Assembly (NCBI RefSeq): GCF_029240175.1
Contig: NZ_JARBTM010000007.1
Location: forward strand, 1 to 64,000
Reading direction: 5' to 3'
Length of the DNA stretch: 64,000 nucleotides
Origin: Anaerosolibacter sp.
Lineage (GTDB): Bacteria; Bacillota; Clostridia; Peptostreptococcales; Thermotaleaceae
Shown: positions 1 to 64,000 of the stretch, one piece after another
Layout: the number at the start of each line of letters is the position of its first letter
Position numbering within the stretch: the stretch's first letter is position 1
Position numbers and translations under genes: made by a program
The notes under the pieces: model-generated
Told to the model about the DNA's origin: nothing
The model's database searches: none
The model's input: the letters and a program-made list of their open reading frames with translations, nothing else

Positions 1-411
1 GCCACCCTCTTTTTTCGTAGTCTTTAAAGCAACTTCTAGATTTCTTACATCATTTAGGGCATCAAAGATTCGAATGATGTCAATGCCGTTGGCGATGGCC
101 CTTTTTACAAACTCAGAAACCACATCATCGGCATAGTGCTTGTATCCAAGGAGATTTTGGCCCCTTAGCAGCATTTGAAGCTTTGTATTTTTTACGGTTT
201 TTCGGATCAATCGTAATCTTTCCCATGGATCTTCGCTTAAAAACCTTAAGGATGAATCAAAGGTAGCTCCGCCCCACATTTCAAGGGAATGATAACCCAC
301 TTTGTCAAGGGTCTCCAAAATCGGTGTCATCTCTTGTGTTTTCATTCTCGTAGCAACCAAAGATTGATGGGCATCTCTAAGAACTGTCTCAGTAATTCTT
401 ATTTTTGTCAT
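1..411 (-). CDS. oadA: Oxaloacetate decarboxylase / pyruvate carboxylase alpha (carboxyltransferase) subunit, partial
   Basis: The gene runs off the left edge; only the first 137 codons are visible, so it is absent from the ORF track. The N-terminus reads [17 protein letters not shown], the start of the biotin-dependent carboxyltransferase domain; the Asp of LRDAHQS is a metal ligand in this family. Further family blocks are [16 protein letters not shown]-like sequence, [10 protein letters not shown] and RIFDALND. These proteins move CO2 between biotin and oxaloacetate or pyruvate. The domain alone does not distinguish a sodium-pumping decarboxylase subunit from pyruvate carboxylase subunit B. 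The ATG is preceded by AAGGAGGAG with good spacing, so the start is firm. Confidence 0.9.
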
Positions 412-472
412 TGTACTCCTCCTTGTAATTTATAAATTTGAGTATGCAAATAAAGCACTTATTATGGGCAAC

Positions 473-501
473 ATATAACAAAATTTTTATAGTCACTGCA
501 A
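473..501 (-). promoter_or_regulatory. Possible sigma-A promoter of the carboxylase subunit gene
   Basis: On the minus strand TTGCAG and TTATAT are separated by 17 bases and lie about 60 bases upstream of the ATG at 411. This fits a vegetative promoter, but in AT-rich DNA such matches are common. Confidence 0.35.
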
Positions 502-533
502 ACCTTTTCCTGGTTCTGAAATATAGATTTAGC

Positions 534-1103
534 TTAACGCTTTTCTATGGCTATCAAAACTGGCGGACAATTTTTCTGATTTATAAAATCAAGTTTTAAG
601 ACGCTAAACTCACGCTGATTAAGTCCTTCGACAAAACGAAGAACTGCATCCTTTTCAGCTAGCCCTCCCTCATGTCCATAATATATGGAGATGGTTATAA
701 TACCGTTCGGCAAAAGGAGCAGCAGTGCCTTTTCAATGGCCTGAATGGTGGTTTGGGGATTTGTAATAATCTGGTGATCTCCCTTCGGTAAAAATCCAAG
801 ATTAAACATTGCAGCAGCTATGTTTTCATGGACATATAAATCCATGTCTTCGTGACCTCCATGTATAAGTTCAACTGAATCGTGAAGGCCATGAACCATA
901 AGCAATGCTTTTGTATTATTGATTGCTGTAGTTTGGATGTCAAAAGCGAATACTTTTCCACTTGATCCAACCAATTTTCGAAGGAATAATGTATCATTGC
1001 CGTTTCCCATAGTTGCATCTATGACACAATCACCAGCCTTTACGACTTGGGAAACTATATGCTTGGAAAGATTTGTAGCATTCGTTAGAAATTTTGATCC
1101 CAT
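534..1103 (-). CDS. mnmM: tRNA 5-aminomethyl-2-thiouridine methyltransferase MnmM (YtqB family)
   Basis: The protein is a class I SAM-dependent methyltransferase of the YtqB/rRNA_methylase family. The SAM-binding motif is DATMGNGNDT near residue 30, followed by VFAFDIQ; a conserved NLGFLPKGDH block sits in the middle and the C-terminus ends in PPVLIAIEKR, all typical of YtqB. Family members in Bacillus and Staphylococcus (MnmM) methylate nm5s2U to mnm5s2U in the tRNA wobble position. The track starts at 1109, but GTGAGG lies directly against that ATG and seven bases before the ATG at 1103, so 1103 is the better start. The GNAT gene lies just upstream. Confidence 0.88.
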   Translation of the reverse strand: MGSKFLTNATNLSKHIVSQVVKAGDCVIDATMGNGNDTLFLRKLVGSSGKVFAFDIQTTAINNTKALLMVHGLHDSVELIHGGHEDMDLYVHENIAAAMFNLGFLPKGDHQIITNPQTTIQAIEKALLLLLPNGIITISIYYGHEGGLAEKDAVLRFVEGLNQREFSVLKLDFINQKNCPPVLIAIEKR

Positions 1104-1121
1104 CAACATACCTCACTTAAA

Positions 1122-1586
1122 TTACTTATTTGATCTACATGCTTTTAAAAAGAAATCAGGCAGTTTTGCAGCAAAAAGTTTATGATAAGCATTAAGGTTG
1201 TTATTAATAACTTGGCTGATATTCACGTCACTTTTTTGATCTTCATCTAATTCTTGAAAGCCTACCTTTGCGAAGAATTCTGTGCAATGCTGGGTATCAA
1301 CCAGCATTAATTCAATACCTCTTTTATCGGCCAAATTTAAGAGCGCTTTCACAATCCCATCTCCAAGGTATTCACGCTGATGTTCTTTATGTACAATAAC
1401 AAAACGGAGTACGGCAATAGAGCCGAATGACGCATAGCCTGCAGCAGCCAGTGGAATATTACCTTCATAGGCAACCATAGTGTTTTCCAAGATATCTTGC
1501 AACTCAATGCCATGCAAAGGGGAACAATCCCCTAGATTTTCAATATGAAGTATATCTTCTTTCATTGCATTTTTTATGGTAAGCAA
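1122..1586 (-). CDS. GNAT-family N-acetyltransferase
   Basis: The protein has 154 residues. The segment AVLRFVIVHKEHQREYLGDGIVKALL matches the beta4-motif A region of GNAT enzymes, where the acetyl-CoA pyrophosphate loop usually reads Q/R-x-x-G-x-G/A; here it is QREYLGDG. ELMLVDTQHCTEFFAKVGFQ is motif B with the usual aromatic-phase 'FF-KxGF'. The substrate cannot be told. The start is a TTG nine bases after AGGAG. About 35 residues at the C-terminus after the GNAT core are unassigned. It sits between rluB and mnmM, probably in a loose cluster of translation-related genes. Confidence 0.72.
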   Translation of the reverse strand: MLTIKNAMKEDILHIENLGDCSPLHGIELQDILENTMVAYEGNIPLAAAGYASFGSIAVLRFVIVHKEHQREYLGDGIVKALLNLADKRGIELMLVDTQHCTEFFAKVGFQELDEDQKSDVNISQVINNNLNAYHKLFAAKLPDFFLKACRSNK

Positions 1587-1706
1587 ATATTTTCGCTCCT
1601 TTACATTTTATAATTATTATACCCATTTTTTTTCGGTGAAAGCATTTGTTCATGAACCTATCAAGAACGCAAAGCGCGCTTTAATATATTGGCACTTATG
1701 AGACAT

Positions 1707-1738
1707 GAAAAAGTCTATCAAATTTGATAGACTTTTTC
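1707..1738 (-). terminator. Rho-independent terminator of rluB
   Basis: This is a perfect 32-base palindrome, with the half GAAAAAGTCTATCAAA followed immediately by its complement. It starts eight bases after the rluB stop. The arm ends in TTTTT on both strands, so it may stop transcription both ways. Confidence 0.75.
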
Positions 1739-1745
1739 AAATATT

Positions 1746-2453
1746 TTAAAGTAATTTCAAATAAGCAACCTCTTCCGGTGATAAATGTCTCCATTTCCCT
1801 TTAGGAAGCTGAGCTATATCTAGATTGCCCATGGCAATCCTTTTGAGTGTTATAACTGGATGATTTAATACATCGAACATTTTTCTTATCTGCCTATTTT
1901 TCCCCTCACGAATAATTACTTTTATCGTTGAAAAAGAACGATCTACTTTTAATACTTCGAGCTCAGCTGGCGCTGTAGTATACCCGCCTATATCAATACC
2001 GCATTTGAAACGATTCTGCTCCTTTTCATTCAGCTGACCTTTGACAGTTGTAATATATGTCTTAGAAATTTCGTGCTTCGGATGGGTTAATTGATATGTT
2101 AGGTCGCCATCATTTGTCATGAGCAGTAATCCGGAGGTATCATAATCTAGACGACCAACGGGATAAATTCTTTCTTGAATATCCTGAATGAGATCAATAA
2201 CGGTTGGACGATTAAACTGGTCAGTTACCGTTGTCACATATCCTTCAGGCTTATGCAGCATAATGTAAATTTTTTTATCTTCAACGCGAATCGGTTTATT
2301 GTCGACAGTTACATGATCTACGTCTGGATTGATATTGACACCCATCTCTGAGATAGTAACATCATTCACTTTTACACGACCAGCCTGAATAAGTTCTTCT
2401 GCCTTTCGTCTTGAAGCTACACCGGATAAGGCAATATATTTTTGCAATCTCAA
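1746..2453 (-). CDS. rluB: Ribosomal large-subunit pseudouridine synthase RluB family
   Basis: An N-terminal S4 RNA-binding domain (RLQKYIALSGVASRRKAEEL, residues 1-60) is followed by the RsuA/RluB catalytic domain. The catalytic aspartate is in GRLDYDTSGLLL, and the late motifs GKNRQIRKM and HPVITLKRIAMG are typical of this subfamily. It isomerises uridine in 23S rRNA (position 2605 in E. coli). The ATG at 2474 in the track has no ribosome site. AAGGAG lies nine bases before a TTG that begins MRLQKY, the usual start of the family, so the TTG at 2453 is chosen. The gene is monocistronic or the last of its unit, with a terminator behind it. Confidence 0.9.
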   Translation of the reverse strand: MRLQKYIALSGVASRRKAEELIQAGRVKVNDVTISEMGVNINPDVDHVTVDNKPIRVEDKKIYIMLHKPEGYVTTVTDQFNRPTVIDLIQDIQERIYPVGRLDYDTSGLLLMTNDGDLTYQLTHPKHEISKTYITTVKGQLNEKEQNRFKCGIDIGGYTTAPAELEVLKVDRSFSTIKVIIREGKNRQIRKMFDVLNHPVITLKRIAMGNLDIAQLPKGKWRHLSPEEVAYLKLL

Positions 2454-2495
2454 TCCAAACAACTCCTTTTTCATTTGCTAGCTATATTATATATT

Positions 2496-3776
2496 TTATA
2501 CTAACTTTTCATGAAATATATTTAGTAAATTCATTCTTTCGATTTTCGCCTTTAATTTTGTTTGGTCTGTAATATAAAGATCCAAATCTTTCATCCGTTG
2601 AAAATAGTCTGCACCTGCAAACGTATATCGTGTTTTTAATCCTTCTTCAGTTTGAATCCGCTCATTGGCGAAGGCTATAAGATCCCCACAAGCTAAGTTC
2701 ACTGGTAATTCAAGGAGCTGCATGCCCTTCACTAAGCGGACACTATTATGACCTGCAAGGCTGCCTGTAACAATGGCTTCTGTATGACCCACAAAAAGTC
2801 CGGATTTTTCCCCAGCACACAGCATATTGTCAAGGCCTAAGACTTTCATACTGTTACTCCTAGGAGCTATGGATAGATATCTGACAGAATTCCCAACTCC
2901 GCCAGCATAGGGATCTTCATATCTAGCATTTTCTAATCCTGGTATACTGCGCAGCTTATCTAGGGGATAGAACGGAGCCATAAGCTTTGCATGGCCTGTA
3001 TCAAGAAGAATAATATTTTCAGCATACTCTTTTAGTGCATATTGCTGGCACACTTTCATCTCCAATTTTTTTAGATTTATGTCTTCACTTGGAACGGGTA
3101 GTACAACAACACCTTTTTCATTGAGTTCATGGACAAGGGATGGACTTAGGGAGTCCTTATTTAACTTGCATGATCCGCTAAATGCGCCATAAGACCCATC
3201 ACTCCTTTTGCCTAAGATATCCTCTACACCAGCTTTTTGACATAAGCTTACCCTAGGGCCAAAGGATGGACATCTTAAAATGCACATGGCACAGCCATTG
3301 CCATATTTCAAGCAATTACCCATGGGACCCGTAGATCCCGTGGTTTCAATAAATACATCTCCTTCTATAATTTCCCCATTGTATAAAGTGATCCCTTCTA
3401 TCTTATCATTATTCTTTTTAACGTCTACCGCCCTTGATCTTAATCGGAGCTCAATGCCCATTTCTTGTAATAATTCCCGAACCATGGGCTCTACTTTACA
3501 TACGTCATACAGACTCGCATGGGTATGGCCTGGAAAATCTATGCCTGCATGCCGTGATGCACGATCTGTTACCGCGAATAATTCTCCTCCTCCCAGCAGG
3601 GCACATTCTTCTGCAGCGGTAAATCGTCCATTATTGCGCATGATTCCCCCTACATTACCAAGGCCAAGAAGAATATCCATTCTTTCGATAATCGTAACGT
3701 GTGCTCCAGCTTTTTTGGCAGTAATAGCTGCTGCAACTCCTGCCCAACCACCACCTATTACTACAACATCAGCCAT
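2496..3776 (-). CDS. FAD-dependent oxidoreductase, second gene of an uncharacterised redox pair
   Basis: The N-terminus ADVVVIGGGWAGVAAA is a Rossmann FAD-binding motif, followed by TIIERMDILLGLGNVGG. An ETTGSTG block and the late NMLCAGEKSGLFVGHTEAI segment match the FAD-closing motif of the GidA/TrmFO-like and CoB-CoM-reductase-like flavoprotein group. A compact cysteine set, CAMCILRC, near residue 165 could bind a metal or be redox active. The substrate is unknown. The track start at 3794 is a TTG without a ribosome site; AAGGGGG stands eight bases before the ATG at 3776. This ATG overlaps the upstream gene by eight bases, indicating translational coupling with the electron-transfer protein. 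Confidence 0.75.
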   Translation of the reverse strand: MADVVVIGGGWAGVAAAITAKKAGAHVTIIERMDILLGLGNVGGIMRNNGRFTAAEECALLGGGELFAVTDRASRHAGIDFPGHTHASLYDVCKVEPMVRELLQEMGIELRLRSRAVDVKKNNDKIEGITLYNGEIIEGDVFIETTGSTGPMGNCLKYGNGCAMCILRCPSFGPRVSLCQKAGVEDILGKRSDGSYGAFSGSCKLNKDSLSPSLVHELNEKGVVVLPVPSEDINLKKLEMKVCQQYALKEYAENIILLDTGHAKLMAPFYPLDKLRSIPGLENARYEDPYAGGVGNSVRYLSIAPRSNSMKVLGLDNMLCAGEKSGLFVGHTEAIVTGSLAGHNSVRLVKGMQLLELPVNLACGDLIAFANERIQTEEGLKTRYTFAGADYFQRMKDLDLYITDQTKLKAKIERMNLLNIFHEKLV

Positions 3777-4743
3777 TGCAATTTCCCCCTTCAATCATCT
3801 CTTCAATATCTATTTGAGATTTACACATTTTTACTCTTTGACCGTTTAGGGTGCGTGCCGTACAGGATCCACATACACCCTCACCACAGCATAGTTCATG
3901 ATTATTAATGGCTACCATTTTAACAGGTCGGCCTAAACGGCTCAACCGGTCTTTAATAACCTCATGTAAAAAGTCAGAACCACCGCTGTATACCAAACTA
4001 TAGGTTCCTTCAGCTAGAATTTGATTCAGTTTTTCAAGGCCGCCTGTAGAACGAAGGTTTAAGTAATGTCGATCTATTTCTAATGCAGCGATAGATTCAT
4101 TGATAAACGCTGAGCCTGTTCTTCCTTGATCAATAATAAAAGTAACCTTATTTTTATTATGAAGCAAATATTGGATAGCAAGGATTGCAGGAGCTAAAGC
4201 GATACCTCTGCCAATAACCAGTACATTCTGATTTGTTACATTTTTCAAATCTTTATATCCGATAAGACCATTCCAATAAGGACCTTTTAACAGAATCTTA
4301 TCATCACACGCCAGAAGTGATTTTGTTTTTACCCCTAAGATATGAATAGCAATGGCTATTTCACCTTTTTCAGCATCGGCGGCCATGATTGACATAGGAA
4401 CATCAAAAATCATTGGTTTTTCAGGATGCCTTAAAAACACATAAGATCCCGGCTGTTTTAACTGTCTTGCTAAGGTTTTTGACACCCCAATCCTTAATAC
4501 AAGAACATCATCGCCAATTTGTTTTCTTTCGATAATTTCTGACTCAATGGCTTCACGGGGCGTCTTTTTTTTCATTCCGCACCAAGCGTACTCTTGATAG
4601 ATGCATACACCTGACCAATTGCAATCACAAAAACTATTGCCTTGCAGTTGAGAACAGGTAATACATTCATCACTTTCGGCCAGATAACATGGGCAGTATT
4701 CACTGCCAGCATCTATACAAGTTACGATTTTATTTTTTGACAA
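3769..4743 (-). CDS. PyrK/ferredoxin-reductase-like FAD/NAD-binding protein with an N-terminal cysteine cluster
   Basis: The central part resembles dihydroorotate dehydrogenase electron-transfer subunits (PyrK) and sulfide dehydrogenase: a flavin-binding barrel, then an NAD-binding domain (NVLVIGRGIALAPAILA). The C-terminus CCGEGVCGSC followed about 16 residues later by MCKS is a PyrK-type 2Fe-2S site. Unusually, the first 60 residues carry roughly ten cysteines in CPC, CITC, CDC and single-C patterns, which could hold more iron-sulfur clusters or zinc. AAGGAGGGG precedes a TTG at 4743 by six bases, and the track ATG at 4767 has no site, so TTG is chosen. It probably passes electrons to or from the coupled flavoprotein downstream. 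Confidence 0.75.
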   Translation of the reverse strand: MSKNKIVTCIDAGSEYCPCYLAESDECITCSQLQGNSFCDCNWSGVCIYQEYAWCGMKKKTPREAIESEIIERKQIGDDVLVLRIGVSKTLARQLKQPGSYVFLRHPEKPMIFDVPMSIMAADAEKGEIAIAIHILGVKTKSLLACDDKILLKGPYWNGLIGYKDLKNVTNQNVLVIGRGIALAPAILAIQYLLHNKNKVTFIIDQGRTGSAFINESIAALEIDRHYLNLRSTGGLEKLNQILAEGTYSLVYSGGSDFLHEVIKDRLSRLGRPVKMVAINNHELCCGEGVCGSCTARTLNGQRVKMCKSQIDIEEMIEGGNCNG

Positions 4744-4845
4744 ACTGCACCCCTCCTTATTAAGCATAAAACCCTATAATAATAGGGTATTTCTGAATAG
4801 GGAAAAGTGTGACATATCTAACTGTATAACATGAATAAGAAAAAA

Positions 4846-4873
4846 GAATAACTATACTTGATTATAGTTATTC
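4846..4873 (-). terminator. Rho-independent terminator of the carboxypeptidase gene
   Basis: An 11-base stem (GAATAACTATA and its complement) with a six-base loop is followed on the minus strand by TTTTTTC, ten bases after the stop codon. Confidence 0.85.
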
Positions 4874-4882
4874 TTTCGTAAA

Positions 4883-5992
4883 TTAATTACCTTGAATGAA
4901 GTCAACAATTTTGTCTTTAAAATCTTTTCTTTCAATGTCTTCACGGGTATATAAATCCGTCGTATATATTAGCTTACCATCAAGAAAGACTTTTAATTTA
5001 CCAATTTTCGTGTTTCTAGTAACTGGAGCTTCTATAACTTCATCAACTTCTATAACTGAAGCCACTTTATCTTTTTCTTCTTCCGTAACGGGAATAATAA
5101 CATTTTCTTTTGCGATAACAGCGGTTTCAGATTTTTTTCCGTCTTTAACAGAAATAAATTTTAAATATGCATCTTGTTTAACAATATCATAGGGTTTGTA
5201 TTGATCAAATGCATAATCAAGAAGGTGATAACTATCTTGAAACCAGTTTGGTGCATTTAAAACTACTGTAACAAGCTGCATACCGTTCCTTGTAGCAGAT
5301 GTCACTAGACATCTTCCGGATTTTTTTGTGAATCCTGTTTTAACACCATCGCCACCCTCATATTGCGTCAGGGTTTTATTCTTATTGTAGAAATACTTAA
5401 AACCTTCTCTATCTGCAGTCCATAACTTCGTAGAAACAATTTTCTTAAATTCTTTATTTAGTAGAGCTTTCCTACTAATCAATGCCAAGTCATAAGCTGT
5501 CGTATAATGCTGATCATCATGAAGTCCATGGGGATTCACAAAATTTGTATTATTGGCACCTAGTTCCTTCGAACGGCGATTCATTAGTTTACTGAACTCA
5601 TCTACAGATCCTGCAACATGATTGGCAATAGCAACTGCTGAGTCGTTGCCGGAGCGAAGCATAAGACCGTACACAAGATCTTCCATATTTATGTTTTCGT
5701 CATATTGCAAATATATGGATGACCCCTCAACACCCACCGCCTGTCGCGGAACTTTGACTATTGTTTCAGGCGAAGAATTTTCAAGGGCCAATAAAGCTGT
5801 CATAATTTTTGTGGTGCTCGCCATTGGTTTTTTTGCATGAATGTTTTTAGCGTACAGGATTCTGCCTGTTTGAACATCCATAACAACGGCACTAGATGCA
5901 GAAATACTTGGCCCTTCCCCATATACTGAAAAAAATGAGATTTGAAAGCATATGAACGTGATTAATAGAATTGATAGAAAGGATTTCTTCAT
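4883..5992 (-). CDS. Serine-type D-Ala-D-Ala carboxypeptidase (PBP5/DacF family)
   Basis: A signal peptide (KKSFLSILLITFICFQISFFSVYG) is followed by the S11 peptidase domain. All three active-site motifs are visible: STTK (SxxK), SGN, and KTG in GVKTGFTKKSG. The C-terminal 100 residues form the beta-rich PBP5_C domain. No clear C-terminal amphipathic anchor is obvious beyond the last 20 residues. It trims the terminal D-alanine from peptidoglycan stem peptides outside the membrane. It is one of two paralogues in the window (the other is dacF at 11241-12416). Its own terminator and a good GGAGTG ribosome site suggest it is transcribed alone. Confidence 0.93.
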   Translation of the reverse strand: MKKSFLSILLITFICFQISFFSVYGEGPSISASSAVVMDVQTGRILYAKNIHAKKPMASTTKIMTALLALENSSPETIVKVPRQAVGVEGSSIYLQYDENINMEDLVYGLMLRSGNDSAVAIANHVAGSVDEFSKLMNRRSKELGANNTNFVNPHGLHDDQHYTTAYDLALISRKALLNKEFKKIVSTKLWTADREGFKYFYNKNKTLTQYEGGDGVKTGFTKKSGRCLVTSATRNGMQLVTVVLNAPNWFQDSYHLLDYAFDQYKPYDIVKQDAYLKFISVKDGKKSETAVIAKENVIIPVTEEEKDKVASVIEVDEVIEAPVTRNTKIGKLKVFLDGKLIYTTDLYTREDIERKDFKDKIVDFIQGN

Positions 5993-6083
5993 TTTATCAC
6001 TCCATTTATTAAAGTCATTCCTGTATAGTATTTTCTAAATAAAAGAAATTCATACGAAGGAACAAAAATAATGGAGTATCTAT

Positions 6084-6482
6084 TTACTCAGTTATAATCT
6101 CACACCCAAATTCTTTTGCTAACTTCTCGGCTTCTTTTAAATCTTCTTCACTCCATATGGACCAACCGCCCTTTAAAATGTCATTTACAAAGATTTCTAC
6201 TTTGTCCTTTTTTATAATCATGTATTTTTCATTTCTTTTCTTCATTTGCTGAATTTGGCTATGTATAGCTTTTTCAATATCCACATCCATAACCTTTAAA
6301 GCAATAAAGAGGCAAGATAGAGCATCTTCAAGTTCGCGACGAGCTTTGTCATTATCCCCTTTCATTAGAGCTTTCATAGACTCAGCTACTTCTTCATTTA
6401 AGTGACTTATGGTTTTTTTGGGATCATCTGTTATGTATTTTCTATTGTTCCATATAAGCTCTACGGCATCCTTAATATCCAA
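6084..6482 (-). CDS. MazG-like nucleotide pyrophosphohydrolase-type protein
   Basis: The 132-residue product contains an all-alpha NTP-PPase fold signature: NEEVAESMKAL, the EExxE-like metal site, and ELEDALSCLFIAL, the ExxD helix. Family members hydrolyse NTPs or dNTPs to monophosphates. The C-terminal 50 residues (IIKKDKVEIFV onward) are not part of the core domain and are unassigned. AAAGGAGGT stands seven bases before a TTG at 6482. The in-frame ATG at 6518 lacks a ribosome site, so TTG is preferred. There is no close operon partner. Confidence 0.65.
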   Translation of the reverse strand: MDIKDAVELIWNNRKYITDDPKKTISHLNEEVAESMKALMKGDNDKARRELEDALSCLFIALKVMDVDIEKAIHSQIQQMKKRNEKYMIIKKDKVEIFVNDILKGGWSIWSEEDLKEAEKLAKEFGCEIITE

Positions 6483-6598
6483 GGTGTGTACCTCCTTTAG
6501 AATATTCCTATAAAACATATTATATCTATATTGTATACTTCCTTCTTCATTCTTTCAATCTACCATTCTACTATTTAAACGAAACAATATAAAATAAA

Positions 6599-6616
6599 GA
6601 GCGATGATAATCGCTC
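6599..6616 (-). terminator. Terminator of ytfJ
   Basis: A seven-base stem, GAGCGAT/ATCGCTC, lies directly after the ytfJ stop and is followed on the minus strand by TTTATTTTAT. Confidence 0.75.
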
Positions 6617-7066
6617 TTATTCAATAATGATTTCCTTTTCAACTTCTATTTTTTTAGATTTGTTTTCACTTCTTCTTTCACTCATAGCTTGGAGCTTGTC
6701 TAATAGCTTTGGTGTGAAATTAATGATACTATCTACCATTGTAGCATTCTGATCTACTGGTAAAAGTTTCATATGCCCATTTCCTACGACCATAAAAGCT
6801 ACTGGTTGTACTGATACTCCAGCACCTGTTCCTCCGGCGAAAGGAAGCTTATCTAATTTATCACCTGCTTCATCGCCTTTACCATTTGTTGTGGCTGTGT
6901 ATTCTCCACCGCCTGAGGCAAAACCGAAAGAAACTCTAGATATGGGTATTATCACTGTACCATCTGGTGTTTCCACAGGATCTCCTACTATTGTATTTAC
7001 ATCTACCATATCTTTTAAGCTTTCCATTGTAGTTCGCATTAGGGCTTCAATTGGATGATTTGACAT
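6617..7066 (-). CDS. ytfJ: GerW/YtfJ-family sporulation protein
   Basis: The protein matches the YtfJ (GerW) family: HPIEALMRTTMESLKDMVDVNTIVGDPV at the start, IPISRVSFGFASGGGEY, a glycine-rich GGTGAGVSVQPVAF segment and FMVVGNGHMKLLPVD. In Bacillus this sporulation protein is needed for germination with some nutrients. The charged tail (SERRSENKSKKIEVEKE) is usual. The track start at 7078 is a GTG with no site; GAGGTGAT sits seven bases before the ATG at 7066, which is used here. It overlaps the upstream DUF2953 gene by 20 bases, the ytfI-ytfJ order of other spore formers. Confidence 0.9.
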   Translation of the reverse strand: MSNHPIEALMRTTMESLKDMVDVNTIVGDPVETPDGTVIIPISRVSFGFASGGGEYTATTNGKGDEAGDKLDKLPFAGGTGAGVSVQPVAFMVVGNGHMKLLPVDQNATMVDSIINFTPKLLDKLQAMSERRSENKSKKIEVEKEIIIE

Positions 7067-7709
7067 TTTGTTTATCACCTCGTTTTAAATATAGATATGC
7101 AGTTTTTGCTGTTGCAATTATAGCATAGCCTATTTTTAGTTTAATTATACAGTGAAGATATGTCTTGAACAGTTCCTTATCAAAATAAGGAACGATTTTA
7201 AAAGAAATATGTTCAGCGTATGTATGATGCTTCATAATTGTAAAAAGATTACCTTTGATTCCCCAAAATACACCTGAAAGAATCCCTGTGACCGCAGCAT
7301 CTCCAGTTCCAAATTCTGTCTCCCATTCTAGATTACATATACATACTTTTTTTCGAATATAATTAAGCACATCGTAATATTGATGATAAAGCTTTGCAGT
7401 TTTGTCTTGTATTTCTTGTATTTGAGATAAGCTGAAGAGTTGTTCTTTTTCTTGCATGAGTTTCTTTGACTTTTCTGACTCAATTTCCCCATCAACTTCC
7501 AAAGAGAATTTTCCATCCTTTTTCTCTACAAGATCTAATAAGGGTAGCTCCAACTTGTAATGAATAAGCCCAAAAAGCGCCTTAACATGAAAGACAATTT
7601 CATCGTTTGTTTTATCTTTTAAAATTTGTAATTCTACCATAACAGAAGTAAACATGATAATTATAAAAAAAACAACAAGAATTGCAAATATCCATAAAAA
7701 GATATACAA
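7047..7709 (-). CDS. DUF2953 (YtfI-like) membrane protein
   Basis: An N-terminal hydrophobic helix (FLYIFLWIFAILVVFFIIIMFTSV) is followed by a soluble part. ETEFGTGDAAVTGILSGVFWGIKG is the conserved core of DUF2953, with KIVPYFDKELF after it and a second hydrophobic stretch at the C-terminus. The function is not known; in Bacillus ytfI sits beside ytfJ and is sporulation linked. The track starts at 7838, but no ribosome site is seen there, while GAGGTG lies six bases before a TTG at 7709 and gives the usual family length of about 220 residues. The exact start is less certain than the gene. Confidence 0.75.
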   Translation of the reverse strand: MYIFLWIFAILVVFFIIIMFTSVMVELQILKDKTNDEIVFHVKALFGLIHYKLELPLLDLVEKKDGKFSLEVDGEIESEKSKKLMQEKEQLFSLSQIQEIQDKTAKLYHQYYDVLNYIRKKVCICNLEWETEFGTGDAAVTGILSGVFWGIKGNLFTIMKHHTYAEHISFKIVPYFDKELFKTYLHCIIKLKIGYAIIATAKTAYLYLKRGDKQNVKSSN

Positions 7710-7990
7710 AAATTTCACCTCACTCACTCTCTTACAGTGTATATTTTTTCCAATAACAAAGAAAAATAAACCCCATATCATTAAACACCTACAGATTTCC
7801 ATTGGATTCGGTTTAAAGTTTGAAAAAAACATTGACATTTTAATTATTTAGTTTATATTTAATATGTGTAAAGTGAAAGATTAAAAGATCAAAAAATGGT
7901 TATATTTAATACAAGAGAGATAAATACTTTGATGAAATATTTATAACCAAAATAAAGCTTCTTGGATTTCACTAGATCAACAATTAAATA

Positions 7991-8019
7991 TAAAGGTGGG
8001 AGCAGGATTCCCATCTTTA
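7991..8019 (+). promoter_or_regulatory. Leader hairpin upstream of speE
   Basis: TAAAGGTGGG pairs with CCCATCTTTA over ten positions (one G-T pair) around a nine-base loop, 39 bases before the speE start and just ahead of a U-rich stretch. It could be the terminator of a leader (attenuator) or a transcript-stabilising stem. No known riboswitch fold was recognised. Confidence 0.4.
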
Positions 8020-8058
8020 TTTATGTAAAACATATAAATTGCTAAGGAGGAATGTAAT

Positions 8059-8913
8059 ATGGAATTTTGGTATACTGAAGAACATACGGATGATGTTAGA
8101 TTTTCTTTGAGGGTAAAAGAGCACTTGTTTTCTGGAGAAAGTGAATTTCAAAAGCTTGATATTTTAGATACCCATGAATATGGAAAACTAATGACCCTGG
8201 ATGGGCTCGTAATGGTTACAGAAAAAGATGAGTTTGTTTATCATGATATGATTGTACATATTTCCATGGCAGTAAATCCAAACGTAGAAAATGTTCTAGT
8301 AATTGGCGGCGGCGATGGTGGCACAGTTCGAGAACTAATGAAATATCCAAGCATTAAACATGTAGATATGGTTGAAATTGATAAACTGGTTGTAGATGCT
8401 TCTAGAAAATACTTCCCAGCAGTGTCATGTGAAGTCGATAATCCTAGAGTTACAGTTCTTTATGAGGATGGTATTAAATTTATTCAAGGTAAAGAGCGTG
8501 TATATGACTTAATACTCATTGATTCTACTGATCCAATAGGACCTGGTGAAGGCTTATTTACTACTGACTTTTACAACAATTGCTATAAAGCACTAACGGA
8601 AGATGGTATCTTAATCAATCAAAATGAAACGCCAGTATATGAAAAGTTTTTTGAAGTAGGTATCAGCTCTAACAAAAAGCTTAAGAAAATGTTTCCGATA
8701 GTTCATGTATATCAAGCCAACATTCCAACCTATCCAGGGGGGTACTGGTTATTTAACTTTGCTTCTAAAAAATTCCATCCAACGCAAGATTTAAAAGAGT
8801 CTGACTGGAATCAACTTGGAATTAAAACAAAGTATTACAATACAGACCTTCACAAAGGATGCTTTGCCCTTCCGAATTATGTAAAGGAGAAGATTGAGAA
8901 TGGAGCTCTTTAA
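8059..8913 (+). CDS. speE: Spermidine synthase (polyamine aminopropyltransferase)
   Basis: The length (284 residues) and the sequence match SpeE. The short N-terminal beta domain (FWYTEEHTDDVRFSLRV) is followed by the catalytic domain: LDGLVMVTEKDEFVYHDMI, VLVIGGGDGGTVRE binding decarboxylated SAM, MVEIDKLVVD, and the gate-keeping IDSTDPIGPGEGLFT with the catalytic aspartate. The reaction joins an aminopropyl group to putrescine. AAGGAGG precedes the ATG. It overlaps speB by 14 bases, so the pair is co-translated; agmatinase makes putrescine and SpeE uses it. No SAM decarboxylase or arginine decarboxylase gene is in the window. Confidence 0.96.
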   Translation: MEFWYTEEHTDDVRFSLRVKEHLFSGESEFQKLDILDTHEYGKLMTLDGLVMVTEKDEFVYHDMIVHISMAVNPNVENVLVIGGGDGGTVRELMKYPSIKHVDMVEIDKLVVDASRKYFPAVSCEVDNPRVTVLYEDGIKFIQGKERVYDLILIDSTDPIGPGEGLFTTDFYNNCYKALTEDGILINQNETPVYEKFFEVGISSNKKLKKMFPIVHVYQANIPTYPGGYWLFNFASKKFHPTQDLKESDWNQLGIKTKYYNTDLHKGCFALPNYVKEKIENGAL

Positions 8914-9751
8914 TAGATATTGTTTTATAGGATGCGAGAAGTCCTTTGAAGAAAGTGAAGTGGTAATCTTCGGTGCTCCCTTCGATGGTACATGCTCCTA
9001 TAGACCAGGTTCAAGATTTGCACCGAATAAAATAAGAATTGATTCCTATGGACTAGAAACCTATAGCCCTTATCTAGATCGTGATTTAGAAGATCATAAT
9101 GTTCACGATGCTGGAGATATTGATCTTATTTTCGGAAATAAGTATGCGGTGTTAGATTCTATCCAAGAATATGCTCAGTATTTAGTAAATAATAATAAAA
9201 AGCCATTAATGATTGGTGGAGAGCATCTTGTTACCCTTCCTGTGGTTAAGGCTATGTATGAAAAGCACAAGGATTTAGTAATACTTCATTTCGATGCCCA
9301 TACAGACCTCCGTGGTGATTACATGGGTGAGGAATTATCCCATGCTACCGTTATCAAGCAAATATGGAACTTCCTTGGAGATAACAGAATTTACCAATTC
9401 GGTATTCGTTCTGGTCTAAAGGATGAATTCTACTGGGCTGAAAAAGAAGGACATACTTTTATTAATAAGTTCGGTTATGATAAACTGGCTGAAGTTGTGG
9501 AAAAAGTAAAGGACAAGCCTGTGTATGTTACTATTGATTTAGATATATTAGATCCTTCAATATTCCCTGGAACAGGTACGCCAGAACCAGGTGGTATTTC
9601 ATTTCAGGATATGTTAAATATTTTAAAAACATTAGATGGACTCAATATTGTAGGCGCTGATGTTGTTGAACTTGCGCCAGACTATGATCCTACTGGGGTT
9701 TCAACAGCTGTAGCATCAAAGATCATGAGAGAATTAATGTTGATTCTATAG
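8900..9751 (+). CDS. speB: Agmatinase
   Basis: This ureohydrolase-family enzyme turns agmatine into putrescine and urea. The manganese ligands are visible in the motifs GGEH, HFDAHTDLR and TIDLDILDPS. FGAPFDGTCSYRPGSRFAP near the N-terminus and GTGTPEPGG are conserved in the agmatinase branch. The track start at 8894 is a TTG four bases from AAGGAGA; the ATG at 8900 is placed slightly better and gives the usual N-terminus. It overlaps speE by 14 bases and ends at a bidirectional terminator shared with scpB. Confidence 0.95.
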   Translation: MELFNRYCFIGCEKSFEESEVVIFGAPFDGTCSYRPGSRFAPNKIRIDSYGLETYSPYLDRDLEDHNVHDAGDIDLIFGNKYAVLDSIQEYAQYLVNNNKKPLMIGGEHLVTLPVVKAMYEKHKDLVILHFDAHTDLRGDYMGEELSHATVIKQIWNFLGDNRIYQFGIRSGLKDEFYWAEKEGHTFINKFGYDKLAEVVEKVKDKPVYVTIDLDILDPSIFPGTGTPEPGGISFQDMLNILKTLDGLNIVGADVVELAPDYDPTGVSTAVASKIMRELMLIL

Positions 9752-9755
9752 CAAA

Positions 9756-9787
9756 AAAACCGATGAATGTCATCATTCATCGGTTTT
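9756..9787. terminator. Bidirectional terminator between speB and scpB
   Basis: A perfect 13-base stem, AAAACCGATGAAT with its complement, and a six-base loop lie between the converging genes, with A and T runs on both sides. The 3' arm overlaps the end of scpB. Confidence 0.88.
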
Positions 9788-10330
9788 ATTTATTTCATTC
9801 TCATCAAAATCCAACTTCTCAAAATCCTCGATGGCAGGAAGATCCTCTAGACAACTAAGTCCAAAGGCCTTTAGAAAGGTCTCGGTTGTACCATATAAAA
9901 TAGGTCGGCCAGTTTTCTCTAATCTGCCTTTTTCTAAAATAAGTTCTTTGTCTAGCAAAGTACTAATGGCTTTATCGCTTTTTACACCACGAATCCCTTC
10001 CACCTCATGTCTTGTAATAGGTTGTTTGTAAGCAATAATTGCTAATACCTCAAGAGCAGCTTGAGTAAGTCCTTTATTTTGAGTGGGCGTACACAATTTC
10101 TGTATATAATCGTAGTGCTTTGTATTGGTACATAACTGAAAACTATTGTTGATCTCAATAATTTGAAGGCCTCTATCTTCCGCCTCATATTGTTTCTTTA
10201 AATCTAAAATCGTTTTTCGAATAAACTCCGGAGGAAAATCTAAAACTTCAGAAATATTCTTTACGTTTAAAGGATCTCCCCAGATAAATAGTAAGGATTC
10301 TATAATTGATTGAATCTCTTTATCTTCCAT
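9773..10330 (-). CDS. scpB: Segregation and condensation protein B
   Basis: ScpB dimers hold two winged-helix domains and bind ScpA in the SMC condensin. SIIESLLFIWGDPL at the start, LTQAALEVLAIIAYKQPITRHEVEGIRGVKSDKAISTLL in the middle and GRPILYGTTETFLKAFGL at the end are family hallmarks. The acidic tail (DFEKLDFDENE) is usual. The track start at 10345 has no ribosome site; GGGGTG lies before the ATG at 10330, four bases after the scpA stop. The scpA-scpB pair is thus one translational unit. Confidence 0.95.
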   Translation of the reverse strand: MEDKEIQSIIESLLFIWGDPLNVKNISEVLDFPPEFIRKTILDLKKQYEAEDRGLQIIEINNSFQLCTNTKHYDYIQKLCTPTQNKGLTQAALEVLAIIAYKQPITRHEVEGIRGVKSDKAISTLLDKELILEKGRLEKTGRPILYGTTETFLKAFGLSCLEDLPAIEDFEKLDFDENEINKTDE

Positions 10331-10334
10331 AAAA

Positions 10335-11087
10335 TTACACCCCATTTACTGAATCAATTTTCTTTATAATGATTTTATCGAAGATTCTACTCTGCTGGAC
10401 TGTTAAAAAATTTAGTTTAATCAATTCAAGTAATGCCAAAAAAGTTACGACAATTTCACTTTTAGAGCAAGAATCGGAAAACAAATGATGAAAGTCAACA
10501 GCATGATGAATTTCGAGATATTGTTGAATCTGTGAAATTTTATCTTCAATAGTCACCTCGTCTCGCTGAATCTCATCAACATAAGCTTGCAGTTTAGAAT
10601 GATTTTTTCTTTTTTCAAGAAGTTTATTAAAAGCGCTTATTAACGTGTTTAAATCCATTTCCACAAGCTCAATATCATCATACTTGATGTATTGATCAAG
10701 TTGCTCTTGGGATTTATAAAAAATCTTTTTAAATACATCTTCTCGCTTTTTAAATTCTTCAGCTGCAGTTTTATATTTCTTATATTCGATAAGTCGAGCA
10801 ATCAAATCTTGTCTTGGATCGATTTCATCGATGGCGATGGCCAGTTGTTCCTCGTGCTTATTTGGAAGCAACATTTTAGACTTGATTTCTATTAGCGTGG
10901 CCGCCATAACGAGAAATTCACTGGTTACTTCCAAATCGAATTTCTGCATATCTTGAATGTATTGAATGTACTGGTCAGTGATTTGAGCAATTGGAATATT
11001 ATAAATATCTACTTCTGCTTTTTCAATGAGGTGATACAGTAAATCGAAAGGTCCCTCAAAGGTTTCAAGCTTAACATTATATGTCAT
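10335..11087 (-). CDS. scpA: Segregation and condensation protein A
   Basis: ScpA is the kleisin of the bacterial SMC complex. YNVKLETFEGPFDLLYHLIEKAEVDIYNIPIAQIT is the classic N-terminal domain that binds the SMC neck, followed by EFLVMAATLIEIKSKMLLP. The C-terminal winged helix (VVTFLALLELIKLNFLTVQQ) binds the SMC head. The track starts at 11114, but AGGGGT is nine bases before the ATG at 11087, giving MTYNVKLETFEG. It is the first gene of the scpAB unit. Confidence 0.95.
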   Translation of the reverse strand: MTYNVKLETFEGPFDLLYHLIEKAEVDIYNIPIAQITDQYIQYIQDMQKFDLEVTSEFLVMAATLIEIKSKMLLPNKHEEQLAIAIDEIDPRQDLIARLIEYKKYKTAAEEFKKREDVFKKIFYKSQEQLDQYIKYDDIELVEMDLNTLISAFNKLLEKRKNHSKLQAYVDEIQRDEVTIEDKISQIQQYLEIHHAVDFHHLFSDSCSKSEIVVTFLALLELIKLNFLTVQQSRIFDKIIIKKIDSVNGV

Positions 11088-11203
11088 TAAAGATCTACCC
11101 CTAACAAATTTCATTGAAAATTGACATCACATTTTATTATAACATAATTCATGTCACCATGTGATGGGATTATTCCCAAGGGTATAAAAGTATTACTACA
11201 ATG

Positions 11204-11239
11204 TTAAAGGAGGTATTTGATATCAAATACCTCCTTTAA
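11204..11239 (-). terminator. Perfect palindrome behind dacF, likely terminator
   Basis: The 36-base perfect inverted repeat has the half TTAAAGGAGGTATTTGAT and begins one base after the dacF stop. Both arms carry an AAAGGAGGT-like sequence or its complement. A following U-run is weak on the minus strand, so termination may be inefficient. Confidence 0.55.
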
Positions 11240-11240
11240 A

Positions 11241-12416
11241 CTATTTTTTTGATCTTAATGATTTACGAATAATCTTACCAAACATATCAATGGCTGAAGC
11301 CGATTCAATCGCCTTTTCTGATACTAGATCGACGCGATGAATTTCTTTTCCTTCTACCATTAATACAATCTCACCTAATTTTTGTCCAGCAGTCAATGGC
11401 GCTTTAATGTTCTTAGGTAATATTATCTCTTTTTGAACCTTGTTTTCATCACCCTTTTTAACAAGAGCGCTCAATTGGTCTTTTGCGATAATATTTACTT
11501 TCTCTTCTCTACCCTTTTCTACTGTGACTTCTTGAACCACTTGATTCTTTTTGACGATCGGTACAGAACTATAGGTGGCAAAACCGAAATTTAATAATTT
11601 TTTAGCTTCCTCAAAACGTACTTGGGAGGTGGGGCTGCCTAATATTACAGCAATTAAATTTAAGCCGTTTCTACTAGCAGAAGCAGATAGACAATACATA
11701 GCATCTGAAGTAAATCCTGTCTTGATGCCATTAGCACCAGGATAACTTCTAATTAGCTTATTTGTATTGGTTAATTCTAAGGTAGTTATTTTTTTGTCTG
11801 GAAGTCCTACTTTCATAGTAGACATCCATATTGTAAGCCACTCATGGATTTTAGGATACTTTAGAAGCTCTTTCGACATAATGGCAATATCATATGCACT
11901 AGTATAGTGCCCTTCTTGCGGCAGTCCATTGGTATTCATAAACTGAGTATCATTCATACCTAATTCCTTAGCGCGCTCATTCATCCGTTTAACAAACATT
12001 TCTTCTGTGCCACTTAGATGTTCAGCCAAAGCAACACATGCATCATTGGCAGATGCAACAGAAATGCCTTTTAACAGCTCCTCAATGGTCTTTTCTTCAC
12101 CTGGTTCTAAGTAAAGCTGACTTCCACCCATACTGGAAGATCGCTGACTAATTAAAACTTTATCTTCTAGAGCAATCTGCTTCTGATCTAAGGCTTCCAT
12201 TGTTAAAAGCATAGTCATTACCTTTGTAACGCTAGCTGGTGGGAGCTTATCGTGGATATTCTTTTCATATAATATTGTACCTGTGGAAGCATCCATTAAG
12301 ATTGCTGACCTTGCATCAATATTGAATTCCTCCGCACTGGCCATTATATAAAATGAACTGAAAATCAAGGTAAAACAGATGATGGATACGATGATCTTGT
12401 TATATATTCCTTTCAT
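11241..12416 (-). CDS. dacF: D-alanyl-D-alanine carboxypeptidase DacF
   Basis: Signal peptide, then the S11 transpeptidase-like fold with ASVTKVM (SxxK), SANDA in place of SGN (SxN kept as S-A-N) and IKTGFTSDA (KTG). The C-terminal 110 residues form the PBP5_C beta domain and the end (MFGKIIRKSLRSKK) is basic and amphipathic, which suits membrane anchoring. It removes terminal D-alanine from peptidoglycan. Its place next to scpA, pdp and purine nucleoside phosphorylase genes parallels dacF of Bacillus. AAGGAGGG is six bases before the ATG at 12416; the track ATG at 12434 is upstream of that site and is rejected. Confidence 0.93.
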   Translation of the reverse strand: MKGIYNKIIVSIICFTLIFSSFYIMASAEEFNIDARSAILMDASTGTILYEKNIHDKLPPASVTKVMTMLLTMEALDQKQIALEDKVLISQRSSSMGGSQLYLEPGEEKTIEELLKGISVASANDACVALAEHLSGTEEMFVKRMNERAKELGMNDTQFMNTNGLPQEGHYTSAYDIAIMSKELLKYPKIHEWLTIWMSTMKVGLPDKKITTLELTNTNKLIRSYPGANGIKTGFTSDAMYCLSASASRNGLNLIAVILGSPTSQVRFEEAKKLLNFGFATYSSVPIVKKNQVVQEVTVEKGREEKVNIIAKDQLSALVKKGDENKVQKEIILPKNIKAPLTAGQKLGEIVLMVEGKEIHRVDLVSEKAIESASAIDMFGKIIRKSLRSKK

Positions 12417-12510
12417 CTCATGCCCTCCTTGCATTGTAAGTTAATTTTAGCTTTTCCAGCAACTACTTTCGTTATGCACAGGAAGGACATTCATACATCA
12501 CTGTAAAAAA

Positions 12511-13836
12511 TTACATGATTTCTACATGATCTTTCATAACTATAGCTTTAATCAACTTTGGTTTATCTACAGGCTCATTTGTTAAGGTAATTGCGTTTAC
12601 GATGATATCTTTGGCTTTTTCTATCATGTCCTTTTTATTTGTATACAAGGTAGCATAGGCCTCACCTTTTAAGATATAATCTCCAATTTTTTTCTGCATC
12701 AAAATTCCTGCGGACAAGTCTATCTGTGAGTCCTTATTCTCACGACCTGCCCCTAAAACAAGGGCTGCGACACCCATATCATCAGTTTGGATGGATTGAA
12801 TATAACCGTTTTCTGGAGCAACCACATCCATTTTGTAGGCAGCGTGAGGAAGAAGCTTTGTATCTGTGATAACCATAGGATCTCCACCTTGCGCTTCTAC
12901 AAATTCTTTAAATTTATTCAAGGCTTCTCCCGACTGTAATTTCATCATTACCTTCTCTCTGGCAGCACCAATGTCAGCAGCTTCCTTGGCCAATAGAACC
13001 ATATGGCTTGCCAACGTTATGCTCAATTCTGTAAGATCTACTGGGCCGTATCCTTGAAGGGTTTGAATAGCTTCTTCAATTTCAAGGCTGTTTCCGATAG
13101 CAAATCCTAAAGGTTGTTCCATGCTTGTTAGAATTGCTACAGTTTCTCTGCCCATATGATGACCGATATCCACCATTTCATTTGCTAATGCAATGCCACT
13201 TTCCAAGTCCTTCATAAAAGCACCACTGCCTACTTTTACATCGAGAATTATGGCATTTGAGCCAGCAGCTAGCTTTTTGCTCATAATACTACTGGCGATA
13301 AGGGATAGGTTATCAACAGTAGCAGTAACGTCCCTCAAGGCATATAATTTTTTATCTGCTGGGGCAAGATTGGCAGACTGGCCAATAACGGAAATTTTAT
13401 GCTGATTAACATTACCAATAAATTGTTCATTTGTCAGTTCTACATGAAACCCTTTTATAGATTCTAGCTTGTCAATGGTTCCCCCTGTATGACCGAGTCC
13501 TCTTCCAGACATCTTTGCTACAGGAACATTACATGATGCAACCAAAGGTGCAACAATCAGCGTTGTGGTATCTCCCACACCACCAGTACTGTGCTTATCA
13601 ACTTTGATACCATGGATTCTAGACAAATCTAACACATCTCCAGAATTCATCATAGCTTCTGTCAAATTGGCCGTTTCTTCCTTATTCATTTTCTGGAAAT
13701 ATATTGCCATCAACAGAGAGGCAGCCTGATAGTCTGGTATGTTCCCCCTTGTATACTCTTGAATAAAGTAGCTAATTTCATCCTTTGTAAGTGGATGGCC
13801 ATTCCTTTTCTTCAAGATAATATCATATATTCTCAT
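12511..13836 (-). CDS. pdp: Pyrimidine-nucleoside phosphorylase
   Basis: The 441-residue protein carries the family signatures KHSTGGVGDTTT (phosphate binding), KMSGRGLGHTGGTIDKLESI and LDVKVGSGAFMK. These enzymes split uridine, thymidine and deoxyuridine into base and (deoxy)ribose-1-phosphate. The start ATG overlaps the stop of the upstream purine phosphorylase by one base (TAATG). With deoB upstream, the operon can turn nucleosides into free bases and pentose-5-phosphate. Confidence 0.95.
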   Translation of the reverse strand: MRIYDIILKKRNGHPLTKDEISYFIQEYTRGNIPDYQAASLLMAIYFQKMNKEETANLTEAMMNSGDVLDLSRIHGIKVDKHSTGGVGDTTTLIVAPLVASCNVPVAKMSGRGLGHTGGTIDKLESIKGFHVELTNEQFIGNVNQHKISVIGQSANLAPADKKLYALRDVTATVDNLSLIASSIMSKKLAAGSNAIILDVKVGSGAFMKDLESGIALANEMVDIGHHMGRETVAILTSMEQPLGFAIGNSLEIEEAIQTLQGYGPVDLTELSITLASHMVLLAKEAADIGAAREKVMMKLQSGEALNKFKEFVEAQGGDPMVITDTKLLPHAAYKMDVVAPENGYIQSIQTDDMGVAALVLGAGRENKDSQIDLSAGILMQKKIGDYILKGEAYATLYTNKKDMIEKAKDIIVNAITLTNEPVDKPKLIKAIVMKDHVEIM

Positions 13837-14654
13837 TAAATGTTCACCTCACCCAGGATTCCTTTCACAAGACGAATAAATTTAGGTCGTGTTTGATTTG
13901 CTATTTCAACTACACGCTCATGTTCGAGGGGTTCTAAAGTATCTGCAATGGCCATATCTGTTACACATGAAATTCCTAAAACACGCAATCCTGTATGACG
14001 GGCTACGATCACTTCGGGAACAGTAGACATACCTACAGTATCTGCCCCAAACTTTCGTAACATTTTTAACTCTGCAGCGGACATATAGTTCGGTCCACTA
14101 ATAGCAACATAAACACCTTTCTTCGTCTCGATTCCTAATTTTTCACTCACCTGCTGTCCAAGGCTAATGAGCTCTCGATCATAGGCTGTAGACATATCAG
14201 GAAATCTTGGTCCAAGATCTTCATCGTTAGGACCTATAAGAGGATTACTTCCTGTAAAGTTGATGTGATCCTCTATAAACATAAGGGCTCCAGGGTATAA
14301 ATCTGGGTTCATACCTCCACACGCATTTGTCACAACAAGTACTTTTACTCCCAGTTCTTTCATAACCCGTACTGGGAAGGTAACCTCCTGTAATGGATAT
14401 CCTTCATAGAAATGGAACCGTCCCTGCATAGCAATGACACTTTTACCTTCTAATTGCCCAAGAACCAATTGACCCTCATGGCCTTCTACCGTTGAAATAG
14501 GGAAATTGGGGATCTGGTCATAGGGTATAATGGTAGGGTTTTCTATTTCATTTGCAAGACTCCCAAGACCAGAACCTAAAATAAGTCCAATTTCTGGAGC
14601 TGTTTCGATCCTACTTTTTATAAAGTCACTTGCTTCAAATATTTTTTGTTTCAT
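13836..14654 (-). CDS. Purine-nucleoside phosphorylase paralogue with altered base-recognition residues
   Basis: The protein belongs to the trimeric PNP/MTAP family: LILGSGLGSLANEI, GRFHFYEGYPLQEVTFPVRVMK, TNACGGMNPDLYPG and VGMSTVPEVIVARH. Two purine-contact positions differ from its tandem neighbour. The GPxYETPAE block, whose Glu matches human PNP Glu201, is GPNYMSAAE here, and the ITN block (Asn243 in human PNP) is VTD. Asp at that place is what methylthioadenosine phosphorylases carry, and Asn-to-Asp there is known to favour 6-aminopurines. It may therefore prefer adenosine-type substrates. It overlaps both neighbours by one base in a tight operon. Confidence 0.85.
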   Translation of the reverse strand: MKQKIFEASDFIKSRIETAPEIGLILGSGLGSLANEIENPTIIPYDQIPNFPISTVEGHEGQLVLGQLEGKSVIAMQGRFHFYEGYPLQEVTFPVRVMKELGVKVLVVTNACGGMNPDLYPGALMFIEDHINFTGSNPLIGPNDEDLGPRFPDMSTAYDRELISLGQQVSEKLGIETKKGVYVAISGPNYMSAAELKMLRKFGADTVGMSTVPEVIVARHTGLRVLGISCVTDMAIADTLEPLEHERVVEIANQTRPKFIRLVKGILGEVNI

Positions 14655-15487
14655 TATTTATTCCTCCCCATCTTTATTAAAGAACGCTTAATGAATAGGA
14701 TAAAGTCATTTCTTACCTTATCTGCGGTTTCAATAACTTCATGATGATCCAATGGTTGATCTAAAATGCCTGCAGCCATATTGGTAATACAAGAGATTCC
14801 TAACACCTTCATTTTACTATGAGCTGCCACAATGACCTCTGGGACTGTGGACATACCAACGGCATCAGCACCTAAAAATCGTGCCATTCTCACCTCTGCA
14901 GGGGTCTCGTACGTAGGACCTGTAAACATTGCATAAACACCTTCTTTTAACACTAGATCCATTTCATCCCCTGCCTGATAAGCAAGTCCGATTAATTCCT
15001 TATCATAAACTTGAGAAATATCAGGAAAGCGAACACCAAGCTCATCGAAATTTTTACCGATAAGAGGATTATCAAATCCCCAGTTTATATGATCACGGAT
15101 GATCATAAGATTACCAGGTTGGAATTCAGTATTCACACCACCGGCGGCATTGGTAACGATAAGGATTTCAACACCTAAGGCTTTCATTACTCGAACTGGA
15201 AAAGTGACCTCTTCCATAGAATAGCCTTCATAATAGTGAAATCGTCCCTGCATAGCAATCACACTGTGGCCCTCGAGTTTGCCAAGTACGAGCTTTCCTG
15301 CATGCCCTTTCACCGTAGAAATTGGAAAGTTAGGGATATCCGAATAGTGAATATGTATGGAATCTTGAATTTCATCAGCTAATGATCCTAAACCAGAGCC
15401 TAGAATCAAACCAATCCTTGGAGAAACAACTGTTTGCTGCTGAATATAACGAACTGCTTCATTAATCTTACTGAGTAGATTCTGCAT
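14654..15487 (-). CDS. punA: Purine-nucleoside phosphorylase (guanosine/inosine type)
   Basis: This is a canonical trimeric PNP: GLILGSGLGSLADEI (phosphate site), GRFHYYEGY, TNAAGGVN, the purine-binding GPTYETPAE with the Glu equivalent to human Glu201, VGMSTVPEVIVAAH, and CITNMA with the Asn equivalent to Asn243. It cleaves inosine, guanosine and their deoxy forms by phosphorolysis. It is the first of two tandem PNP genes, about 50 percent alike by eye. It starts 13 bases after deoB, with GAGGAGG before the ATG, and overlaps the next gene by one base. Confidence 0.94.
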   Translation of the reverse strand: MQNLLSKINEAVRYIQQQTVVSPRIGLILGSGLGSLADEIQDSIHIHYSDIPNFPISTVKGHAGKLVLGKLEGHSVIAMQGRFHYYEGYSMEEVTFPVRVMKALGVEILIVTNAAGGVNTEFQPGNLMIIRDHINWGFDNPLIGKNFDELGVRFPDISQVYDKELIGLAYQAGDEMDLVLKEGVYAMFTGPTYETPAEVRMARFLGADAVGMSTVPEVIVAAHSKMKVLGISCITNMAAGILDQPLDHHEVIETADKVRNDFILFIKRSLIKMGRNK

Positions 15488-15500
15488 AATCTATCCTCCT

Positions 15501-16670
15501 CTAAAATATTAAATCTTTAAAACTGATGCCATATTGTAACCCTTTTACCTGGAAAATATCAGCAATCGTTGCTGCTATATCAGCAAAGGAGTCTCTGGTG
15601 CCTATATTTATAGATTTTTTAACGGCTTGCCCATAAATGACAATAGGTATATATTCTCTAGTATGATCTGTACCACTGTAAGTTGGATCATTCCCATGGT
15701 CTGCGGTAAAAATAATAATATCATCTTCATGAAGCGCTTCTATCAATTCAGGTACCCTCTTGTCAAATTCCTCAAGGGCAATTTTATATCCTTGTGGATT
15801 CCTTCTATGACCGTACTTAGCATCGAAATCAACAAGATTTGTAAAAATTATTCCTTTACTATTCTCTCTAAGGGCCTTGATCGTTTCATCGACACCTTCC
15901 ATATTATCCTTGGTATGAATTGCCTTTGTAATACCTTGCCCATTGAAGATATCCTCAATCTTGCCAATGGCATACACTTCCATATTATGATTGGCAAGAA
16001 TATCAAGAATCGTAGTTCCATTTGGTGAAATTGAATAATCTCTGCGATTTGCTGTTCTTTCAAAGCTCCCAGGCTGACCTGCAAATGGCCGTGCGATTAC
16101 TCTAGCTACCTGATGCTCTCCCACTAGTAAGTTCCGAGCAATCTCACACATTTTGTAAAGCTCATCCAAAGGAACGATTTCCTCATGGGCGGCAATTTGA
16201 AAAACACTATCAGCAGATGTATAAACAATAGGGCAGCCTGTTTCAATGTGTTCTTGACCTAATGCTTCAATAATCTCAGTACCTGAGGCAGCTTTGTTAC
16301 CCAAACTTTTTTTTCCGATTTTTTCTTCGAAGCAGCGGATAATTTCTAAAGGAAAGCCATCTGGATAGGTTTGAAAGGGTTCTGTAATATAAAGTCCTGT
16401 CATTTCCCAATGTCCAGTAATCGTATCCTTTCCCTTCGATACCTCGTTTGCTTTTCCGAAACAACCTATAGGTTCTTGTATGCTTTCAACACCCTTGATG
16501 CCTTCAATATTACCTAGACCAAGCCGTATTAAATTAGGAAGATGAATTCCTTGACATACTTTTGAAATGTTACCTAAAGTATCTACATTGTAATCTCCAT
16601 ACTCAGGCGAATCTGGCAATGCACCGATTCCCAAACTATCAAGAACTACAATTGTGACTCTATTAATCAT
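15501..16670 (-). CDS. deoB: Phosphopentomutase
   Basis: DeoB belongs to the alkaline phosphatase superfamily and interconverts (deoxy)ribose-1-phosphate and -5-phosphate. The N-terminal VLDSLGIGALPD provides a metal ligand, TITGHWEM carries the threonine that is phosphorylated, and FTADHGNDPTYSGTDHTREYIP contains the second metal set. The length of 389 residues is normal. AAGGAGGAG precedes the ATG. It leads the salvage operon deoB-punA-PNP2-pdp; the phosphorylases make its substrate. Confidence 0.96.
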   Translation of the reverse strand: MINRVTIVVLDSLGIGALPDSPEYGDYNVDTLGNISKVCQGIHLPNLIRLGLGNIEGIKGVESIQEPIGCFGKANEVSKGKDTITGHWEMTGLYITEPFQTYPDGFPLEIIRCFEEKIGKKSLGNKAASGTEIIEALGQEHIETGCPIVYTSADSVFQIAAHEEIVPLDELYKMCEIARNLLVGEHQVARVIARPFAGQPGSFERTANRRDYSISPNGTTILDILANHNMEVYAIGKIEDIFNGQGITKAIHTKDNMEGVDETIKALRENSKGIIFTNLVDFDAKYGHRRNPQGYKIALEEFDKRVPELIEALHEDDIIIFTADHGNDPTYSGTDHTREYIPIVIYGQAVKKSINIGTRDSFADIAATIADIFQVKGLQYGISFKDLIF

Positions 16671-16749
16671 CAGACTCCTCCTTACATGTTTTTATAATAA
16701 GTGATTTAACTTTTATAGGAATATTGTTGCACTTTTTAAGAAAAATATA

Positions 16750-16768
16750 AAGAGCCGCTTAGGCTCTT
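16750..16768 (-). terminator. Terminator of xerD
   Basis: A seven-base stem AAGAGCC/GGCTCTT with a five-base loop overlaps the end of xerD and is followed on the minus strand by TTTATATTTTT. Confidence 0.7.
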
Positions 16769-17646
16769 GGATGGGTCTTATTGTATACCTCTTTGATCTT
16801 ATTTTTAGTAATCTGAGTGTAAATTTGAGTGGTAGAAATATCTGAATGACCTAACATCTCCTGAACGGATCTCAAATCAGCACCATTTTGCAGCAAATGA
16901 GTCGCAAAAGAATGCCTTAATGTGTGGGGAGTAATCTTTTTGCCGATCTTTGCTTTCTGAGTATACATTTTGATAATCTTCCAAAAACCCTGTCTGGTTA
17001 GTCTCGTCCCATGATAATTTACAAACAAAGCTTGTTCTGATTCATCTCTTACGAGACTAAATCGACATTCCTTTATAAATCTTTCGACTGCTTTTCTTGC
17101 CATGCTGCCGATGGGAATAATTCTTTCCTTCGTACCGCTATTCTTACATTTTATGTAGCCCATATCTAAGTTGAGATCACAATAATTAAGAGAGACTAAT
17201 TCTGATACACGAATTCCTGTGGCATATAGAAGCTCTAACATGGCTTTGTCTCGTATACCTTTTTCATTCCCTTCGTTAGGCTGGGTCAAGAGTAACTCTA
17301 CCTCATTTAGGGTTAATACGCTGGGCAGCTTCTTCTCGGATTTGGGCGACTCTAGATTGATTGTAGGATCTCTGTCTATATATTTTTCATTAAGAAGAAA
17401 CTGGTAAAAAGATCTTATGGAAGCAAGGTTTCTTGAAATCGTGGAGGTAGCTTTACCGTTTTTCTGCATGTAAAGCAAATAGGTAATAATCGTTGTTTTA
17501 TTGGTATACTGTATGTCATCAATATTTCTCTCATCTAAGAAAGAAATATACTGCGAGATATCTCTTTTATATGAATCAAGAGTATTTCGAGACAACTCTT
17601 TTACATTTGCTAAATAATCAATAAACGCACCAAGCAAGATATTCAT
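16759..17646 (-). CDS. xerD: Site-specific tyrosine recombinase XerD
   Basis: At 295 residues it has the full Xer layout: an N-terminal SAM-like core-binding domain (LGAFIDYLANVKELSRNTLDSYKRDI) and a catalytic domain. Catalytic residues are in ATGIRVSELVSL (Arg I), HTLRHSFATHLLQNGADLRSVQEMLGHSD (His-x-x-Arg and the second His), and TQIYTQ (tyrosine). It resolves chromosome dimers at dif. Its place between spoIIM and deoB is the one seen for xerD (ripX) in Bacillus and many clostridia, which supports the orthology. Confidence 0.95.
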   Translation of the reverse strand: MNILLGAFIDYLANVKELSRNTLDSYKRDISQYISFLDERNIDDIQYTNKTTIITYLLYMQKNGKATSTISRNLASIRSFYQFLLNEKYIDRDPTINLESPKSEKKLPSVLTLNEVELLLTQPNEGNEKGIRDKAMLELLYATGIRVSELVSLNYCDLNLDMGYIKCKNSGTKERIIPIGSMARKAVERFIKECRFSLVRDESEQALFVNYHGTRLTRQGFWKIIKMYTQKAKIGKKITPHTLRHSFATHLLQNGADLRSVQEMLGHSDISTTQIYTQITKNKIKEVYNKTHPRA

Positions 17647-17722
17647 ATACTTGTCCCCTTCATTTCTATATCCATCTTTAACTACTATTCCACATCTTTA
17701 TGAAAATTCCTTCTAAATTCTA

Positions 17723-17965
17723 TCATTTCAAGGCTGATTTTATGATTAACAGCAAATTATTTTTAAATATCTCCTGTTTGGAAGGATATTGCTGTATTAC
17801 CAAAACACTATTTTCTCTTGGCAACTGCTCCTGATCCTTATGCCGAATGAGCTCCATAAAAGAATCGAATAGGGTAGATGTAGAAATAAATACCATGAGT
17901 GCAATGACTAAAATCCCAATACATAGATGATATACATTGCTTGATTTAAACAGTTGTTGTCTCAT
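17723..17965 (-). CDS. Small single-span membrane protein downstream of spoIIM
   Basis: The 80-residue product has one hydrophobic helix (HLCIGILVIALMVFISTSTLF), then a charged region (RHKDQEQLPREN) and a second amphipathic stretch. I do not recognise the family with certainty. In Bacillus the small membrane gene yqzK (DUF4227) lies just before ripX/xerD, and this gene holds the same place, but the similarity is only positional here. GGAGGT precedes the ATG at 17965; the track ATG at 17983 lies on top of that site. It follows spoIIM by 17 bases. Confidence 0.6.
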   Translation of the reverse strand: MRQQLFKSSNVYHLCIGILVIALMVFISTSTLFDSFMELIRHKDQEQLPRENSVLVIQQYPSKQEIFKNNLLLIIKSALK

Positions 17966-17982
17966 ATGTACATTTACCTCCA

Positions 17983-18618
17983 TTATTGCATATAGCTAGA
18001 AACAAATTTCATCAAAATAGGTGTAATGTAAGCCTCCACAAGTGCACCTAATAGAATAATACTAAACAAACATGCAATGATCGTGCTATAAATGACAAAC
18101 TGTCTCATCATATCTGTCTTGTACGTTTTCATAAGTTTATTTTTGATAATCATTAAAGAGAAACTTATGCCTATCACTGCAATAGAAATAAAACATGGGA
18201 TAATGAGTATATTCTGGGGCAAAATAGCACATAACGCAAAAAACAAGCCTTGAATACCCATTTGCTCTACAAGAAATCCAACGGTGAAGCCAATAATGAA
18301 CCCTCTCAAAGCGATTAATAGTAGTATAAAAGGAATTCCTACAATGGTAATACCAAGGAGCCAAATCAGTACCCCTGTTTGTATATTGTTTAATAATGAC
18401 TGCTTTAATATAGAAAAAGTATCGTAGCTATTTTCATTGATAAACTGAAAGAAGCTGCGAAGATAACCTATGAGTTCCTGTTTTTGTACATCTGACAGTG
18501 CCTTGACAGTAAAAGCACCTGCTGAAATCCCAATAAGTAAGAACATAATAACAATAAAGTATATAACAAGATTGCCTTGAATATGTCTGCCTGCAATCTC
18601 ACGCATTTTTCTAAACAA
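17983..18618 (-). CDS. spoIIM: Stage II sporulation protein M
   Basis: The protein has about five membrane spans. Family features are the N-terminal basic stretch FRKMREIAGRHIQGN, the long polar loop after the first span (SDVQKQELIGYLRSFFQFI), and ALRGFIIGFTVGFLVEQMGIQG and CAILPQNILIIPCF, the SpoIIM/DUF95 core. With SpoIID and SpoIIP it forms the peptidoglycan-remodelling machine that drives forespore engulfment. AAGGGGGT stands seven bases before a TTG at 18618, and the in-frame ATG at 18648 has no site, so TTG is used. Confidence 0.93.
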   Translation of the reverse strand: MFRKMREIAGRHIQGNLVIYFIVIMFLLIGISAGAFTVKALSDVQKQELIGYLRSFFQFINENSYDTFSILKQSLLNNIQTGVLIWLLGITIVGIPFILLLIALRGFIIGFTVGFLVEQMGIQGLFFALCAILPQNILIIPCFISIAVIGISFSLMIIKNKLMKTYKTDMMRQFVIYSTIIACLFSIILLGALVEAYITPILMKFVSSYMQ

Positions 18619-18709
18619 AAAAATACCCCCTTTTCCTGTCCACTTCATATAAAATAGTATGCTGGACGAGGGGATATTATGACACTACGAAGGATTTTGT
18701 CCAAAAGCC

Positions 18710-19258
18710 TTAAAGATCTGGTGTTGATTGCAAAAACTGCTTTACAGCTAATATTGCAATAATACTCTTGGCATCCTTAATCTCTCCGTTGAAAACCATA
18801 TGAATAAGTTGATCGAGGTCATGCATTTCAATTTCAATGTATTCATCTTCATCAGGAACAGCTTCACCTACCGTTAAATCTCTGGCTAAAAATAGATGCA
18901 TTGTCTCATTGGCAAAGCCAGGTGAAGAAAAGAAAGTAAATAGGTGCTGCATATTGGCGCTTGTATAACCGGTCTCCTCTTTCAATTCCCTATGAGCACA
19001 AAGCAGCGGGTCTTCTCCCTTATCCAATTTACCTGCTGGAACTTCGAGCAAAAAATCTTCCACAGGCTTTCTAAATTGCTTTACCATAATGATTTTCCCT
19101 TCACTGGTGATAGGTACAACCACAGCAGCGCCAGGGTGCTCAATAATTTCTCTTGTTGAGTATTTCTTGTCAGGTAATTCAACTGTGTCTACTCGTAACG
19201 AGATGATCCTGCCTTCATAAATCCGCTTAGAATTAATTGTGTTTTCACGAAGAGTCAT
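18710..19258 (-). CDS. nudF: ADP-ribose pyrophosphatase-type Nudix hydrolase
   Basis: The Nudix box is intact, G-x5-E-x7-REUxEExGU, seen as GKLDKGE ... CAHRELKEETGY. The region before it (VVVPITSEGKIIMVKQFRKPVEDFLLEVPAG) is typical of ADP-ribose pyrophosphatases, which hydrolyse ADP-ribose to AMP and ribose-5-phosphate. GGAGG precedes the ATG at 19258 by six bases; the track ATG at 19276 is in front of the site. The gene stands alone between spoIIM and the DUF3866 gene. Confidence 0.92.
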   Translation of the reverse strand: MTLRENTINSKRIYEGRIISLRVDTVELPDKKYSTREIIEHPGAAVVVPITSEGKIIMVKQFRKPVEDFLLEVPAGKLDKGEDPLLCAHRELKEETGYTSANMQHLFTFFSSPGFANETMHLFLARDLTVGEAVPDEDEYIEIEMHDLDQLIHMVFNGEIKDAKSIIAILAVKQFLQSTPDL

Positions 19259-19339
19259 TTTTTCGCCTCCAAACAAACATATTTTTTAAGGACAAGTCAT
19301 AGGCTATTATAAATAATCGATGAAAGGTGTTGTGAATAG

Positions 19340-19474
19340 ATGTATACAATTATATCAAAAAAGCAGGTATATTTCATTGGTAAAATATCAGACTTATTAG
19401 AAGTATTAGAAGACTTATCTAATACATATCCTACCGTACAAGCTTACATAGACGCCCAGTTAGAAGCTCATTAG
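19340..19474 (+). CDS. Small 44-residue ORF, not in the ORF track
   Basis: The plus-strand frame begins MYTIISKKQVYFIGKI and continues with a leucine/acidic helix-like segment (DLLEVLEDLSN) to EAH and TAG. AAAGGTG lies about ten bases before the ATG, a moderate ribosome site. It was too short for the track cut-off. Its last 44 bases overlap the 3' end of the DUF3866 gene on the other strand. I do not recognise the family. The balanced amino-acid composition and the usable ribosome site favour a real gene, but expression is unproven. Confidence 0.5.
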   Translation: MYTIISKKQVYFIGKISDLLEVLEDLSNTYPTVQAYIDAQLEAH

Positions 19475-20528
19475 CTAGTTTTGCAGAAAGACCTGCAGTT
19501 GTAAAAAACTCCATTTCTTGGTCTAGACCTCTACCCATGGTTTTCATCTTTATAGGTGAGGCTACAAGAAAATCTTGAATATCATCACTTTTCTTAAAAA
19601 TAACTTGATGCTTTTGTTCAATCATCGTTTGGTTCAACTGGTTCTTGATACATTGGTGCTTTGTATCATCGAAAATAGGAATTCCAACAATGGCAGGCGT
19701 TTTACATATCATATCGAGTACTGTAATAGAATGATGGCTGATTCCCTGATGACGCGGCCGTTGATCAGCAAAACTGATACGGGGTATAGCAATAGGTGTA
19801 CCGCCCAAATTAGTAACAGCATCAATGATGTTGCCTTGCTCAATCCCTGTAAATCCATATTTTGTACCAGTGCCAACAATGCCTGGCCCCATGGTAACAA
19901 TCGTGATGTCCGCTTTTAAAATCTCCTTTGCGGCGATAAGACCATTATATATATTGACGCATTCAAGGTCACCACCAAAAGCATGGCCTATGGTCACTGT
20001 TCCACATAATTTATTACTAGTCCTTAAATCATAAACTAAGTTACTGAGAGCCAGCGGCAATGCTGCACCATCCGTCATAACATAAGCGATACGTATCGTA
20101 TTATCGAGAGCTAGAAGTGTTTCAACAACAGGAGCAAGCATGCTATGTAAAGTACCGATGATCACAGGCATGTTATATAAAGATTCAAAATCATGAAAAA
20201 CTTGATGATGCTCGCTATCTTGTTCTTCTGCTGCTAAAACCTTCAGTTGATAAGGTGTATACCGTAACTTCATAATATGTCCGCTGCCGTCTGTAGCCTT
20301 TTCAGGATGATTAAGATTACATATAATAAAGTGATATCCGCCAGTTCCAAGTGCTAAATCAATTGCAGTGGTATTCAAGAGAACCGAATCGCCAATTTGA
20401 ATCTCACCGGTTAGATGATTATAGTTAATGGCCTTCTGCTTCTTTTCTTCAACCACGACATAGACCTCTGTGATGTTTTGCCTTTTAATAATTACTTCCG
20501 TTACTCTTCCATACTTTATATTCATCAT
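19431..20528 (-). CDS. DUF3866 family protein
   Basis: The 365-residue sequence matches DUF3866 along its length: GDSVLLNTTAIDLALGTGGYHFI, HIMKLRYTPYQLKVLAAEEQDS, IGTLHSMLAPVVETL, TIGHAFGGDLECVNIYNGL, TIVTMGPGIVGTGTKYGF and RISFADQRPRHQGISHHS. No catalytic mechanism is established for this family, which is common in clostridia and actinobacteria. There is no signal peptide or membrane span. AGAGGT is six bases before the ATG. It heads towards nudF and is separated from the glycosyltransferase operon by an 88-base gap with a hairpin. Confidence 0.85.
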   Translation of the reverse strand: MMNIKYGRVTEVIIKRQNITEVYVVVEEKKQKAINYNHLTGEIQIGDSVLLNTTAIDLALGTGGYHFIICNLNHPEKATDGSGHIMKLRYTPYQLKVLAAEEQDSEHHQVFHDFESLYNMPVIIGTLHSMLAPVVETLLALDNTIRIAYVMTDGAALPLALSNLVYDLRTSNKLCGTVTIGHAFGGDLECVNIYNGLIAAKEILKADITIVTMGPGIVGTGTKYGFTGIEQGNIIDAVTNLGGTPIAIPRISFADQRPRHQGISHHSITVLDMICKTPAIVGIPIFDDTKHQCIKNQLNQTMIEQKHQVIFKKSDDIQDFLVASPIKMKTMGRGLDQEMEFFTTAGLSAKLANELLTGRLCKLVR

Positions 20529-20604
20529 AGTGAAACCTCTTTCTGGATATGTGGTTTTGCTTCCCTAGCCTAGTTCAATTAAATTAAGGATCTTCATCGT
20601 TTCA

Positions 20605-20640
20605 TATATAGATTCATTATCTACCTAATGAATCTATATA
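20605..20640 (-). terminator. Hairpin at the end of the glycosyltransferase/SteAB unit
   Basis: A perfect 14-base stem (TATATAGATTCATT and complement) with an eight-base loop overlaps the stop codon of the MraY-like gene. No U-run follows, so it may be a transcript-end stabiliser more than a strong terminator. Confidence 0.5.
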
Positions 20641-21429
20641 TCGAAGTAGTTTATTCTTTTCAATCGAAGTAGTTAACGAATATTTTTCAGCATATAGATG
20701 GATTGCGATTAAGAAACATAGGAAACCAACCCTTACAGCAAAGCCTGAATAAATACTGGCAATACCAAGGGAAATTCCTAAAATATTAGATCCCGTATCT
20801 CCCATCATTGCTTTTGCTTTTAAATCATAAGGGAAATACGCCAAGGCTGATCCTAGCAGTGCAACCAAAAAAAGATGGTGTACAGGGGAAAAGGTGAAAA
20901 ATAGTATAAACAGTGCACTTATAGAAAATCCTTTGATCGCCCTTCCCGGTCTTAAATCAAGAAGATTGATAAAATTTGTAAATAGTGCGACCAGCAAAGT
21001 ATTTATAAAAATATTCAAAGGACTATACCCGTGAAGCATACTGACAAGTAGGGCAATTACGCCCCCAAAGGCAGCTTTAAATCCACCGGTAGTCAGCTTT
21101 CCATGAAGCATAGCCTTTAAGTGACCTTTTAGTCCCGAAACAGATCGATTGCCTAATAGATCATCAACCAATCCAGCTAGTCCCATAGATAGTGCGCCTA
21201 CCAGCAAAATAAGCAATTGGTTTATATTTCCTTTTCCAACAAATATAACAGATAAAAAAACGATAAACACAGTAGCAGGTACAAAAATTAGGCCCATACA
21301 TACTGGAATAGATTCATCTCTATAATTCTTTCTTAAGCACTGGGCATCCATAAGAAGACTTAAAAAGAATGGGATGATCACCATAGTAAAGGCATATGAA
21401 GCAATCAAAAATAGTACTACCCTAATCAT
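20617..21429 (-). CDS. MraY/WecA-like polyprenyl-phosphate sugar-phosphate transferase
   Basis: The protein is a multi-span membrane protein of the glycosyltransferase 4 / MraY-WecA superfamily. The signature aspartates are seen in GLAGLVDDLLG, NFINLLDLRPGRA and MMGDTGSNILG. The family moves a sugar-phosphate from a nucleotide sugar to a lipid carrier. At 270 residues it is shorter than MraY (about 320) and lacks several canonical loops, so the substrate is open. It follows the GT2 gene by four bases and shares its operon with SteB and SteA, suggesting a role in a cell-envelope glycan. Confidence 0.82.
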   Translation of the reverse strand: MIRVVLFLIASYAFTMVIIPFFLSLLMDAQCLRKNYRDESIPVCMGLIFVPATVFIVFLSVIFVGKGNINQLLILLVGALSMGLAGLVDDLLGNRSVSGLKGHLKAMLHGKLTTGGFKAAFGGVIALLVSMLHGYSPLNIFINTLLVALFTNFINLLDLRPGRAIKGFSISALFILFFTFSPVHHLFLVALLGSALAYFPYDLKAKAMMGDTGSNILGISLGIASIYSGFAVRVGFLCFLIAIHLYAEKYSLTTSIEKNKLLRYIDSLGR

Positions 21430-21433
21430 GAAT

Positions 21434-22114
21434 TCATTCCTTTCTCCCTTTCCTTAATAAAACCTTAAATATTTGATAAAATTGCTTGCCACGGTGTAGA
21501 AAACCTGCCATATCTCTTCCAGTTTCTCGATGGGTCATATTTACTTCCACTTCTTTAATCTTATAACCTTTTCTTAAGATATCAATGGTCATGCCTATTT
21601 CGATACCGTAATCCAATGGAAATTTCCCCAATTGTTCTAATACATCTGATTTAAAGGCCCGTTGTCCGGATAAAGAGGTATAAATCATTTGTCCTGTATG
21701 GTAGTGGACACCATATCTGGCCAAATTCTTAACCAAACCAAAACCACCTTTACGCTGAGCTTGAGGAAATTTTGCAATGGTTACATCAGCTTCATTATGA
21801 AGAACAGGATAAATGAGTTTATCAACCTCTCTGGCTGAATCTCCCAGATCAGCGTCTAATAACACAATAATTTCACTATTATGGATAGACTTACTTATGC
21901 CATAATTCACTGCATAACCTTTTCCAAAATTTTTTGAGAGACGATACGTTTCGACCCCCATGTTTTCGGCAGTCTGATATGTTTGATCTGCGGAACCATC
22001 ATCAATGACAATTATTCTATTTACAAATGCTGATGATTTTACAGCTTCAATCGTTGTGCCTATTCTATCAGCTTCATCCTTTGCAGGTAAAATAACAGTA
22101 ATGTTTTTTGACAC
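21434..22114 (-). CDS. Family 2 glycosyltransferase (dolichyl-phosphate mannosyltransferase-like)
   Basis: GT-A fold signatures are visible: ITVILPAKDEADRIGTTI at the start, IIVIDDGSADQT (the first Asp pair), FGKGYAVNYGI and IVLLDADLGD, the DxD-like metal site. At 226 residues and without a membrane span it resembles prenyl-phosphate glycosyl transferases such as DPM1-like or glucosyl-3-phosphoglycerate synthase-like enzymes. AGGAGA precedes a GTG start by seven bases. It lies between SteB and the MraY-like gene in one transcription unit. Confidence 0.85.
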   Translation of the reverse strand: MSKNITVILPAKDEADRIGTTIEAVKSSAFVNRIIVIDDGSADQTYQTAENMGVETYRLSKNFGKGYAVNYGISKSIHNSEIIVLLDADLGDSAREVDKLIYPVLHNEADVTIAKFPQAQRKGGFGLVKNLARYGVHYHTGQMIYTSLSGQRAFKSDVLEQLGKFPLDYGIEIGMTIDILRKGYKIKEVEVNMTHRETGRDMAGFLHRGKQFYQIFKVLLRKGRKE

Positions 22115-22125
22115 AAGCTCATCTC

Positions 22126-23013
22126 CTATTCCACAGTAATAAATTCTTCGGGCAGTAGCTGTTCAGCCGTTTCTTTCTCGCCAAAATGGCCTTCTTGACC
22201 GCTAACGACCATAAGCATAGAAATTTTTCCTATAATAGTGTCAACATTATCTACTGTAGAAATTCTTAGTTTTTTATAATCTGGGATATTGGAAAATCCT
22301 ACGTTAAGTTTTTCTACTGCCATGACAGGGATATTGCTGGCTTTAATTATATTAATCATAGGTACTTCTAGTGAATTTAAAATACCCTTCTCATCCGTAG
22401 AGCTTCCACCAGCAATTACTATATGATCAACAGGGAAGGAAACTCCTTCTGGGTAATCAATCATTTTTTGCTCGTTTAGATACTCCAAAAGATGGATATT
22501 ATCACCTTTAACCAATGCATTGGTAAAGCTTCTTATTAATTGTTTTTGGATTTCTTCTTTAGAACTACCTTTTAATTGCAGGGTTGCAGCTACTTCCTGA
22601 GCGGTAACATCATCTGCTAAGAAAAAGGAGTCTTTTATCAAAATATTGGTCACACTTTGTACACCTGCAAGCTTAAAAGGTTCACTAATGCCAGAGTAAG
22701 CATAATCCTCACTGGTTTCAAGGATAAGAACATCTAAACCTTTTAATTTATTAGCAGCCATTTCAGGGTAAGCAGTATCTATAAATCTAAGATTTTTTTC
22801 TCTCTCAGCATTTAGGAAATCAATGCGCTGCTGTTGTTCATCTTGTTTTGCTTTAAAATCGCCAAATTTACTCTCAAGTTGACTAACAAGCTGCTGTTGC
22901 TGCTCAACAATAAGTTCCTGTCCATCTAGCATGATTCCTATAAATATACCTATGCCGATCGCTAAGAAAATAGCCACGATGGTGATAACATAATATTTTA
23001 AATTAATGATCAT
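22126..23013 (-). CDS. SteB-like membrane protein (MctB/DUF3186 'copper transporter' family)
   Basis: A single N-terminal span (YYVITIVAIFLAIGIGIFIGIMLDG) with the conserved glycine pattern is followed by a coiled coil (VEQQQQLVSQLESKFGDF...) and an extracytoplasmic alpha/beta domain. This layout is the MctB family, often annotated as copper transporter. In Corynebacterium the homologue SteB pairs with SteA and regulates septal peptidoglycan cleavage. Since steA lies next to it here, the SteB reading is preferred to copper transport; no metal motif is visible. GGGGGT precedes the ATG. Confidence 0.8.
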   Translation of the reverse strand: MIINLKYYVITIVAIFLAIGIGIFIGIMLDGQELIVEQQQQLVSQLESKFGDFKAKQDEQQQRIDFLNAEREKNLRFIDTAYPEMAANKLKGLDVLILETSEDYAYSGISEPFKLAGVQSVTNILIKDSFFLADDVTAQEVAATLQLKGSSKEEIQKQLIRSFTNALVKGDNIHLLEYLNEQKMIDYPEGVSFPVDHIVIAGGSSTDEKGILNSLEVPMINIIKASNIPVMAVEKLNVGFSNIPDYKKLRISTVDNVDTIIGKISMLMVVSGQEGHFGEKETAEQLLPEEFITVE

Positions 23014-23028
23014 TTTATACCCCCTAAT

Positions 23029-24150
23029 CTACATTCCAAAAATAAACTTCAGCTTGATTTGAAGAAGTTTTAGTAATTGTTGAACAGATGGAGCCATAAT
23101 TCCAACGATAAAGATTGGAATCATCGCACCAATTAGAAGACCTACGAGATGTTTTATTTTGACACTTTCTTTATAAAGCTTGTTTACGCCTTTGGCATCA
23201 ATTAGTTTTGAACCAACTTTAAGTCGAACAAGAAAGGTACTTGCCATTCCTTTCCTACCTTTTTCTAAAAAATCTACCATGTTAGAATGAGTGCCTACAG
23301 CTACAATCAAATCGGCACCTTTATCAAAAGCAAGAAGCATTGCAATATCTTCACTGGTGCCTGGAGCCGGGAAAACAACAGCCGTTCTATTCAATGATTC
23401 AACCCTCGTCAGTCCAGGCGCTCTACCATCAGGATACGCATGCACCACGATTTCCTTACATAAAAGAAGACATTTGTCTGAAACACTGTCCATATCTCCA
23501 ACGATCATGTCAGGAGTATAGCCGAACTCTAGCAAAGCATCACCACCACCGTCAACACCGATCAAAATAGGGTTAAATTCATCAATATAGGATTTAATTG
23601 CATGTAAGTCTTCCTTATAATTTTGACCTCTGACAACTACAAGAACATGTCTGCCTTGAAAAACGGTTTTTATTTCAGGGAGTTTTAAACTGCCTAGGAT
23701 AAATTCTTTTTCTTTCTTGGCATAATCCAAAGTATTTTCAATAAATTTTTCAAGTTCGTGTTCAAAGTTTTTTTCGGTTTCTGCTAGTTTTAGTTGAATA
23801 AGTTCTTCTGTTAAAAGCTGGCCCTTTCCAAGGAGTTCACCATTACGATATATTTCTTCATCGATAATCTCCAAAATATCATCTTCCTGAATCATTTCAA
23901 AGACTTTCAAGCCTACATAATCTAATATGGGAATACCAGCATTTTGTAAAACATTGGGACCAAGATTGGGATAGCGACCACTAATCGATTGATCCGCATT
24001 GATAATGAGCTTAGGTTTACAATCGACCAAACAATTGGCAGCTACTTCATCAATATCTTTATGGTTGATGACCGCTATTTCACCAGTATTCAACCGATTA
24101 ACCAGCTCTTTTGTTTTCCTATCCTTCCTTGCAATGGACTTTATAATCAT
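23029..24150 (-). CDS. SteA-like cytokinetic protein
   Basis: The family is annotated in actinobacteria as putative cytokinetic ring protein SteA. Its middle resembles thiamine pyrophosphokinase: IGVDGGGDALLEFGYTPDMIVGDMDSVSD with a conserved DGGxD and GDMDS, and APGTSEDIAMLLAFDKGADLIVAVG. The C-terminus has one membrane span (HLVGLLIGAMIPIFIVGIMAP). In Corynebacterium SteA with SteB controls cell-separating hydrolases. GGAGG stands before the ATG at 24150; the track ATG at 24165 precedes the site. It is the first gene of the unit steA-steB-GT2-GT4. Confidence 0.83.
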   Translation of the reverse strand: MIIKSIARKDRKTKELVNRLNTGEIAVINHKDIDEVAANCLVDCKPKLIINADQSISGRYPNLGPNVLQNAGIPILDYVGLKVFEMIQEDDILEIIDEEIYRNGELLGKGQLLTEELIQLKLAETEKNFEHELEKFIENTLDYAKKEKEFILGSLKLPEIKTVFQGRHVLVVVRGQNYKEDLHAIKSYIDEFNPILIGVDGGGDALLEFGYTPDMIVGDMDSVSDKCLLLCKEIVVHAYPDGRAPGLTRVESLNRTAVVFPAPGTSEDIAMLLAFDKGADLIVAVGTHSNMVDFLEKGRKGMASTFLVRLKVGSKLIDAKGVNKLYKESVKIKHLVGLLIGAMIPIFIVGIMAPSVQQLLKLLQIKLKFIFGM

Positions 24151-24165
24151 AATAACCTCCAGCAT

Positions 24166-24543
24166 ATCAGCATTCGTGAATACTACACAGAAATAATAAC
24201 CTTATAAACCTATAACATTTTACACTATTGTACAAGATAATACAACAGCCATGATAAACAGATAAGCATTATGGACTATTATAAACAGTTTTTAGATATT
24301 TTAATAAGAAGTTTACCAATTAATAACATCTTTTTAGTTTTTTAGACGGAACAATCCGTCTAAAGTTCCATCAAATGGTATACGTAATATTAGTATAGTC
24401 AACTAATGTAAAAAAGTAAGTTATATAAGACTATTATAATACTAATAAAATATGGCATTAGAGGAATAATAAGGAATAATTTATATTACCTAAAAATTGA
24501 ATGCCCTACGAATTCTTTAGTAGAAAAAATAGGAGGTTACCAC
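24166..24543. other. AT-rich intergenic region between divergent units
   Basis: This 378-base stretch lies between steA (minus) and the 59-aa ORF (plus), so promoters of both should be here. TATAAT occurs on the plus strand near 24435, without a clear -35 box. A 24-base perfect dyad is listed separately. Nothing else was recognised. Confidence 0.5.
24341..24364. repeat. Perfect 24-base dyad upstream of steA and the 59-aa ORF
   Basis: TTTAGACGGA, four bases ACAA, then the exact complement. It lacks a U-run on the side needed for a terminator on either strand, so it may be a protein operator or an RNA stem of a leader. Confidence 0.45.
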
Positions 24544-24723
24544 ATGAGCATCATGATGTTTCGTATAAAATTAGGTCTGCTGATAGATTTCTCAAAAAGA
24601 TTAAAAAAGGAAAGGGTTCCAATACCTATTCAAATAGCAATGATCAAGCATTATGCTGTGGAAGATTTAAATCTGACGCTTACGGATAAAATGACCCATG
24701 AATTAGTGGTTCAAACTTTATAA
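24544..24723 (+). CDS. Small 59-residue ORF of unknown function
   Basis: The plus-strand frame begins MSIMMFRIKLGLLIDFSKRL and ends ELVVQTL before TAA. AGGAGG stands seven bases before the ATG, the best kind of ribosome site in this genome, and a strong hairpin terminator follows 18 bases after the stop. It was just below the 60-residue cut of the track, which instead shows a shadow frame (24501-24689). Basic and hydrophobic residues dominate the N-terminal half. I do not recognise a family. It lies beside the stand-alone recombinase gene and could be accessory. Confidence 0.68.
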   Translation: MSIMMFRIKLGLLIDFSKRLKKERVPIPIQIAMIKHYAVEDLNLTLTDKMTHELVVQTL

Positions 24724-24741
24724 AAGCAATCCCAAAGCATA

Positions 24742-24790
24742 AAAACACCTTAAAGCTTCTGGCTTCAAACCGAAAACTTTAAGGTGTTTT
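24742..24790 (+). terminator. Terminator behind the 59-aa ORF
   Basis: A perfect 14-base stem (AAAACACCTTAAAG and complement) with a 21-base loop ends in TTTT. A-rich DNA in front also lets it act for the converging recombinase gene, whose stop is 64 bases away. Confidence 0.75.
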
Positions 24791-24853
24791 CTGTGCTCTG
24801 CTTGATGACTTGGTTTTTTCGTTATGTACAGTATAACAAAGTATTATGATTTA

Positions 24854-25399
24854 CTATAAGTAGAAATCTTCAATGGTCTTGTCTTTAATATCTTGATTAA
24901 TGCCTATGTATCTTAGTGTAATGCTTGGTGACGAATGATTAAAAATCTCCTGAAGGATGGCCACATCCTTATATATCTGATAATGCCAATATCCGAATGT
25001 TTTCCTTAAGGTATGGGTTCCAATTTCCTCTAGGCCCACAATGTCCGAAGCTTTATTGAGTATTCTGTATGCTTGTACTCTTGATATCGGACTATTATGC
25101 CCCTTCCTACTTTTAAAAACATATTCCGTGTCTTGCATATTGAATATATATTTTTCAAAATCCCTCTTTAACTGATGATTTATTAAAAAGCGTTTTTCTT
25201 TTCCAGTCTTTTTTTCCTTTATGGTTATATGGGTTCTTTTTCGTATATGATATACCCTCAGACTTAATATATCGCTTATCCTTAAGCCAGTATTTATTCC
25301 TACCACGAACAATAGATAATTCTTATACCCTAACTTCAATAATTCATTTTTCATTTCTTCAATTTTGTTTTTATCCCTAATTGGCTGTACTGTTTTCAT
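24854..25399 (-). CDS. Minimal tyrosine recombinase (integrase catalytic domain only)
   Basis: At 181 residues it is only the C-terminal catalytic domain; the usual N-terminal arm- and core-binding domains are absent. The catalytic set is present: TGLRISD (Arg I), KKTGKEK (the beta-hairpin Lys), HTLRKTF (His-x-x-Arg), FNHSSPS (His) and LRYIG (Tyr). AAAGGGG before the ATG and an intact frame suggest that it is expressed and not a relic. Such short integrases occur alone in clostridia and in some cases invert regulatory DNA. It lies between a small ORF and spo0A, 140 bases from a recombination-site-like dyad. Confidence 0.85.
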   Translation of the reverse strand: MKTVQPIRDKNKIEEMKNELLKLGYKNYLLFVVGINTGLRISDILSLRVYHIRKRTHITIKEKKTGKEKRFLINHQLKRDFEKYIFNMQDTEYVFKSRKGHNSPISRVQAYRILNKASDIVGLEEIGTHTLRKTFGYWHYQIYKDVAILQEIFNHSSPSITLRYIGINQDIKDKTIEDFYL

Positions 25400-25538
25400 G
25401 TATTGTCCCCTTTAACATGCTGGTATGATACTACTCAATAATATATTACATTCAATGTTAAAGTCAAATACATTATGTTACTTTTGTTTATAAGGCTTAG
25501 ATAGATATGTTGAATTTTCAACGGATCAGACGCAAGGA

Positions 25539-25572
25539 TCAATGTAACACAATAACTATTTTGTTACATTGA
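25539..25572. repeat. Recombination-core-like dyad
   Basis: TCAATGTAACACAA and TTTTGTTACATTGA form 14-base inverted arms (13 of 14 pair) around a six-base spacer TAACTA. This geometry resembles tyrosine recombinase core sites such as dif or loxP. There is no U-run on either side, which argues against a terminator. It lies 140 bases upstream of the recombinase start. Function is inference. Confidence 0.4.
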
Positions 25573-25837
25573 CCTTCGAATTTCGATAGACCCTTATATA
25601 CTCTGTTTAATGTCTTATTTGCTGTGGGGTATAGGTATACTACCAATATGCAAAATAAATGGCCTACAATCGATTTTGTGGCTTCTGAAAAGAGAGTGAT
25701 TACATTAATAGCGCAACCTAAAAATTGGTAATTGTATTCATTACTCAAAGGTACTATTTGTATGGGTAATCGAATGGAATGCCATAAGATTCTAAAAAAT
25801 TTCAGTATGAACGCTAACCTGGTCAATTTTATGCAAA

Positions 25838-25887
25838 AAACACCTCCAAAAATATTGATTATGATAACCAATAGATTTGAGGTGTTT
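25838..25887 (-). terminator. Likely spo0A terminator
   Basis: AAACACCTCCAAA pairs with TTTGAGGTGTTT with one bulged base, and ATTG/CAAT pairs further inside. The minus strand then reads TTTTTT. It lies about 95 bases after the spo0A stop. Confidence 0.65.
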
Positions 25888-25980
25888 ATAGGTTTAATAA
25901 GAAACAGTTTATAGGGTTAATAGCAATCATTAGAACGATTTAAAAATTTTACAACAGTTTGCATCAATGCATTAACTCAC

Positions 25981-26793
25981 CTATACCGCTTTTTGCTCTA
26001 TTCTAAGCTTGTCTGCAACCATGGCAATAAATTCGCTATTTGTTGGCTTGCCTTTATCATTATGTACTGTATAACCAAATAGATTATTGATAGTATCCAC
26101 TTTTCCTCTGCTCCATGCAACTTCAATGGCATGTCGGATGGCTCTTTCCACTCTACTTGGTGTGGTATTGAACTTCTTCGCAATGGAAGGATAAAGTTCT
26201 TTTGTTACAGCACTTAACATTTCGATGTTTTCAACAACCATAGTGATTGCTTCTCTCAAATATAGATATCCTTTGATGTGAGCTGGCACACCAATTTCAT
26301 GGATGATATTTGTAATTTCTGCCTCGAGCGTTCTATTTTTATGGGGACCTGATACAGAAGTATTTAACATCAAATCACTATAGTTTTTCTTTCTTTCTGA
26401 TACGGAAGAAGCAGCATTATTACCCATCAATTGTCTAATTCTAGTGATAAAAATTTCAAAATCAAACGGTTTAACCACGTAGTAATCTGCCCCAAGGCTA
26501 ATGGCTCTTTGTGTAATTTTATCTTGGCCAACGGCAGAAAGTACGATAACTTTCGGAAATTTTTCTAAATTCATTAAATTCAACTTTTCAAGAACTCCTA
26601 ATCCATCTAAATGAGGCATAATAATATCTAAAACCAAAACATCTGGTGATTTTTTTGCTACTAATTCAATAGCTTCTAAACCATCTTTTGCTACTCCAAC
26701 AATCTCCAGATCCTCTTGTTTCCCAAGATACTCGCTCAAAATGTCACAGAAATCCTTATTATCGTCTGCGATTAATACATTAATGTTTTTCAC
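25981..26793 (-). CDS. spo0A: Sporulation master regulator Spo0A
   Basis: The N-terminal receiver domain (residues 1-120) has the acidic pair D10-D11, the phospho-acceptor D56 in [12 protein letters not shown], and K107-region VVKPFDFE. A linker of about 30 residues leads to the Spo0A DNA-binding domain: [53 protein letters not shown], the recognition helix being almost invariant. Phosphorylated Spo0A binds 0A boxes (TGTCGAA) and commits the cell to sporulation. The start is GTG with GGGGGG before it. A sigma-H-like promoter overlapping a 0A box lies upstream. It follows spoIVB, as in most spore formers. Confidence 0.98.
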
Positions 26794-26847
26794 TAAATTA
26801 CCCCCCTGAAAATCTTTATATATATTTTAATATTCTCTCAATTAACT

Positions 26848-26873
26848 ATTCGACAAAGATATAAGATTTCCTT
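26848..26873 (-). promoter_or_regulatory. Sigma-H-type promoter with overlapping 0A box for spo0A
   Basis: On the minus strand AAGGAAAT (-35) and GTCGAAT (-10) are 11 bases apart, which fits the sigma-H consensus (AGGAWWT, RnnGAAT). The -10 lies in TTGTCGAAT, which contains an exact TGTCGAA Spo0A box. The -10 is 55 bases from the GTG start. Autoregulation is inferred. Confidence 0.6.
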
Positions 26874-26931
26874 CTCTATTGGAAAAGAATAACAAACATT
26901 TTAATGTAAATTCTTTAAAAGTATTAACAAT

Positions 26932-26957
26932 AAAGAGTGCCCTTATGGGCACCCTTT
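26932..26957 (-). terminator. Terminator of spoIVB
   Basis: AAAGAGTGCCC and GGGCACCCTTT form an 11-base stem with one mismatch and a four-base loop directly after the spoIVB stop; the minus strand continues with TTTATTG. Confidence 0.75.
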
Positions 26958-28271
26958 CTATTCATTACCATTTGCTAGTTGTCCGTAGCTTGTTAAATCT
27001 ACACCACATTCATTTAACATCCACTCAATAAAGAGACCATATCCTTTTGTAGGATCATGAACAAACACATGGGTCACAGCTCCAATGAGCTTACCATCTT
27101 GGATAATGGGACTACCACTCATTCCTTGAACAATACCCCCGCTTTTTTCAAGAAGTCTTTTATCAGTTACCCGAATAATCATACTTTTTACATTTGGATT
27201 TTTTTGATGATTTACTTTTTCGATAGATATTTCATAGGCTTGTACTTCGTTGCTATCAACAGTAGTGAGGATAGTAGCCTTCCCTTCCTTTACCTGATGT
27301 TGAAATCCAATTTCTATTGGTTGATGATATAAGGGGTTTTCAATATCTTCATAGGCTTTTCCATAAATCCCATAATGTGTATTCTTTTCTAGGTTTCCAA
27401 TAGGTTTTGTTGTTTCATAAAAGATACCTTTGATTTCACCAGGTTTTCCTTTCTTCCCTTGCTGAACAGAAGCTACTTTTGACTTAACAACTTCCCCGCT
27501 ATTGACTGCCAATAACAGACCTGTATCGATGTCTGTGATGGCATGACCTAGGGCGCCAAATTTCTGGGAATCTGGGTGATAAAAAGTTAATGTGCCTACG
27601 CCAGCTGTTTTATCTCTTACCCACAATCCCAATCGAAATTCTCCATCATCGGCAGATTTTACTGGATGAATATTAATGTCTAACAGCTTCTCGCCTCTTT
27701 TTATTCGCAGCTGAAGCATCTTGTTTCCGTTGTTATTGATTAAATTTGTTACATGTTCAGCATCTCTAACTTTTTCACTGCCTATTTCCAAGATGCTATC
27801 ACCAATATTTAATCCTGCCGTATAGCCAGGATTATATTTTTTTCCATCTATTCCTTCAATTTCTTCTAAGCCTACAATAAGCACACCTTTTGTATTTAAT
27901 TTGACGCCAATAGATTGTCCACCAGGAATCACTTTAACTTTAGGTATTACCTCAACAGATAATGTCTTAATTGGCAATACACCAAGTAACTTAAGCTGTA
28001 TATCTGTCTTACCTAATTTTACTGGGTTTAAGGAAATGGATTGATTATCCTTATTCTTTTCATGATTGATTAGACGAATACTATTGTTGGTATCTTGTTT
28101 ATTTTCTGCCTTTAAAGGAAACTTAACATTTAAAGATTGACTTTCACCTTCAAATAATCTAAGTTCAGTTGGAAATTGAATAATTTCATTCAAGACAAAA
28201 ACGTAAAATGCAGTCATGAAAACTGCAACTACGAAAAGCGAAATGAGGCGCTTTGTTCTGTCCTTATCCAA
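26958..28271 (-). CDS. spoIVB: SpoIVB peptidase
   Basis: An N-terminal membrane anchor (LISLFVVAVFMTAFYVFVL) is followed by a PDZ domain (roughly residues 115-200, GYTAGLNIGDSILEIG) and the S55 peptidase domain. The catalytic histidine lies in ALGHAITDIDTG and the serine in GMSGSPIIQDGKLIGAVTHV. SpoIVB is secreted from the forespore and cleaves SpoIVFA, which triggers pro-sigma-K processing. The start is a TTG about 11 bases after GAGGAG. A sigma-F/G-like promoter is seen upstream, in line with forespore expression. The spoIVB-spo0A order is conserved in spore formers. Confidence 0.96.
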   Translation of the reverse strand: MDKDRTKRLISLFVVAVFMTAFYVFVLNEIIQFPTELRLFEGESQSLNVKFPLKAENKQDTNNSIRLINHEKNKDNQSISLNPVKLGKTDIQLKLLGVLPIKTLSVEVIPKVKVIPGGQSIGVKLNTKGVLIVGLEEIEGIDGKKYNPGYTAGLNIGDSILEIGSEKVRDAEHVTNLINNNGNKMLQLRIKRGEKLLDINIHPVKSADDGEFRLGLWVRDKTAGVGTLTFYHPDSQKFGALGHAITDIDTGLLLAVNSGEVVKSKVASVQQGKKGKPGEIKGIFYETTKPIGNLEKNTHYGIYGKAYEDIENPLYHQPIEIGFQHQVKEGKATILTTVDSNEVQAYEISIEKVNHQKNPNVKSMIIRVTDKRLLEKSGGIVQGMSGSPIIQDGKLIGAVTHVFVHDPTKGYGLFIEWMLNECGVDLTSYGQLANGNE

Positions 28272-28341
28272 TAAAGATCACACTCCTCTTTTCCCCTTAT
28301 TTTTTTCTCCACCTCCACAATTTTTTTTTTACTTCTATAGT

Positions 28342-28371
28342 TAGATTAGCCTGATTTAAAGTCTATTATGC
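28342..28371 (-). promoter_or_regulatory. Candidate forespore (sigma-F/G) promoter of spoIVB
   Basis: GCATA and GGCTAATCTA are 15 bases apart on the minus strand, about 70 bases upstream of the start. The -35 fits sigma-F/G well; the -10 only in part. Confidence 0.4.
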
Positions 28372-28494
28372 TTCATAAAAAATGTTATTAAGACCAGACT
28401 TCAGTCGAGTTTTCTTGTCAATGAAGACTTATTAAGAACAAATAACACTTAGCTAAGCATTAAAGTAGTACTATTAAAGTAAAATTTTACATAA

Positions 28495-28523
28495 AAAAAA
28501 TAGGTTTCATTAACCTATTTTTT
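28495..28523 (-). terminator. Terminator overlapping the recN stop
   Basis: AAAAAATAGGTT and its complement form a 12-base stem with a five-base loop. The stop codon TAG lies inside the stem and a T-run follows on the minus strand. Confidence 0.8.
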
Positions 28524-30248
28524 CATCTTTTCCTTTAAATTTTCCTTGAAAGTTTTTCCTTGTTCAAGCATTTCTTTAGCATGTTCGATGGTCAACTGCG
28601 TTAATGAAACACCACCCAACAAACGAGCCAATTCATCAATGCGCTCATTATTTTTTAGCTTTTCTACATTTGTTTTTGTGTGACCCTCAATACTATTTTT
28701 TACAATGTAGAAATGGTTATCCGCCATTAATGCAATTTGTGGCAAGTGAGTTATACAGAGTATTTGGTGGGTTGAAGAAATCAAAGCCAGCTTTTCTCCA
28801 ACAATTGTTGCAGTACGACCGCTAATACCTGTATCAATCTCATCAAATATAAGCGTTGGTATATTGTCGACAGCAGCAAGAATTGTCTTAAAGGCCAACA
28901 TGATCCTAGACATCTCACCACCTGAAACAATTTTGGATAAGGGTTTTAACGGTTCACCTGGATTTGTAGAAATCAAAAATTCAATATGATCGATACCTTT
29001 AGCTGTGAAGATATGACGATGTTCTTTATCGAACTGAACAGAAAAATTAACTTTGAAGGTAACACTTTTCATGTTCAAACTGGATAATTCCTTCATTACT
29101 TTGGTCTCTAACTCATTAGAAATTGCTTTACGCTTTTCACTGAGTTTTTCACTCAAGGCTAACAGTTCATCTCTTAATTGATCAATATCCTTCTGTAAAT
29201 ATTGAATGATTTCTTCGCTATTTAGTATTTCTTCCAATTCGCTATGAATGCGATGACGATAGCTTAAAATATCATCGATGGTCTTACCATATTTCCTCTT
29301 CAAACTATTGATAATGTCTAATCTATTTTCAATTTCATTCAAAACATGAGGATCGAATTCTATACGATCTCGATATAGACGAATATCTCGCGTAAGATCC
29401 TCTAACTTATACAATATCTCATAAAGCCCCTGACTAATATCAGCCAGTGTTGGGTCATAGTCTTTTATGTGACTAAAGTCACTGGCAATATGGCCCAGAA
29501 TATCAATCAAAGATTTATTGTGATCTGTTCCATCAAATAAATATTCGTAGGATTGAGATACAACTTCATGTATTTTTTCACTATTGGCCAGTAAATTTCG
29601 TTCTGTCAATAGTGTCTCCTCTTCGTTATTTATTAGCTTACATGCATCTATTTCATTCACTTGAAATCTAAGCAAATCAATTTTTCTTTCTCGTTCTATT
29701 TCATTTCCATATAGACTAGCAAGCTTTCGTTCTTGATTCTTAAAGAGTTGATATTTCTCTTCAATCTCAGCTTTTAAAGCATAGATTTCCTTATCAGCAA
29801 AAGAATCTAAGATATCTATATGATTTTCCGAATATAAAAGCGATTGATGTTCATGCTGTCCATGGATATCTATAAGGTATTTGCTTATTTCTCTTACCAA
29901 AGAAACGGTAACTATTTTATCATTGATTCTCGAAACACTTCTACCGTTGATGTATAGCTCTCGGGTTAATATTAGAATTTGGTCATTTTCAAATTCGATA
30001 CCATGATCCCTTAAAACATCGTTTAACGCTGACTGATTACATTGAAAAATCAATTGAATCGTTGATTTCTCACAGCCTGTTCGAATAAAATTCTTATCTG
30101 CTCTTAACCCTATAGCCATATTTACTGCGTCGATTAATATAGATTTACCTGCTCCAGTCTCACCCGTTAAGATGTTGAGACCATTGGTAAAACTAACACG
30201 CATTTTTTCAATCAATGCAAAATTTTCTATATATAAATCTAAGAGCAT
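28515..30248 (-). CDS. recN: DNA repair protein RecN
   Basis: This SMC-like ATPase acts early in double-strand break repair. Walker A is GETGAGKS near residue 35, the signature is KIVSGGEMSRIMLAFK and Walker B is TLIFDEIDTGISG. Between them lie long coiled coils. The length of 577 residues is normal. A good site (CCGGAGG) precedes the ATG. It follows argR by 14 bases in the dxs-tlyA-argR-recN run. Confidence 0.97.
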   Translation of the reverse strand: MLLDLYIENFALIEKMRVSFTNGLNILTGETGAGKSILIDAVNMAIGLRADKNFIRTGCEKSTIQLIFQCNQSALNDVLRDHGIEFENDQILILTRELYINGRSVSRINDKIVTVSLVREISKYLIDIHGQHEHQSLLYSENHIDILDSFADKEIYALKAEIEEKYQLFKNQERKLASLYGNEIERERKIDLLRFQVNEIDACKLINNEEETLLTERNLLANSEKIHEVVSQSYEYLFDGTDHNKSLIDILGHIASDFSHIKDYDPTLADISQGLYEILYKLEDLTRDIRLYRDRIEFDPHVLNEIENRLDIINSLKRKYGKTIDDILSYRHRIHSELEEILNSEEIIQYLQKDIDQLRDELLALSEKLSEKRKAISNELETKVMKELSSLNMKSVTFKVNFSVQFDKEHRHIFTAKGIDHIEFLISTNPGEPLKPLSKIVSGGEMSRIMLAFKTILAAVDNIPTLIFDEIDTGISGRTATIVGEKLALISSTHQILCITHLPQIALMADNHFYIVKNSIEGHTKTNVEKLKNNERIDELARLLGGVSLTQLTIEHAKEMLEQGKTFKENLKEKMKK

Positions 30249-30262
30249 TTTAATACCTCCGG

Positions 30263-30712
30263 TTACTTTATGAGCTTCTTAAATTTATCGACCACTAACC
30301 CGGCATATTCTTGGTCACGAATAAGTATAAAAATTGTGTCATCCCCGGCAATAGTGCCTACAATCTCCTTTATATCCAATGCATCTACTGCAGCAGCAGC
30401 AGCATTGGCAGCCCCAGAAAGGGTCTTTAATACAACAAAATTCGCAGCGCTGTCAATTGATAATATAGAATCCTTAAAAATTTTCACCAAACGATCAGAG
30501 ATAGCGCTTTCCTGTTGCTTTAATGAAGCATACTTATAACGGCCGCTCTTGGAAAGAACTTTAATGAGACGAAGCTCTTTAATATCTCTGGAAACGGTTG
30601 CCTGGGTTACATTAATGCCGCTTTTCTTCAAAAAATCTGCCAGATCTTCTTGGGTTTCAATTTCATTATTCTCAATGATTTCAAGTATCTTCGCATGTCT
30701 AGAATATTTCAT
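30263..30712 (-). CDS. argR: Arginine repressor ArgR/AhrC
   Basis: The N-terminal winged helix ([34 protein letters not shown]) binds ARG boxes, and the C-terminal domain ([43 protein letters not shown]) binds arginine and makes hexamers; GTIAGDDT carries the aspartates that contact arginine. The length of 149 residues is standard. In this gene context (tlyA-argR-recN) it is conserved throughout the Firmicutes. TAGGAGG precedes the ATG. An AT-rich half-site resembling an ARG box lies about 50 bases upstream but is too weak to claim. Confidence 0.96.
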
Positions 30713-30881
30713 GCTAAACCTCCTAAAATATTAAATTTTCATTATGTAAATAAATAAATTCATATAATACTACATAATTAGCACTCACTAACATTATTCT
30801 ACATTGTTCTAGTTTATCCTTTATTCATCAAAAAAAATTTTTATACATTTCATTAATATTTCCAGTCCAGTATATAATAAA

Positions 30882-30902
30882 AGATAACCAAGCTGGCTAT
30901 CT
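30882..30902 (-). terminator. Terminator of tlyA
   Basis: AGATAACCA/TGGCTATCT is a nine-base stem with one mismatch and a three-base loop, just after the tlyA stop and followed by TTTTATTAT on the minus strand. It splits argR-recN from tlyA. Confidence 0.6.
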
Positions 30903-30906
30903 CTTA

Positions 30907-31719
30907 TTACAGTTGACTATGGGATTGATGAACAACCTGTTCTATGAGTTGATCAGTATCAGTGGAATACTCTATACTAGTATCATCACTGGTCAGATAG
31001 GCTAGATATTCGATATTTCCTTCAGGTCCCTTGATTGGTGAGTAAGATAACCCTTTTATAGAAAAGTTGTTTTCTTTGGCAAAAGTAAGGATCTTAAGAA
31101 TGACCTCTTTATGAACCTGAATATCTTTCACTACACCTTTCTTTCCAACCTTTTCTCTTCCCGCCTCAAATTGTGGCTTAATTAAACACACAATTTCACC
31201 GCCTGTTTTTAGAAGCTCCTTAACAACCGGTAAAACCAATCTCAAAGAAATAAATGAAACATCAATTGAAGCAAAATCTACCGTTTCATGGAAGCTGTCT
31301 TTGCTTACATGTCGTATATTTGTGCGTTCCATGACAACAACCCGTGGGTCTTGTCTTAGACTCCAAGCCAGCTGACCATATCCTACATCGATGGCATACA
31401 CTTTTTTTGCTTGATTTTGGAGCATACAGTCTGTAAATCCACCAGTGGAAGCACCAATATCTAAGGCAACTTTATCCTTCAAATCAATGTTAAACTGTTG
31501 AATTGCTTTTGCAAGCTTTAATCCCCCTCTGCTAACATAAGGGATAGCCTTACCTTTTACTTCTATTTCAGCATCAGTATCAATTTTTGTACCACACTTG
31601 TCGACCCTGTGGTTATTGACAAATACAAGGCCTGCCATAATAGAAGTTCTTGCCTTTTCTCGGGAATCAAATATGCCTTTTTCAACGAGTACAACATCAA
31701 TTCTATTTTTTTCGCCCAT
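30907..31719 (-). CDS. tlyA: TlyA-family rRNA 2'-O-ribose methyltransferase
   Basis: An N-terminal S4 domain (RIDVVLVEKGIFDSREKARTSIMAGLVFVNN) is followed by an FtsJ-like methyltransferase domain with the SAM motif VALDIGASTGGFTDCMLQ, the catalytic-lysine region AIDVGYGQLAW and VCLIKPQFEAGREKVGKKG. Mycobacterial TlyA 2'-O-methylates 16S and 23S rRNA cytidines; the Firmicutes orthologue is YqxC. The gene follows dxs by 12 bases and is part of the same conserved run. Confidence 0.94.
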   Translation of the reverse strand: MGEKNRIDVVLVEKGIFDSREKARTSIMAGLVFVNNHRVDKCGTKIDTDAEIEVKGKAIPYVSRGGLKLAKAIQQFNIDLKDKVALDIGASTGGFTDCMLQNQAKKVYAIDVGYGQLAWSLRQDPRVVVMERTNIRHVSKDSFHETVDFASIDVSFISLRLVLPVVKELLKTGGEIVCLIKPQFEAGREKVGKKGVVKDIQVHKEVILKILTFAKENNFSIKGLSYSPIKGPEGNIEYLAYLTSDDTSIEYSTDTDQLIEQVVHQSHSQL

Positions 31720-31731
31720 TATTTTTCTCTC

Positions 31732-33612
31732 CTATTTTCCAAGCATCTCGCGAACATGGCTGACAACGCCATCAACATCCAAACCATAGAGCTTAAACAA
31801 GTCTTCATTGTCGCCATGCTCTATAAATTGATCTGGAAAACCAAGTAACTTGAAGTTTCTGTAAATCTTATTTTCATTTAATAATTCCAAAACTTGACTC
31901 CCAAATCCACCCTTTATCAGATTATCTTCTAAGGTAATGACATGGGCACAAGCGGAAGCTTCAGTTAAGATGCTTTCCTCATCCAAAGGTTTTACAAATC
32001 TAGCATTAACGACAGTACAATTTATATTGTCTTTTTGCAGTCGTAAAGCTGCCTCATAAGCTGTCCGGACCATATTTCCTATAGCCAATATGCAGATGTC
32101 CTTACCCTTTAAAAGGGTCTCAGCCTTCAGTGAATCTATTTGATAATTTGCTGATATCTCTGAAAAATCATCGCTTTCACCCCTAGGGTAACGAATTGCA
32201 GACGGACCATCGTGGCTAAAAGAAAATTCCATCATTGCTTGAAGTTCCTTGCCATCTTTTGGGGCCATGATCACTATATTAGGGACATGAGATAAAAAGG
32301 AAAAATCAAAAATACCATGATGGGTTTCCCCATCATTGCCTACCAATCCTCCACGATCTATACAAAACAGTACGGGTAAATTCTGAAGACAGACATCATG
32401 GATAATTTGGTCATAGGCTCGCTGTAAAAAGGTCGAATAAACTGCAAACACGGGTCGCAGTCCCTTGGCAGCTAAGCCGGCAGCAAAGGTAACCGCATGC
32501 TGCTCTGCGATACCAACATCAAAAAAACGTTCAGGATACATGGATGCAAACTCACTTAAACCTGTACCTGAAGGCATGGCTGCTGTAATTCCAACAATTT
32601 TTTCATTTTCTTTCGCAAGATTGCAAAGAGTTTTCCCAAATACGGAGGAATAGCCTTCTCGCGATTGTGCAGCGATAGCCTTACCTGTTTCGATCTTAAA
32701 AGGATTGACACCATGAAATTTGTCAGGGTTTTTTTCCGCAAAATCATAGCCTTTGCCCTTTTTGGTGAGTACATGTATGAACACAGGACCGCGTATGTTT
32801 TTAGCTCGGTTCAGTACAATGGTTAGCTCCTTCAAATCATGACCATTTACAGGTCCTAGATAAGTAAACCCTAATTCTTCGAAAATGACCCCTGGTACCA
32901 AAAAGTACTTAAGACTATCTTTAGCTTTTTCCGCTGTCTTAAACATAGCTTTACCTACAGCAGGAATTTTATTTAATATGTTTTGTACATCATTTTTAAC
33001 TTTAAAATAGGCAGGATCAGATCTTAAACGATTTAAATATTTTGAAAGCCCTCCAACATTCTGTGAAATAGACATTTCATTGTCGTTAAGTATCACGATA
33101 AAATCTGTATTTGCATGCCCTGCATGGTTTAGTGCTTCAAAAGCCATGCCTCCAGTTAATGCACCATCACCAATGATAGAAACGACTGCATGTTTCTCCC
33201 CTAAGATGTCTCTTGCTTTTGCCATCCCCAATCCAGCAGAAATAGAGGTGCTGCTGTGGCCTGTCTCAAACGCATCATGTTCACTCTCACATCGTTTTGG
33301 AAAGCCACTCATACCTTTATGTTTTCTTAAAGAGTGAAACAAATGCTTTCTTCCGGTAAAAAGTTTATGTACATAAGCCTGATGGCCAACATCCCATATA
33401 ACTTTGTCCTTGGGGCTGTTAAAGACACGATGAATCGCAATTGTTAGTTCAACTACACCTAGATTTGAAGCCAAGTGACCACCTGTTTTGGAAACACTTT
33501 CAATCAAAAAATTTCTAACCTCTTTACCGAGTTCCTGAAGTTCATTATTACTCATTTTTTTTAGATCAGCAGGTGAATCAATTTTTGAGATCAAGCCATT
33601 CACATTACTCAT
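31732..33612 (-). CDS. dxs: 1-deoxy-D-xylulose-5-phosphate synthase
   Basis: DXS is a thiamine-diphosphate enzyme that joins pyruvate and glyceraldehyde-3-phosphate in the first step of the MEP isoprenoid pathway. ThDP binding is seen in SIIGDGALTGGMAFEALNHAGH ... NDNEMSIS. The pyrimidine domain has GIAEQHAVTFAAGLA and DRGGLVGNDGETHHG, and the C-terminal transketolase domain ends near LKLLGFPDQFIEHG. Length and order are normal. The start is uncertain: ATG at 33612 or 33627, or GTG at 33603, since no site stands out. It overlaps oapA by about eight bases; ispA lies in the same unit. Confidence 0.96.
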   Translation of the reverse strand: MSNVNGLISKIDSPADLKKMSNNELQELGKEVRNFLIESVSKTGGHLASNLGVVELTIAIHRVFNSPKDKVIWDVGHQAYVHKLFTGRKHLFHSLRKHKGMSGFPKRCESEHDAFETGHSSTSISAGLGMAKARDILGEKHAVVSIIGDGALTGGMAFEALNHAGHANTDFIVILNDNEMSISQNVGGLSKYLNRLRSDPAYFKVKNDVQNILNKIPAVGKAMFKTAEKAKDSLKYFLVPGVIFEELGFTYLGPVNGHDLKELTIVLNRAKNIRGPVFIHVLTKKGKGYDFAEKNPDKFHGVNPFKIETGKAIAAQSREGYSSVFGKTLCNLAKENEKIVGITAAMPSGTGLSEFASMYPERFFDVGIAEQHAVTFAAGLAAKGLRPVFAVYSTFLQRAYDQIIHDVCLQNLPVLFCIDRGGLVGNDGETHHGIFDFSFLSHVPNIVIMAPKDGKELQAMMEFSFSHDGPSAIRYPRGESDDFSEISANYQIDSLKAETLLKGKDICILAIGNMVRTAYEAALRLQKDNINCTVVNARFVKPLDEESILTEASACAHVITLEDNLIKGGFGSQVLELLNENKIYRNFKLLGFPDQFIEHGDNEDLFKLYGLDVDGVVSHVREMLGK

Positions 33613-34249
33613 CTCTCTTTCTCTCATGTTTTATACTTCGTTTTTTATTGGGTAAAATATTTATTTTGAATTTTGAATGAAGGAAATATAGTACTTTTCC
33701 CACCGAAAAAACAATTTCTTTAGATTTTCTCAGGGCAATTTCCTTTGCAATAGCTTTACCGCCGACGGTTACTGCAGCTACAGCACCACTTACAAGGATG
33801 GCGAGGAGGGATATATTGATTTGACTGACATCGCTTAGTTTTAATATCAATATAGCACCAGCTGCGCCGCTTACTATGCCGCAAATGTCACCGATGACAT
33901 CATTACAAAAATTAGCTACAGGTCCAGCATTCCTCACCAAAGTTACAGCGTGCTTTGCACCAGCAATCTTATTTGCAGCCATAGAGTGAAAAGGCGTCTC
34001 CCTGGCTGAAGCTACTGCAATACCGATGAGATCAAAAAAAATTCCTATAAATACAATCGTGACAAGTATGATAAATGCTAGAATCAGGTTTACACTTCTC
34101 AATATTGTATCAGAAACAAAGCTCATGGCCATTGCTAGAAAGAAAGTCCATACTGTTATGAGTATTACCCATTTTGAATTATATAAACGAATCCAAGACT
34201 TACCCATTTGTTTTCTTCGATGGGGTGCTTCCCCAGATTGCTCTTTCAT
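33605..34249 (-). CDS. oapA: OLE-associated membrane protein OapA
   Basis: The protein has four predicted spans (about residues 25-45, 50-75, 120-140 and 145-165) and basic ends. RNAGPVANFCNDVIGDICGIVSGAAGA between spans two and three is the conserved core of the OLE-RNA-associated protein family, which resembles CorB-type Mg transport proteins. OapA binds OLE RNA and brings it to the membrane; its loss in Bacillus halodurans gives Mg and cold/ethanol sensitivity. The gene lies directly downstream of the OLE RNA and upstream of dxs, the classic arrangement. The GTG at 34264 lacks a site, so ATG at 34249 is used. Confidence 0.88.
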   Translation of the reverse strand: MKEQSGEAPHRRKQMGKSWIRLYNSKWVILITVWTFFLAMAMSFVSDTILRSVNLILAFIILVTIVFIGIFFDLIGIAVASARETPFHSMAANKIAGAKHAVTLVRNAGPVANFCNDVIGDICGIVSGAAGAILILKLSDVSQINISLLAILVSGAVAAVTVGGKAIAKEIALRKSKEIVFSVGKVLYFLHSKFKINILPNKKRSIKHERKRDE

Positions 34250-34285
34250 ATTATATCCACCCACAAATTAGATTAGTTTATCTCT

Positions 34286-34834
34286 ATAAAGGCTGATAGC
34301 AAATGCTATCAGCCTGGGAGTTCAGTATATCAAGTGGCAGCATATTGAGTAAATTTTGCGGCTTAGGTCTAGTAGGCTTTCCCAAATAGATACTGGTTTG
34401 TCGCCAAATCAGCGGTTTCCCTTCAAATCTATTTTTACCTTGTTGCCAGAGATAAGACTAGATTACCACTTAGTCCGCACTGTAATCCCCAATATGCTTC
34501 TAAAGGAACAGTCTAGGAGTTTTCCTCGACAGTCAAACTATTTCTTAGCCTCTTTTGCAGAAAAGGTTTCGAATAGCAATAACATTATACTTATTGGCCG
34601 ATAAGCATAATGCCTGTTACCTATTATCCGCCAAATCCCACTCAAGGCAGGCTACGCTGCATGTAGCACACAACCAAAATGCATTGGAACCACTATGCAG
34701 GTTTATCCAAAGACCTGACCATCGGTCATCTCTTTGGTCTCCACGGTAAGAGGGTCATCGCCCACATGCCATTGTGGATCGCCCCCATCACCTTACTCCC
34801 AGCACCGACCCCCGACTGGGCGTCAGCAGTTAAT
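34286..34834 (-). ncRNA. ole: OLE RNA (ornate, large, extremophilic)
   Basis: About 550 bases between yuiD and oapA hold no ORF on the sense strand, yet the region is GC-richer than its surroundings and full of short complementary blocks. Minus-strand segments include CAGTCGGGGGTCGGTGCTGG near the 5' end and GACCGATGGTCAGGTCTTTG further in. It ends in a strong 11-base hairpin. The call rests on position (ispA upstream, oapA then dxs downstream, as in Bacillus halodurans), size (usual about 600) and visible structure. Ends are approximate and no covariance search was possible. OLE forms a membrane ribonucleoprotein linked to Mg and energy stress. Confidence 0.88.
34291..34314 (-). terminator. 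3' hairpin of the OLE RNA
   Basis: GGCTGATAGCA pairs perfectly with TGCTATCAGCC over 11 bases with a two-base loop, followed by TTTATAG on the minus strand. It may be the last OLE stem, a processing site or a partial terminator before oapA. Confidence 0.65.
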
Positions 34835-35278
34835 TCAAATAAGCATATTCGCTATCACAATTCCCAAGAGAGCGCCAGCGAAAACTTCAACAGGTGTATG
34901 ACCGATTAACTCTTTTAATCGCTGTTCACCAATGGGCTTGTGTTTATGACGATCCTCAATCATTTTGTTCAAAATAATGGCTTGTTTGCCAACTGCTCTT
35001 CTTACGCCCGAAGCATCATACATGATGATAAGCGAAAAAGAGAGTGCAATAGCATAGGCAACGGAGTCCCAGCCACTTTTAATGCCTACTGCTGTAGATA
35101 TTCCCATGACGAGAGATGAGTGGGAGCTAGGCATACCACCAGAACCAACAAACCGGTAAAGATTTAATCTCTTATCCTTTATCAAGCTATGGATAACTTT
35201 TAACGCCTGAGCGATAAACCAAGCAATGAGTCCAACGATAAAAACATCATTTTTCATGATTAGTTCGAAAAAGTGCAC
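34835..35278 (-). CDS. yuiD: Divergent PAP2 family protein (YuiD/DUF212)
   Basis: This 147-residue membrane protein has the DUF212 signatures AQALKVIHSLI, SGGMPSSHSSLVMGISTAVG, MYDASGVRRAVGKQA and IGHTPVEVFAGALLG. The SGGMPSSHS and GHTPxEVxAG blocks recall the phosphate-binding motifs of PAP2 lipid phosphatases; the real substrate is unknown. AAAGGAGGG is six bases before a GTG start. It lies between ispA and the OLE RNA, a plausible link to undecaprenyl or other isoprenoid phosphate recycling. Confidence 0.92.
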   Translation of the reverse strand: MHFFELIMKNDVFIVGLIAWFIAQALKVIHSLIKDKRLNLYRFVGSGGMPSSHSSLVMGISTAVGIKSGWDSVAYAIALSFSLIIMYDASGVRRAVGKQAIILNKMIEDRHKHKPIGEQRLKELIGHTPVEVFAGALLGIVIANMLI

Positions 35279-35295
35279 TTTTCTCCCTCCTTTAC

Positions 35296-36186
35296 CTAAT
35301 AATCACGTTTTACGAGATAATCTGCTAGTTCCATAAAGAATGCAGACTTTGTATCGAATTCTTGAAGCACTGCTAAGCTTCTGTGAAATAGTTCATTGAC
35401 CTTAGCAATAGATTGGTCAATGCCATGAATAGATGGATAGGTGGATTTATTGTTTTCAATATCGCTTCCAATCTTTTTGCCTAGCTTTTCCTCATTGCCG
35501 AAGATATCCAATAAATCATCGGTTATCTGAAAACCTAATCCAATACACTTGCCATACTCTGTTAAGCATTTCAATGTATGGTCATCTGCACCACCGATGA
35601 TTGCTCCGGCTCTGATGGCAGCGATAATCAAGGCTGCAGTTTTATGATTATGAATATAGTCTAGGGTCTCCCCGTCAATTTGCTTGTTTTCAGAAGCCAA
35701 ATCTACAACTTGGCCGCCGATCATGCCGTAGATACCTGCTGCTCTAGTGATTTCTTCCATGGCCATAATCTTTCGTTTTGAATCAGCACCACCTTGAAGA
35801 ATGGATTTCAGCATAATTTCATAAGCATAGTTTAGCAGTCCATCACCGGCAAGTACTGCAATTCCTTCTCCATAAACTTTATGGTTTGTAAGCTTTCCCC
35901 TGCGAAAATCATCGTTATCCATGGCAGGTAGATCGTCATGAATCAAAGAGTACGTATGAATCATTTCTATAGCGCAGCAAAAAGGAAGAACATCCTTTTC
36001 ATTTCCCCCAACAAAATCAGATGCGGCAAGCATAAGGATTGGACGCAGTCGCTTTCCACCAGCAAAAACACTGTAACGCATAGATTGAAAAATAATGTCT
36101 TGATGGCCTATTTCTTTTGGGAGAATTTCCTCAAGGGCAAGATCAATTTGTTCTGCTTTTTTATGGAGTAGATTTTTAAAGTCCAT
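35296..36186 (-). CDS. ispA: Polyprenyl synthetase (farnesyl/geranylgeranyl diphosphate synthase)
   Basis: Both aspartate-rich motifs are present: IHDDLPAMDNDDFRRGK and QITDDLLDIFG, together with GGKRLRPILMLAA and GYGEGIAVLAGDGLL-like sequence. It condenses IPP with allylic diphosphates to FPP or GGPP. The small residue pattern before the first motif (EMIHTYSLIHDD) is like bacterial IspA. GAGGTGG stands six bases before the ATG at 36186; the 18-residue extension of the track has no site. It overlaps xseB by 11 bases. Confidence 0.96.
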   Translation of the reverse strand: MDFKNLLHKKAEQIDLALEEILPKEIGHQDIIFQSMRYSVFAGGKRLRPILMLAASDFVGGNEKDVLPFCCAIEMIHTYSLIHDDLPAMDNDDFRRGKLTNHKVYGEGIAVLAGDGLLNYAYEIMLKSILQGGADSKRKIMAMEEITRAAGIYGMIGGQVVDLASENKQIDGETLDYIHNHKTAALIIAAIRAGAIIGGADDHTLKCLTEYGKCIGLGFQITDDLLDIFGNEEKLGKKIGSDIENNKSTYPSIHGIDQSIAKVNELFHRSLAVLQEFDTKSAFFMELADYLVKRDY

Positions 36187-36448
36187 TTTTATCCACCTCA
36201 AGATCCTTGTATTGAAATTCTTCATATTTTCCTGAATCATTCTTCCCTAATATACTTACCCGCTGTTCCGTCTTATCTAGTAGGTTACTGCATCGTCTGT
36301 AAAGATTGATTCCCTCTTCATATAAAACCAAAGTATCATCTAAAGAAAGTTTACCCTCATCCAATATTTTTACGATTTCATCCAAACGAGACATAGCTTC
36401 CTCAAAGGATAAATCTGGTTTATCATTGTTTGTCTTCTGTGTTTTCAA
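36176..36448 (-). CDS. xseB: Exodeoxyribonuclease VII small subunit
   Basis: LSFEEAMSRLDEIVKILDEGKLSLDDTLVLYEEGINLYRRCSNLLDKTEQRV is the complete XseB helical hairpin. It binds in several copies to the coiled coil of XseA. The start is a TTG after GGAGG (about nine bases). It overlaps xseA by 26 bases and ispA by 11, so the three are tightly coupled. Confidence 0.95.
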   Translation of the reverse strand: MKTQKTNNDKPDLSFEEAMSRLDEIVKILDEGKLSLDDTLVLYEEGINLYRRCSNLLDKTEQRVSILGKNDSGKYEEFQYKDLEVDKNGL

Positions 36449-37664
36449 ATTCCTGTTCCTCCCTAACTACATCGGCTACTTTGCAAACTATTTCACCATC
36501 AGTTAACATAATATTTATATCGTCACCCACAGTGATCTTTTCAACGGATGTTATTGCTTTACGATTTATAGGATGCAATGTTATAGAATATCCCCTTCTT
36601 AAAGTGGCAAAGGGATTTAGTACATCCAGTTTATGGCCATAGCCAACTAAAATACTTTTGTTTTTATCTATCAAGCGATTCGCCTGAACATGCAAATTAT
36701 TTAAAACCATGTCTAGGTGCTGCCTATCTTCACGAAGTTTGTTTTTCAGTCTGCGCTCCAGTTGAAGCACATCAGACCTTTCCAATCGATTTCGCTTTTC
36801 TGTTAGATATTTTTCAAGGGCCAAATGTATATGATAAATATACGTGTCTACACGATTCTTTAGATCCATATAAACAGGTACAGCTAGTTCTGCTGCTGCA
36901 GAAGGTGTTGGTGCTCTCAGGTCTGCAACAAGATCGCTTATGGTGTAATCACTCTCATGGCCTACTGCTGATATAATGGGGATTTGTGAGGAAAAGATGC
37001 TTCGAACTACGATCTCCTCATTGAAAGCCCATAGTTCTTCAATAGACCCACCACCTCTTCCCAAAATGATGGTATCAATATCTGTACGATGATTCACCAT
37101 CCCGATGGCTTGGGATATTTCAGCGCCTGCTGTTTCACCCTGGACAGTCACGGGTACGATAACCACATGAACAGTAGGATTTCTCCGCTGAATAACCGAT
37201 AAAATATCGCGAATTGCTGCCCCAGTCAAAGATGTGATCACAGCAATTTTTCTAGGAAAAGAAGGAATCGTTCTTTTATATGTTCTATCAAATAGGCCTT
37301 CTTTCTCAAGTTTGTCCTTTAACTGCTGCAGGGCGAGGTAGAGGGAGCCAATGCCTTCAGGCTCTATTTCATGAACATAGAGCTGATATTGTCCGTCCCG
37401 TTCATAGGTTGAAACATACCCTTTTACAATTACATTTAACCCTTCTGTAACCCTGTATTTCACCTTGTGCACATCATCCTTAAACATGATGCAGTTAATT
37501 TTGCTCCGATCATCTTTCAAAGAAAAATACGCGTGACCGCTATGATGAATTTTAAAATTAGAGACTTCACCTTTCAGATGAATATTGTTTAGAATAGGAT
37601 CAGCACTAATAATTCTCTTAATGTACTTATTCAATTCGGAAACACTTAGGGTTCGAAGCTTCAT
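36423..37664 (-). CDS. xseA: Exodeoxyribonuclease VII large subunit
   Basis: An N-terminal OB fold (LSVSELNKYIKRIISADPILNNIHLKGEVSN, HSGHAYFSLKDDRSKINCIMF) is followed by the nuclease domain (PRKIAVITSLTGAAIRDILSVIQRRNP, ILGRGGGSIEELWAFNEE, ISAVGHESDYTISDLVADLRAPTPSAAAELA) and the C-terminal coiled coil. With XseB it degrades single-stranded DNA. Its ATG overlaps the folD stop (ATGA). Confidence 0.96.
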   Translation of the reverse strand: MKLRTLSVSELNKYIKRIISADPILNNIHLKGEVSNFKIHHSGHAYFSLKDDRSKINCIMFKDDVHKVKYRVTEGLNVIVKGYVSTYERDGQYQLYVHEIEPEGIGSLYLALQQLKDKLEKEGLFDRTYKRTIPSFPRKIAVITSLTGAAIRDILSVIQRRNPTVHVVIVPVTVQGETAGAEISQAIGMVNHRTDIDTIILGRGGGSIEELWAFNEEIVVRSIFSSQIPIISAVGHESDYTISDLVADLRAPTPSAAAELAVPVYMDLKNRVDTYIYHIHLALEKYLTEKRNRLERSDVLQLERRLKNKLREDRQHLDMVLNNLHVQANRLIDKNKSILVGYGHKLDVLNPFATLRRGYSITLHPINRKAITSVEKITVGDDINIMLTDGEIVCKVADVVREEQEFENTEDKQ

Positions 37665-38506
37665 TTTTTAAGCGCCGCCTTCAAGGTGTTTTGTAAGAGC
37701 ATAGCGATGGTCATAGGACCAACCCCGCCAGGCACAGGCGTAATCCATGAGGCAACCATTACAGCCTCATTGTAGTTTACATCACCCACCAATTTATTGT
37801 CAACAACTCTTGTACCAGCATCTATTACGATGGCATCTTCTTTGATCATATCTCCTCTTACGAGATTTGGAATTCCTGCAGCTGATACGATAATATCTGC
37901 TGTCTTCAAAACTGAAGTCAAGTCCTTGGTTTTTGAATGACATAGCGTAACTGTGGCATTTTCTCGTAAGAGCAGCATCCCAGCTGGTTTACCGACAATA
38001 TTACTCCTGCCGATTACCACAGCATGCTTTCCTGAGATATCTATGCCCGTATGCTTTATCAATTCAATGATCCCTAAAGGTGTGCATGGCGCCAAGCTAT
38101 CTTCACCCAAAAAAAGTTTTCCATTATTTACTGGATGAAATCCGTCTATATCCTTTTCAGGATGAATTCTATTGCTTATCACTTTTTCATCAATACCTTC
38201 GGGCAAGGGCAGTTGAATGAGTATGCCATGAATTTGCTCATCATGATTTAACTGATCGATAATGTTTAAAATTTCAGATTGGGTTACTGTAGAAGGGAGA
38301 CGAAAAGACTTAGAATACATGCCAACGGCAGAACATGCTTTTTCCTTCATGTCCACATAAACAAGAGAAGCATCATCAGCTCCTGCAATAACCACAGCTA
38401 GTCCTGGAACAATGCCGCTGCTATTATGGAGGGCTTCGATCTCTCGCGCCAGCTTCTCCTTGATTTCTTTTGCAATCTTCTTTCCATCTAGTATTTTTGC
38501 TTTCAT
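37661..38506 (-). CDS. folD: Methylenetetrahydrofolate dehydrogenase/cyclohydrolase
   Basis: The 281-residue protein shows YVDMKEKACSAVGM with the catalytic lysine, GILIQLPLPEGIDEKVI, PEKDIDGFHPVNNGKL, the nucleotide motif VVIGRSNIVGKPAGMLLL and the C-terminal PVPGGVGPMTIAMLLQNT. It interconverts 5,10-methylene-, methenyl- and 10-formyl-THF. AAAGGGTG precedes the ATG. It overlaps xseA by four bases. Confidence 0.97.
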   Translation of the reverse strand: MKAKILDGKKIAKEIKEKLAREIEALHNSSGIVPGLAVVIAGADDASLVYVDMKEKACSAVGMYSKSFRLPSTVTQSEILNIIDQLNHDEQIHGILIQLPLPEGIDEKVISNRIHPEKDIDGFHPVNNGKLFLGEDSLAPCTPLGIIELIKHTGIDISGKHAVVIGRSNIVGKPAGMLLLRENATVTLCHSKTKDLTSVLKTADIIVSAAGIPNLVRGDMIKEDAIVIDAGTRVVDNKLVGDVNYNEAVMVASWITPVPGGVGPMTIAMLLQNTLKAALKK

Positions 38507-38528
38507 GGAATCACCCTTTCTATAAAAA

Positions 38529-39470
38529 TTAGTCTATTCCTAATAGAGCTGTTCCCACAGCATGATCTGTGCAATATTTTGAATCCCCATAATATATGTC
38601 TATACCCTTAAGTTTATGAGAATCACGAAGAAAATCTCTAATATAGCCGCTAGAAGCCACCCCTCCGACAATGATCACTTGATGGAGCACCGTATTTTGA
38701 CATGCATTTAAAATGGCTGCTTCTAAGGATTTAGCGATGCATTGAAATGTGGCCCAAGCAATTTCATGGGGATTTCCCCCTTGTGAAATTGCACCCATTG
38801 CCTTGGTTTCAGGCCCAGATAAGTTCATATAGGTGCCCTTAACTGATATAGGGAGCTTAAAGTCAAAGGATTTGTTGTGTAAAGCCATTTGATCCAAGGC
38901 TTTACCGGCTGGAAAGGAGAGGCCTAATCTTACACCTACCCGATCAATCAACTGGCCAATACTGATATCCTTTGCACCCCCAATTTCCATAATATCATAA
39001 CCAGCCCTCTGATTTTTTTCAATTTTTAAGACTTCAGTGGTCCCCCCAGAGATGTGGATCCCAATGAAATGATTATTTAAATTCACACCTGCTGACCATT
39101 CTGCTGCTTTTATATGATTTTCTTGATGACTAAATTCCTGATAACTGCAATTGAGGGTTGCAGCCAATACTTTACCATAGGATTGACCAGCCCGAAAGAC
39201 TGGCATATAAGAACCCTCCACAGGGCGAGGTCTGCTGCTGACAACAATCTTTTTGATTTTGCTGGCAGCTACATGTTTAGAAATATCGTCAAATAATTCA
39301 GGCATCGTCATAACATGCTGAAAGAGGGCATCCGATTGTCTTAATCCCCTCTCTCCTTGTTTAACCTCTAGCAATTTTCTTTTTTCATATATCAATGAAC
39401 CCGCAGCATCTACTACCGCTACGGACGTTGTATAATTACTGGTGTCAATTCCTAAATAATATGGCCCCAT
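38529..39470 (-). CDS. TsaD/Kae1/Gcp-like protein (paralogue)
   Basis: YYLGIDTSNYTTSVAVVD is the ASKHA phosphate-1 motif, SHQENH keeps the HxxxH metal pair of TsaD in a changed setting (TsaD has HIEGH), and GGTTEVL and IVGGVASSGYIRD match the later ATP motifs. At 313 residues it is shorter than TsaD and differs at several conserved points, so it is probably a paralogue and not the main t6A enzyme. Clostridia often carry such a second gene at this place. Its role is unknown. It sits between folD and nusB, six bases after nusB. Confidence 0.8.
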   Translation of the reverse strand: MGPYYLGIDTSNYTTSVAVVDAAGSLIYEKRKLLEVKQGERGLRQSDALFQHVMTMPELFDDISKHVAASKIKKIVVSSRPRPVEGSYMPVFRAGQSYGKVLAATLNCSYQEFSHQENHIKAAEWSAGVNLNNHFIGIHISGGTTEVLKIEKNQRAGYDIMEIGGAKDISIGQLIDRVGVRLGLSFPAGKALDQMALHNKSFDFKLPISVKGTYMNLSGPETKAMGAISQGGNPHEIAWATFQCIAKSLEAAILNACQNTVLHQVIIVGGVASSGYIRDFLRDSHKLKGIDIYYGDSKYCTDHAVGTALLGID

Positions 39471-39476
39471 ATGAAA

Positions 39477-39875
39477 TCACTTCTTTTCCACAAAGCTTCC
39501 CAATATACCATTAATGAATCCACCTGAATGATCTGTGCTATATTGCTTCGCTAATTCTACAGCTTCATTGATTGATACGCTTTCAGGTATATCCTCACGA
39601 TACTTGATTTCTGCAATGGCAAGACGAAGTATTGCAGCATCAACTTTTGGCATTCTATCTATCTTCCAATCTATGGCATGATCATCTATAATTTGATCTA
39701 TTTCATTCTTGTGGGATATATATATACCTACAATATTTTGAATATAGTCATTCTCCTGTTTATCTTCTGGCAGTTCATTAATAAAACGGTGGATCATTGT
39801 ATCGGAAAACTCTCCATGCATATCCATCTGATAGATCAATTTCATAGCCATTTCTCTGGCAAATTTTCTACTCAT
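39477..39875 (-). CDS. nusB: Transcription antitermination factor NusB
   Basis: The N-terminal MSRKFAREMAMKLIYQMD and C-terminal RLAIAEIKYREDIPESVSINEAVELAKQYSTDHSGGFINGILGSF are classic NusB. It binds boxA RNA with S10 (NusE). AGGAGG stands before the ATG at 39875; the 12-residue extension of the track has no site. It is the first gene of the run nusB-folD-xseAB-ispA-OLE-oapA-dxs. Confidence 0.96.
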   Translation of the reverse strand: MSRKFAREMAMKLIYQMDMHGEFSDTMIHRFINELPEDKQENDYIQNIVGIYISHKNEIDQIIDDHAIDWKIDRMPKVDAAILRLAIAEIKYREDIPESVSINEAVELAKQYSTDHSGGFINGILGSFVEKK

Positions 39876-39964
39876 ATATTTCCTCCTAGTTGTATCAATC
39901 TTTGCATTCAAATTATACTCTTTTCAATATTGTAACTCAAAATAGGATATGTATGTAAAACCTA

Positions 39965-40204
39965 TCAAAATTTCCCCGGGGGCAATATTTTATCCAGGAG
40001 TATCAGTAAATCCTCTTTATCATCAATCTTTTTGCCGATAAAGAATCCCAGATAAATACAGAGGGTAATAAACAGGGTTTTAATAATACCAATCCATATG
40101 ACAAAAACACTAAAAAACAACCCAGTCAGCATGCCTATTATTTTTCCCCTATGAGGGGTAAGAACTTCCATGAGTTTTTCTTTATCAATAGACATATTTC
40201 TCAT
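39965..40204 (-). CDS. DUF2273 small membrane protein
   Basis: The 79-residue protein has two spans (IIGMLTGLFFSVFVIWIGI, TLFITLCIYLGFFIGKKID) and ends in a helix. It matches DUF2273, found next to amaP and asp23 genes in Gram-positive bacteria. A role in membrane anchoring of Asp23-type proteins is inferred from context only. Its ATG follows the amaP stop by three bases. Confidence 0.87.
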   Translation of the reverse strand: MRNMSIDKEKLMEVLTPHRGKIIGMLTGLFFSVFVIWIGIIKTLFITLCIYLGFFIGKKIDDKEDLLILLDKILPPGKF

Positions 40205-40207
40205 ATA

Positions 40208-40744
40208 TTACTCAACCCTTCCTTTGCCGACGGAAGCAATATTTTCTATGCTTACCTTTACCTCTCTGACCTCAATACCTGAATACTTCTCAATATATTC
40301 TTTGATGGATTGCTGCATCATAACTGTTGCTTCAGGAATATTCACATCAGGTGCACAAAGGGCATTAACATTTATGAGTATTCCTTCCGCCAAAGGATGT
40401 ACCGCAGCCTTAATCTCACGGAGTCCATTGATTTCTCTAGCAGATTTTTGTGCCATCCCTTCCAGCGTATTCAAAGAGATTCTGATCTCGCCATAGGATG
40501 TATGCTTTATGATACCTCTGTTTTTTGAAGTGCGACGCTTTAATCCTGTCATGAGAAATCGAACGCTCATGATGAAAAAGAAACCAGGAATTAGAACATA
40601 TTGCCAGTCAAATCGATAGATATCAAAAATACGGCTTGTCCACCAGTAGACCTCCTCATAGAAGGGTACGAATAAAAGAATCAAAGAAAATAAGCCGATG
40701 AACAAGCTGTACAAAGCTAAGAACATACGATCAATGATATTCAT
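40208..40744 (-). CDS. amaP: Alkaline-shock response membrane anchor protein AmaP
   Basis: Two N-terminal spans (LFIGLFSLILLFVPFY and WQYVLIPGFFFIMSVRFLM) precede a cytoplasmic Asp23-like domain (GEIRISLNTLEGMAQKSAREINGLREIKAAVHP). In Staphylococcus AmaP ties Asp23 to the membrane. AGGGAGG precedes the ATG. It lies between asp23 and DUF2273 in a three-gene unit, with a hairpin between asp23 and amaP. Confidence 0.88.
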   Translation of the reverse strand: MNIIDRMFLALYSLFIGLFSLILLFVPFYEEVYWWTSRIFDIYRFDWQYVLIPGFFFIMSVRFLMTGLKRRTSKNRGIIKHTSYGEIRISLNTLEGMAQKSAREINGLREIKAAVHPLAEGILINVNALCAPDVNIPEATVMMQQSIKEYIEKYSGIEVREVKVSIENIASVGKGRVE

Positions 40745-40769
40745 AAAACGCTCCTCCCTGAAAACATTT

Positions 40770-40803
40770 AAACTAACCCCCTGAAAACTCAGAGGGTTAG
40801 TTT
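40770..40803 (-). terminator. Hairpin between asp23 and amaP
   Basis: A 15-base stem with one mismatch (AAACTAACCCCCTGA with TCAGAGGGTTAGTTT) and a four-base loop lies seven bases after the asp23 stop. The U-run is weak, so partial read-through into amaP is likely, giving more Asp23 than anchor. Confidence 0.6.
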
Positions 40804-40809
40804 AAGGTT

Positions 40810-41205
40810 TTATTTTACTCTTTGGATGTTTTCTTCTTCTTTATTCTCTTTCTCGATGTTGACACCTTGAACGTGGATATTTACTTCAATAACCTTAAGA
40901 CCGGTCATCGTTTCAACAGCTTTTTTAACATTTTCTTGAATTTGCCAAGACACGTCAGGAATTTTAATACCATACTCAACGATGATAAACATATCGACGG
41001 CGGCCTCTTTTTCTCCTACTTCCACCTTCACACCTTTGGACAGATTTTTACGGCCAAGCATTTCGGCAATTCCGCCTGCGATACCACCGCTCATACCTGC
41101 AACACCAGGTACTTCTGTTGCAGCTAAACCAGCAATTATTCCCACAACTTCATCGGCTATCTTAATTTGACCATAATCAGAATTGTCTAGATCATTAATG
41201 ACCAT
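40810..41205 (-). CDS. asp23: Asp23/Gls24 family envelope stress protein
   Basis: The Asp23 domain is clear: GQIKIADEVVGIIAGLAATEVPGVAGMSGG, MLGRKNLSKGVKVEVGEKEAAVDMFIIVEYGIKIPDVSWQIQENVKKAVETMTGLKVIEVNIHVQGV. The proteins form a network under the membrane and help cell-envelope homeostasis. GGGGGTG precedes the ATG. It is the first gene of asp23-amaP-DUF2273, directly behind spoIIIAH. Confidence 0.92.
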   Translation of the reverse strand: MVINDLDNSDYGQIKIADEVVGIIAGLAATEVPGVAGMSGGIAGGIAEMLGRKNLSKGVKVEVGEKEAAVDMFIIVEYGIKIPDVSWQIQENVKKAVETMTGLKVIEVNIHVQGVNIEKENKEEENIQRVK

Positions 41206-41282
41206 TGGTACACCCCCTGCGTCTATAAATGGAAATCTCTAAAGAATATTATACCAAAAGCATACTCAATTTACAAATCTAA

Positions 41283-41969
41283 CTAAAATTTATTTAATAT
41301 TTTTATATTATCAAAAGGAACTTTTGTTTCTCTCATCACAATATCTAATATTTTCGCCATATCAGAGTCTGTTAGCTTTTCAGCTTCAACAATAACATTC
41401 ACAGAGTTATCCGTGATAAACACAAGGGCTTCTTCAAATCCTTTGGCCTTAATTAAGTTTTCTATAATTTTTTCCTTGTTCATGATATCAATCAACTTTA
41501 ACTTTTGATCATTTGCTGCTTTACGATTGTTTTCATCGGTCATTTCATTGTTAATCATCTCATTGAGAAGTCCAACAATTTTTTCCCGCTCGATGGTGGT
41601 ATTAAGTCTAGACTCCATAAAGTAATTTGATCTTTTTATGGTTTTGCTGTTGGTGATCGAGCTGGCAATGGTTGTACTTGCCTCTGAAACTAGATCCTCA
41701 ACATGATTATCAGTGCTGTCTACCAAAGAAATATCGCTTTTGGGCTTTTGCTCTTCAGCAGATGACTGACCATCTTCAGTAGCTTCTTCTGAAGGTAATT
41801 CAGAATCTGCCAAATCTACCTCTGTTAATTTTATCTCCTCATATCGAGCAAATTCTGAGGATGTTTCCAACAGAGAGTACTTATTGATTGCATAATTCAA
41901 GTAACTTATAAAACATAACACTGCCACCAGTGAAAGTACCAAATAGTTTCTTCGCTTAAATCTATACAT
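41283..41969 (-). CDS. spoIIIAH: SpoIIIAH-like stage III sporulation protein
   Basis: One N-terminal span (NYLVLSLVAVLCFISYLNYAI) is followed by a long acidic, Ser-rich linker and a C-terminal YscJ/FliF-like ring-building domain (NRKAANDQKLKLIDIMNKEKIIENLIKAKGFEEALVFITDNSVNVIVEAEKLTD). SpoIIIAH in the mother-cell membrane binds SpoIIQ of the forespore to form the feeding-tube channel. GGGAGG precedes the ATG. It closes the spoIIIA operon. Confidence 0.93.
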   Translation of the reverse strand: MYRFKRRNYLVLSLVAVLCFISYLNYAINKYSLLETSSEFARYEEIKLTEVDLADSELPSEEATEDGQSSAEEQKPKSDISLVDSTDNHVEDLVSEASTTIASSITNSKTIKRSNYFMESRLNTTIEREKIVGLLNEMINNEMTDENNRKAANDQKLKLIDIMNKEKIIENLIKAKGFEEALVFITDNSVNVIVEAEKLTDSDMAKILDIVMRETKVPFDNIKILNKF

Positions 41970-41986
41970 AATTTTTCCTCCCTATC

Positions 41987-42571
41987 CTATTGTTTTTCAT
42001 AAACCATGACTTTATGGGCTGGCACCTGAAAAATTGTTTTCACTGCTTCTATCAGCTCCGTTTTTACTTGGATATCTCCAGCACCCTCAGCAACCACAAC
42101 AACACCCCTGATTTGTGGTTTGATCTCCTTCAATACAATCAGTTGCCCTGTTCCATTGTTAGATGTAATGATGCTTTCACTTTGATCATCTTGTTTTGTC
42201 GTGCGCGTCCCTCCTTGGGCATCCTTTTCTTCTGTGATCTGATTAGATTGGGTTTTGTTGATGGCAGGGATAACCTCTGCTGTGCTTTCGTAGGTAACCA
42301 TTACTTCAACTGCACCAACACCTTTAATCTGACCTAGAATATGCTTTAATTGTTGCTCTAGACTATCTTTATAATCTGACGCTTGTGTCTCTTCCTTCTC
42401 CTTTACATTTCCAACCAGCTTTGTTTCTGGGTTGCTCCTGCTGCTGGGAAAAAAAGTATCCCAAGACAGCAGTGCGATTACACAAACGATGATGATGGCT
42501 ACGAGGTTATATATCATTTTTTTATAATTGGTATTGTTAATCATCTCTTTGTATTTTTCAAAAATCTTCAT
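41987..42571 (-). CDS. spoIIIAG: Stage III sporulation protein AG
   Basis: A membrane span near residues 18-38 (KMIYNLVAIIIVCVIALLSWDTFF) is followed by a secretin-ring-like domain; LEQQLKHILGQIKGVGAVEVMVTYESTAEVIPA and GQLIVLKEIKPQIRGVVVVAEGAGDIQVKTELIEAVKTIFQVPAHKVMVYE are family hallmarks. SpoIIIAG forms a large ring in the channel between mother cell and forespore. GGGGGG precedes the ATG. It lies between spoIIIAF and spoIIIAH. Confidence 0.95.
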   Translation of the reverse strand: MKIFEKYKEMINNTNYKKMIYNLVAIIIVCVIALLSWDTFFPSSRSNPETKLVGNVKEKEETQASDYKDSLEQQLKHILGQIKGVGAVEVMVTYESTAEVIPAINKTQSNQITEEKDAQGGTRTTKQDDQSESIITSNNGTGQLIVLKEIKPQIRGVVVVAEGAGDIQVKTELIEAVKTIFQVPAHKVMVYEKQ

Positions 42572-42591
42572 GGCTCTTATCCCCCCTGATC

Positions 42592-43224
42592 CTAATGACT
42601 TGTCTTATTCATACTAATATTAATATTATCTTCTTCGATATCATAGAACCTAGAAATGCTATTTTTTATATCAGAAATGATATATAAATCTTCTGGCTTA
42701 TTTGATGGCGTTTTGGATGGACCACCATTTACAGCGATAGAAACTTGGTCAATGTTTTCAATGGCAATCTGTTCTTCCGACATCTTATTACCCTCTGTTA
42801 GTACGAGGTGAATCTCTTTGATTTTTCCAAAGTCCTTATTCTCCGTGTCTTCTTCAATTTCTATACGGGCATTCTCTAGCCTTACATCATACTCATAACC
42901 AATTTTATCTCGTAGATGCTCTGAGATTTTTTCTTTATACATTGCAATCATCTGTTGATTACGGGATTTTTGAAAGCCAGCGGCATCCTTGGAGAGTGCC
43001 TCTCTTTCTATCATTACCGTAGATTTAAAGATTTCATCCTGAACATTGATATCACCATACAGAAGCTCAATGATAGGATTTAGAATCACTAGAATAACCA
43101 ACAGACCTACTACCATTTTTATATACTTTTTCATACTGCTGCTAGGGAGCAATAACTCCACAAATGAAATAAAAATAACTACCATGACGATGTTTAACGT
43201 CCAGGTTCTTAAGAAGGCTGTCAT
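42592..43224 (-). CDS. spoIIIAF: Stage III sporulation protein AF
   Basis: Two N-terminal spans (LNIVMVVIFISFVELLLPSSSMKKYIKMVVGLLVILVILNPII) precede a soluble domain with a ring-building-like fold. The SSSMKKYIKMVVGLLVILVILNPI block is conserved in SpoIIIAF. Product of 210 residues. It follows spoIIIAE by 14 bases, and GAGGTG precedes the ATG. It is part of the mother-cell channel complex. Confidence 0.93.
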   Translation of the reverse strand: MTAFLRTWTLNIVMVVIFISFVELLLPSSSMKKYIKMVVGLLVILVILNPIIELLYGDINVQDEIFKSTVMIEREALSKDAAGFQKSRNQQMIAMYKEKISEHLRDKIGYEYDVRLENARIEIEEDTENKDFGKIKEIHLVLTEGNKMSEEQIAIENIDQVSIAVNGGPSKTPSNKPEDLYIISDIKNSISRFYDIEEDNINISMNKTSH

Positions 43225-43238
43225 AAGTTCACCTCTTT

Positions 43239-44429
43239 TTATCGCATCATTGCGCTTATATTTCCAGCGCCTATAATCATCGTTACAGCCATAAAGAACA
43301 TGATGGCTACAGATAAAACAGTACCAAATAACATGACCAAAGCATTGCTCAGATCACTTAAACAATCAGGCAGATCACTGTCTACAATGGGCTCTATTAA
43401 TGCACTGGCCAGCTTGTAAATCAAAATCATGGCCAGTATTTTTAAAAGCGGCATCAAGACAATAAAAGTCAATATAAATAATCCAACTCCGCCAATCGCA
43501 TTTTTCAATATAAGGGAACAACCCAGGATTGCATCGGCAGCATCAGATATGAAGCCGCCGACCACTGGAATCAATCCAACGGCAAACTTGGCTGTCCTTA
43601 TACTGACACCATCTGTAGCAGAAGCCGCTACGCCTTGAATGGTGATGATCCCTATGAATACTGTAAGCATCAAACCCATGAGTATAACGCAAACCTGTTT
43701 CAATAAAGAGGCAAGTTTAGATACATGGATTTTCGAAGACAGATAATTGACAATGGATAAGATAACTGAAAAAAAGATCAATGGTATGACGATGGTTTTC
43801 ATAAGGGTGCTGATAATGCCTACAGAGGCAATAATGACAGGCTGAAACAACGCTGAAGCTGTAACGCCGCCCATGGTCATCAGCAATGTTAAAAGAATAG
43901 GCAGCAGTGCCTGCATAAACATAACCATTTCATCGATAGCTTCTACACCGATTTTTGTTGCAATGGAAAAGCTTTGTATGGCCATGGCTATAATAACGAT
44001 GTAACATGTGCTATAAGCCAGCTTTCCTACAGCGTCACTTTCAAATGCACTGGAAAGATTGCTGAGGAAGGCACACAATACGGCTATCACAATAAGCTTT
44101 ACCAGGAGCATAGAGTTTGCTACAACTTCTTTAAAAAGATATTTTAAAAGTCCATTCAGAAGATCTTTTATAGAAAATATGGTTTCTCCTCTTACAATAG
44201 ACTGTACCAGGGATTTAAGATCCATGTCAGGCAAGTATTGGTTGAGATCCCCGTTGATACTCTCAACAATTTGATTGAGGCTATGGGTATCTATTTTATC
44301 TAGTTGTTCCATTATGAGTTCGTCGGTAATGGAACTATTGTCAGGATTGGATTCCGTGGCAAAGGATACTTGCCCAAGAAAGATGCTTATAAAAACAACC
44401 AGGCATACGATTTTTTTCATCAATTTCAC
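43239..44429 (-). CDS. spoIIIAE: Stage III sporulation protein AE
   Basis: A signal peptide (KKIVCLVVFISIFLGQVSFA) and about eight spans. Family segments are VKLIVIAVLCAFLSNLSSAFE, AIDEMVMFMQALLPILLTLLMTMGGVTASALFQP and VGGFISDAADAILGCSLILKNAIG. It is the polytopic membrane component of the SpoIIIA export-like apparatus. It is followed closely by spoIIIAF and preceded by spoIIIAD (three-base gap). Confidence 0.96.
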   Translation of the reverse strand: MKLMKKIVCLVVFISIFLGQVSFATESNPDNSSITDELIMEQLDKIDTHSLNQIVESINGDLNQYLPDMDLKSLVQSIVRGETIFSIKDLLNGLLKYLFKEVVANSMLLVKLIVIAVLCAFLSNLSSAFESDAVGKLAYSTCYIVIIAMAIQSFSIATKIGVEAIDEMVMFMQALLPILLTLLMTMGGVTASALFQPVIIASVGIISTLMKTIVIPLIFFSVILSIVNYLSSKIHVSKLASLLKQVCVILMGLMLTVFIGIITIQGVAASATDGVSIRTAKFAVGLIPVVGGFISDAADAILGCSLILKNAIGGVGLFILTFIVLMPLLKILAMILIYKLASALIEPIVDSDLPDCLSDLSNALVMLFGTVLSVAIMFFMAVTMIIGAGNISAMMR

Positions 44430-44432
44430 ATC

Positions 44433-44819
44433 CTATGGCATTAGTTTCACGAGAAGATTTAGCAGCGCTATCAATATAGGTACTGCCAGTACCATAATGA
44501 GTACCTTACCAGCAAATTCAATCTTAGATGCGATGGCAGCTTCCCCTGCATCTCGGCACACCTGGGCACCAAACTCAGAAATGTAAGCAATCCCTACAAT
44601 TTTGAAGATGGTGGTAATATAAATCAGGTCAATATCAATTTTTTGTGCAACTAGACTTAACACTTCAATAACATAACTTAGTCTTGTCGCAATGAATAAG
44701 AAAATAATTAACCCTGTTACAATACTAATTTGCAATGAAATTTCTGGTTTTTGGCTCCTCAAAACCACAGAAAGAATGGCTGCGATTAAGCCTAGTCCTA
44801 CAATTTTAAATATCTCCAT
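44433..44819 (-). CDS. spoIIIAD: Stage III sporulation protein AD
   Basis: A four-span protein of about 128 residues (MEIFKIVGLGLIAAILSVVLRSQKPEISLQISIVTGLIIF..., ISEFGAQVCRDAGEAAIASKIEFAGKVLIMVLAVPI), the typical SpoIIIAD sequence, related to small export-apparatus proteins. AAGGTG stands eight bases before the ATG at 44819; the track start at 44888 would add 23 residues that overlap spoIIIAC and has no site. Confidence 0.95.
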   Translation of the reverse strand: MEIFKIVGLGLIAAILSVVLRSQKPEISLQISIVTGLIIFLFIATRLSYVIEVLSLVAQKIDIDLIYITTIFKIVGIAYISEFGAQVCRDAGEAAIASKIEFAGKVLIMVLAVPILIALLNLLVKLMP

Positions 44820-44838
44820 TGAAATCACACCTTTTATG

Positions 44839-45042
44839 TTAGTAGAGTTGGAACATTGTTCTGACCGTTGTAAACAAATCGTTAACAAGTTGTATCACCA
44901 TGAACAATACAACAATAATCCCTGCCAAGGTGGTCATGGTTGCCATTTCATCTCTACCAGATCGTGTCAATACTTGATGAAGCACAGCCAATAGAATCCC
45001 TATACCTGCAATTTTAAAAATCAAATCAACATTCGTACCCAT
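44839..45042 (-). CDS. spoIIIAC: Stage III sporulation protein AC
   Basis: A 67-residue two-span protein (LIFKIAGIGILLAVLHQVLTRSGRDEMATMTTLAGIIVVLFMVIQLVNDLFTTV), the usual SpoIIIAC length and sequence. The conserved loop SGRDE-MA joins the spans. AAGGGGG precedes the ATG. It lies between spoIIIAB and spoIIIAD. Confidence 0.95.
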   Translation of the reverse strand: MGTNVDLIFKIAGIGILLAVLHQVLTRSGRDEMATMTTLAGIIVVLFMVIQLVNDLFTTVRTMFQLY

Positions 45043-45070
45043 TTTAAATCCCCCTTATTTTGTCTTTCAT

Positions 45071-45589
45071 TTATAGAAATAGTATTACGATTGCCACACC
45101 AAGCAGAACACCTAGGCTTCTATACATTCGCTCATTTTTTGATCGAAGCTCTTCCGCAGATTGCTGTTGTTTTTTAAGCTGTCCATAGATAAAATGAAAA
45201 TTCTTTAATTGATGATCTCGATCTACTGTACCAAGGCTCATGCCAAAGTCGATAAGGGCCTCTTTATCTTCCTCTGTCAAAGAAGTAAAATGATAATGCT
45301 TTTCTACCGATTGTCTCCAAGCATCTTCAATACAGAAGCCGTCCTTCTTCTCCAGGAGTTCACTAGCCTCTGTGAAGATTCTGTTCAACTCCATAGAAGA
45401 CTTTCCCCCAACCTTTTTCAATGCCTGGGGCAATGGGGTTAGCAGATACAATATCTCAGTCTCCAATAGCTGCAAAGATAAAAAAAGATGCTTAATTTGT
45501 CTTGGACGCTGAACGTATTTATAGGAAAGGATGTAACCAATAAAAGATGCACTCAAAATAATAATGATGGAAAGAATCGCTTTAACCAA
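45071..45589 (-). CDS. spoIIIAB: Stage III sporulation protein AB
   Basis: An N-terminal span (KAILSIIIILSASFIGYILSYKYVQRPRQIKHLFLSLQLLETEI) and a short C-terminal anchor (SLGVLLGVAIVILFL) flank a helical domain with LGTVDRDHQLKNFHFIYGQL, conserved in SpoIIIAB. A structural similarity to GspF-type proteins is known for the family. Two starts are possible: GTG at 45598, which lies on top of GGGAGA, and TTG at 45589, eight bases after it; TTG is preferred. Confidence 0.93.
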   Translation of the reverse strand: MVKAILSIIIILSASFIGYILSYKYVQRPRQIKHLFLSLQLLETEILYLLTPLPQALKKVGGKSSMELNRIFTEASELLEKKDGFCIEDAWRQSVEKHYHFTSLTEEDKEALIDFGMSLGTVDRDHQLKNFHFIYGQLKKQQQSAEELRSKNERMYRSLGVLLGVAIVILFL

Positions 45590-45621
45590 TGAATTCACTC
45601 TCCCTGCTAACTTCTGTAGGT

Positions 45622-46629
45622 TTATAACAAAGGCACCTTGGTTTTGCCGTCTAAGATCGATTGAATTGTACCTACTCTGGGTTGATTCGATAGAATAATG
45701 ATTCTTTCGAATATATTTTCTTCCATCATTTTTCTTAGATTTGGCCGTTTACTGACTTCGTCCAAGCTATGGCCATGCACTGTGGTCAGCACTTTAACCC
45801 CTGCATTTAATGCTTCCTCAATGGCCAACACGTCATCAAGCTTACCGATTTCATCGGTGGCAATAATCTGGGGAGACATGGAGCGAATCAGCATCATTAT
45901 TCCCTCTGCCTTTGGACAAGCATCCAAAATATCCGTTCTGATTCCGATATCGTTTTGTGGGATGCCCTGATAGGTTCCACAAATCTCCGAACGTTCGTCC
46001 ACGACACCTACTTTAAAACCCTGGAACCCCCTTTTTATCATGCCATTACTAAGATTCCGAACCATATCTCGCAGCAATGTTGTTTTTCCGCATTGGGGGG
46101 GGGATACGATTAGTGTGTTTCTAAAAATATTATTACTTGCTACGATATGCTCCATATATGCATCTGAAATTCCGATTTTCTGCCTAGATATCCGAATGTT
46201 TAAGCCGCTAATATCTTTGATGGTTTTGATGGCTGACCCGTTCATGACAGTACGTCCGCTGATACCTACCCTATGGCCGCCCCGTATCGTAATAAAACCT
46301 TTCTTAATATCCTCTTCCAAGGCATAAACTGAGTAATCAGTGACCAATTGGAAGGTTTTTTCTAGGTCTAACTTTGTAACCACATATGCCTTAGAGATCT
46401 CAGAACCTATTCCCCCATTGGAATAGACAAATATATCTTTATTTAGACTGTGAATCAACAGTGGTTGATTCGTACGGAGCCTTATTTCCTCCATGCTATT
46501 CCATAATGAAGAAGGAAGACCTTGAATCAATTCTCTGAGGTGTAAAGGAAGGGCATCGAGAATTTCCTTCCTTGGTAAATGATCTGAAGAGGTTTTCTTT
46601 AGAAAATTGATATTACCTGAACCATCCAT
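45622..46629 (-). CDS. spoIIIAA: Stage III sporulation protein AA (ATPase)
   Basis: The mother-cell ATPase of the SpoIIIA complex, similar to secretion ATPases. GGHRVGISGRTV leads into the nucleotide site TLIVSPPQCGKTTLLRDMVRNLS; the first Gly of Walker A is Ser, as usual in this family. VVDERSEICGTYQG and IIATDEIGKLDDVLAIEEALNAGVKVLTTVHGH (Walker B) follow. AAAGGAGGG precedes the ATG. It is the first gene of the spoIIIA operon, behind a sigma-E-like promoter. Confidence 0.97.
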   Translation of the reverse strand: MDGSGNINFLKKTSSDHLPRKEILDALPLHLRELIQGLPSSLWNSMEEIRLRTNQPLLIHSLNKDIFVYSNGGIGSEISKAYVVTKLDLEKTFQLVTDYSVYALEEDIKKGFITIRGGHRVGISGRTVMNGSAIKTIKDISGLNIRISRQKIGISDAYMEHIVASNNIFRNTLIVSPPQCGKTTLLRDMVRNLSNGMIKRGFQGFKVGVVDERSEICGTYQGIPQNDIGIRTDILDACPKAEGIMMLIRSMSPQIIATDEIGKLDDVLAIEEALNAGVKVLTTVHGHSLDEVSKRPNLRKMMEENIFERIIILSNQPRVGTIQSILDGKTKVPLL

Positions 46630-46652
46630 AACCTGTCCCTCCTTTATATAAA

Positions 46653-46681
46653 TATGTATTTTGAAAAGGACAATAATATGA
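46653..46681 (-). promoter_or_regulatory. Sigma-E-type promoter of the spoIIIA operon
   Basis: TCATATT (7 of 7 to KMATATT) and AATACATA (6 of 8 to CATACAHT) are 14 bases apart on the minus strand. The -10 is 24 bases upstream of the spoIIIAA ATG. Mother-cell sigma-E control of spoIIIA is established in other spore formers. Confidence 0.55.
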
Positions 46682-46710
46682 TTAAAATTTGTTCTGGGGA
46701 CAAAAAAGGG

Positions 46711-46751
46711 ATTAAAAAAACCTGATACATTATGTATCAGGTTTTTTTAAT
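46711..46751 (-). terminator. Terminator between the zinc-ribbon gene and spoIIIAA
   Basis: A 20-base perfect stem (CCTGATACAT and complement flanked by A7/T7 runs) with a single-base centre. It covers the end of the upstream gene and works in both directions in principle. It isolates spoIIIA from efp-side transcription. Confidence 0.88.
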
Positions 46752-46752
46752 A

Positions 46753-47193
46753 TTATTCGTGATGGTGATGACCGCAGCAGCCGCCTTCTTCATCACATGC
46801 ATCTTCAAAATGTAATTTTTCATGACAGCTTGGGCAAACAACCTCTATGTCATCATCGTCATCTGTTGCGTCTTCGTCAAGGTATATTATTTCGTGACAG
46901 TTTGGACACTCCAATTCGATGAAACCAAATTCATCTTCGTCATCCTCATCATCATCGTCATCGTCCATTTCACCATATACGTCATCCTCAACAACAGCCA
47001 AATCCTCATCCAGCGCTTCTACATACTCATCTAGATCTTCAACTTCCCGCTTAACTTCTTCAATAGAATCAGCGAAATCTTCCAATATATCAATGATGTT
47101 TAGAAGAATCTTGCCTTCCCTTGTCTCTTCGGTAAGTTCAGAACCCTCTGCAAGTCCTCTCAAATATGCTACTCTCTCGTAAAGATAATTCAT
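46753..47193 (-). CDS. CD1247-type protein with acidic linker, two zinc-knuckle motifs and His-rich tail
   Basis: The first 60 residues are a helical domain (MNYLYERVAYLRGLAEGSELTEETREGKILLNIIDILEDFADSIEEVKREVEDLDEYV), named after C. difficile CD1247 in databases. A run of Asp/Glu follows, then ELECPNCHEIIYLDEDA and VVCPSCHEKLHFED, two CxxC knuckles forming a zinc ribbon, and the tail CCGHHHHE. The function is unknown; the helical N-terminus suggests an adaptor or regulator. AAAGGAGGG precedes the ATG. It lies between efp and spoIIIA in many clostridia. Confidence 0.85.
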   Translation of the reverse strand: MNYLYERVAYLRGLAEGSELTEETREGKILLNIIDILEDFADSIEEVKREVEDLDEYVEALDEDLAVVEDDVYGEMDDDDDDEDDEDEFGFIELECPNCHEIIYLDEDATDDDDDIEVVCPSCHEKLHFEDACDEEGGCCGHHHHE

Positions 47194-47235
47194 GGTGAAA
47201 CCCTCCTTTTATTTAATATACCTTAGTATTATTGC

Positions 47236-47793
47236 CTAAGCTCTTGATAAATAGTCACCGGTACGTGTATCAATTTTAATTTTATCCCCTTCATTGATGA
47301 AAAAAGGCACATGGATAACAGCCCCTGTTTCAACAGTTGCAGGCTTTGTTACGTTTGTAGCGGTATCACCCTTTACACCAGGTTCAGTATAGGTTACCAC
47401 AAGCTCAACAAAGTTTGGTGGGTCTACTTGGAATGCTTTGCCCTTGAAGAACTTAACAGTTGCTGAATCATTCTCTCTTAAGTAAATAATTGCTTCTTCT
47501 ACTTGCTCCTTTGACAGAGGCAATTGCTCAAAAGACTCGTTGTCCATAAAATAATACAAATCACCATCATTGTATAAATACTGCATTTGTTTCGTCTCAA
47601 TGTGGGCTTTTGGGAACTTGTCATTTGGGTTGAAAGCTTCTTCACGGATAGAACCAGTTGTAACACTCTTGTACTTTGTTCTAACGAAAGCAGCTCCCTT
47701 ACCAGGCTTAACATGTTGGAAGTCCACTACTACAAAAGGTTCACCATTTATTTCAAATGTCACACCTTTTCTAAAATCTGATGCTGAAATCAT
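47236..47793 (-). CDS. efp: Elongation factor P
   Basis: The 185-residue protein has the three EF-P domains. [21 protein letters not shown] is the loop that reaches the peptidyl-transferase centre, with the conserved Lys in PGKG. The C-terminal signature [21 protein letters not shown] is complete. EF-P rescues ribosomes stalled at polyproline. GGAGGG precedes the ATG. No EF-P modification gene is nearby. Confidence 0.98.
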
Positions 47794-47880
47794 TATTATC
47801 CCTCCATTAATTATAAAAATAAAAAAATATTTATGCTATCTACTGGTAGTATTCGTGTATTGCCAGTAGTTGTATACATC

Positions 47881-48942
47881 TTATAACTCTATGAGTTCCT
47901 TTGGTGACTTGGACAAGGTCTTACAACCGTCTTCAGTAACGACTACAAGATCTTCGATTCGTACACCGCCAAACCCGGGCAAGTATATACCTGGTTCATC
48001 GGTAACAATCATTCCCGGCTTCAATGTATCATGGCCTAATGGAGATAATCTCGGAGATTCATGGACCTCCAAACCAACACCATGACCTAAACCATGACCA
48101 AAATAGTCACCATATCCATTTTCGCTGATAATATCTCTTGCAATCTTATCTACTTCGACCCCTGTCATGCCAGGTTTTATGGCTTCTAATGCCTTTTCTT
48201 GAGCCTCCAAAACAATAGAATATAACTTCTTTTGCTTTTCGCTGGCTTTTCCTACTACGATTGTTCTCGTCATGTCAGAGCAATACCCTTCATAAATACA
48301 TCCAAAATCCAAGGTTACAAAGTCACCTGTCTCGATGATTTTATCTGAAGCAACCCCATGGGGTAAGGATGAACGAATACCAGATGCAACGATGCTGTCA
48401 AAGGATAACCCACTGGCTCCTCTTTTCTTCATGAAATTTTCCAGCTCCAAAGCAACTTCATTTTCTTTCATACCTGCTTTCATATATGTAAGGATATACA
48501 CAAAGGCCTGATCTGCAATTTGGGCAGCTTTTTCGATGATGGATATTTCTTCATCATCTTTGATCTTTCTAAGGTTACCCATGGCACCTTCCAAAGGAAC
48601 CATCTTTGTTTGCCCCAGCTTGTCAGAGAACTCCTTATACTGGGCAAAGGTAACAAAATCATCTTCGAAGGCCATGGTATTTAAATTGAATGTGTTCAAA
48701 ATCATATGTAACGGATTCTGGTTTGTATGTTCAACAACTTTAAAGCCGTGGCACTGCTTAGCAGCCTGCTCCATATAACGAAAATCAGTGATAAAATAAG
48801 CGTCATTTAAGGTAATTAACACATACCCAGAGCTGCCAGTAAAGCCACTCAAGTATCTTCTATTTTCAGGTTTGTATATGATGGCTCCATCAATACTTTT
48901 TTCACGCAACAGCTCTCTAAAACGACCAAGCCTTGCAATCAT
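47881..48942 (-). CDS. pepP: Xaa-Pro aminopeptidase / proline dipeptidase (M24 family)
   Basis: An N-terminal creatinase-like domain (RLGRFRELLREKSIDGAIIYKPENRRYLSGFTGSSGYVLI) is followed by the pita-bread peptidase domain. Metal ligands are in TLDFGCIYEGYCSDMTRTI (two Asp), GHGLGHGVGLEVHESPRLS (His), VTDEPGIYLPGFGGVRIEDL (two Glu). It cleaves peptides at proline. GGTGGGG precedes the ATG. In clostridia and bacilli it is usually just upstream of efp, as here; proline peptide turnover and EF-P are only linked by position. Confidence 0.94.
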   Translation of the reverse strand: MIARLGRFRELLREKSIDGAIIYKPENRRYLSGFTGSSGYVLITLNDAYFITDFRYMEQAAKQCHGFKVVEHTNQNPLHMILNTFNLNTMAFEDDFVTFAQYKEFSDKLGQTKMVPLEGAMGNLRKIKDDEEISIIEKAAQIADQAFVYILTYMKAGMKENEVALELENFMKKRGASGLSFDSIVASGIRSSLPHGVASDKIIETGDFVTLDFGCIYEGYCSDMTRTIVVGKASEKQKKLYSIVLEAQEKALEAIKPGMTGVEVDKIARDIISENGYGDYFGHGLGHGVGLEVHESPRLSPLGHDTLKPGMIVTDEPGIYLPGFGGVRIEDLVVVTEDGCKTLSKSPKELIEL

Positions 48943-49111
48943 TGCAGATACCCCCCACCAACATGATGTTTATAAGTTTCCATAAATGCCAAACCATACC
49001 TATTCCCAATCCTTTAATATGATAACATAATTTTATATATTTGGATAGAATTTTTCATGTTTCTTACAATATTATACCCAATATTTACAACTTCTTTACA
49101 ATATACGAGAT

Positions 49112-49375
49112 TTATTTATGCCTTGGGTTCTTGGAAACGATGGTAATAGCATCAATCAATGCTTTCATAACATCTGTTTCAAACTGAATATTCATTTCAT
49201 TGACCCTTGAATAAAGCTCACCCTTCTCCGACACCACATAGTGAGGTTTCAAATGATTTAGTGCGATGGCTCTAATGTCATCTAGACACTGCGGACACTG
49301 ACAAACATTTGGAAACACCTTCAACATCGATGGTAATACATGATCCACAACAATCTCCATATAGTTCTTAAGCAT
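49112..49375 (-). CDS. comFB: ComFB family protein
   Basis: The 87-residue protein matches late competence protein ComFB: ENYM-like start (LKNYMEIVVDHVLPSML), CQCPQCLDDIRAIALNHLKPHYVVSEKGELYSRV and a C-terminal helix. The CxCxxC and Asp/Ala/Leu pattern is characteristic. Members of this family were recently shown in cyanobacteria to bind c-di-GMP or c-di-AMP and to influence pili and motility. Here it follows a pilin gene cluster, beside a c-di-GMP gene. AAGGAGG precedes the ATG. Confidence 0.85.
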   Translation of the reverse strand: MLKNYMEIVVDHVLPSMLKVFPNVCQCPQCLDDIRAIALNHLKPHYVVSEKGELYSRVNEMNIQFETDVMKALIDAITIVSKNPRHK

Positions 49376-49502
49376 TGAATATCCTCCTTCATCCTATAAA
49401 AGACTTATTAACATATAACTATAAGGTTAATCTTCCATACAAAAATGAAAATTCCTCTACAACATAGAAGAATTTTCGTATAAATACGACACGCTATAGG
49501 TA

Positions 49503-50045
49503 TTATTTATCTTCTGCTGACTTAATATTTCGGAAGAATGCACTATTTTCAATGGTTAGTGTCTTACCTCTTCTTTGACAAGTGATAATGACACGGATAC
49601 CTTTACATTCCTTATATTCGCCATCGATGGGAATGATCACAAAATCTTTAATATAGTTGGCGTATTGCACGTTAGCATCATTGCCATAACCATACCAAAG
49701 GCTGGCACTGGCCCTTTTATGCTCAAATACAAGCTTTTTATATTTAGGATGGATTTCATCCTCTTTAGGGGAATTTCTAAAAACAATCTTTTTTACTTTA
49801 TGCTGGGATTCATCATGGAAGCTTACTTGCTGAATCCCTTGACTATACATGACCTTATTCAAAAATTCGTTCACAGCGATTTGGGCTTGATACTGGAGCT
49901 CTAACTGGTCGTCCATCTTCTCTCCATACCTTTGATAAGCTTGAAAAAATGAAAAGACGCTGGTCATGATGATGCATAAAATGGCGAGGGCAATCAACAG
50001 CTCCATATAGGTGAAGCCTTTTCGATTAAGGTCCAAATAGCTCAT
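49503..50045 (-). CDS. Prepilin-type protein (PulG/PilW-like)
   Basis: The N-terminus DLNRKGFTYMELLIALAILCIIMTSVFSFF is a type III signal with the cleavage site G/FTYMEL and the +5 Glu. The rest (about 150 residues) is a soluble minor-pilin head, unassigned, ending in TCQRRGKTLTIENSAFF. It overlaps the upstream prepilin gene by 20 bases. The ribosome site is poor, so the start may be a few codons downstream. It is the last of four prepilin genes (51447 to 49503). Confidence 0.82.
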   Translation of the reverse strand: MSYLDLNRKGFTYMELLIALAILCIIMTSVFSFFQAYQRYGEKMDDQLELQYQAQIAVNEFLNKVMYSQGIQQVSFHDESQHKVKKIVFRNSPKEDEIHPKYKKLVFEHKRASASLWYGYGNDANVQYANYIKDFVIIPIDGEYKECKGIRVIITCQRRGKTLTIENSAFFRNIKSAEDK

Positions 50046-50469
50046 CTAACAACAATACTCTGCCGCTGGCAGGAACAATGGTAATTTGGTAGAATCGCCG
50101 TGAATCTTTGTTATAGATCGTGATGGTATCACCTCCATGGGTAGGTACGCCTTGGTAACTGAATCGGACTTCTTCATTCCCATAAAGAAGCTCAAACGGG
50201 TCGGGGATCTCTACACTCTTTAGCTCCTGGGTGCCGTCTAAGACCTTATAATACTTTTTACTAAGCAGAATGCTGTACTGTCCACCCAGTGTCATTTTCG
50301 ACATGCGCACCTCCCGTATGTCCGTACATAGATGTCGGGCATAGGATTTCATGGTAAAGCTTGATTTCTTGATTGTGGGCATCGCCAGGGACGAAAGGAT
50401 AACCATCAATCCAATAACAGCCACCACCTCAATCAGGGTGAAACCTTTCTGCCTGTGGTTTTTCTTCAT
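50026..50469 (-). CDS. Prepilin-type protein (GspH/FimT-like)
   Basis: The prepilin signal HRQKGFTLIEVVAVIGLMVILSSLAMPTI has the G/FTLIE site. The body (KSYARHLCTDIREVRMSKMTLGGQYSILLSKKYYKVLDG) has the pattern of GspH/FimT minor pseudopilins. AGGTG is six bases before the ATG at 50469; the GTG at 50478 in the track is less likely. Placed between the PilX-like and PulG-like genes. Confidence 0.83.
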   Translation of the reverse strand: MKKNHRQKGFTLIEVVAVIGLMVILSSLAMPTIKKSSFTMKSYARHLCTDIREVRMSKMTLGGQYSILLSKKYYKVLDGTQELKSVEIPDPFELLYGNEEVRFSYQGVPTHGGDTITIYNKDSRRFYQITIVPASGRVLLLDELFGP

Positions 50470-50485
50470 CTCGTTCACCTACCTG

Positions 50486-51058
50486 CTATTCAGAAAGATA
50501 TCGCATATGGAGGATATCTTCTATGTCCGTTGGTTCTAGCGGATATAAGGAAGCATTGGGCACCGATATTTCAAAGATTGCCTTTGGCATATGGGAGACA
50601 TTTCTATATTTATAAACAGACTGGATTGTTATGGAGAATTTGTCGTTCCCATTTACAAATGGTTCAACCTCTAAAACCTTCAGCGAGGGCCTTTCATTGC
50701 TTAGGGTCGGATCTAATATCGTACACGAATAACTGCTTAAAGACGAGACCAATTTTTCATTAAGATAGGTGGTATAGGATGTTTTGAACTGATGATGTCC
50801 TCCGCCTTCTTTTTCTCGTTCTAGCTGCCCAAATGCTGCCGCATGGTCAATCTCCTTGGCGATTAATCCGTATGCTTCCTCCAAGCCTGCTTCGGCTAAA
50901 TAAAAGGCAGTTTTGCTATAAAGTTCAATTTGTTTCATTCTATAATTCATCATGCTGACAGAGAATATGGCAGTGCCTAAGGCTCCGACAATGGCCAAAA
51001 TGATAATGACCAATATATAGGCAGCTCCCCTCTTTTCCAACCTAGCGTTTCTCACCAT
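50486..51058 (-). CDS. PilX-like minor pilin assembly protein
   Basis: An N-terminal span RGAAYILVIIILAIVGALGTAIFSVSMMNYRMKQIELYSKTAFYLAEAGLEEAY is typical of the PilX N-terminal domain, which lacks the Glu-5 of other pilins and keeps LAEAGLE. The remaining 130 residues are an unassigned head. AAGGAG stands six bases before ATG at 51058 (track start TTG at 51061). Twelve bases separate it from the next prepilin gene. Confidence 0.8.
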   Translation of the reverse strand: MVRNARLEKRGAAYILVIIILAIVGALGTAIFSVSMMNYRMKQIELYSKTAFYLAEAGLEEAYGLIAKEIDHAAAFGQLEREKEGGGHHQFKTSYTTYLNEKLVSSLSSYSCTILDPTLSNERPSLKVLEVEPFVNGNDKFSITIQSVYKYRNVSHMPKAIFEISVPNASLYPLEPTDIEDILHMRYLSE

Positions 51059-51069
51059 CAACAGCTCCT

Positions 51070-51447
51070 TTAATTTCGTCTCCTAAGACCAACCATTCGT
51101 GACAGTTCATGGGTGTCATCAATATCCTTCACAATCAATTGAATCTTTTCTAGTCTGGCATCATTGTTGGCCCTTTCTAAGGGTTCAATGGATACTTCGA
51201 CCCGCAGCTGAAGCGCTTCTATGTCATAAATATGTAATCCGGTACCTACATAGAGATCATATTTGCTTCTCTCCATATATTGCTGGCTTAGATGAGAATA
51301 GATCATCAGCTGCTTCGCCTCTTGGAGTAGTTTTACTGTAGACAGAAACATGGAGGATATGGGAACAAACAAAATTCCCATGATACACAATGCGATGATA
51401 ACTTCTATGAGGGTCATACCCTTTTCTTGATCCATCTTCTTTTCCAT
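51070..51447 (-). CDS. Prepilin-type protein (PilV-like)
   Basis: DQEKGMTLIEVIIALCIMGILFVPISSMF has the prepilin site G/MTLIE. The head of about 85 residues contains LSQQYMERSKYDLYVG and a short C-terminal RRN tail. AAGGGG precedes the ATG at 51447. It is the first gene of the four-gene minor pilin set that ends at 49503. Confidence 0.82.
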   Translation of the reverse strand: MEKKMDQEKGMTLIEVIIALCIMGILFVPISSMFLSTVKLLQEAKQLMIYSHLSQQYMERSKYDLYVGTGLHIYDIEALQLRVEVSIEPLERANNDARLEKIQLIVKDIDDTHELSRMVGLRRRN

Positions 51448-51654
51448 CAACCCAACCCCTTCGTGATTTGAACGGATCTAAATATTCAAACTATTCGATA
51501 AAAATCTACACAATCCTTCAAAAACTGGAAAATAAAAACAGTTTCTATGAAATAATTCTTTAGCTGTTAAAGAAAAAAGAGGAAAAAACTGTCATATGCC
51601 GAATTATATTTAGAATGGAAAACTTTTTTTTGATATTTTGAGGAGGAAAAATAT

Positions 51655-53889
51655 ATGCAACCTACTCTATTTACCAAAACAAATATTTTATTCTCCAATG
51701 GTGCTAAGGAAATATCCACGGATGACCATGGTAAAAATAGTATTGAAAAACCCTCCAATGAACTCCATGTCTTGGCTGAGTTTACTGTAGAGAATACCAA
51801 CGATATGATTTTTTGGATTGATTATACAGGAAAGATTTTTTTCGCTAACAACGGAGCCTGTAAGACTTTAGGCTATCACAAAACAGACTTTTTAAAGATG
51901 ATGGTTTTTGATTTAGACCCCACCTACTCTAGAGCATTGTGGGAAAATCATTGGACAGAAATCACCCGACAAAACACCATGACCTTTGAGTCCTCCTTAA
52001 GGACCCGGATGGATACCTATGTCCCTGTAGAAATTACTTTTGACTACATGAACTATTACGGCAAGGAATATATTTGTGCCTTTGTTCGGGATCTTACCTA
52101 TCGCAAGAAAGCCGATGAGAAGCTTAATAATCTACACAAGCTTCTAATGAATGTGGTATCTACCATACCTGGAGAGTTGTCGGTCATCGACCGCTATTAT
52201 AATATTGTCTACAGCAACTGGCCGCAATTTGATACGGGGATGGATATTAAAATCATACAACAAGATAAGTGTTTTAGAAGCTGTAAATATATCAAGGAAA
52301 ATTATACCTACTGTATGGCAAAGACAGTATTCGAAACCCAGGCGCCTCTCATGGGCAAGCAGATCAAGCTAAGGAATGGCACCTGGGCAGAGCTCAACTG
52401 TATTCCCCTCTATAATAATGAAGGAAAGATCGAAATGGTGGTGGAATACGTCTCTGATATCACGGCCCATAAAAATGCCGAAGAAGTCATTCGCGAAAGT
52501 GAAGAGCGCTGGCAGCTGGCTCTCCGAGGAAACAATGATGGGATTTGGGACTGGAATATCAAAACCAATGAAACCTTCTTTTCTGCCCGTTGGAAGGAAA
52601 TGCTCGGATATGGAGAGGATGAAATCGATCACACCTTTCACAGCTATACCCAGTTAATTCATCCCCATGATATCGGTCGTGTAATGAAGGCCATAAATGA
52701 TCATATGAATAAAAAGATTCCTTTTTATAGCTTAGAGCATCGGATGATCTGCAAGGATGGTTCCCATAAATGGATACATGCTCGCGCACAGGCTATATGG
52801 GATGAAGATGGAAATGCCATTCGTATGGCTGGCTCCCACACCGATATTACAGAGCGTAAAAAAGCTGAAGATGAGGTTCATTATCTTAGTTTCCATGACA
52901 AGTTAACGGGACTCTATAATCGTGCCTATTTTGAAGAGGAGCTCAATCGATTAAATACGGAGAGACATTTACCCCTTTCTGTTATTATCGGAGATGTTAA
53001 TGGACTTAAACTCACCAACGATGTTTTTGGACATACAGTGGGAGACCGTCTTTTAACACGTATTGGAGATATCTTGAAAAATTCCTGCCGAAAAAGTGAC
53101 ATTATCTCCCGCTGGGGCGGAGATGAATATGCCATCATCCTGCCAAAAACCGATGAAAGAGCCAGTGCGGAAATCTGCGCCAGGATCAAGGCAGCATGTC
53201 TGCAGGATGATGGAGAACTGATTAAACCCAGTATTTCATTGGGTAGTGCAACCAAGCATGATCAATCCCAGGAAATCATCCAAATACTTAAAGAGGCAGA
53301 GGACCGCATGTACCAGCATAAGCTTTTGGAAACCCAGAGCAACCAGAGCGTAATCATATCCTCTTTAGAAAAAACGCTTTTCGAAAGAAGCCATGAAACC
53401 GAGGAACATGCCCAGCGAATGAGAAAAACCTGCTATGATCTTGGCGTTCAGGTGGGCCTGTCTGAAAAGGAACAGGATGATTTGAGCCTCTGCTGTCTTC
53501 TCCATGACATAGGAAAGATTGCCATTGCCGATAGTATTCTGATGAAGGCCGACAAGCTTACCTTTGAGGAATGGGAAACCATGAAAAAGCACCCTGAAAT
53601 CGGCTATCGTATTGCAGAGTCTTCTAAGAAGCTTTCTCATATCTCTGAGTACATCCTGTACCATCATGAGCGTTGGGATGGCAAGGGCTACCCTAAAGGT
53701 CTAAGGGAATTTGAGATTCCAAAGCTTTCGAGGATACTCACCATCGTAGATGCCTATGATGTGATGACAAACGCCAGGGTCTATAAAGAACCTATGAGCA
53801 AAAAAGAAGCCCTCAAAGAAATCAGCCGCTGCGCAGGCACCCAGTTTGATCCTTTTCTTTCTAAAGTGTTCATAAAGATGATGAAATAA
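51655..53889 (+). CDS. PAS-PAS-PAS-GGDEF-HD-GYP c-di-GMP turnover protein
   Basis: Three PAS domains (about residues 40-150, 160-280, 285-405) are followed by GGDEF (about 410-560) and HD-GYP (575-744). The active GGDEF motif is GGDEY, with an RKSD inhibitory I-site five residues before it. The HD-GYP domain is complete: HDIGK, HPEIG, HHERWDGKGYP. So it might make and degrade c-di-GMP. The second PAS holds CFRSCKYIKENYTYC, a three-cysteine set that could bind a cofactor. No membrane span is seen. It is the only long plus-strand gene in the pilus region; GAGGAGG precedes the ATG. Confidence 0.93.
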   Translation: MQPTLFTKTNILFSNGAKEISTDDHGKNSIEKPSNELHVLAEFTVENTNDMIFWIDYTGKIFFANNGACKTLGYHKTDFLKMMVFDLDPTYSRALWENHWTEITRQNTMTFESSLRTRMDTYVPVEITFDYMNYYGKEYICAFVRDLTYRKKADEKLNNLHKLLMNVVSTIPGELSVIDRYYNIVYSNWPQFDTGMDIKIIQQDKCFRSCKYIKENYTYCMAKTVFETQAPLMGKQIKLRNGTWAELNCIPLYNNEGKIEMVVEYVSDITAHKNAEEVIRESEERWQLALRGNNDGIWDWNIKTNETFFSARWKEMLGYGEDEIDHTFHSYTQLIHPHDIGRVMKAINDHMNKKIPFYSLEHRMICKDGSHKWIHARAQAIWDEDGNAIRMAGSHTDITERKKAEDEVHYLSFHDKLTGLYNRAYFEEELNRLNTERHLPLSVIIGDVNGLKLTNDVFGHTVGDRLLTRIGDILKNSCRKSDIISRWGGDEYAIILPKTDERASAEICARIKAACLQDDGELIKPSISLGSATKHDQSQEIIQILKEAEDRMYQHKLLETQSNQSVIISSLEKTLFERSHETEEHAQRMRKTCYDLGVQVGLSEKEQDDLSLCCLLHDIGKIAIADSILMKADKLTFEEWETMKKHPEIGYRIAESSKKLSHISEYILYHHERWDGKGYPKGLREFEIPKLSRILTIVDAYDVMTNARVYKEPMSKKEALKEISRCAGTQFDPFLSKVFIKMMK

Positions 53890-53897
53890 TAAAGATA

Positions 53898-53931
53898 AAA
53901 AAATCGAGGATGTCGTTATCCTCGATTTTTT
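53898..53931. terminator. Bidirectional terminator between the GGDEF/HD-GYP gene and pilO-SLH
   Basis: A perfect 14-base stem (AAAAAATCGAGGAT and complement) with a six-base loop and A/T runs on both sides. Confidence 0.9.
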
Positions 53932-53934
53932 ATA

Positions 53935-55119
53935 TTATTTGAAGTGGTACAGTAGATAAACTGCTTCTCCTTTGGAAAGGTATCCCGTTTTGTTGGTAAG
54001 ACCTACAGACTCAAACCCTTTTTCAGTCTTTGCCTTCTCTCCAACCTGATTCCAGTTAAAACCAGGATCTGTCTTTACTTGGCGCATGATATATTCCACT
54101 TCCTCATAGGTTATGGGTTCCCTTGGACGTAGGGTGTTATCCGTATATCCTGCCACATATCCTCCGATAAAGCCTTTGAAAATAGCCTTGGCAATAGAGC
54201 TTTCATAGCTGCCCAAGGTACTATAATCACCAAACTTGGTCAAATCCACCTTGCCTTCTGGCACAGGCCACTGATAGACCCTATCCAGCAAAATAATGAA
54301 ATCTCCCCTTGTGATGGCTTCATCCGGCTTAAACTGATTTTCCTGATTGCCCTGGATATACCTCTTCTCACCAAAATCGTTAAGCTCTGCTTCTGCCCAA
54401 TGACCAACAATATCCGTAAACTTCACATATGTATCTGTTTTCAGCTTTGATGGATCTCCGCCGATGAAAAGATAATTAATTTTCAAGCCATTTGATGGGC
54501 TCATGGAAGAAAAAGGATTTTCTTTATAAAAATCTTCGTCAATGTACCATCGGAACAAATCATCCTTTAAATCGGGACTGTTTTTCATTCTATAGAAACC
54601 TATTTCGAAGCTGCCGCTTAAACGGCCACCTTCAGTTCTAGCCATATTGATATTCTTCACGATAATCTTCTTTTGGAATTTCCACATAGATCTTAATAGG
54701 TTCATCAGCGATGGATAATCCCCTTCGTAAGAAAGGGTGGCGTTCATGGATTCTAATTCTGTCTCACCAAGCTTTTCTATGGTGAATGGAGTAAAGGATA
54801 TTACCGATACATTAAGATTTGGATCCTGAAGCATTTCGTTAAAAAGTAAAATAAATTCTTCTTGCTCTGTAGTGGTAAAGAAGTTATTGGTAATCAGTTT
54901 GATCTTTTCATTCATGGCTGTGATGTTCTCATCCAGCTTTTTCTCGGTGGCAGCAGCATTTTCCACCTTCGTCATTTCTGCTTTGTACTGCTCTCGTTGC
55001 TGTTTTAAGCTATCTAACTCCACCAGCTGCGGCGTAATCAGAAACTGATAATATACCCACAGGAAAAGCACTGCACCTAGAACCGAAACCAATACGCGCT
55101 CTCTTCTCGTCAGCTTCAT
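53935..55119 (-). CDS. PilO-like protein fused to S-layer homology domains
   Basis: The N-terminus has a span (VLVSVLGAVLFLWVYYQFLI), a coiled coil (LKQQREQYKAEMTKVENAAATEKKLDENITAMNEKI) and a PilO-like ferredoxin-fold part (EEFILLFNEMLQDPNLNVSVISFTPF, YPSLMNLLRSMWKFQKKIIVKNINM). From about residue 225 there are SLH repeats: VKFTDIVGHWAEAELNDFGEKRYIQGN, FGDYSTLGSYESSIAKAIFKGFIGGY and a last partial one. SLH domains bind secondary cell-wall polymer, so this pilus assembly protein may fix the machine to the wall. It follows pilN by one base. AAGGATG precedes the ATG. Confidence 0.88.
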   Translation of the reverse strand: MKLTRRERVLVSVLGAVLFLWVYYQFLITPQLVELDSLKQQREQYKAEMTKVENAAATEKKLDENITAMNEKIKLITNNFFTTTEQEEFILLFNEMLQDPNLNVSVISFTPFTIEKLGETELESMNATLSYEGDYPSLMNLLRSMWKFQKKIIVKNINMARTEGGRLSGSFEIGFYRMKNSPDLKDDLFRWYIDEDFYKENPFSSMSPSNGLKINYLFIGGDPSKLKTDTYVKFTDIVGHWAEAELNDFGEKRYIQGNQENQFKPDEAITRGDFIILLDRVYQWPVPEGKVDLTKFGDYSTLGSYESSIAKAIFKGFIGGYVAGYTDNTLRPREPITYEEVEYIMRQVKTDPGFNWNQVGEKAKTEKGFESVGLTNKTGYLSKGEAVYLLYHFK

Positions 55120-55120
55120 C

Positions 55121-55669
55121 TTAATTCACATCCTTTAACGCGAATTGAATGGAAAAATTGTATAGACCTTCATTTAAAGAAACGGAAGGAATAAATAAAT
55201 CTTTAAATGCCTTTGTCTCTCGGAGATTGTACTCAATTTCTGCAATGGCTGATTTATCCCTGGCGGTACCATTGATGGTAATTTGTTCAGGGCTTATGTT
55301 AAAGGATATAAATTCTAAGTCTGGAGGAATCGCATCTACGATAAGCTGGACCAATTCATCGCTTAATACATCAATTTTTCGAAGCGCTAGCTCGCTCTTT
55401 TGCACCATGGGTAATACTGCTGTGATTTCTTCAAGCTTACTTTGTTTTTCATTGACCCTTGCCATTTTTTCTTTGGTTTCAGGAGACTCCAGTATCGTCT
55501 GCATTTGGGCAATATCTTTTTTCATATTATGGGCATAAACCAGGTTGAACACAGGAAAAGCTAGAACAGCCACAACGCACACTACTGCCATGCCATAGTA
55601 TAAGTTTTGCCTTTTTTCCTTTCCTTGATGCTGCTGTATATAGGGTTCAAAAAAGTTAAAATCTTTCAC
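55121..55669 (-). CDS. pilN: PilN-like type IV pilus assembly protein
   Basis: A short cytoplasmic N-terminus (KDFNFFEPYIQQHQ), one span (NLYYGMAVVCVVAVLAFPVFNLVYA), a coiled coil and a ferredoxin-like domain (LVQLIVDAIPPDLEFISFNISPEQITINGTARDKSAIAEIEYNLRET) match PilN. In other bacteria the first residues of PilN bind PilM (consensus INLLP). That motif is replaced by FNFFEP here. GTG start with GGGGG before it. It lies in pilM-pilN-pilO order. Confidence 0.87.
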   Translation of the reverse strand: MKDFNFFEPYIQQHQGKEKRQNLYYGMAVVCVVAVLAFPVFNLVYAHNMKKDIAQMQTILESPETKEKMARVNEKQSKLEEITAVLPMVQKSELALRKIDVLSDELVQLIVDAIPPDLEFISFNISPEQITINGTARDKSAIAEIEYNLRETKAFKDLFIPSVSLNEGLYNFSIQFALKDVN

Positions 55670-55683
55670 TGTTGCTTCCCCCC

Positions 55684-56763
55684 TTATCTTCTGACCATAG
55701 CACCCAGGGCGTTAGCATAAAGCCCAAGGTCTATATTGCCCTTGATATTGTCTGTATTTACGGAACTGATGGTTTTGATTTTTTTCACTGGGATGTTGAA
55801 GGCCTCCTCCATGTACCCAGCGATACCATTTAGATTTGCACTTCCCCCATATAGATAAATGACATCCAGTCGATTGCCTGTATTTCTAGTCATATGGTAT
55901 TTGAAAATCCGCTCGATTTCATCGATCCATGTATCCACACTGGACTTGATGATATTTAGAAATCTGGATTCATCGTTGTATTCTCCAAAGGACTTCGAAA
56001 TATCACTACATTCCACTTTTTTGATTCTCGCCTCTTCTAAAGAAAAATCCAGGAAGTTTGCAAGGTTATGGTCAATATCCTTACCACCTATATTTAAGAG
56101 ACGATTAAACTTAAAATTTCCGTTATCAAAGATGGACACATTGATTTGGTTATGGCCCAAATCAACAATAGCAGAAGTCTTACCAGCTACCGTGTCTCCA
56201 TGGTTCACCTCTGATTGTGGATGAATCAACTTGGTGATTGCATTGGAATGGACATCTAGGGCGATGGGCTTTAGATGTAAGGTTTCTAAGAGGTTTAGGT
56301 AACTTTCGGCGATACCCCTTGGCAAGGCAGCCACCAGTAAATTAACGTGCTTGGTGTCCCCTTCCATAAACTCATCCAACTGCTTATATTGTATGATGTA
56401 TTGATCTAATTCAATCGGAAGGAATTGCTGAATCTCATAGCCCACCATCTCTTTCAACTCGTGAGGCTTTGCAGAAGGCAGTACAACCTCCCGGGTGATA
56501 ATGGTGCTGCTTTCCAGGGTGCATATGGCAGCTCGGGTACGGACCTTATTCATATGCAAAGTTTCTTCTAGAATATCCTTCACCTTTTGTCCGTCGTAAA
56601 ATTGTCCATCTTTGTATAGATCCTCAGGCATGGGGATGATAAAAGCATTGTCCAAGACAAGCTTATCCTTGTCCAGCTTTCCCACCACTGCCTTAATGCT
56701 GTGGGCACCGATATCCAAGGACAGTACATCAGTGTATTTATGCGATATGGCTCTTTTCTTCAA
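55684..56763 (-). CDS. pilM: PilM-like actin-fold pilus assembly ATPase
   Basis: LSLDIGAHSIKAVVGKLD is the actin/FtsA phosphate-1 motif; SAIVDLGHNQINVSIF is phosphate-2, and VIYLYGGSANLNGIAGYMEEAF the adenosine motif. TREVVLPSAKPHELKEMVGYEIQQFLP is characteristic of PilM. Cytoplasmic ring protein that binds PilN. The start is a TTG after AAAGGGGGAG. It lies between pilD and pilN. Confidence 0.92.
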   Translation of the reverse strand: MKKRAISHKYTDVLSLDIGAHSIKAVVGKLDKDKLVLDNAFIIPMPEDLYKDGQFYDGQKVKDILEETLHMNKVRTRAAICTLESSTIITREVVLPSAKPHELKEMVGYEIQQFLPIELDQYIIQYKQLDEFMEGDTKHVNLLVAALPRGIAESYLNLLETLHLKPIALDVHSNAITKLIHPQSEVNHGDTVAGKTSAIVDLGHNQINVSIFDNGNFKFNRLLNIGGKDIDHNLANFLDFSLEEARIKKVECSDISKSFGEYNDESRFLNIIKSSVDTWIDEIERIFKYHMTRNTGNRLDVIYLYGGSANLNGIAGYMEEAFNIPVKKIKTISSVNTDNIKGNIDLGLYANALGAMVRR

Positions 56764-56785
56764 GTGTGCTCCCCCTTTTAACGTA

Positions 56786-57544
56786 TTACATGAATCTTTG
56801 TAAATACCAAGAAATCATTTCATTTTGAAAACATATGGTGATAAAAGCAGCCATGGCAATAAACGGGCCAAAGGGAATCGCTTCCTTCCTTCCTTTTATT
56901 TTCGCTGCCAAGAGAAACACAGATATTACTGCCCCGATAACAAAGGATAACAAAATGATCAAAAGAATACTTTGGATACCTAACCAAAATCCCAGCATGG
57001 CCATGAGCTTGATATCCCCGCCGCCCATACCTCCATTAGATAATATGGCTATGAGCAGGAATAGACCTCCTCCTATTAGAAACCCACCAGCTCTGCTGAA
57101 TAGCGTTATAGAAGACGCACCTATGTAATATCCATATAAGAGATATATACCACCCAAAATGAATCCGCAAACCACCATTTCATCGGGAATGATTTGATGG
57201 TCAAAATCAATACCTGCGATGGCAATAAGGAGGCTGGCTAGCAAGCTGTAAGCAATAAAATCCATGGTTTGTCCGAATACAATATATAACAAAAGGAAAA
57301 CACAACCTGTGAATAGTTCAAAGAAAGGATAGCGAAAAGAAATCTTGCTGCTGCAGTATCTACATTTGCCTCTATAAAACAAATAGCTAAGCACTGGGAT
57401 TAGGTCGAAGGCTTTAAGAAAGGTACCACATTGAGGGCAGTGAGAAGATGGATATACGATGGACTTATCATTCGGTATCCGATAGATACACACATTTAAG
57501 AAAGAACCAATCAATAACCCGTATATGAATACAAAGATATGCAT
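56786..57544 (-). CDS. pilD: Prepilin peptidase PilD
   Basis: A24 aspartic peptidase with the bifunctional leader: GLLIGSFLNVCIYRIP, the zinc-binding CPQCGTFLK ... RGKCRYCSSKISFRYP, then the catalytic aspartates in IAGIDFDHQIIPDE and GGGDIKLMAMLGFWLG. The protein spans the membrane about seven times. It cleaves prepilin leaders after glycine and N-methylates the new residue. All prepilins of this window are likely substrates. GGGGGG precedes the ATG. Confidence 0.95.
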   Translation of the reverse strand: MHIFVFIYGLLIGSFLNVCIYRIPNDKSIVYPSSHCPQCGTFLKAFDLIPVLSYLFYRGKCRYCSSKISFRYPFFELFTGCVFLLLYIVFGQTMDFIAYSLLASLLIAIAGIDFDHQIIPDEMVVCGFILGGIYLLYGYYIGASSITLFSRAGGFLIGGGLFLLIAILSNGGMGGGDIKLMAMLGFWLGIQSILLIILLSFVIGAVISVFLLAAKIKGRKEAIPFGPFIAMAAFITICFQNEMISWYLQRFM

Positions 57545-57690
57545 CTATATGTCCCCCCTTTTTTATAAAGTTCATGCAGTGAAGAAAATTGGAAACAGCT
57601 TACTTAAAAGCAAAATTTCACTATAAAATTATACCATAAATTAGTAGCCATCACAATCAAATAGGAACAAATACCTATTGACAGCATTAG

Positions 57691-58008
57691 TCAAAATTCT
57701 CCAAAATACACACTTAACCATCTAAAATGTAGTATAAGTACATAGGCCTTGATGCTGGCTAAACCTGTTAACATCATATTCAACCACTTAACCTTTTCAC
57801 TTACTTTATAGAGGAAAACCAATGCAATCGCCACATATGCCAAGACACAAAAAGCCGTTGCTTCCGTTGATAAGCAGATAAAGTAATTCATGATAGGATT
57901 ACCCTCTTGTATAATCCCTAATTGCAACCCGAATAGTGTAAAAGCAATATCAAGCACTGTAAGCAAATATATGATATAGTAAACAAAACGTGACCATTTC
58001 ATAATCAT
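57691..58008 (-). CDS. DUF5658-like small membrane protein
   Basis: The 105-residue protein has four spans: FVYYIIYLLTVLDIAFTLFGLQLGII, NYFICLSTEATAFCVLAYVAIALVFLY, and a terminal pair around WLNMMLTGLASIKAYVLILHF. The sequence LDIAFTLFGLQLGIIQEGNPIMNYFI matches DUF5658. Function unknown. AAGGAG precedes ATG ATT ATG; either Met may start. It is 146 bases upstream of pilD and 360 bases after the pilin gene, so perhaps it is its own unit. Confidence 0.72.
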   Translation of the reverse strand: MIMKWSRFVYYIIYLLTVLDIAFTLFGLQLGIIQEGNPIMNYFICLSTEATAFCVLAYVAIALVFLYKVSEKVKWLNMMLTGLASIKAYVLILHFRWLSVYFGEF

Positions 58009-58368
58009 ACAACTCCTTAATAGACATGTATGCTAATTATAATTATCTGTTGTATGATAGTATTTGTACTTATCGGGTTATGAACTGTGGTATTTACTTC
58101 CAAAGATATTCCGAGATTTAGTGTCTTGCCTAATCAGTGAAATAAGTTATGTCATGAAAGCGAGCGATTATCGTAGTCATACTGAAAATAGCTCCCTAAG
58201 ACTGGCTCATATACTAGGAGGGCTTTAACACTGGAAATCGTCAAGATATTCATTACCGTATTACCAGGTCGGGTGATTTTAATTTATTACCTCTTTACTC
58301 TTACTTTTTGAACATGAAAAAGAGTCAATCAAAATGATTGACTCCCAAATTTAAAGAAAGAGATATTA
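58009..58368. other. 360-base gene-free stretch in the pilus region
   Basis: It holds the terminator of the upstream prepilin gene (58322-58344) and should carry the promoter of the DUF5658 gene. I looked for a c-di-GMP riboswitch, which would make sense here, and found none of its core segments on either strand. Nothing else was recognised. Confidence 0.5.
58322..58344 (-). terminator. Terminator of the first prepilin operon
   Basis: A perfect ten-base stem, GAGTCAATCA and complement, with a three-base loop, 25 bases behind the stop and followed by TTTTTC on the minus strand. Confidence 0.85.
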
Positions 58369-59517
58369 TTACTCAGTTACAGTAACATCGCCTGGACTTC
58401 CATGGTTTGATGGAATATAAACATCAAAAACCTTAGTGATGGTAGCTCCATTTAAACTACCTTGCAATGTAATTGTTCCCGATTTGTGATCGCTACCATG
58501 TCTTGTAACTTCTCCACTTGGAATGGCAATTGCTGCTCCGCTCTCTACTGTTCTAGAGATGAAAGAAAAAGCTATCCCATTAATACTTGCGGGCAGATTT
58601 ATTGTTGGTTTCGCCTGATTGTTTTTATTTCCGGCATTAGAGACACTCAAAACTGCCAAAGTATCAAGTGCATCTTGTATAATTTGCTCATTTGATGGCA
58701 AAAGTATAAACTCAATTGTGTATGTAGCGCTTCTTGTACCATCTGCAGAGGTAACTTGAATCGTTGCTGTACCTGGTAGACTAGCAGCATCTGTTATACT
58801 TGAGACCGTAGCACCATCCTTACCTGTTGCAGTAACTATTGTTGGTGGGATAGTTGTTCCATGAGGTAATGATACGGTATAGTAGGTTATTGAGGAATCA
58901 AATGCTGGGGTTAGCGTACCACTACTTAATGTAAGGTTGCTTAGTTGAGCATTTGCTGGAACGGGTACAGGGGCACTTATTCCTTTTTTATAATATATAC
59001 TTTGGCTGTTTGTTAAAGTTGTTGCTGTCTCGATGTTATTCAACATTACGCTAGAGGCTAAGGTGTACGCATTCCCTTGATTTTTTCCATTGATTGAAAA
59101 ATCAAGAGTATATTTCGAACCTATTTGTACAAGTGAAAACTGTAAATCGGTGGATGGATTCTGTATTATAGCATCTGTTTTATCTATGGTAGTTCCACCA
59201 AAAGGCTTATATTTTAACTTGTTACCACTTACGTATATTTGATTATAATCATTGGGATTAGCTGGTGTTGTAAGCATAATTTCCGTGGCATTTCTTACAT
59301 CTTTTATAATAAAATCAGAGGCTAATCTAAGTGTAGATTGAATGTCAGATTGCGTGACGCCTTTATTAAAAACTTTTGTTCCAAATGATTGAAAGGAGAA
59401 TATTATGCCTAATATGATACTCAATAATCCGATTGTAATAATCAGCTCTATTAGAGTAAAGCCACTTTGTCTATTTCTTTTTCTTTCATTAGCACTACTT
59501 TTGATAGTCAAAATCAC
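58369..59517 (-). CDS. Minor pilin with cadherin-like and atypical Ig-like domains
   Basis: RQSGFTLIELIITIGLLSIILGIIFSF is a prepilin signal (G/FTLIEL). After a pilin head of about 150 residues comes a cadherin-like beta-sandwich (AQLSNLTLSSGTLTPAFDSSITYYTVSLPHG ... ATIQVTSADGTRSATYTIEF, about residues 195-270), and then an atypical bacterial Ig-like domain (INLPASINGIAFSFIS ... GTITLQGSLNGATITKVFDVYI). So at 382 residues it is a long, adhesin-like pilin. GTG at 59517 or TTG at 59511 may start it. It is the last gene of a three-prepilin unit. Confidence 0.85.
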   Translation of the reverse strand: MILTIKSSANERKRNRQSGFTLIELIITIGLLSIILGIIFSFQSFGTKVFNKGVTQSDIQSTLRLASDFIIKDVRNATEIMLTTPANPNDYNQIYVSGNKLKYKPFGGTTIDKTDAIIQNPSTDLQFSLVQIGSKYTLDFSINGKNQGNAYTLASSVMLNNIETATTLTNSQSIYYKKGISAPVPVPANAQLSNLTLSSGTLTPAFDSSITYYTVSLPHGTTIPPTIVTATGKDGATVSSITDAASLPGTATIQVTSADGTRSATYTIEFILLPSNEQIIQDALDTLAVLSVSNAGNKNNQAKPTINLPASINGIAFSFISRTVESGAAIAIPSGEVTRHGSDHKSGTITLQGSLNGATITKVFDVYIPSNHGSPGDVTVTE

Positions 59518-59553
59518 CCGATCCTTTCTAAATTAGTTTGGATGTTGGAATTA

Positions 59554-59904
59554 CTACGGTACAAACGTGGTTACTTTAGATTTCTTAGCATTTATCTCAG
59601 CTTCAAATGAAATCGATTGTCCTGATACCGTCATCCCGGGTGACGGTGGAGATGGCAACTCGATAGTAATGGTAGTAGGACTCGACGTTTCCACAATACT
59701 TGGGGCAGGTGTGCCGCCTGCAATTTTCTGCTCGGCTGCTTGATGCGCTTTAAATCCTGCTCCACTTTTGTGACCTGCATTAACAACCTGGACATACCCA
59801 AATGTAAAGAGATTCAAAAAAGCAATAACCAATATACCTAAAATCGCTACAGACACTATGATCTCAATAAGTGTCATTCCTCTATTTTCTTTTAGTCTAT
59901 TCAT
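59554..59904 (-). CDS. Prepilin-type protein (PilV-like)
   Basis: KENRGMTLIEIIVSVAILGILVIAFLNLF has the prepilin site G/MTLIE. The head of about 85 residues is Pro/Ser-rich (TPAPSIVETSSPTTITIELPSPPSPG). GAAGGT stands nine bases before ATG at 59904. It lies between the PilX-like and the adhesin-like pilin genes. Confidence 0.82.
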   Translation of the reverse strand: MNRLKENRGMTLIEIIVSVAILGILVIAFLNLFTFGYVQVVNAGHKSGAGFKAHQAAEQKIAGGTPAPSIVETSSPTTITIELPSPPSPGMTVSGQSISFEAEINAKKSKVTTFVP

Positions 59905-59927
59905 ATTTATCATACCTTCCAAGAAAA

Positions 59928-61019
59928 TTAATCACCCCATAAATCACGGCTATATCCTTCTGACTGAAAACCAAGATCTTCAGGATATAAGTTCCCTACA
60001 GCAGCTGAAGCTGCAACATCTCCTCCTGATTCTAAAGTTAGGTTTTTTGCTACAATAGCACCTACGCTATCCATATTTGCCTTAATGGTCATATCTGCAC
60101 CTGGTCCATAAATAAATCCCTGAAATTCACTATTACCAGTTTGGAAATCCAATGTACCCGAATTAAAAATATTGAGTATCGTCTTTGCATTGGGGCCAGT
60201 AAATAGGTTTCCTTTAAAATAAATACTATTCGTGTATAGGGATAAGGTACCATTGCCAGTAACGTAAATATTTGCATTGTTTCCAGACAGTGAGTTGAAT
60301 TGAATTTTCATATCTCCTGAAAGATTGATGTAGTAGGTATCACTGCCAAGGTTTACAGCGTCAAATTTACGGTCTGCGTAACCGTCACCACTGTTAATAT
60401 TAAAACCTAAAGGAGGCCAACTCAGCGTTGGGTCAGCTTCTAGCAAAACAGGGTCTGAAGGTTCTGGAAATGTTCTATTTGTTATTTTGGGGGGCTGCAC
60501 ACTTATATTACTCGTATAGCCAGTGATACTAGCGGTAGGAGTCCTTGATACGCTGCCAGTTACCTCACAGTTTGGCTGATCTATGTGCAATGAGTTTGTG
60601 ACGGTTACTGTAGAATCAAAAAAATAGTTTTTTTCTAGTGCAAGGTTAACCTTCTGCTCAACGCCACTGTATTCACCCACACTATGGATAGTCGGTTTAT
60701 ATTTATCTCCTGAAAAACTGATTTTAAAGCGACCATCTGCAAATGTTGTCCATTTATCAACGTTCGTGGTGTTGCTTGAAATCAATGTATCAATTGTACT
60801 TAGGGTATGGGTTGGATCTTCTATCCAAGTTGAAGCAGCTTCCGCACCTGCTCTTGCAATATAATAGGCTTTAAGTCGCTTTTCCTCATGGATCGCAAAA
60901 TTATTCTCTGCAAGACTTACTTGAAGAAGCGCCGCACCAAGAATAGAAAGAACAGCCATAACAATTATGATCAAAACTAATGAGGAACCTTTCTTATTTT
61001 TAAATGCTTTGTTCATCAT
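59928..61019 (-). CDS. PilX-like protein with DUF7305-type beta-solenoid head
   Basis: KKGSSLVLIIIVMAVLSILGAALLQVSLAENNFAIHEEKRLKAYYIARAGAEAAS is a PilX-type N-terminus without the Glu-5. The head of 300 residues has repeats rich in Asn, Gly and Thr (YYINLSGDMKIQFNSLSGNNANIYVTGNGTLSLYTNSIYFKGNL...) that match DUF7305 and look like a right-handed beta-helix. It is the first gene of the unit, with AGGAGGG before the ATG. A TTGCAA-17-TAACAT promoter candidate lies 40-70 bases upstream. Confidence 0.83.
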   Translation of the reverse strand: MMNKAFKNKKGSSLVLIIIVMAVLSILGAALLQVSLAENNFAIHEEKRLKAYYIARAGAEAASTWIEDPTHTLSTIDTLISSNTTNVDKWTTFADGRFKISFSGDKYKPTIHSVGEYSGVEQKVNLALEKNYFFDSTVTVTNSLHIDQPNCEVTGSVSRTPTASITGYTSNISVQPPKITNRTFPEPSDPVLLEADPTLSWPPLGFNINSGDGYADRKFDAVNLGSDTYYINLSGDMKIQFNSLSGNNANIYVTGNGTLSLYTNSIYFKGNLFTGPNAKTILNIFNSGTLDFQTGNSEFQGFIYGPGADMTIKANMDSVGAIVAKNLTLESGGDVAASAAVGNLYPEDLGFQSEGYSRDLWGD

Positions 61020-61386
61020 TATCCCTCCTGGATATGATTTTAAGAGTGGGTTATGTTATACGCTTTACTTATATTTTGCAATTTATCATTCAAGAAAATT
61101 TCAGTTAATATACGAAGACACTTTAGCCAATAGCTGATGTTAATTTTCAGAAAAAATTCTTAAATGGGAGTCAATCATTCTAATTGACCCCCATTAACGT
61201 TTAGGTATTTAGTTAAGGTGTCTACCACCTCTACTTTAGTGATTATTCAAATATCCTTTTGACTACCAACACAGACATTTATCAAGTAAGTAGATTAGTA
61301 TTACAATTCATATACCCAATCTATTCCTACAGCAAGCAACAATTATGTCAAACGAGAAAAATCTAGCATTTTTTATTTTTCATTTG

Positions 61387-61434
61387 TTGTATACTTAAAA
61401 TATGGGTAATATTACCCATATTTTAAGTATACAA
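61387..61434. repeat. 48-base perfect palindrome
   Basis: The half-site TTGTATACTTAAAATATGGG continues TAAT and is then repeated exactly in reverse complement with no loop. Such a long perfect palindrome can form a cruciform or a long RNA hairpin. No U-run follows. Confidence 0.9.
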
Positions 61435-61572
61435 TCTAGGCTTTATATTGTCAAATGCTACCATGTTACAAGTATTGACAGGATATTTGTTTTACCACTG
61501 TGATCATTATTACACTATCAAAAATCCTTTTAATAGTCACTATTCATCTCTCCTGTTTTTTATCCCCCTATC

Positions 61573-61613
61573 TTCTTGTGAACTATACATCGTGCATGAA
61601 TAGTTCACAAGAA
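61573..61613. repeat. Inverted repeat with 14-base arms
   Basis: TTCTTGTGAACTAT and its exact complement flank a 13-base spacer. A-rich DNA follows on the right, so it may be a terminator of lost flanking genes. Confidence 0.6.
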
Positions 61614-62015
61614 AATACATAATTTGTAATTTAGTTTCCTATCTCTGCTTTGGAATGCGCTAGTTAATGGTATTGACCTCATAGTTGGTCTCAAGAAGAT
61701 ACTTATTGAATGTAGTTTTTTATCTAACCATTGGAGAAATCACCTCACATCACCCACGTAGAAAAGGATTGTCTTTCTGCTCTTTCCGTCTGCAACTAGG
61801 TCTTGCTCAAATTTCTATATCAATTCAATTGTACTTGTCATTTTTCACTTCTCCTTTCTACTAAAATTTAAAAACTGGCTGTAGAATTTGAATTCTTCAA
61901 CCTATTTTTTGATGCTGATTGTCGGAGCAATGATTGCAATCACTCCAAATGTTTCAATCTACAATCATTCGCCACTGTTTTTCAGCTAGTTTTGTCTCTT
62001 TTTTTTTACCAGTTC

Positions 62016-62134
62016 CAACTAGGACAACTGACTCGCTGAAAAATCACGTCTTCCTAGTTGCCACTCTCTGGACACGAAAAATCCTAGGTACCTTTCCCAC
62101 TACTCAGTGGTAAATCCCATTCCTCTCTGGCAAC
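62016..62134. repeat. Structured stretch with competing stems
   Basis: The segment CCTAGTTGCCA (62053-62063) can pair either with CAACTAGG on its left (62016-62023) or with TGGCAAC on its right (62128-62134). A small CCAC/GTGG hairpin (62097-62110) lies between. This looks like a switchable or nested RNA fold, but no known family was recognised. Confidence 0.4.
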
Positions 62135-62219
62135 ACAAAAAAACCTAACAGAGTTTTCTCTCCATCAGGTCTGAATCTTTAGATTCTATACAGATGCATG
62201 CGACAGTTGAGAACCGTCC

Positions 62220-62234
62220 GAAACCACTGAAAAA
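62220..62234. repeat. Left terminal inverted repeat of the IS
   Basis: GAAACCACTGAAAAA, identical to the complement of the right end. Confidence 0.85.
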
Positions 62235-62254
62235 GTCTTGTTTTTTAAACTATT

Positions 62255-63790
62255 TTAATCACGAAGTGAGCCGACAATAGCAATATTGGTTCTGATCATC
62301 AAAAAATTAATAAACATTCCTGAAAAAGAGGATACCAGCTTGGCTATCCTCTTTAAATTTACTGCTATTGCAGTTAATTTTGCTTGTATGCCCATGCTAC
62401 GCAGACCGTAACCCCTGGCTCGGTCTAATCCATGAAATCTTTTCATTTCCCCATTCTTCCACTCATGACTTGCTCGCTTTTTATACTTGTCTAAAAATCC
62501 TTCCTGCTTGGTAAATTGACTATATTCATAGAACTCAAAAGTATTTGCGGTTATCTCAAGAATTTTTCTTGCTTTGCCTTTATTTAGACACTCGTGGCTC
62601 TTTGGACAGTTTTTGCAGCATTCTTTTTCAAAATAGTAATAATGGCTTACTCTGTCCTTGCTATTACCTTTTTTCTTTTTAATCGTTTTATTTCCTTCAT
62701 CACAAATCCATTGATCTGAGTCCTTGTTGTATGTAAACTTGGAATCATCTAATTTATATACCGATTCACTTACTGGAATATATGCCTCTACAGTCTCTTC
62801 CTTCAATAAATCCAATATTGGCTTTCGAAAATATGCTTTATCACCATATGCTTCCTTTATACTTATTCCACATTCTTTCGTTTTGGTGTAGAGATTTTTA
62901 AATTCAGTTCCATCAACGTAAGCTCCGCCTTGTACAACGACTGCTGTTATCATGCGTTCTTCAGGGCTCATAGCATATTCAACCTTGTATCCAAAGAAAC
63001 TATCGGTTTTAGATTTGTAACCCACTCTTGCATCTTTATCAACGAGAGATCGGATACCTTTTTGTTGTATAAACTTAGGAGAGTCTAATATTTCTTTAGC
63101 GTTTTTAATGGATTGAAGAGTTTTAGGGCAAGTGGCTAAATCAAAATTCTCTTCCATTGTCTCTGTGACCTTTTCTAGATAGTTTTTCATAGTTTCCTTT
63201 GCTAGATTGTGATCCTGTATTTCTTTGTAATTAGGTATTTCTTTAGCTACCTGTTCAGCAGCTACGCTGTTTTCCTCTTCGATGCTTATAAAAATTCTTT
63301 TGGCAAGGTGCTTCATAATTCTCTCTGGTACTTTTTTAATGGTGTTGGCTTCTGTATGGGTAGCATCTATGCTAATACCAGTTCCCTTAATGATACCTCT
63401 ATTAACACATTGTTTTACAATTTCTTGGATGATATCATCCAATGTTGTTTCTTTAAGCCTCTGGGTTCTAAATTTAGCTAGAAGACTTGGGTCTGGAAGT
63501 TTATCCTCTGGATTGATACCGATAAACCACATATATGCTAGGTTTACCTTTGTATCTTCTACTACCTGTACATCTGAAAGATTGTATAAATATTGGAGTA
63601 TTAACAATTTAGCCATCATTTCTGGTTCCTTAGCTGGTCTTCCATAGAACTTACAGTATGAGTTTTCAAGAAGTTTGTTGATGAAATTAAAATCAACAGC
63701 GTTATTTATCAATTTTAATATATGATTTTCTGGAATTCTATCGTATAATATGGAATAGATGCTTAACTGCATATTTTTGTCTTTAAGCAT
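62255..63790 (-). CDS. IS1182 family transposase
   Basis: The 511-residue DDE transposase begins with an N-terminal DUF772-type domain (LIDNAVDF-like, FYGRPAKEPEMMAKLLILQYLYNLSDVQVVEDTKVNLAYMWFIG). The catalytic regions include GTGISIDATHTEANT, VEAYGDK-like AYGDKAYFRKPILD and the late KRFHGLDRARGYGL segment with the Glu-bearing helix nearby; a cysteine knuckle (CCKNCPKSHEC) sits between. The frame is complete. AAGGGGGT stands six bases before the ATG at 63790; the track start at 63835 lies ahead of that site. Confidence 0.92.
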   Translation of the reverse strand: MLKDKNMQLSIYSILYDRIPENHILKLINNAVDFNFINKLLENSYCKFYGRPAKEPEMMAKLLILQYLYNLSDVQVVEDTKVNLAYMWFIGINPEDKLPDPSLLAKFRTQRLKETTLDDIIQEIVKQCVNRGIIKGTGISIDATHTEANTIKKVPERIMKHLAKRIFISIEEENSVAAEQVAKEIPNYKEIQDHNLAKETMKNYLEKVTETMEENFDLATCPKTLQSIKNAKEILDSPKFIQQKGIRSLVDKDARVGYKSKTDSFFGYKVEYAMSPEERMITAVVVQGGAYVDGTEFKNLYTKTKECGISIKEAYGDKAYFRKPILDLLKEETVEAYIPVSESVYKLDDSKFTYNKDSDQWICDEGNKTIKKKKGNSKDRVSHYYYFEKECCKNCPKSHECLNKGKARKILEITANTFEFYEYSQFTKQEGFLDKYKKRASHEWKNGEMKRFHGLDRARGYGLRSMGIQAKLTAIAVNLKRIAKLVSSFSGMFINFLMIRTNIAIVGSLRD

Positions 63791-63905
63791 GGAGAAACCC
63801 CCTTTTCTATGATATTGTCTCGACAACACTATCATATCAAATTAGCGGGTTTTTCTCTATCGTTTATGCTTATTTTAGGCAGGATATTCCAATATTTAGG
63901 ATGTG

Positions 63906-63920
63906 TTTTTCAGTGGTTTC
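63906..63920. repeat. Right terminal inverted repeat of the IS
   Basis: TTTTTCAGTGGTTTC, the exact complement of the left end, followed directly by the duplicated GAACCGTCC. Confidence 0.85.
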
Positions 63921-64000
63921 GAACCGTCCTCATGTCGCATGTCTTCTGTTGTGGGTTGCTCCATCGATGATACTGAAGAGGAATCCAAAGAAAACTTTAA

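Follow-up and report, generated by a model that had tools for sequence, protein, structure and literature searches.

The stretch of DNA analysed here (64,000 nucleotides, positions 1-64000 of contig C16; hereafter the window) appears to hold the distal half of a clostridial type IV pilus locus that answers to c-di-GMP, in which a riboswitch, the extension ATPase, a neighbouring c-di-GMP enzyme and possibly ComFB would act as successive layers of control; we give this layered explanation as a whole a probability of roughly 0.6. The source genome (3.87 Mb in 50 contigs) belongs to the same genus as Anaerosolibacter carboniphilus, in the family Thermotaleaceae of the Peptostreptococcales. The features of the locus are collected in the table below; past the window end, and on the same minus strand, follow the genes for a Wzy_C protein, pilA, pilC, pilT and pilB, and then a c-di-GMP-II riboswitch.

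Features of the pilus locus that lie in the window
Feature	Position	Strand	Basis
comFB	49112..49375	-	87 aa, C-x-C-x2-C motif; PF10719 E 6.7e-25, predicted fold, synteny
Terminator-like hairpin between last prepilin gene and comFB	49447..49477	-	14-pair stem and T-rich tail
Minor prepilin, ComGE/ComGF-like	49503..50045	-	N_methyl E 4.4e-5; NCBIfam ComGE/ComGF below cut-off
Minor prepilin, GspH/ComGD-like	50026..50478	-	N_methyl E 1.1e-6; NCBIfam below cut-off
PilX/GspK-like prepilin candidate	50486..51061	-	By eye: N-terminal hydrophobic segment and position
Minor prepilin, PilV-like	51070..51450	-	N_methyl E 1e-5; TIGR02523 below cut-off
PAS-PAS-PAS-GGDEF-HD-GYP protein	51655..53889	+	Pfam PAS/PAS/PAS/GGDEF/HD_5; motifs intact
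Bidirectional terminator-like hairpin between GGDEF/HD-GYP gene and pilO	53898..53931	.	15-pair stem, T-tract on either strand
pilO-like gene with C-terminal SLH domain	53935..55119	-	T2SSM E 3.5e-8, SLH E 3.9e-12
pilN	55121..55669	-	PF05137 E 1.4e-10
pilM	55684..56763	-	PF11104 E 3.3e-39
pilD, prepilin peptidase	56786..57544	-	PF06750 and PF01478
Second prepilin group	58369-59517, 59554-59922, 59928-61019	-	PilX_N, DUF7305
IS element, IS transposase	62255-63835		Along the pilus locus, still within the window

A preliminary description of this DNA had reported comFB at the end of a cluster of four prepilin genes, with a triple-PAS GGDEF/HD-GYP gene pointing away from the cluster. The genes are all present and the divergent arrangement is as described; three of the prepilins carry the N_methyl signature, while the fourth was assigned by eye, the open reading frame giving no match to Pfam or NCBIfam profiles but having homologues in the same position at two relatives' loci (L060 and L064). 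By position comFB does close the cluster, but a terminator-like hairpin intervenes between it and the last prepilin gene.

The same description had seen no c-di-GMP riboswitch and proposed that ComFB could replace it. Within the window this absence holds: an Rfam scan at gathering thresholds returned OLE RNA only, and permissive scanning (E<=5) gave no relevant match in 46500-64000, including the 127 bp that precede comFB and the stretch between the divergent genes (51450-51655). The absence is an edge effect, since the pilus locus starts past the window edge. A riboswitch heading the pilin locus was looked for and found at contig position 70106-70188(-), 6 kb beyond the window end, where RF01786 (c-di-GMP-II) matches with 61 bits against a gathering score of 53.5, on the same strand as pilB and 54 nt 5' of it. 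The preliminary description had itself named a switch upstream of the pilin genes as refuting. The idea of ComFB as a replacement is thus contradicted, and although the empty window and a prepilin-comFB block that is probably transcribed apart from the riboswitch transcript speak for it, we regard it as highly improbable given that the switch stands directly before pilB, also in 11 relatives that share this locus. The case illustrates that a pilus operon under ordinary riboswitch control can seem to lack its riboswitch when the window is cut short of it.

The leader of pilB has the layout of an ON switch, which we infer from its sequence with high confidence. The 3' strand of P1, CUAACAAUAUU, is at the same time the 5' arm of a terminator with a 12-bp stem and a run of seven U after it, so that P1 and the intrinsic terminator are mutually exclusive; the duplex has an energy of -15.2 kcal/mol, matched by none of 500 shuffles. 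Because CUAACAAUAUU is shared by both structures, ligand binding should prevent termination. In the first and most secure layer of the proposed circuit, c-di-GMP would bind the class II riboswitch, and the ligand-stabilised P1 would take the strand with which the terminator begins, letting transcription continue through pilB-pilT-pilC-pilA. The arrangement resembles that of the type IV pilus operon in C. difficile, where the class II switch Cdi-2-4 likewise heads the main pil operon and activates pilA1 (PMC8428550); it differs in that the switch here precedes pilB rather than pilA1, and in that the locus here ends with comFB, followed by pepP-efp.

The start of the locus recurs in relatives. 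RF01786 was sought in 26 relatives, and of the 26 comFB-bearing genomes searched (this genome included), 13 have a c-di-GMP-II match on the comFB strand and no more than 25 kb upstream of that gene, against about 0.2 genomes expected by chance. Reading the DNA around the matches places the switch directly 5' of pilB in 11 relatives, and in most of these the terminator that follows reuses the P1 strand. Several of these matches are by themselves below the gathering score (for example 35.7 bits in G073); for these the case rests on their position and on the terminator layout that they share. In one further relative (G116) a c-di-GMP-II match stands just before pilB, with comFB located elsewhere. 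A. carboniphilus, of the same genus, has the pil-comFB locus with no c-di-GMP-II switch before pilB at E<=1, and the riboswitch layer is therefore not universal.

In the present genome the prepilin-comFB block is probably uncoupled from the riboswitch transcript, because the opposite-strand GGDEF/HD-GYP gene, the bidirectional terminator at 53898-53931 and the IS element all lie between them. With the riboswitch transcript probably ending short of the prepilins and comFB, a promoter of their own is likely to be found in 51450-51655.

The divergent gene itself is predicted to encode a dual GGDEF/HD-GYP enzyme, as GGDEY, an upstream RxxD I-site, HDIGK and HHERWDGKGYP are, by eye, all intact in its product. 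Full-length or near-full-length orthologues occur only in two relatives from two other genera, G098 (73%) and G028 (61%), the next best matches being about 50% over the C-terminal part. Both orthologues sit between pilO and the first prepilin, the one in G028 on the operon strand. That three genera keep the gene in this position speaks for a functional link with the pilus. The gene might instead be an unrelated neighbour, placed here by coincidence in a genome with many c-di-GMP enzymes: a first look gives 61 candidate GGDEF/HD-GYP homologues in the genome, and the gene is missing at this position in A. carboniphilus and most relatives. That the only close orthologues are found at exactly the same place, one of them on the operon strand, goes against such a coincidence, which we consider somewhat doubtful though by no means negligible. 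If the enzyme does belong to the pilus system, it may constitute a third, less securely supported layer, making or degrading c-di-GMP under control of its PAS domains.

A protein-level response to c-di-GMP can be proposed for the extension motor. PilB contains an MshEN domain (E 2.4e-22, 79.2 bits against a cut-off of 23.1) with two 24-residue motifs and a 5-residue spacer, which is the 24+5+24 architecture defined for this motif (PMC5013675). In common with MshEN-domain PilB/MshE ATPases it has the repeated RLGxxLVxx.LI..L...L..Q and the spacer, while it deviates from them in one turn glycine, which is Q in motif I, and in an Arg that is Lys in motif II; the PilB proteins of the relatives also carry MshEN. 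We suggest as the second layer that MshEN of PilB binds c-di-GMP and thereby tunes the extension motor. Together, the c-di-GMP-II switch before pilB, the MshEN module and the position-conserved GGDEF/HD-GYP neighbour lend good support to c-di-GMP control of piliation, as suggested in the preliminary description.

ComFB is strongly supported by synteny as a member of the pilus locus. It matches PF10719 over the full domain (positions 1-83 of 83, 87.4 bits against a cut-off of 25), and its AlphaFold2 model (pLDDT 83.6) resembles B. subtilis ComFB (4wai, TM 0.80) and the CdgR-c-di-GMP complex (8hja, TM 0.72). Co-occurrence with pilin clusters was found at 20 of 40 fetched comFB loci, where two or more core pil genes lie no further than 10 kb away, and in most fetched loci with pil genes comFB lies between the prepilins and pepP (XaaPro peptidase)-efp. 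In several Thermotaleaceae genomes comFB is located elsewhere. The closest solved structure, that of B. subtilis ComFB, has the Cys motif in common with our protein; B. subtilis comFB lies in the comF operon with comFA/comFC, away from pilus genes, and with the NCBIfam equivalog for Bacillus-type ComFB (NF052654) our protein scores 52.9 bits, a long way short of the cut-off of 120.

By homology to cyanobacterial ComFB/CdgR and by predicted fold, it is plausible that the window ComFB is a cyclic-dinucleotide receptor. In Synechocystis, ComFB binds both c-di-AMP and c-di-GMP, and is required for normal piliation and for competence and transformation (PMC12313861), while CdgR is a c-di-GMP receptor in Anabaena (PMC13075795). 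The window protein shares the PF10719 family and the predicted fold with these proteins (Slr1970 and Alr3277), whose functional link to pili was drawn in cyanobacteria; it differs in being 87 aa long with the cysteine motif, and in its gene place inside a pil locus rather than next to hfq. As the fourth layer we hypothesise that ComFB, encoded where the locus ends, would bind c-di-GMP, c-di-AMP or both in the manner of its cyanobacterial counterparts and modulate the assembly of pili or the expression of pil genes, adding to the riboswitch and not replacing it.

MshEN is the better established kind of protein receptor, and it is the main rival of ComFB for the receptor role. The protein-level c-di-GMP receptor of the pilus might then be PilB, with ComFB a pilus or competence accessory that answers to c-di-AMP only or to nothing. 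The near-complete 53-residue module in PilB fits this, as does the competence defect in Synechocystis, which tracks c-di-AMP with c-di-GMP unchanged (PMC12313861); the genome also encodes a ComEC-type competence protein and two DAC-domain proteins, members of the c-di-AMP cyclase family, so that ComFB may also act in connection with c-di-AMP or with the uptake of DNA. The same Synechocystis protein, however, shows about equal binding of c-di-GMP and c-di-AMP (PMC12313861), Anabaena CdgR is a receptor for c-di-GMP (PMC13075795), and a ComFB paralogue sits behind c-di-GMP riboswitches. On balance we find a purely accessory ComFB rather less than probable, and a role of ComFB as an additional receptor plausible.

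The paralogue is a second, divergent ComFB gene at C15:23925-24152, with a c-di-GMP-I aptamer directly upstream at C15:23733-23820. Ten such paralogues collected across the order form one clade (support 91/93, or 97/99 with one outlier, rough values from few alignment columns). RF01051 lies directly upstream on the same strand at five of the ten loci, with 69-82 bits against a cut-off of 35, namely in this genome, A. carboniphilus, Geosporobacter, Natronincola and Anaerovirgula; the other five gave no RF01051 match directly upstream. No c-di-GMP switch was found within 1.5 kb of the other ComFB genes (0/57 loci), a difference with a Fisher p of 2.6e-5 that overstates independence because the rows are related. 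A wider contig search for the paralogue gave only five loci, all in genomes already sampled.

Terminator-like hairpins follow the aptamer in most paralogue leaders, and the 3' strand of the aptamer can pair with their 5' arm, which is also where its strongest duplex forms; this pairing is no stronger than in shuffles (fractions 0.07-0.39). An OFF switch is thereby only suggested, in which case the paralogue protein would be supplied at low c-di-GMP. The class I switches of C. difficile are mostly OFF (PMC8428550), and in Anabaena c-di-GMP depletion leads to accumulation of CdgR (PMC13075795), which is a parallel and not evidence. The paralogue locus does stack an RNA receptor and a putative protein receptor in one circuit. 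A broader proposal, that the ComFBs of the Peptostreptococcales form a protein c-di-GMP tier wired to riboswitches, one ending a riboswitch-ON pilus locus and the paralogue standing under a c-di-GMP-I OFF switch, we put forward as a speculation that is on present grounds unlikely. No relevant paper on a link between comFB and riboswitches was found in the open-access literature, where absence is no proof of novelty.

Both loci are found in a genome with 11 c-di-GMP-I and 2 c-di-GMP-II riboswitches in total. Other class I switches precede genes for a PAS-GGDEF protein, an HD-GYP protein, an MCP, an SLH protein, a Tad-type pilus cluster and a repeat-rich surface protein, and the second class II switch lies upstream of a signal peptidase gene. 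This inventory indicates heavy RNA-based sensing of c-di-GMP, a pattern into which the pilus locus fits.

In cyanobacteria ComFB was recently established as a receptor for cyclic dinucleotides, and the riboswitch linkage is independent genomic evidence that places a clostridial ComFB paralogue in the c-di-GMP regulon; we regard the riboswitch-linked paralogue as a new part that is worth following, and its cultured hosts can be named (Anaerosolibacter, Geosporobacter, Natronincola and Anaerovirgula). If the tier proposed above is real, low c-di-GMP would both raise the amount of the paralogue and keep it free of ligand, in a feed-forward circuit that would resemble the accumulation of CdgR in Anabaena upon c-di-GMP depletion (PMC13075795).

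The pilus locus of the window contains an IS transposase gene (DUF772/DDE_Tnp_1_6; 62255-63835, minus strand), which lies between a Wzy_C gene on one side and the second prepilin group on the other and has ~1.2 kb of ORF-poor DNA next to it. A DUF5658 membrane protein is also encoded inside the locus (57691-58008, minus strand), and the pil locus L130 holds a homologue of it (51%). The PilO-like protein (53935-55119, minus strand) carries an SLH domain at its C-terminal end; long homologues resembling it occur in several relatives (loci L060, L064, L071 and L125). Outside the pilus locus, the window contains a full-length OLE RNA, a large noncoding RNA (RF01071, 403.9 bits; 34318-34938, minus strand), and, close to efp, an apparent spoIIIAA-AH sporulation cluster, read by eye (39965-46629, minus strand).

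Elsewhere in the source genome, a c-di-GMP-I riboswitch precedes a Tad/Flp-type pilus cluster (L021 887-2613), and the other c-di-GMP-II riboswitch lies upstream of genes for a signal peptidase (Peptidase_S26) and a secreted protein (L009 1-1584). Three relatives have an additional c-di-GMP-II riboswitch inside the pilus locus (Table). In a further relative, G116, a GGDEF/HD-GYP gene stands directly upstream of the riboswitch (c-di-GMP-II) and pilB (L158 5646-6499); its comFB is 1 Mb from this site. In G194, a ComFB-like gene (L082 3022-3327) lies within a chemotaxis cluster, the surrounding ORFs being assigned by eye as CheY-like, CheC-like, CheD-like, CheW-like and CheB-like.

Table. Second c-di-GMP-II riboswitches within pilus loci of relatives.
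Genome	Locus	Position
G098	L152	1965-2047
G004	L153	8460-8543
G028	L154	4102-4182

Follow-up and report, generated by a model that had tools for sequence, protein, structure and literature searches.

A PilO protein fused to an S-layer homology module in a clostridial type IVa pilus cluster: a candidate built-in wall anchor

Results

Organization of the pilus cluster

The window, a stretch of 64,000 nucleotides from Anaerosolibacter sp., contains an intact minus-strand open reading frame at 53935-55119 that encodes a pilO-SLH fusion protein of 394 residues and starts 1 bp past the stop codon of pilN. Along the minus strand the order is prepilins, pilD, pilM, pilN and pilO-SLH, with further prepilins past a gene on the opposite strand. 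The features of this region are as follows.

49503..51450, minus strand: four minor-prepilin-like genes (49503-50045, 50026-50478, 50486-51061 and 51070-51450), three with an N_methyl Pfam match
51655..53889, plus strand: PAS-GGDEF-HD_5 (HD-GYP type) c-di-GMP gene, convergent with pilO-SLH
53935..55119, minus strand: pilO-SLH fusion gene, 394 aa (open reading frame list, Pfam, AlphaFold model, structure matches)
54556..55119, minus strand: PilO part, residues 1-188 (T2SSM above cut-off, PilO profile below cut-off; 3jc8, 2RJZ, 5UVR)
54430..54555, minus strand: linker, residues 189-230, about 42 residues (low pLDDT in the AlphaFold model)
53938..54429, minus strand: three-repeat SLH module, residues 231-394 (SLH Pfam 46 bits; Sap 3PYW, SpaA-SLH)
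55121..55669, minus strand: pilN (PF05137, 41.5 bits)
55684..56763, minus strand: pilM (PF11104, 135 bits; TIGR01175, 139.8 bits, cut-off 133)
56786..57544, minus strand: pilD prepilin peptidase (PF06750 and PF01478)
58369..61019, minus strand: prepilin-like genes (58369-59517, 59554-59922 and 59928-61019), two with N_methyl/PilX_N Pfam matches
59554-59922, minus strand: prepilin-like gene of the preceding group, assigned by its N-terminus MNRLKENRGMTLIEI

Genes for a pilin, PilC, PilT and PilB lie past the window on the same contig (G000:C16, locus L031) and, together with pilD, pilM and pilN, complete a type IVa set. PilT scored 493.7 bits against TIGR01420 (cut-off 319), and the cluster is that of a retractable type IVa pilus. 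The pilM-pilN-pilO run recognized in a preliminary description of this DNA was thus found again, as pilD-pilM-pilN followed by pilO-SLH, within a complete cluster. A transposase-like open reading frame of 526 aa (62255-63835, minus strand), recognized by visual inspection alone, is located within the pil cluster, with the PilX-like prepilin on one side and the genes for the pilin, PilC, PilT and PilB on the other. Elsewhere in the window, a full-length OLE RNA (RF01071) was detected at 34318-34938 on the minus strand with 403.9 bits.

Of 21 fused loci, 5 have a homologue of the PAS-GGDEF-HD_5 gene beside the fusion, compared with 1 of 59 unfused loci, and PilB of the window's genome carries an MshE-type c-di-GMP-binding motif (74 bits, cut-off 38). 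The pilus and c-di-GMP control seem to be linked in this clade.

Domain structure of the fusion protein

The PilO part begins with a positively charged N-terminus and a membrane-spanning stretch at residues ∼9-29, which lies inside a long helix (residues 5-77) that precedes a ferredoxin-like core (residues 81-181). With the N-terminal sequence MKLTRRER ahead of the hydrophobic stretch, the SLH part would face outwards, although this orientation is inferred. Searches with Pfam gave 46.4 bits for SLH (cut-off 20.8) and 34.3 bits for T2SSM over residues 3-65 (cut-off 27.8). The Pfam PilO profile reached only 13.9 bits over residues 35-178, under its cut-off of 22; among relatives, one protein passes with 24.2 bits, and 11 of 39 match at E values up to 0.1 (best 2.2e-6). 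No LysM domain was found in the window protein by Pfam.

A profile built from the N-terminal parts of 39 relatives had Myxococcus PilO (3jc8) as its best match of solved structure, with an E value of 3.1e-6. The AlphaFold model, computed from an alignment of 64 sequences comprising the window protein and its relatives, had a mean pLDDT of 87.4 and consisted of two confident domains joined by a weak linker at residues ∼190-230. The stalk helix and ferredoxin-like core of the PilO fold are present in this model, and residues 81-179 superposed on Pseudomonas aeruginosa PilO (2RJZ) with a Z score of 11.9 and an rmsd of 2.2 over 95 residues; the Z score with 5UVR was 11.3. The preliminary description had taken the N-terminal two-thirds to look like PilO and had counted the absence of a structural match to PilO as a refutation. 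The identification holds, but the proportion does not: PilO occupies about half of the protein (residues 1-188) and is followed by the linker.

The Pfam result, with T2SSM over and PilO under the cut-off, is what would be expected if the cluster encoded a T2SS-like endopilus and the protein were GspM-like. This is very improbable, given that PilT and PilM (TIGR01175) both exceed their cut-offs, that PilO is the best match of solved structure by sequence, that the model resembles PilO structures (Z scores of 11.3-11.9) more closely than EpsM/PulM (8.1-8.2), and that no secretin was detected in the genome.

The C-terminal part, residues 231-394, forms a pseudo-threefold module of three SLH repeats in the model, the third being too divergent for Pfam yet visible in the predicted structure. 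Residues 232-394 matched Sap (3PYW) with a Z score of 14.8 over 145 aa, and the SLH part matched SpaA-SLH bound to a pyruvylated sugar with a Z score of 14.1. Both the C-terminal SLH repeats and the PilO-SLH architecture put forward for 53935-55119 are therefore real, being supported by Pfam, by the profile of the relatives and by AlphaFold with structure matches.

Conservation of the predicted ligand-binding residues

SpaA builds its main pocket (G2) from Arg43 of SLH1, Gly29 of SLH2 and Trp13 of SLH3 (PMC6081394). The counterparts in the window protein are listed below, with conservation counted over 41 pil-linked SLH modules.

54307..54309, minus strand: Arg271 of SLH1, the TRAE-type Arg (here TRGD), equivalent to SpaA Arg61; R in 38/41, K in 3/41
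54148..54150, minus strand: Gly324 of SLH2, the GIIxG-type Gly (here GYVAG), equivalent to SpaA Gly109; G in 39/41
54052..54054, minus strand: Trp356 of SLH3, equivalent to SpaA Trp151; W in 41/41

The register of the pocket rests on where the motifs and helices lie and on a profile alignment of SLH1 to Sap, without pocket geometry from coordinates. Arg271, Tyr338 and Lys383 each start a core helix in the AlphaFold model, as TRAE motifs do. At the Arg position of SLH2, Tyr is found in 39 of the 41 modules; SpaA has Val instead of Arg at this position, and its G3 groove is non-binding (PMC6081394). The G3 groove of the SLH module here likewise lacks its Arg. The Arg position of SLH3 is R or K in all 41 modules and Lys in the window protein. 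The counterpart of the SpaA G1 groove is partly conserved, with Tyr/Phe for the SLH2 Trp and, in the window protein, Lys for the SLH3 Arg. Because G1 is only partly conserved and G3 is without its Arg, the affinity of the module for the polymer may be modest.

The polymer-binding residues that the preliminary description required of the SLH half are thus kept, and the Arg271/Gly324/Trp356 triad is nearly invariant. Binding of a wall polymer is inferred from sequence conservation, and there are no binding data. Were the module to have lost polymer binding and to serve instead in contacts with other proteins, such as those of the S-layer or a pilin, the weakness of the third repeat in Pfam, the SLH3 Lys in place of Arg and the SLH2 Tyr would be readily understood. 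We regard this as improbable in view of the near-invariance of the main pocket in 41 modules and of the conservation of the SLH half, which exceeded that of the PilO half in all 20 comparisons with the window protein (means of 47% versus 37%).

Cell envelope genes

In the genome to which the window belongs, which is 96.5% complete, neither a secretin nor Omp85 was detected, whereas control genomes were positive. This agrees with the assumption that the cell is Gram-positive and without an outer membrane, and on this ground a diderm cell that uses its SLH module in the manner of OmpM was rejected.

Any SLH protein is expected to require CsaB. The genome encodes this enzyme (G000:C23:38412-39344; 308 bits, cut-off 213). 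Among fusion genomes, csaB was found in 14 of 15 and missed only in a metagenome-assembled genome (MAG) of 75% completeness; the co-occurrence that the preliminary description had asked about was therefore observed. Across 148 relatives, csaB exceeded the cut-off in 44 of 46 genomes with a pil-linked SLH module versus 51 of 102 without one (Fisher p 9e-9), and the two exceptions among the former are MAGs that are 75% and 83% complete. As every SLH protein should need CsaB and the genomes are mutually related, the association is a consistency check only and not specific proof.

Distribution and origin of the fusion

The search for further PilO-SLH fusions in Clostridia that the preliminary description had suggested yielded 20 genomes with proteins of 392-410 aa. 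Nineteen, out of 393 sampled from one clostridial order, belong to four families: f1 (G000, the window's genome, and G002, G007, G011), f2 (G048, G076, G113, G525, G528, G540, G558), f3 (G028, G097, G110) and f5 (G041, G051, G058 with two copies, G066, G074), all with full-length fusions. The twentieth, G1041, is a MAG of another class with 6% contamination; its fusion lies on a 4.6 kb contig and is possibly misbinned. A sample of 391 genomes of the class contained the full-length fusion only in G000 and G028. When a single genome was known, an accident of assembly or annotation could have been invoked; with the same architecture and length in 20 genomes, several of which have few contigs, this explanation is refuted and an assembly artefact is ruled out. 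Within the cluster of a fusion genome, G048, PilM and PilN are joined in one protein of 547 aa (L043:8006-9649); a PilM-PilN fusion has been reported for Clostridioides difficile (PMC6916266).

Two arrangements that the preliminary description had overlooked were seen in other relatives. Within a few genes on the downstream side of pilO, and usually in the very next one, many fusion-free genomes of the order and class encode a secreted protein of 490-700 aa that ends in a pil-type SLH module. Clostridiaceae bacterium LH_M71 (G074) has the fusion, and Alkaliphilus serpentinus (G072) has the separate SLH protein. In some relatives, the C-terminus of PilO is occupied by one or two LysM domains (Pfam above cut-off). 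The sampled loci comprised 21 fusions, 14 PilO-LysM proteins with an SLH neighbour, 21 PilO proteins with an SLH neighbour and no detected LysM, 4 PilO-LysM proteins alone and 20 PilO proteins for which neither LysM nor an SLH neighbour was detected, so that a separate SLH protein lies near pilO in 35 loci and PilO-LysM occurs in 18. LysM and SLH were detected in this tally with local HMMs, and the last class may conceal divergent modules; locus G022 was placed in the SLH-neighbour group by hand. The SLH module is not obligatory, since G001, from the window's own genus, has PilO-LysM and no SLH neighbour. The combination of gene fusion and swapping of wall-binding modules indicates one shared task.

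The separate protein (L047:11733-13496, with about 34 homologues adjoining pilO) folded in prediction into a helical repeat part, a ZU5-like domain (Z score of 10.6 with ankyrin ZU5) and the SLH module; the predicted fold gave no indication of how PilO would be contacted. It apparently represents an undescribed family. A second PilO in the fused-type cluster of G074 (L037:6954-8138) ends in a Pro/Glu-rich linker and an Ig-like domain that, on visual inspection, is similar to the C-terminal end of the window prepilin 58369-59517.

A tree was computed from 76 SLH modules: 56 pil-linked modules, 12 non-pil modules, of which the window's genome supplied nine, and 8 modules of named outside species. 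All 56 pil-linked modules formed one clade (support 100/99), separate from the ordinary SLH modules tested, which rules out that the module was borrowed from one of the genome's own ordinary S-layer proteins. The 21 fused modules formed one nested clade (100/96) that adjoins separate modules of f3 with weaker support (83/90). In the PilO tree, the fusions also clustered (90/91), including one member that has lost its SLH module. Given that both trees group the fusions, a single origin of the fusion, from a pil-specific SLH protein that was formerly separate, is most likely.

The window cluster is nearer to that of G011 (PilT 89%, PilC 79%, PilM 65%, PilO core 63% and flanking pepP 69% identical) than to that of G001 in its pil genes (PilT 67%, PilC 56%, PilM 43% and PilO core 35%), whereas the adjoining pepP is nearer to that of G001 (86%). 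Thus, within the genus, the flanking pepP is 86% identical while the pil genes are only 35-67% identical (window 47881-61019 versus L050 and L032). This pattern fits an exchange of the whole pilus cluster between lineages, anchor type included, at one chromosomal site.

Discussion

In a cell that has no outer membrane, it is an open question what keeps retractable pili, with their strong pull, in place. In diderms, PilP, the secretin PilQ and TsaP carry the load to the wall and the outer membrane. We consider it probable that the gene described here encodes a PilO with a wall anchor of its own, belonging to the retractable type IVa machine of a monoderm clostridium; wall binding and load-bearing are inferred. 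Seated in the cytoplasmic membrane, PilO would hold the platform jointly with PilN and PilM, while its coiled stalk helix and flexible 42-residue linker would reach to the wall zone, where the three SLH repeats may grip a pyruvylated secondary polymer made with CsaB. A PilO ring would then become a ring of anchors with many weak grips in parallel. The Myxococcus entries 3jc8 and 3jc9 contain 24 PilO chains between them, and a 12-fold ring of about 12 copies, as in the Myxococcus model, is inferred. Such a ring could fix and centre the platform beneath the wall and bear load in retraction, as PilP/PilQ/TsaP do in diderms; the substitution for PilP/PilQ that had been proposed earlier remains an inference. 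In relatives, the separate SLH partners and the LysM ends would do the same job.

Wall binding need not imply load, however. The module may instead serve to position the machine, be it at a pole, at the septum or where the wall is thin, or to steer the pilus across the wall; SLH and LysM both serve generally in wall targeting, and translocation across peptidoglycan has been offered as an alternative role for monoderm PilO (PMC6916266). Sequence cannot distinguish placement or steering from load-bearing, and the choice between the two is a matter of inference. As PilT is present, retraction forces must be met somewhere, and we hold a role restricted to placement or steering to be unlikely.

Extending the anchor reading beyond the fusion itself, we lean, with some reserve, towards the view that monoderm type IV pili have a dedicated PilO-centred wall anchor, in which a pil-specific SLH module, fused or on a secreted neighbour and interchangeable with LysM, replaces PilP, the secretin and TsaP. 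If true, a dedicated anchor would explain what the extra part of monoderm PilO is for. The anchor is visible here as a domain with a known ligand and known binding residues, in about twenty genomes, and the separate-protein and LysM versions are natural comparisons for PilO-SLH.

A literature search limited to open-access sources turned up no description of PilO-SLH or of a pil-linked SLH family. The PilO proteins of the diderms P. aeruginosa and Myxococcus xanthus share with the window protein a membrane helix, a long stalk helix, a ferredoxin-like core and a gene position after pilM-pilN, but they are without a wall-binding module, and the link to the wall and outer membrane is made by PilP, PilQ and TsaP. 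OutB of the Dickeya T2SS is a membrane part of a pilus-related machine that is tied to peptidoglycan. Its attachment, in a diderm, is covalent and made by an Lpp-box (PMC12274547) rather than by SLH.

With the SLH anchors of Bacillus anthracis Sap and Paenibacillus alvei SpaA, the window protein shares the three-repeat fold (Z scores of 14-15) and the SpaA G2 triad (PMC6081394). The pil-linked modules differ from these anchors in forming a separate clade, in having Tyr for the SLH2 Arg nearly always and in being carried on a pilus platform protein or on a secreted protein of the pil operon. A C-terminal wall-binding module on PilO has also been described in Litorilinea aerophila and two other archaellated Chloroflexota in 2026 (PMC13319060). 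There, the module is LysM, which binds peptidoglycan and not a pyruvylated polymer, and the gene adjoins an archaellum locus without PilM; PilO-LysM is here found in clostridial pil operons as well.

A further precedent is the enlarged monoderm PilO of Streptococcus sanguinis (PilO/PilH), which similarly combines a PilO-like N-terminus with an extra C-terminal part. Pelicic (2019) raised the possibility that this part is a wall anchor, a suggestion termed “entirely speculative” (PMC6916266). Whereas the extra part of the S. sanguinis protein is of unknown role, that of the window protein is an identifiable SLH module with ligand residues, and wall anchoring by PilO, formerly a speculation in the main review of monoderm pili, becomes a directly testable idea.
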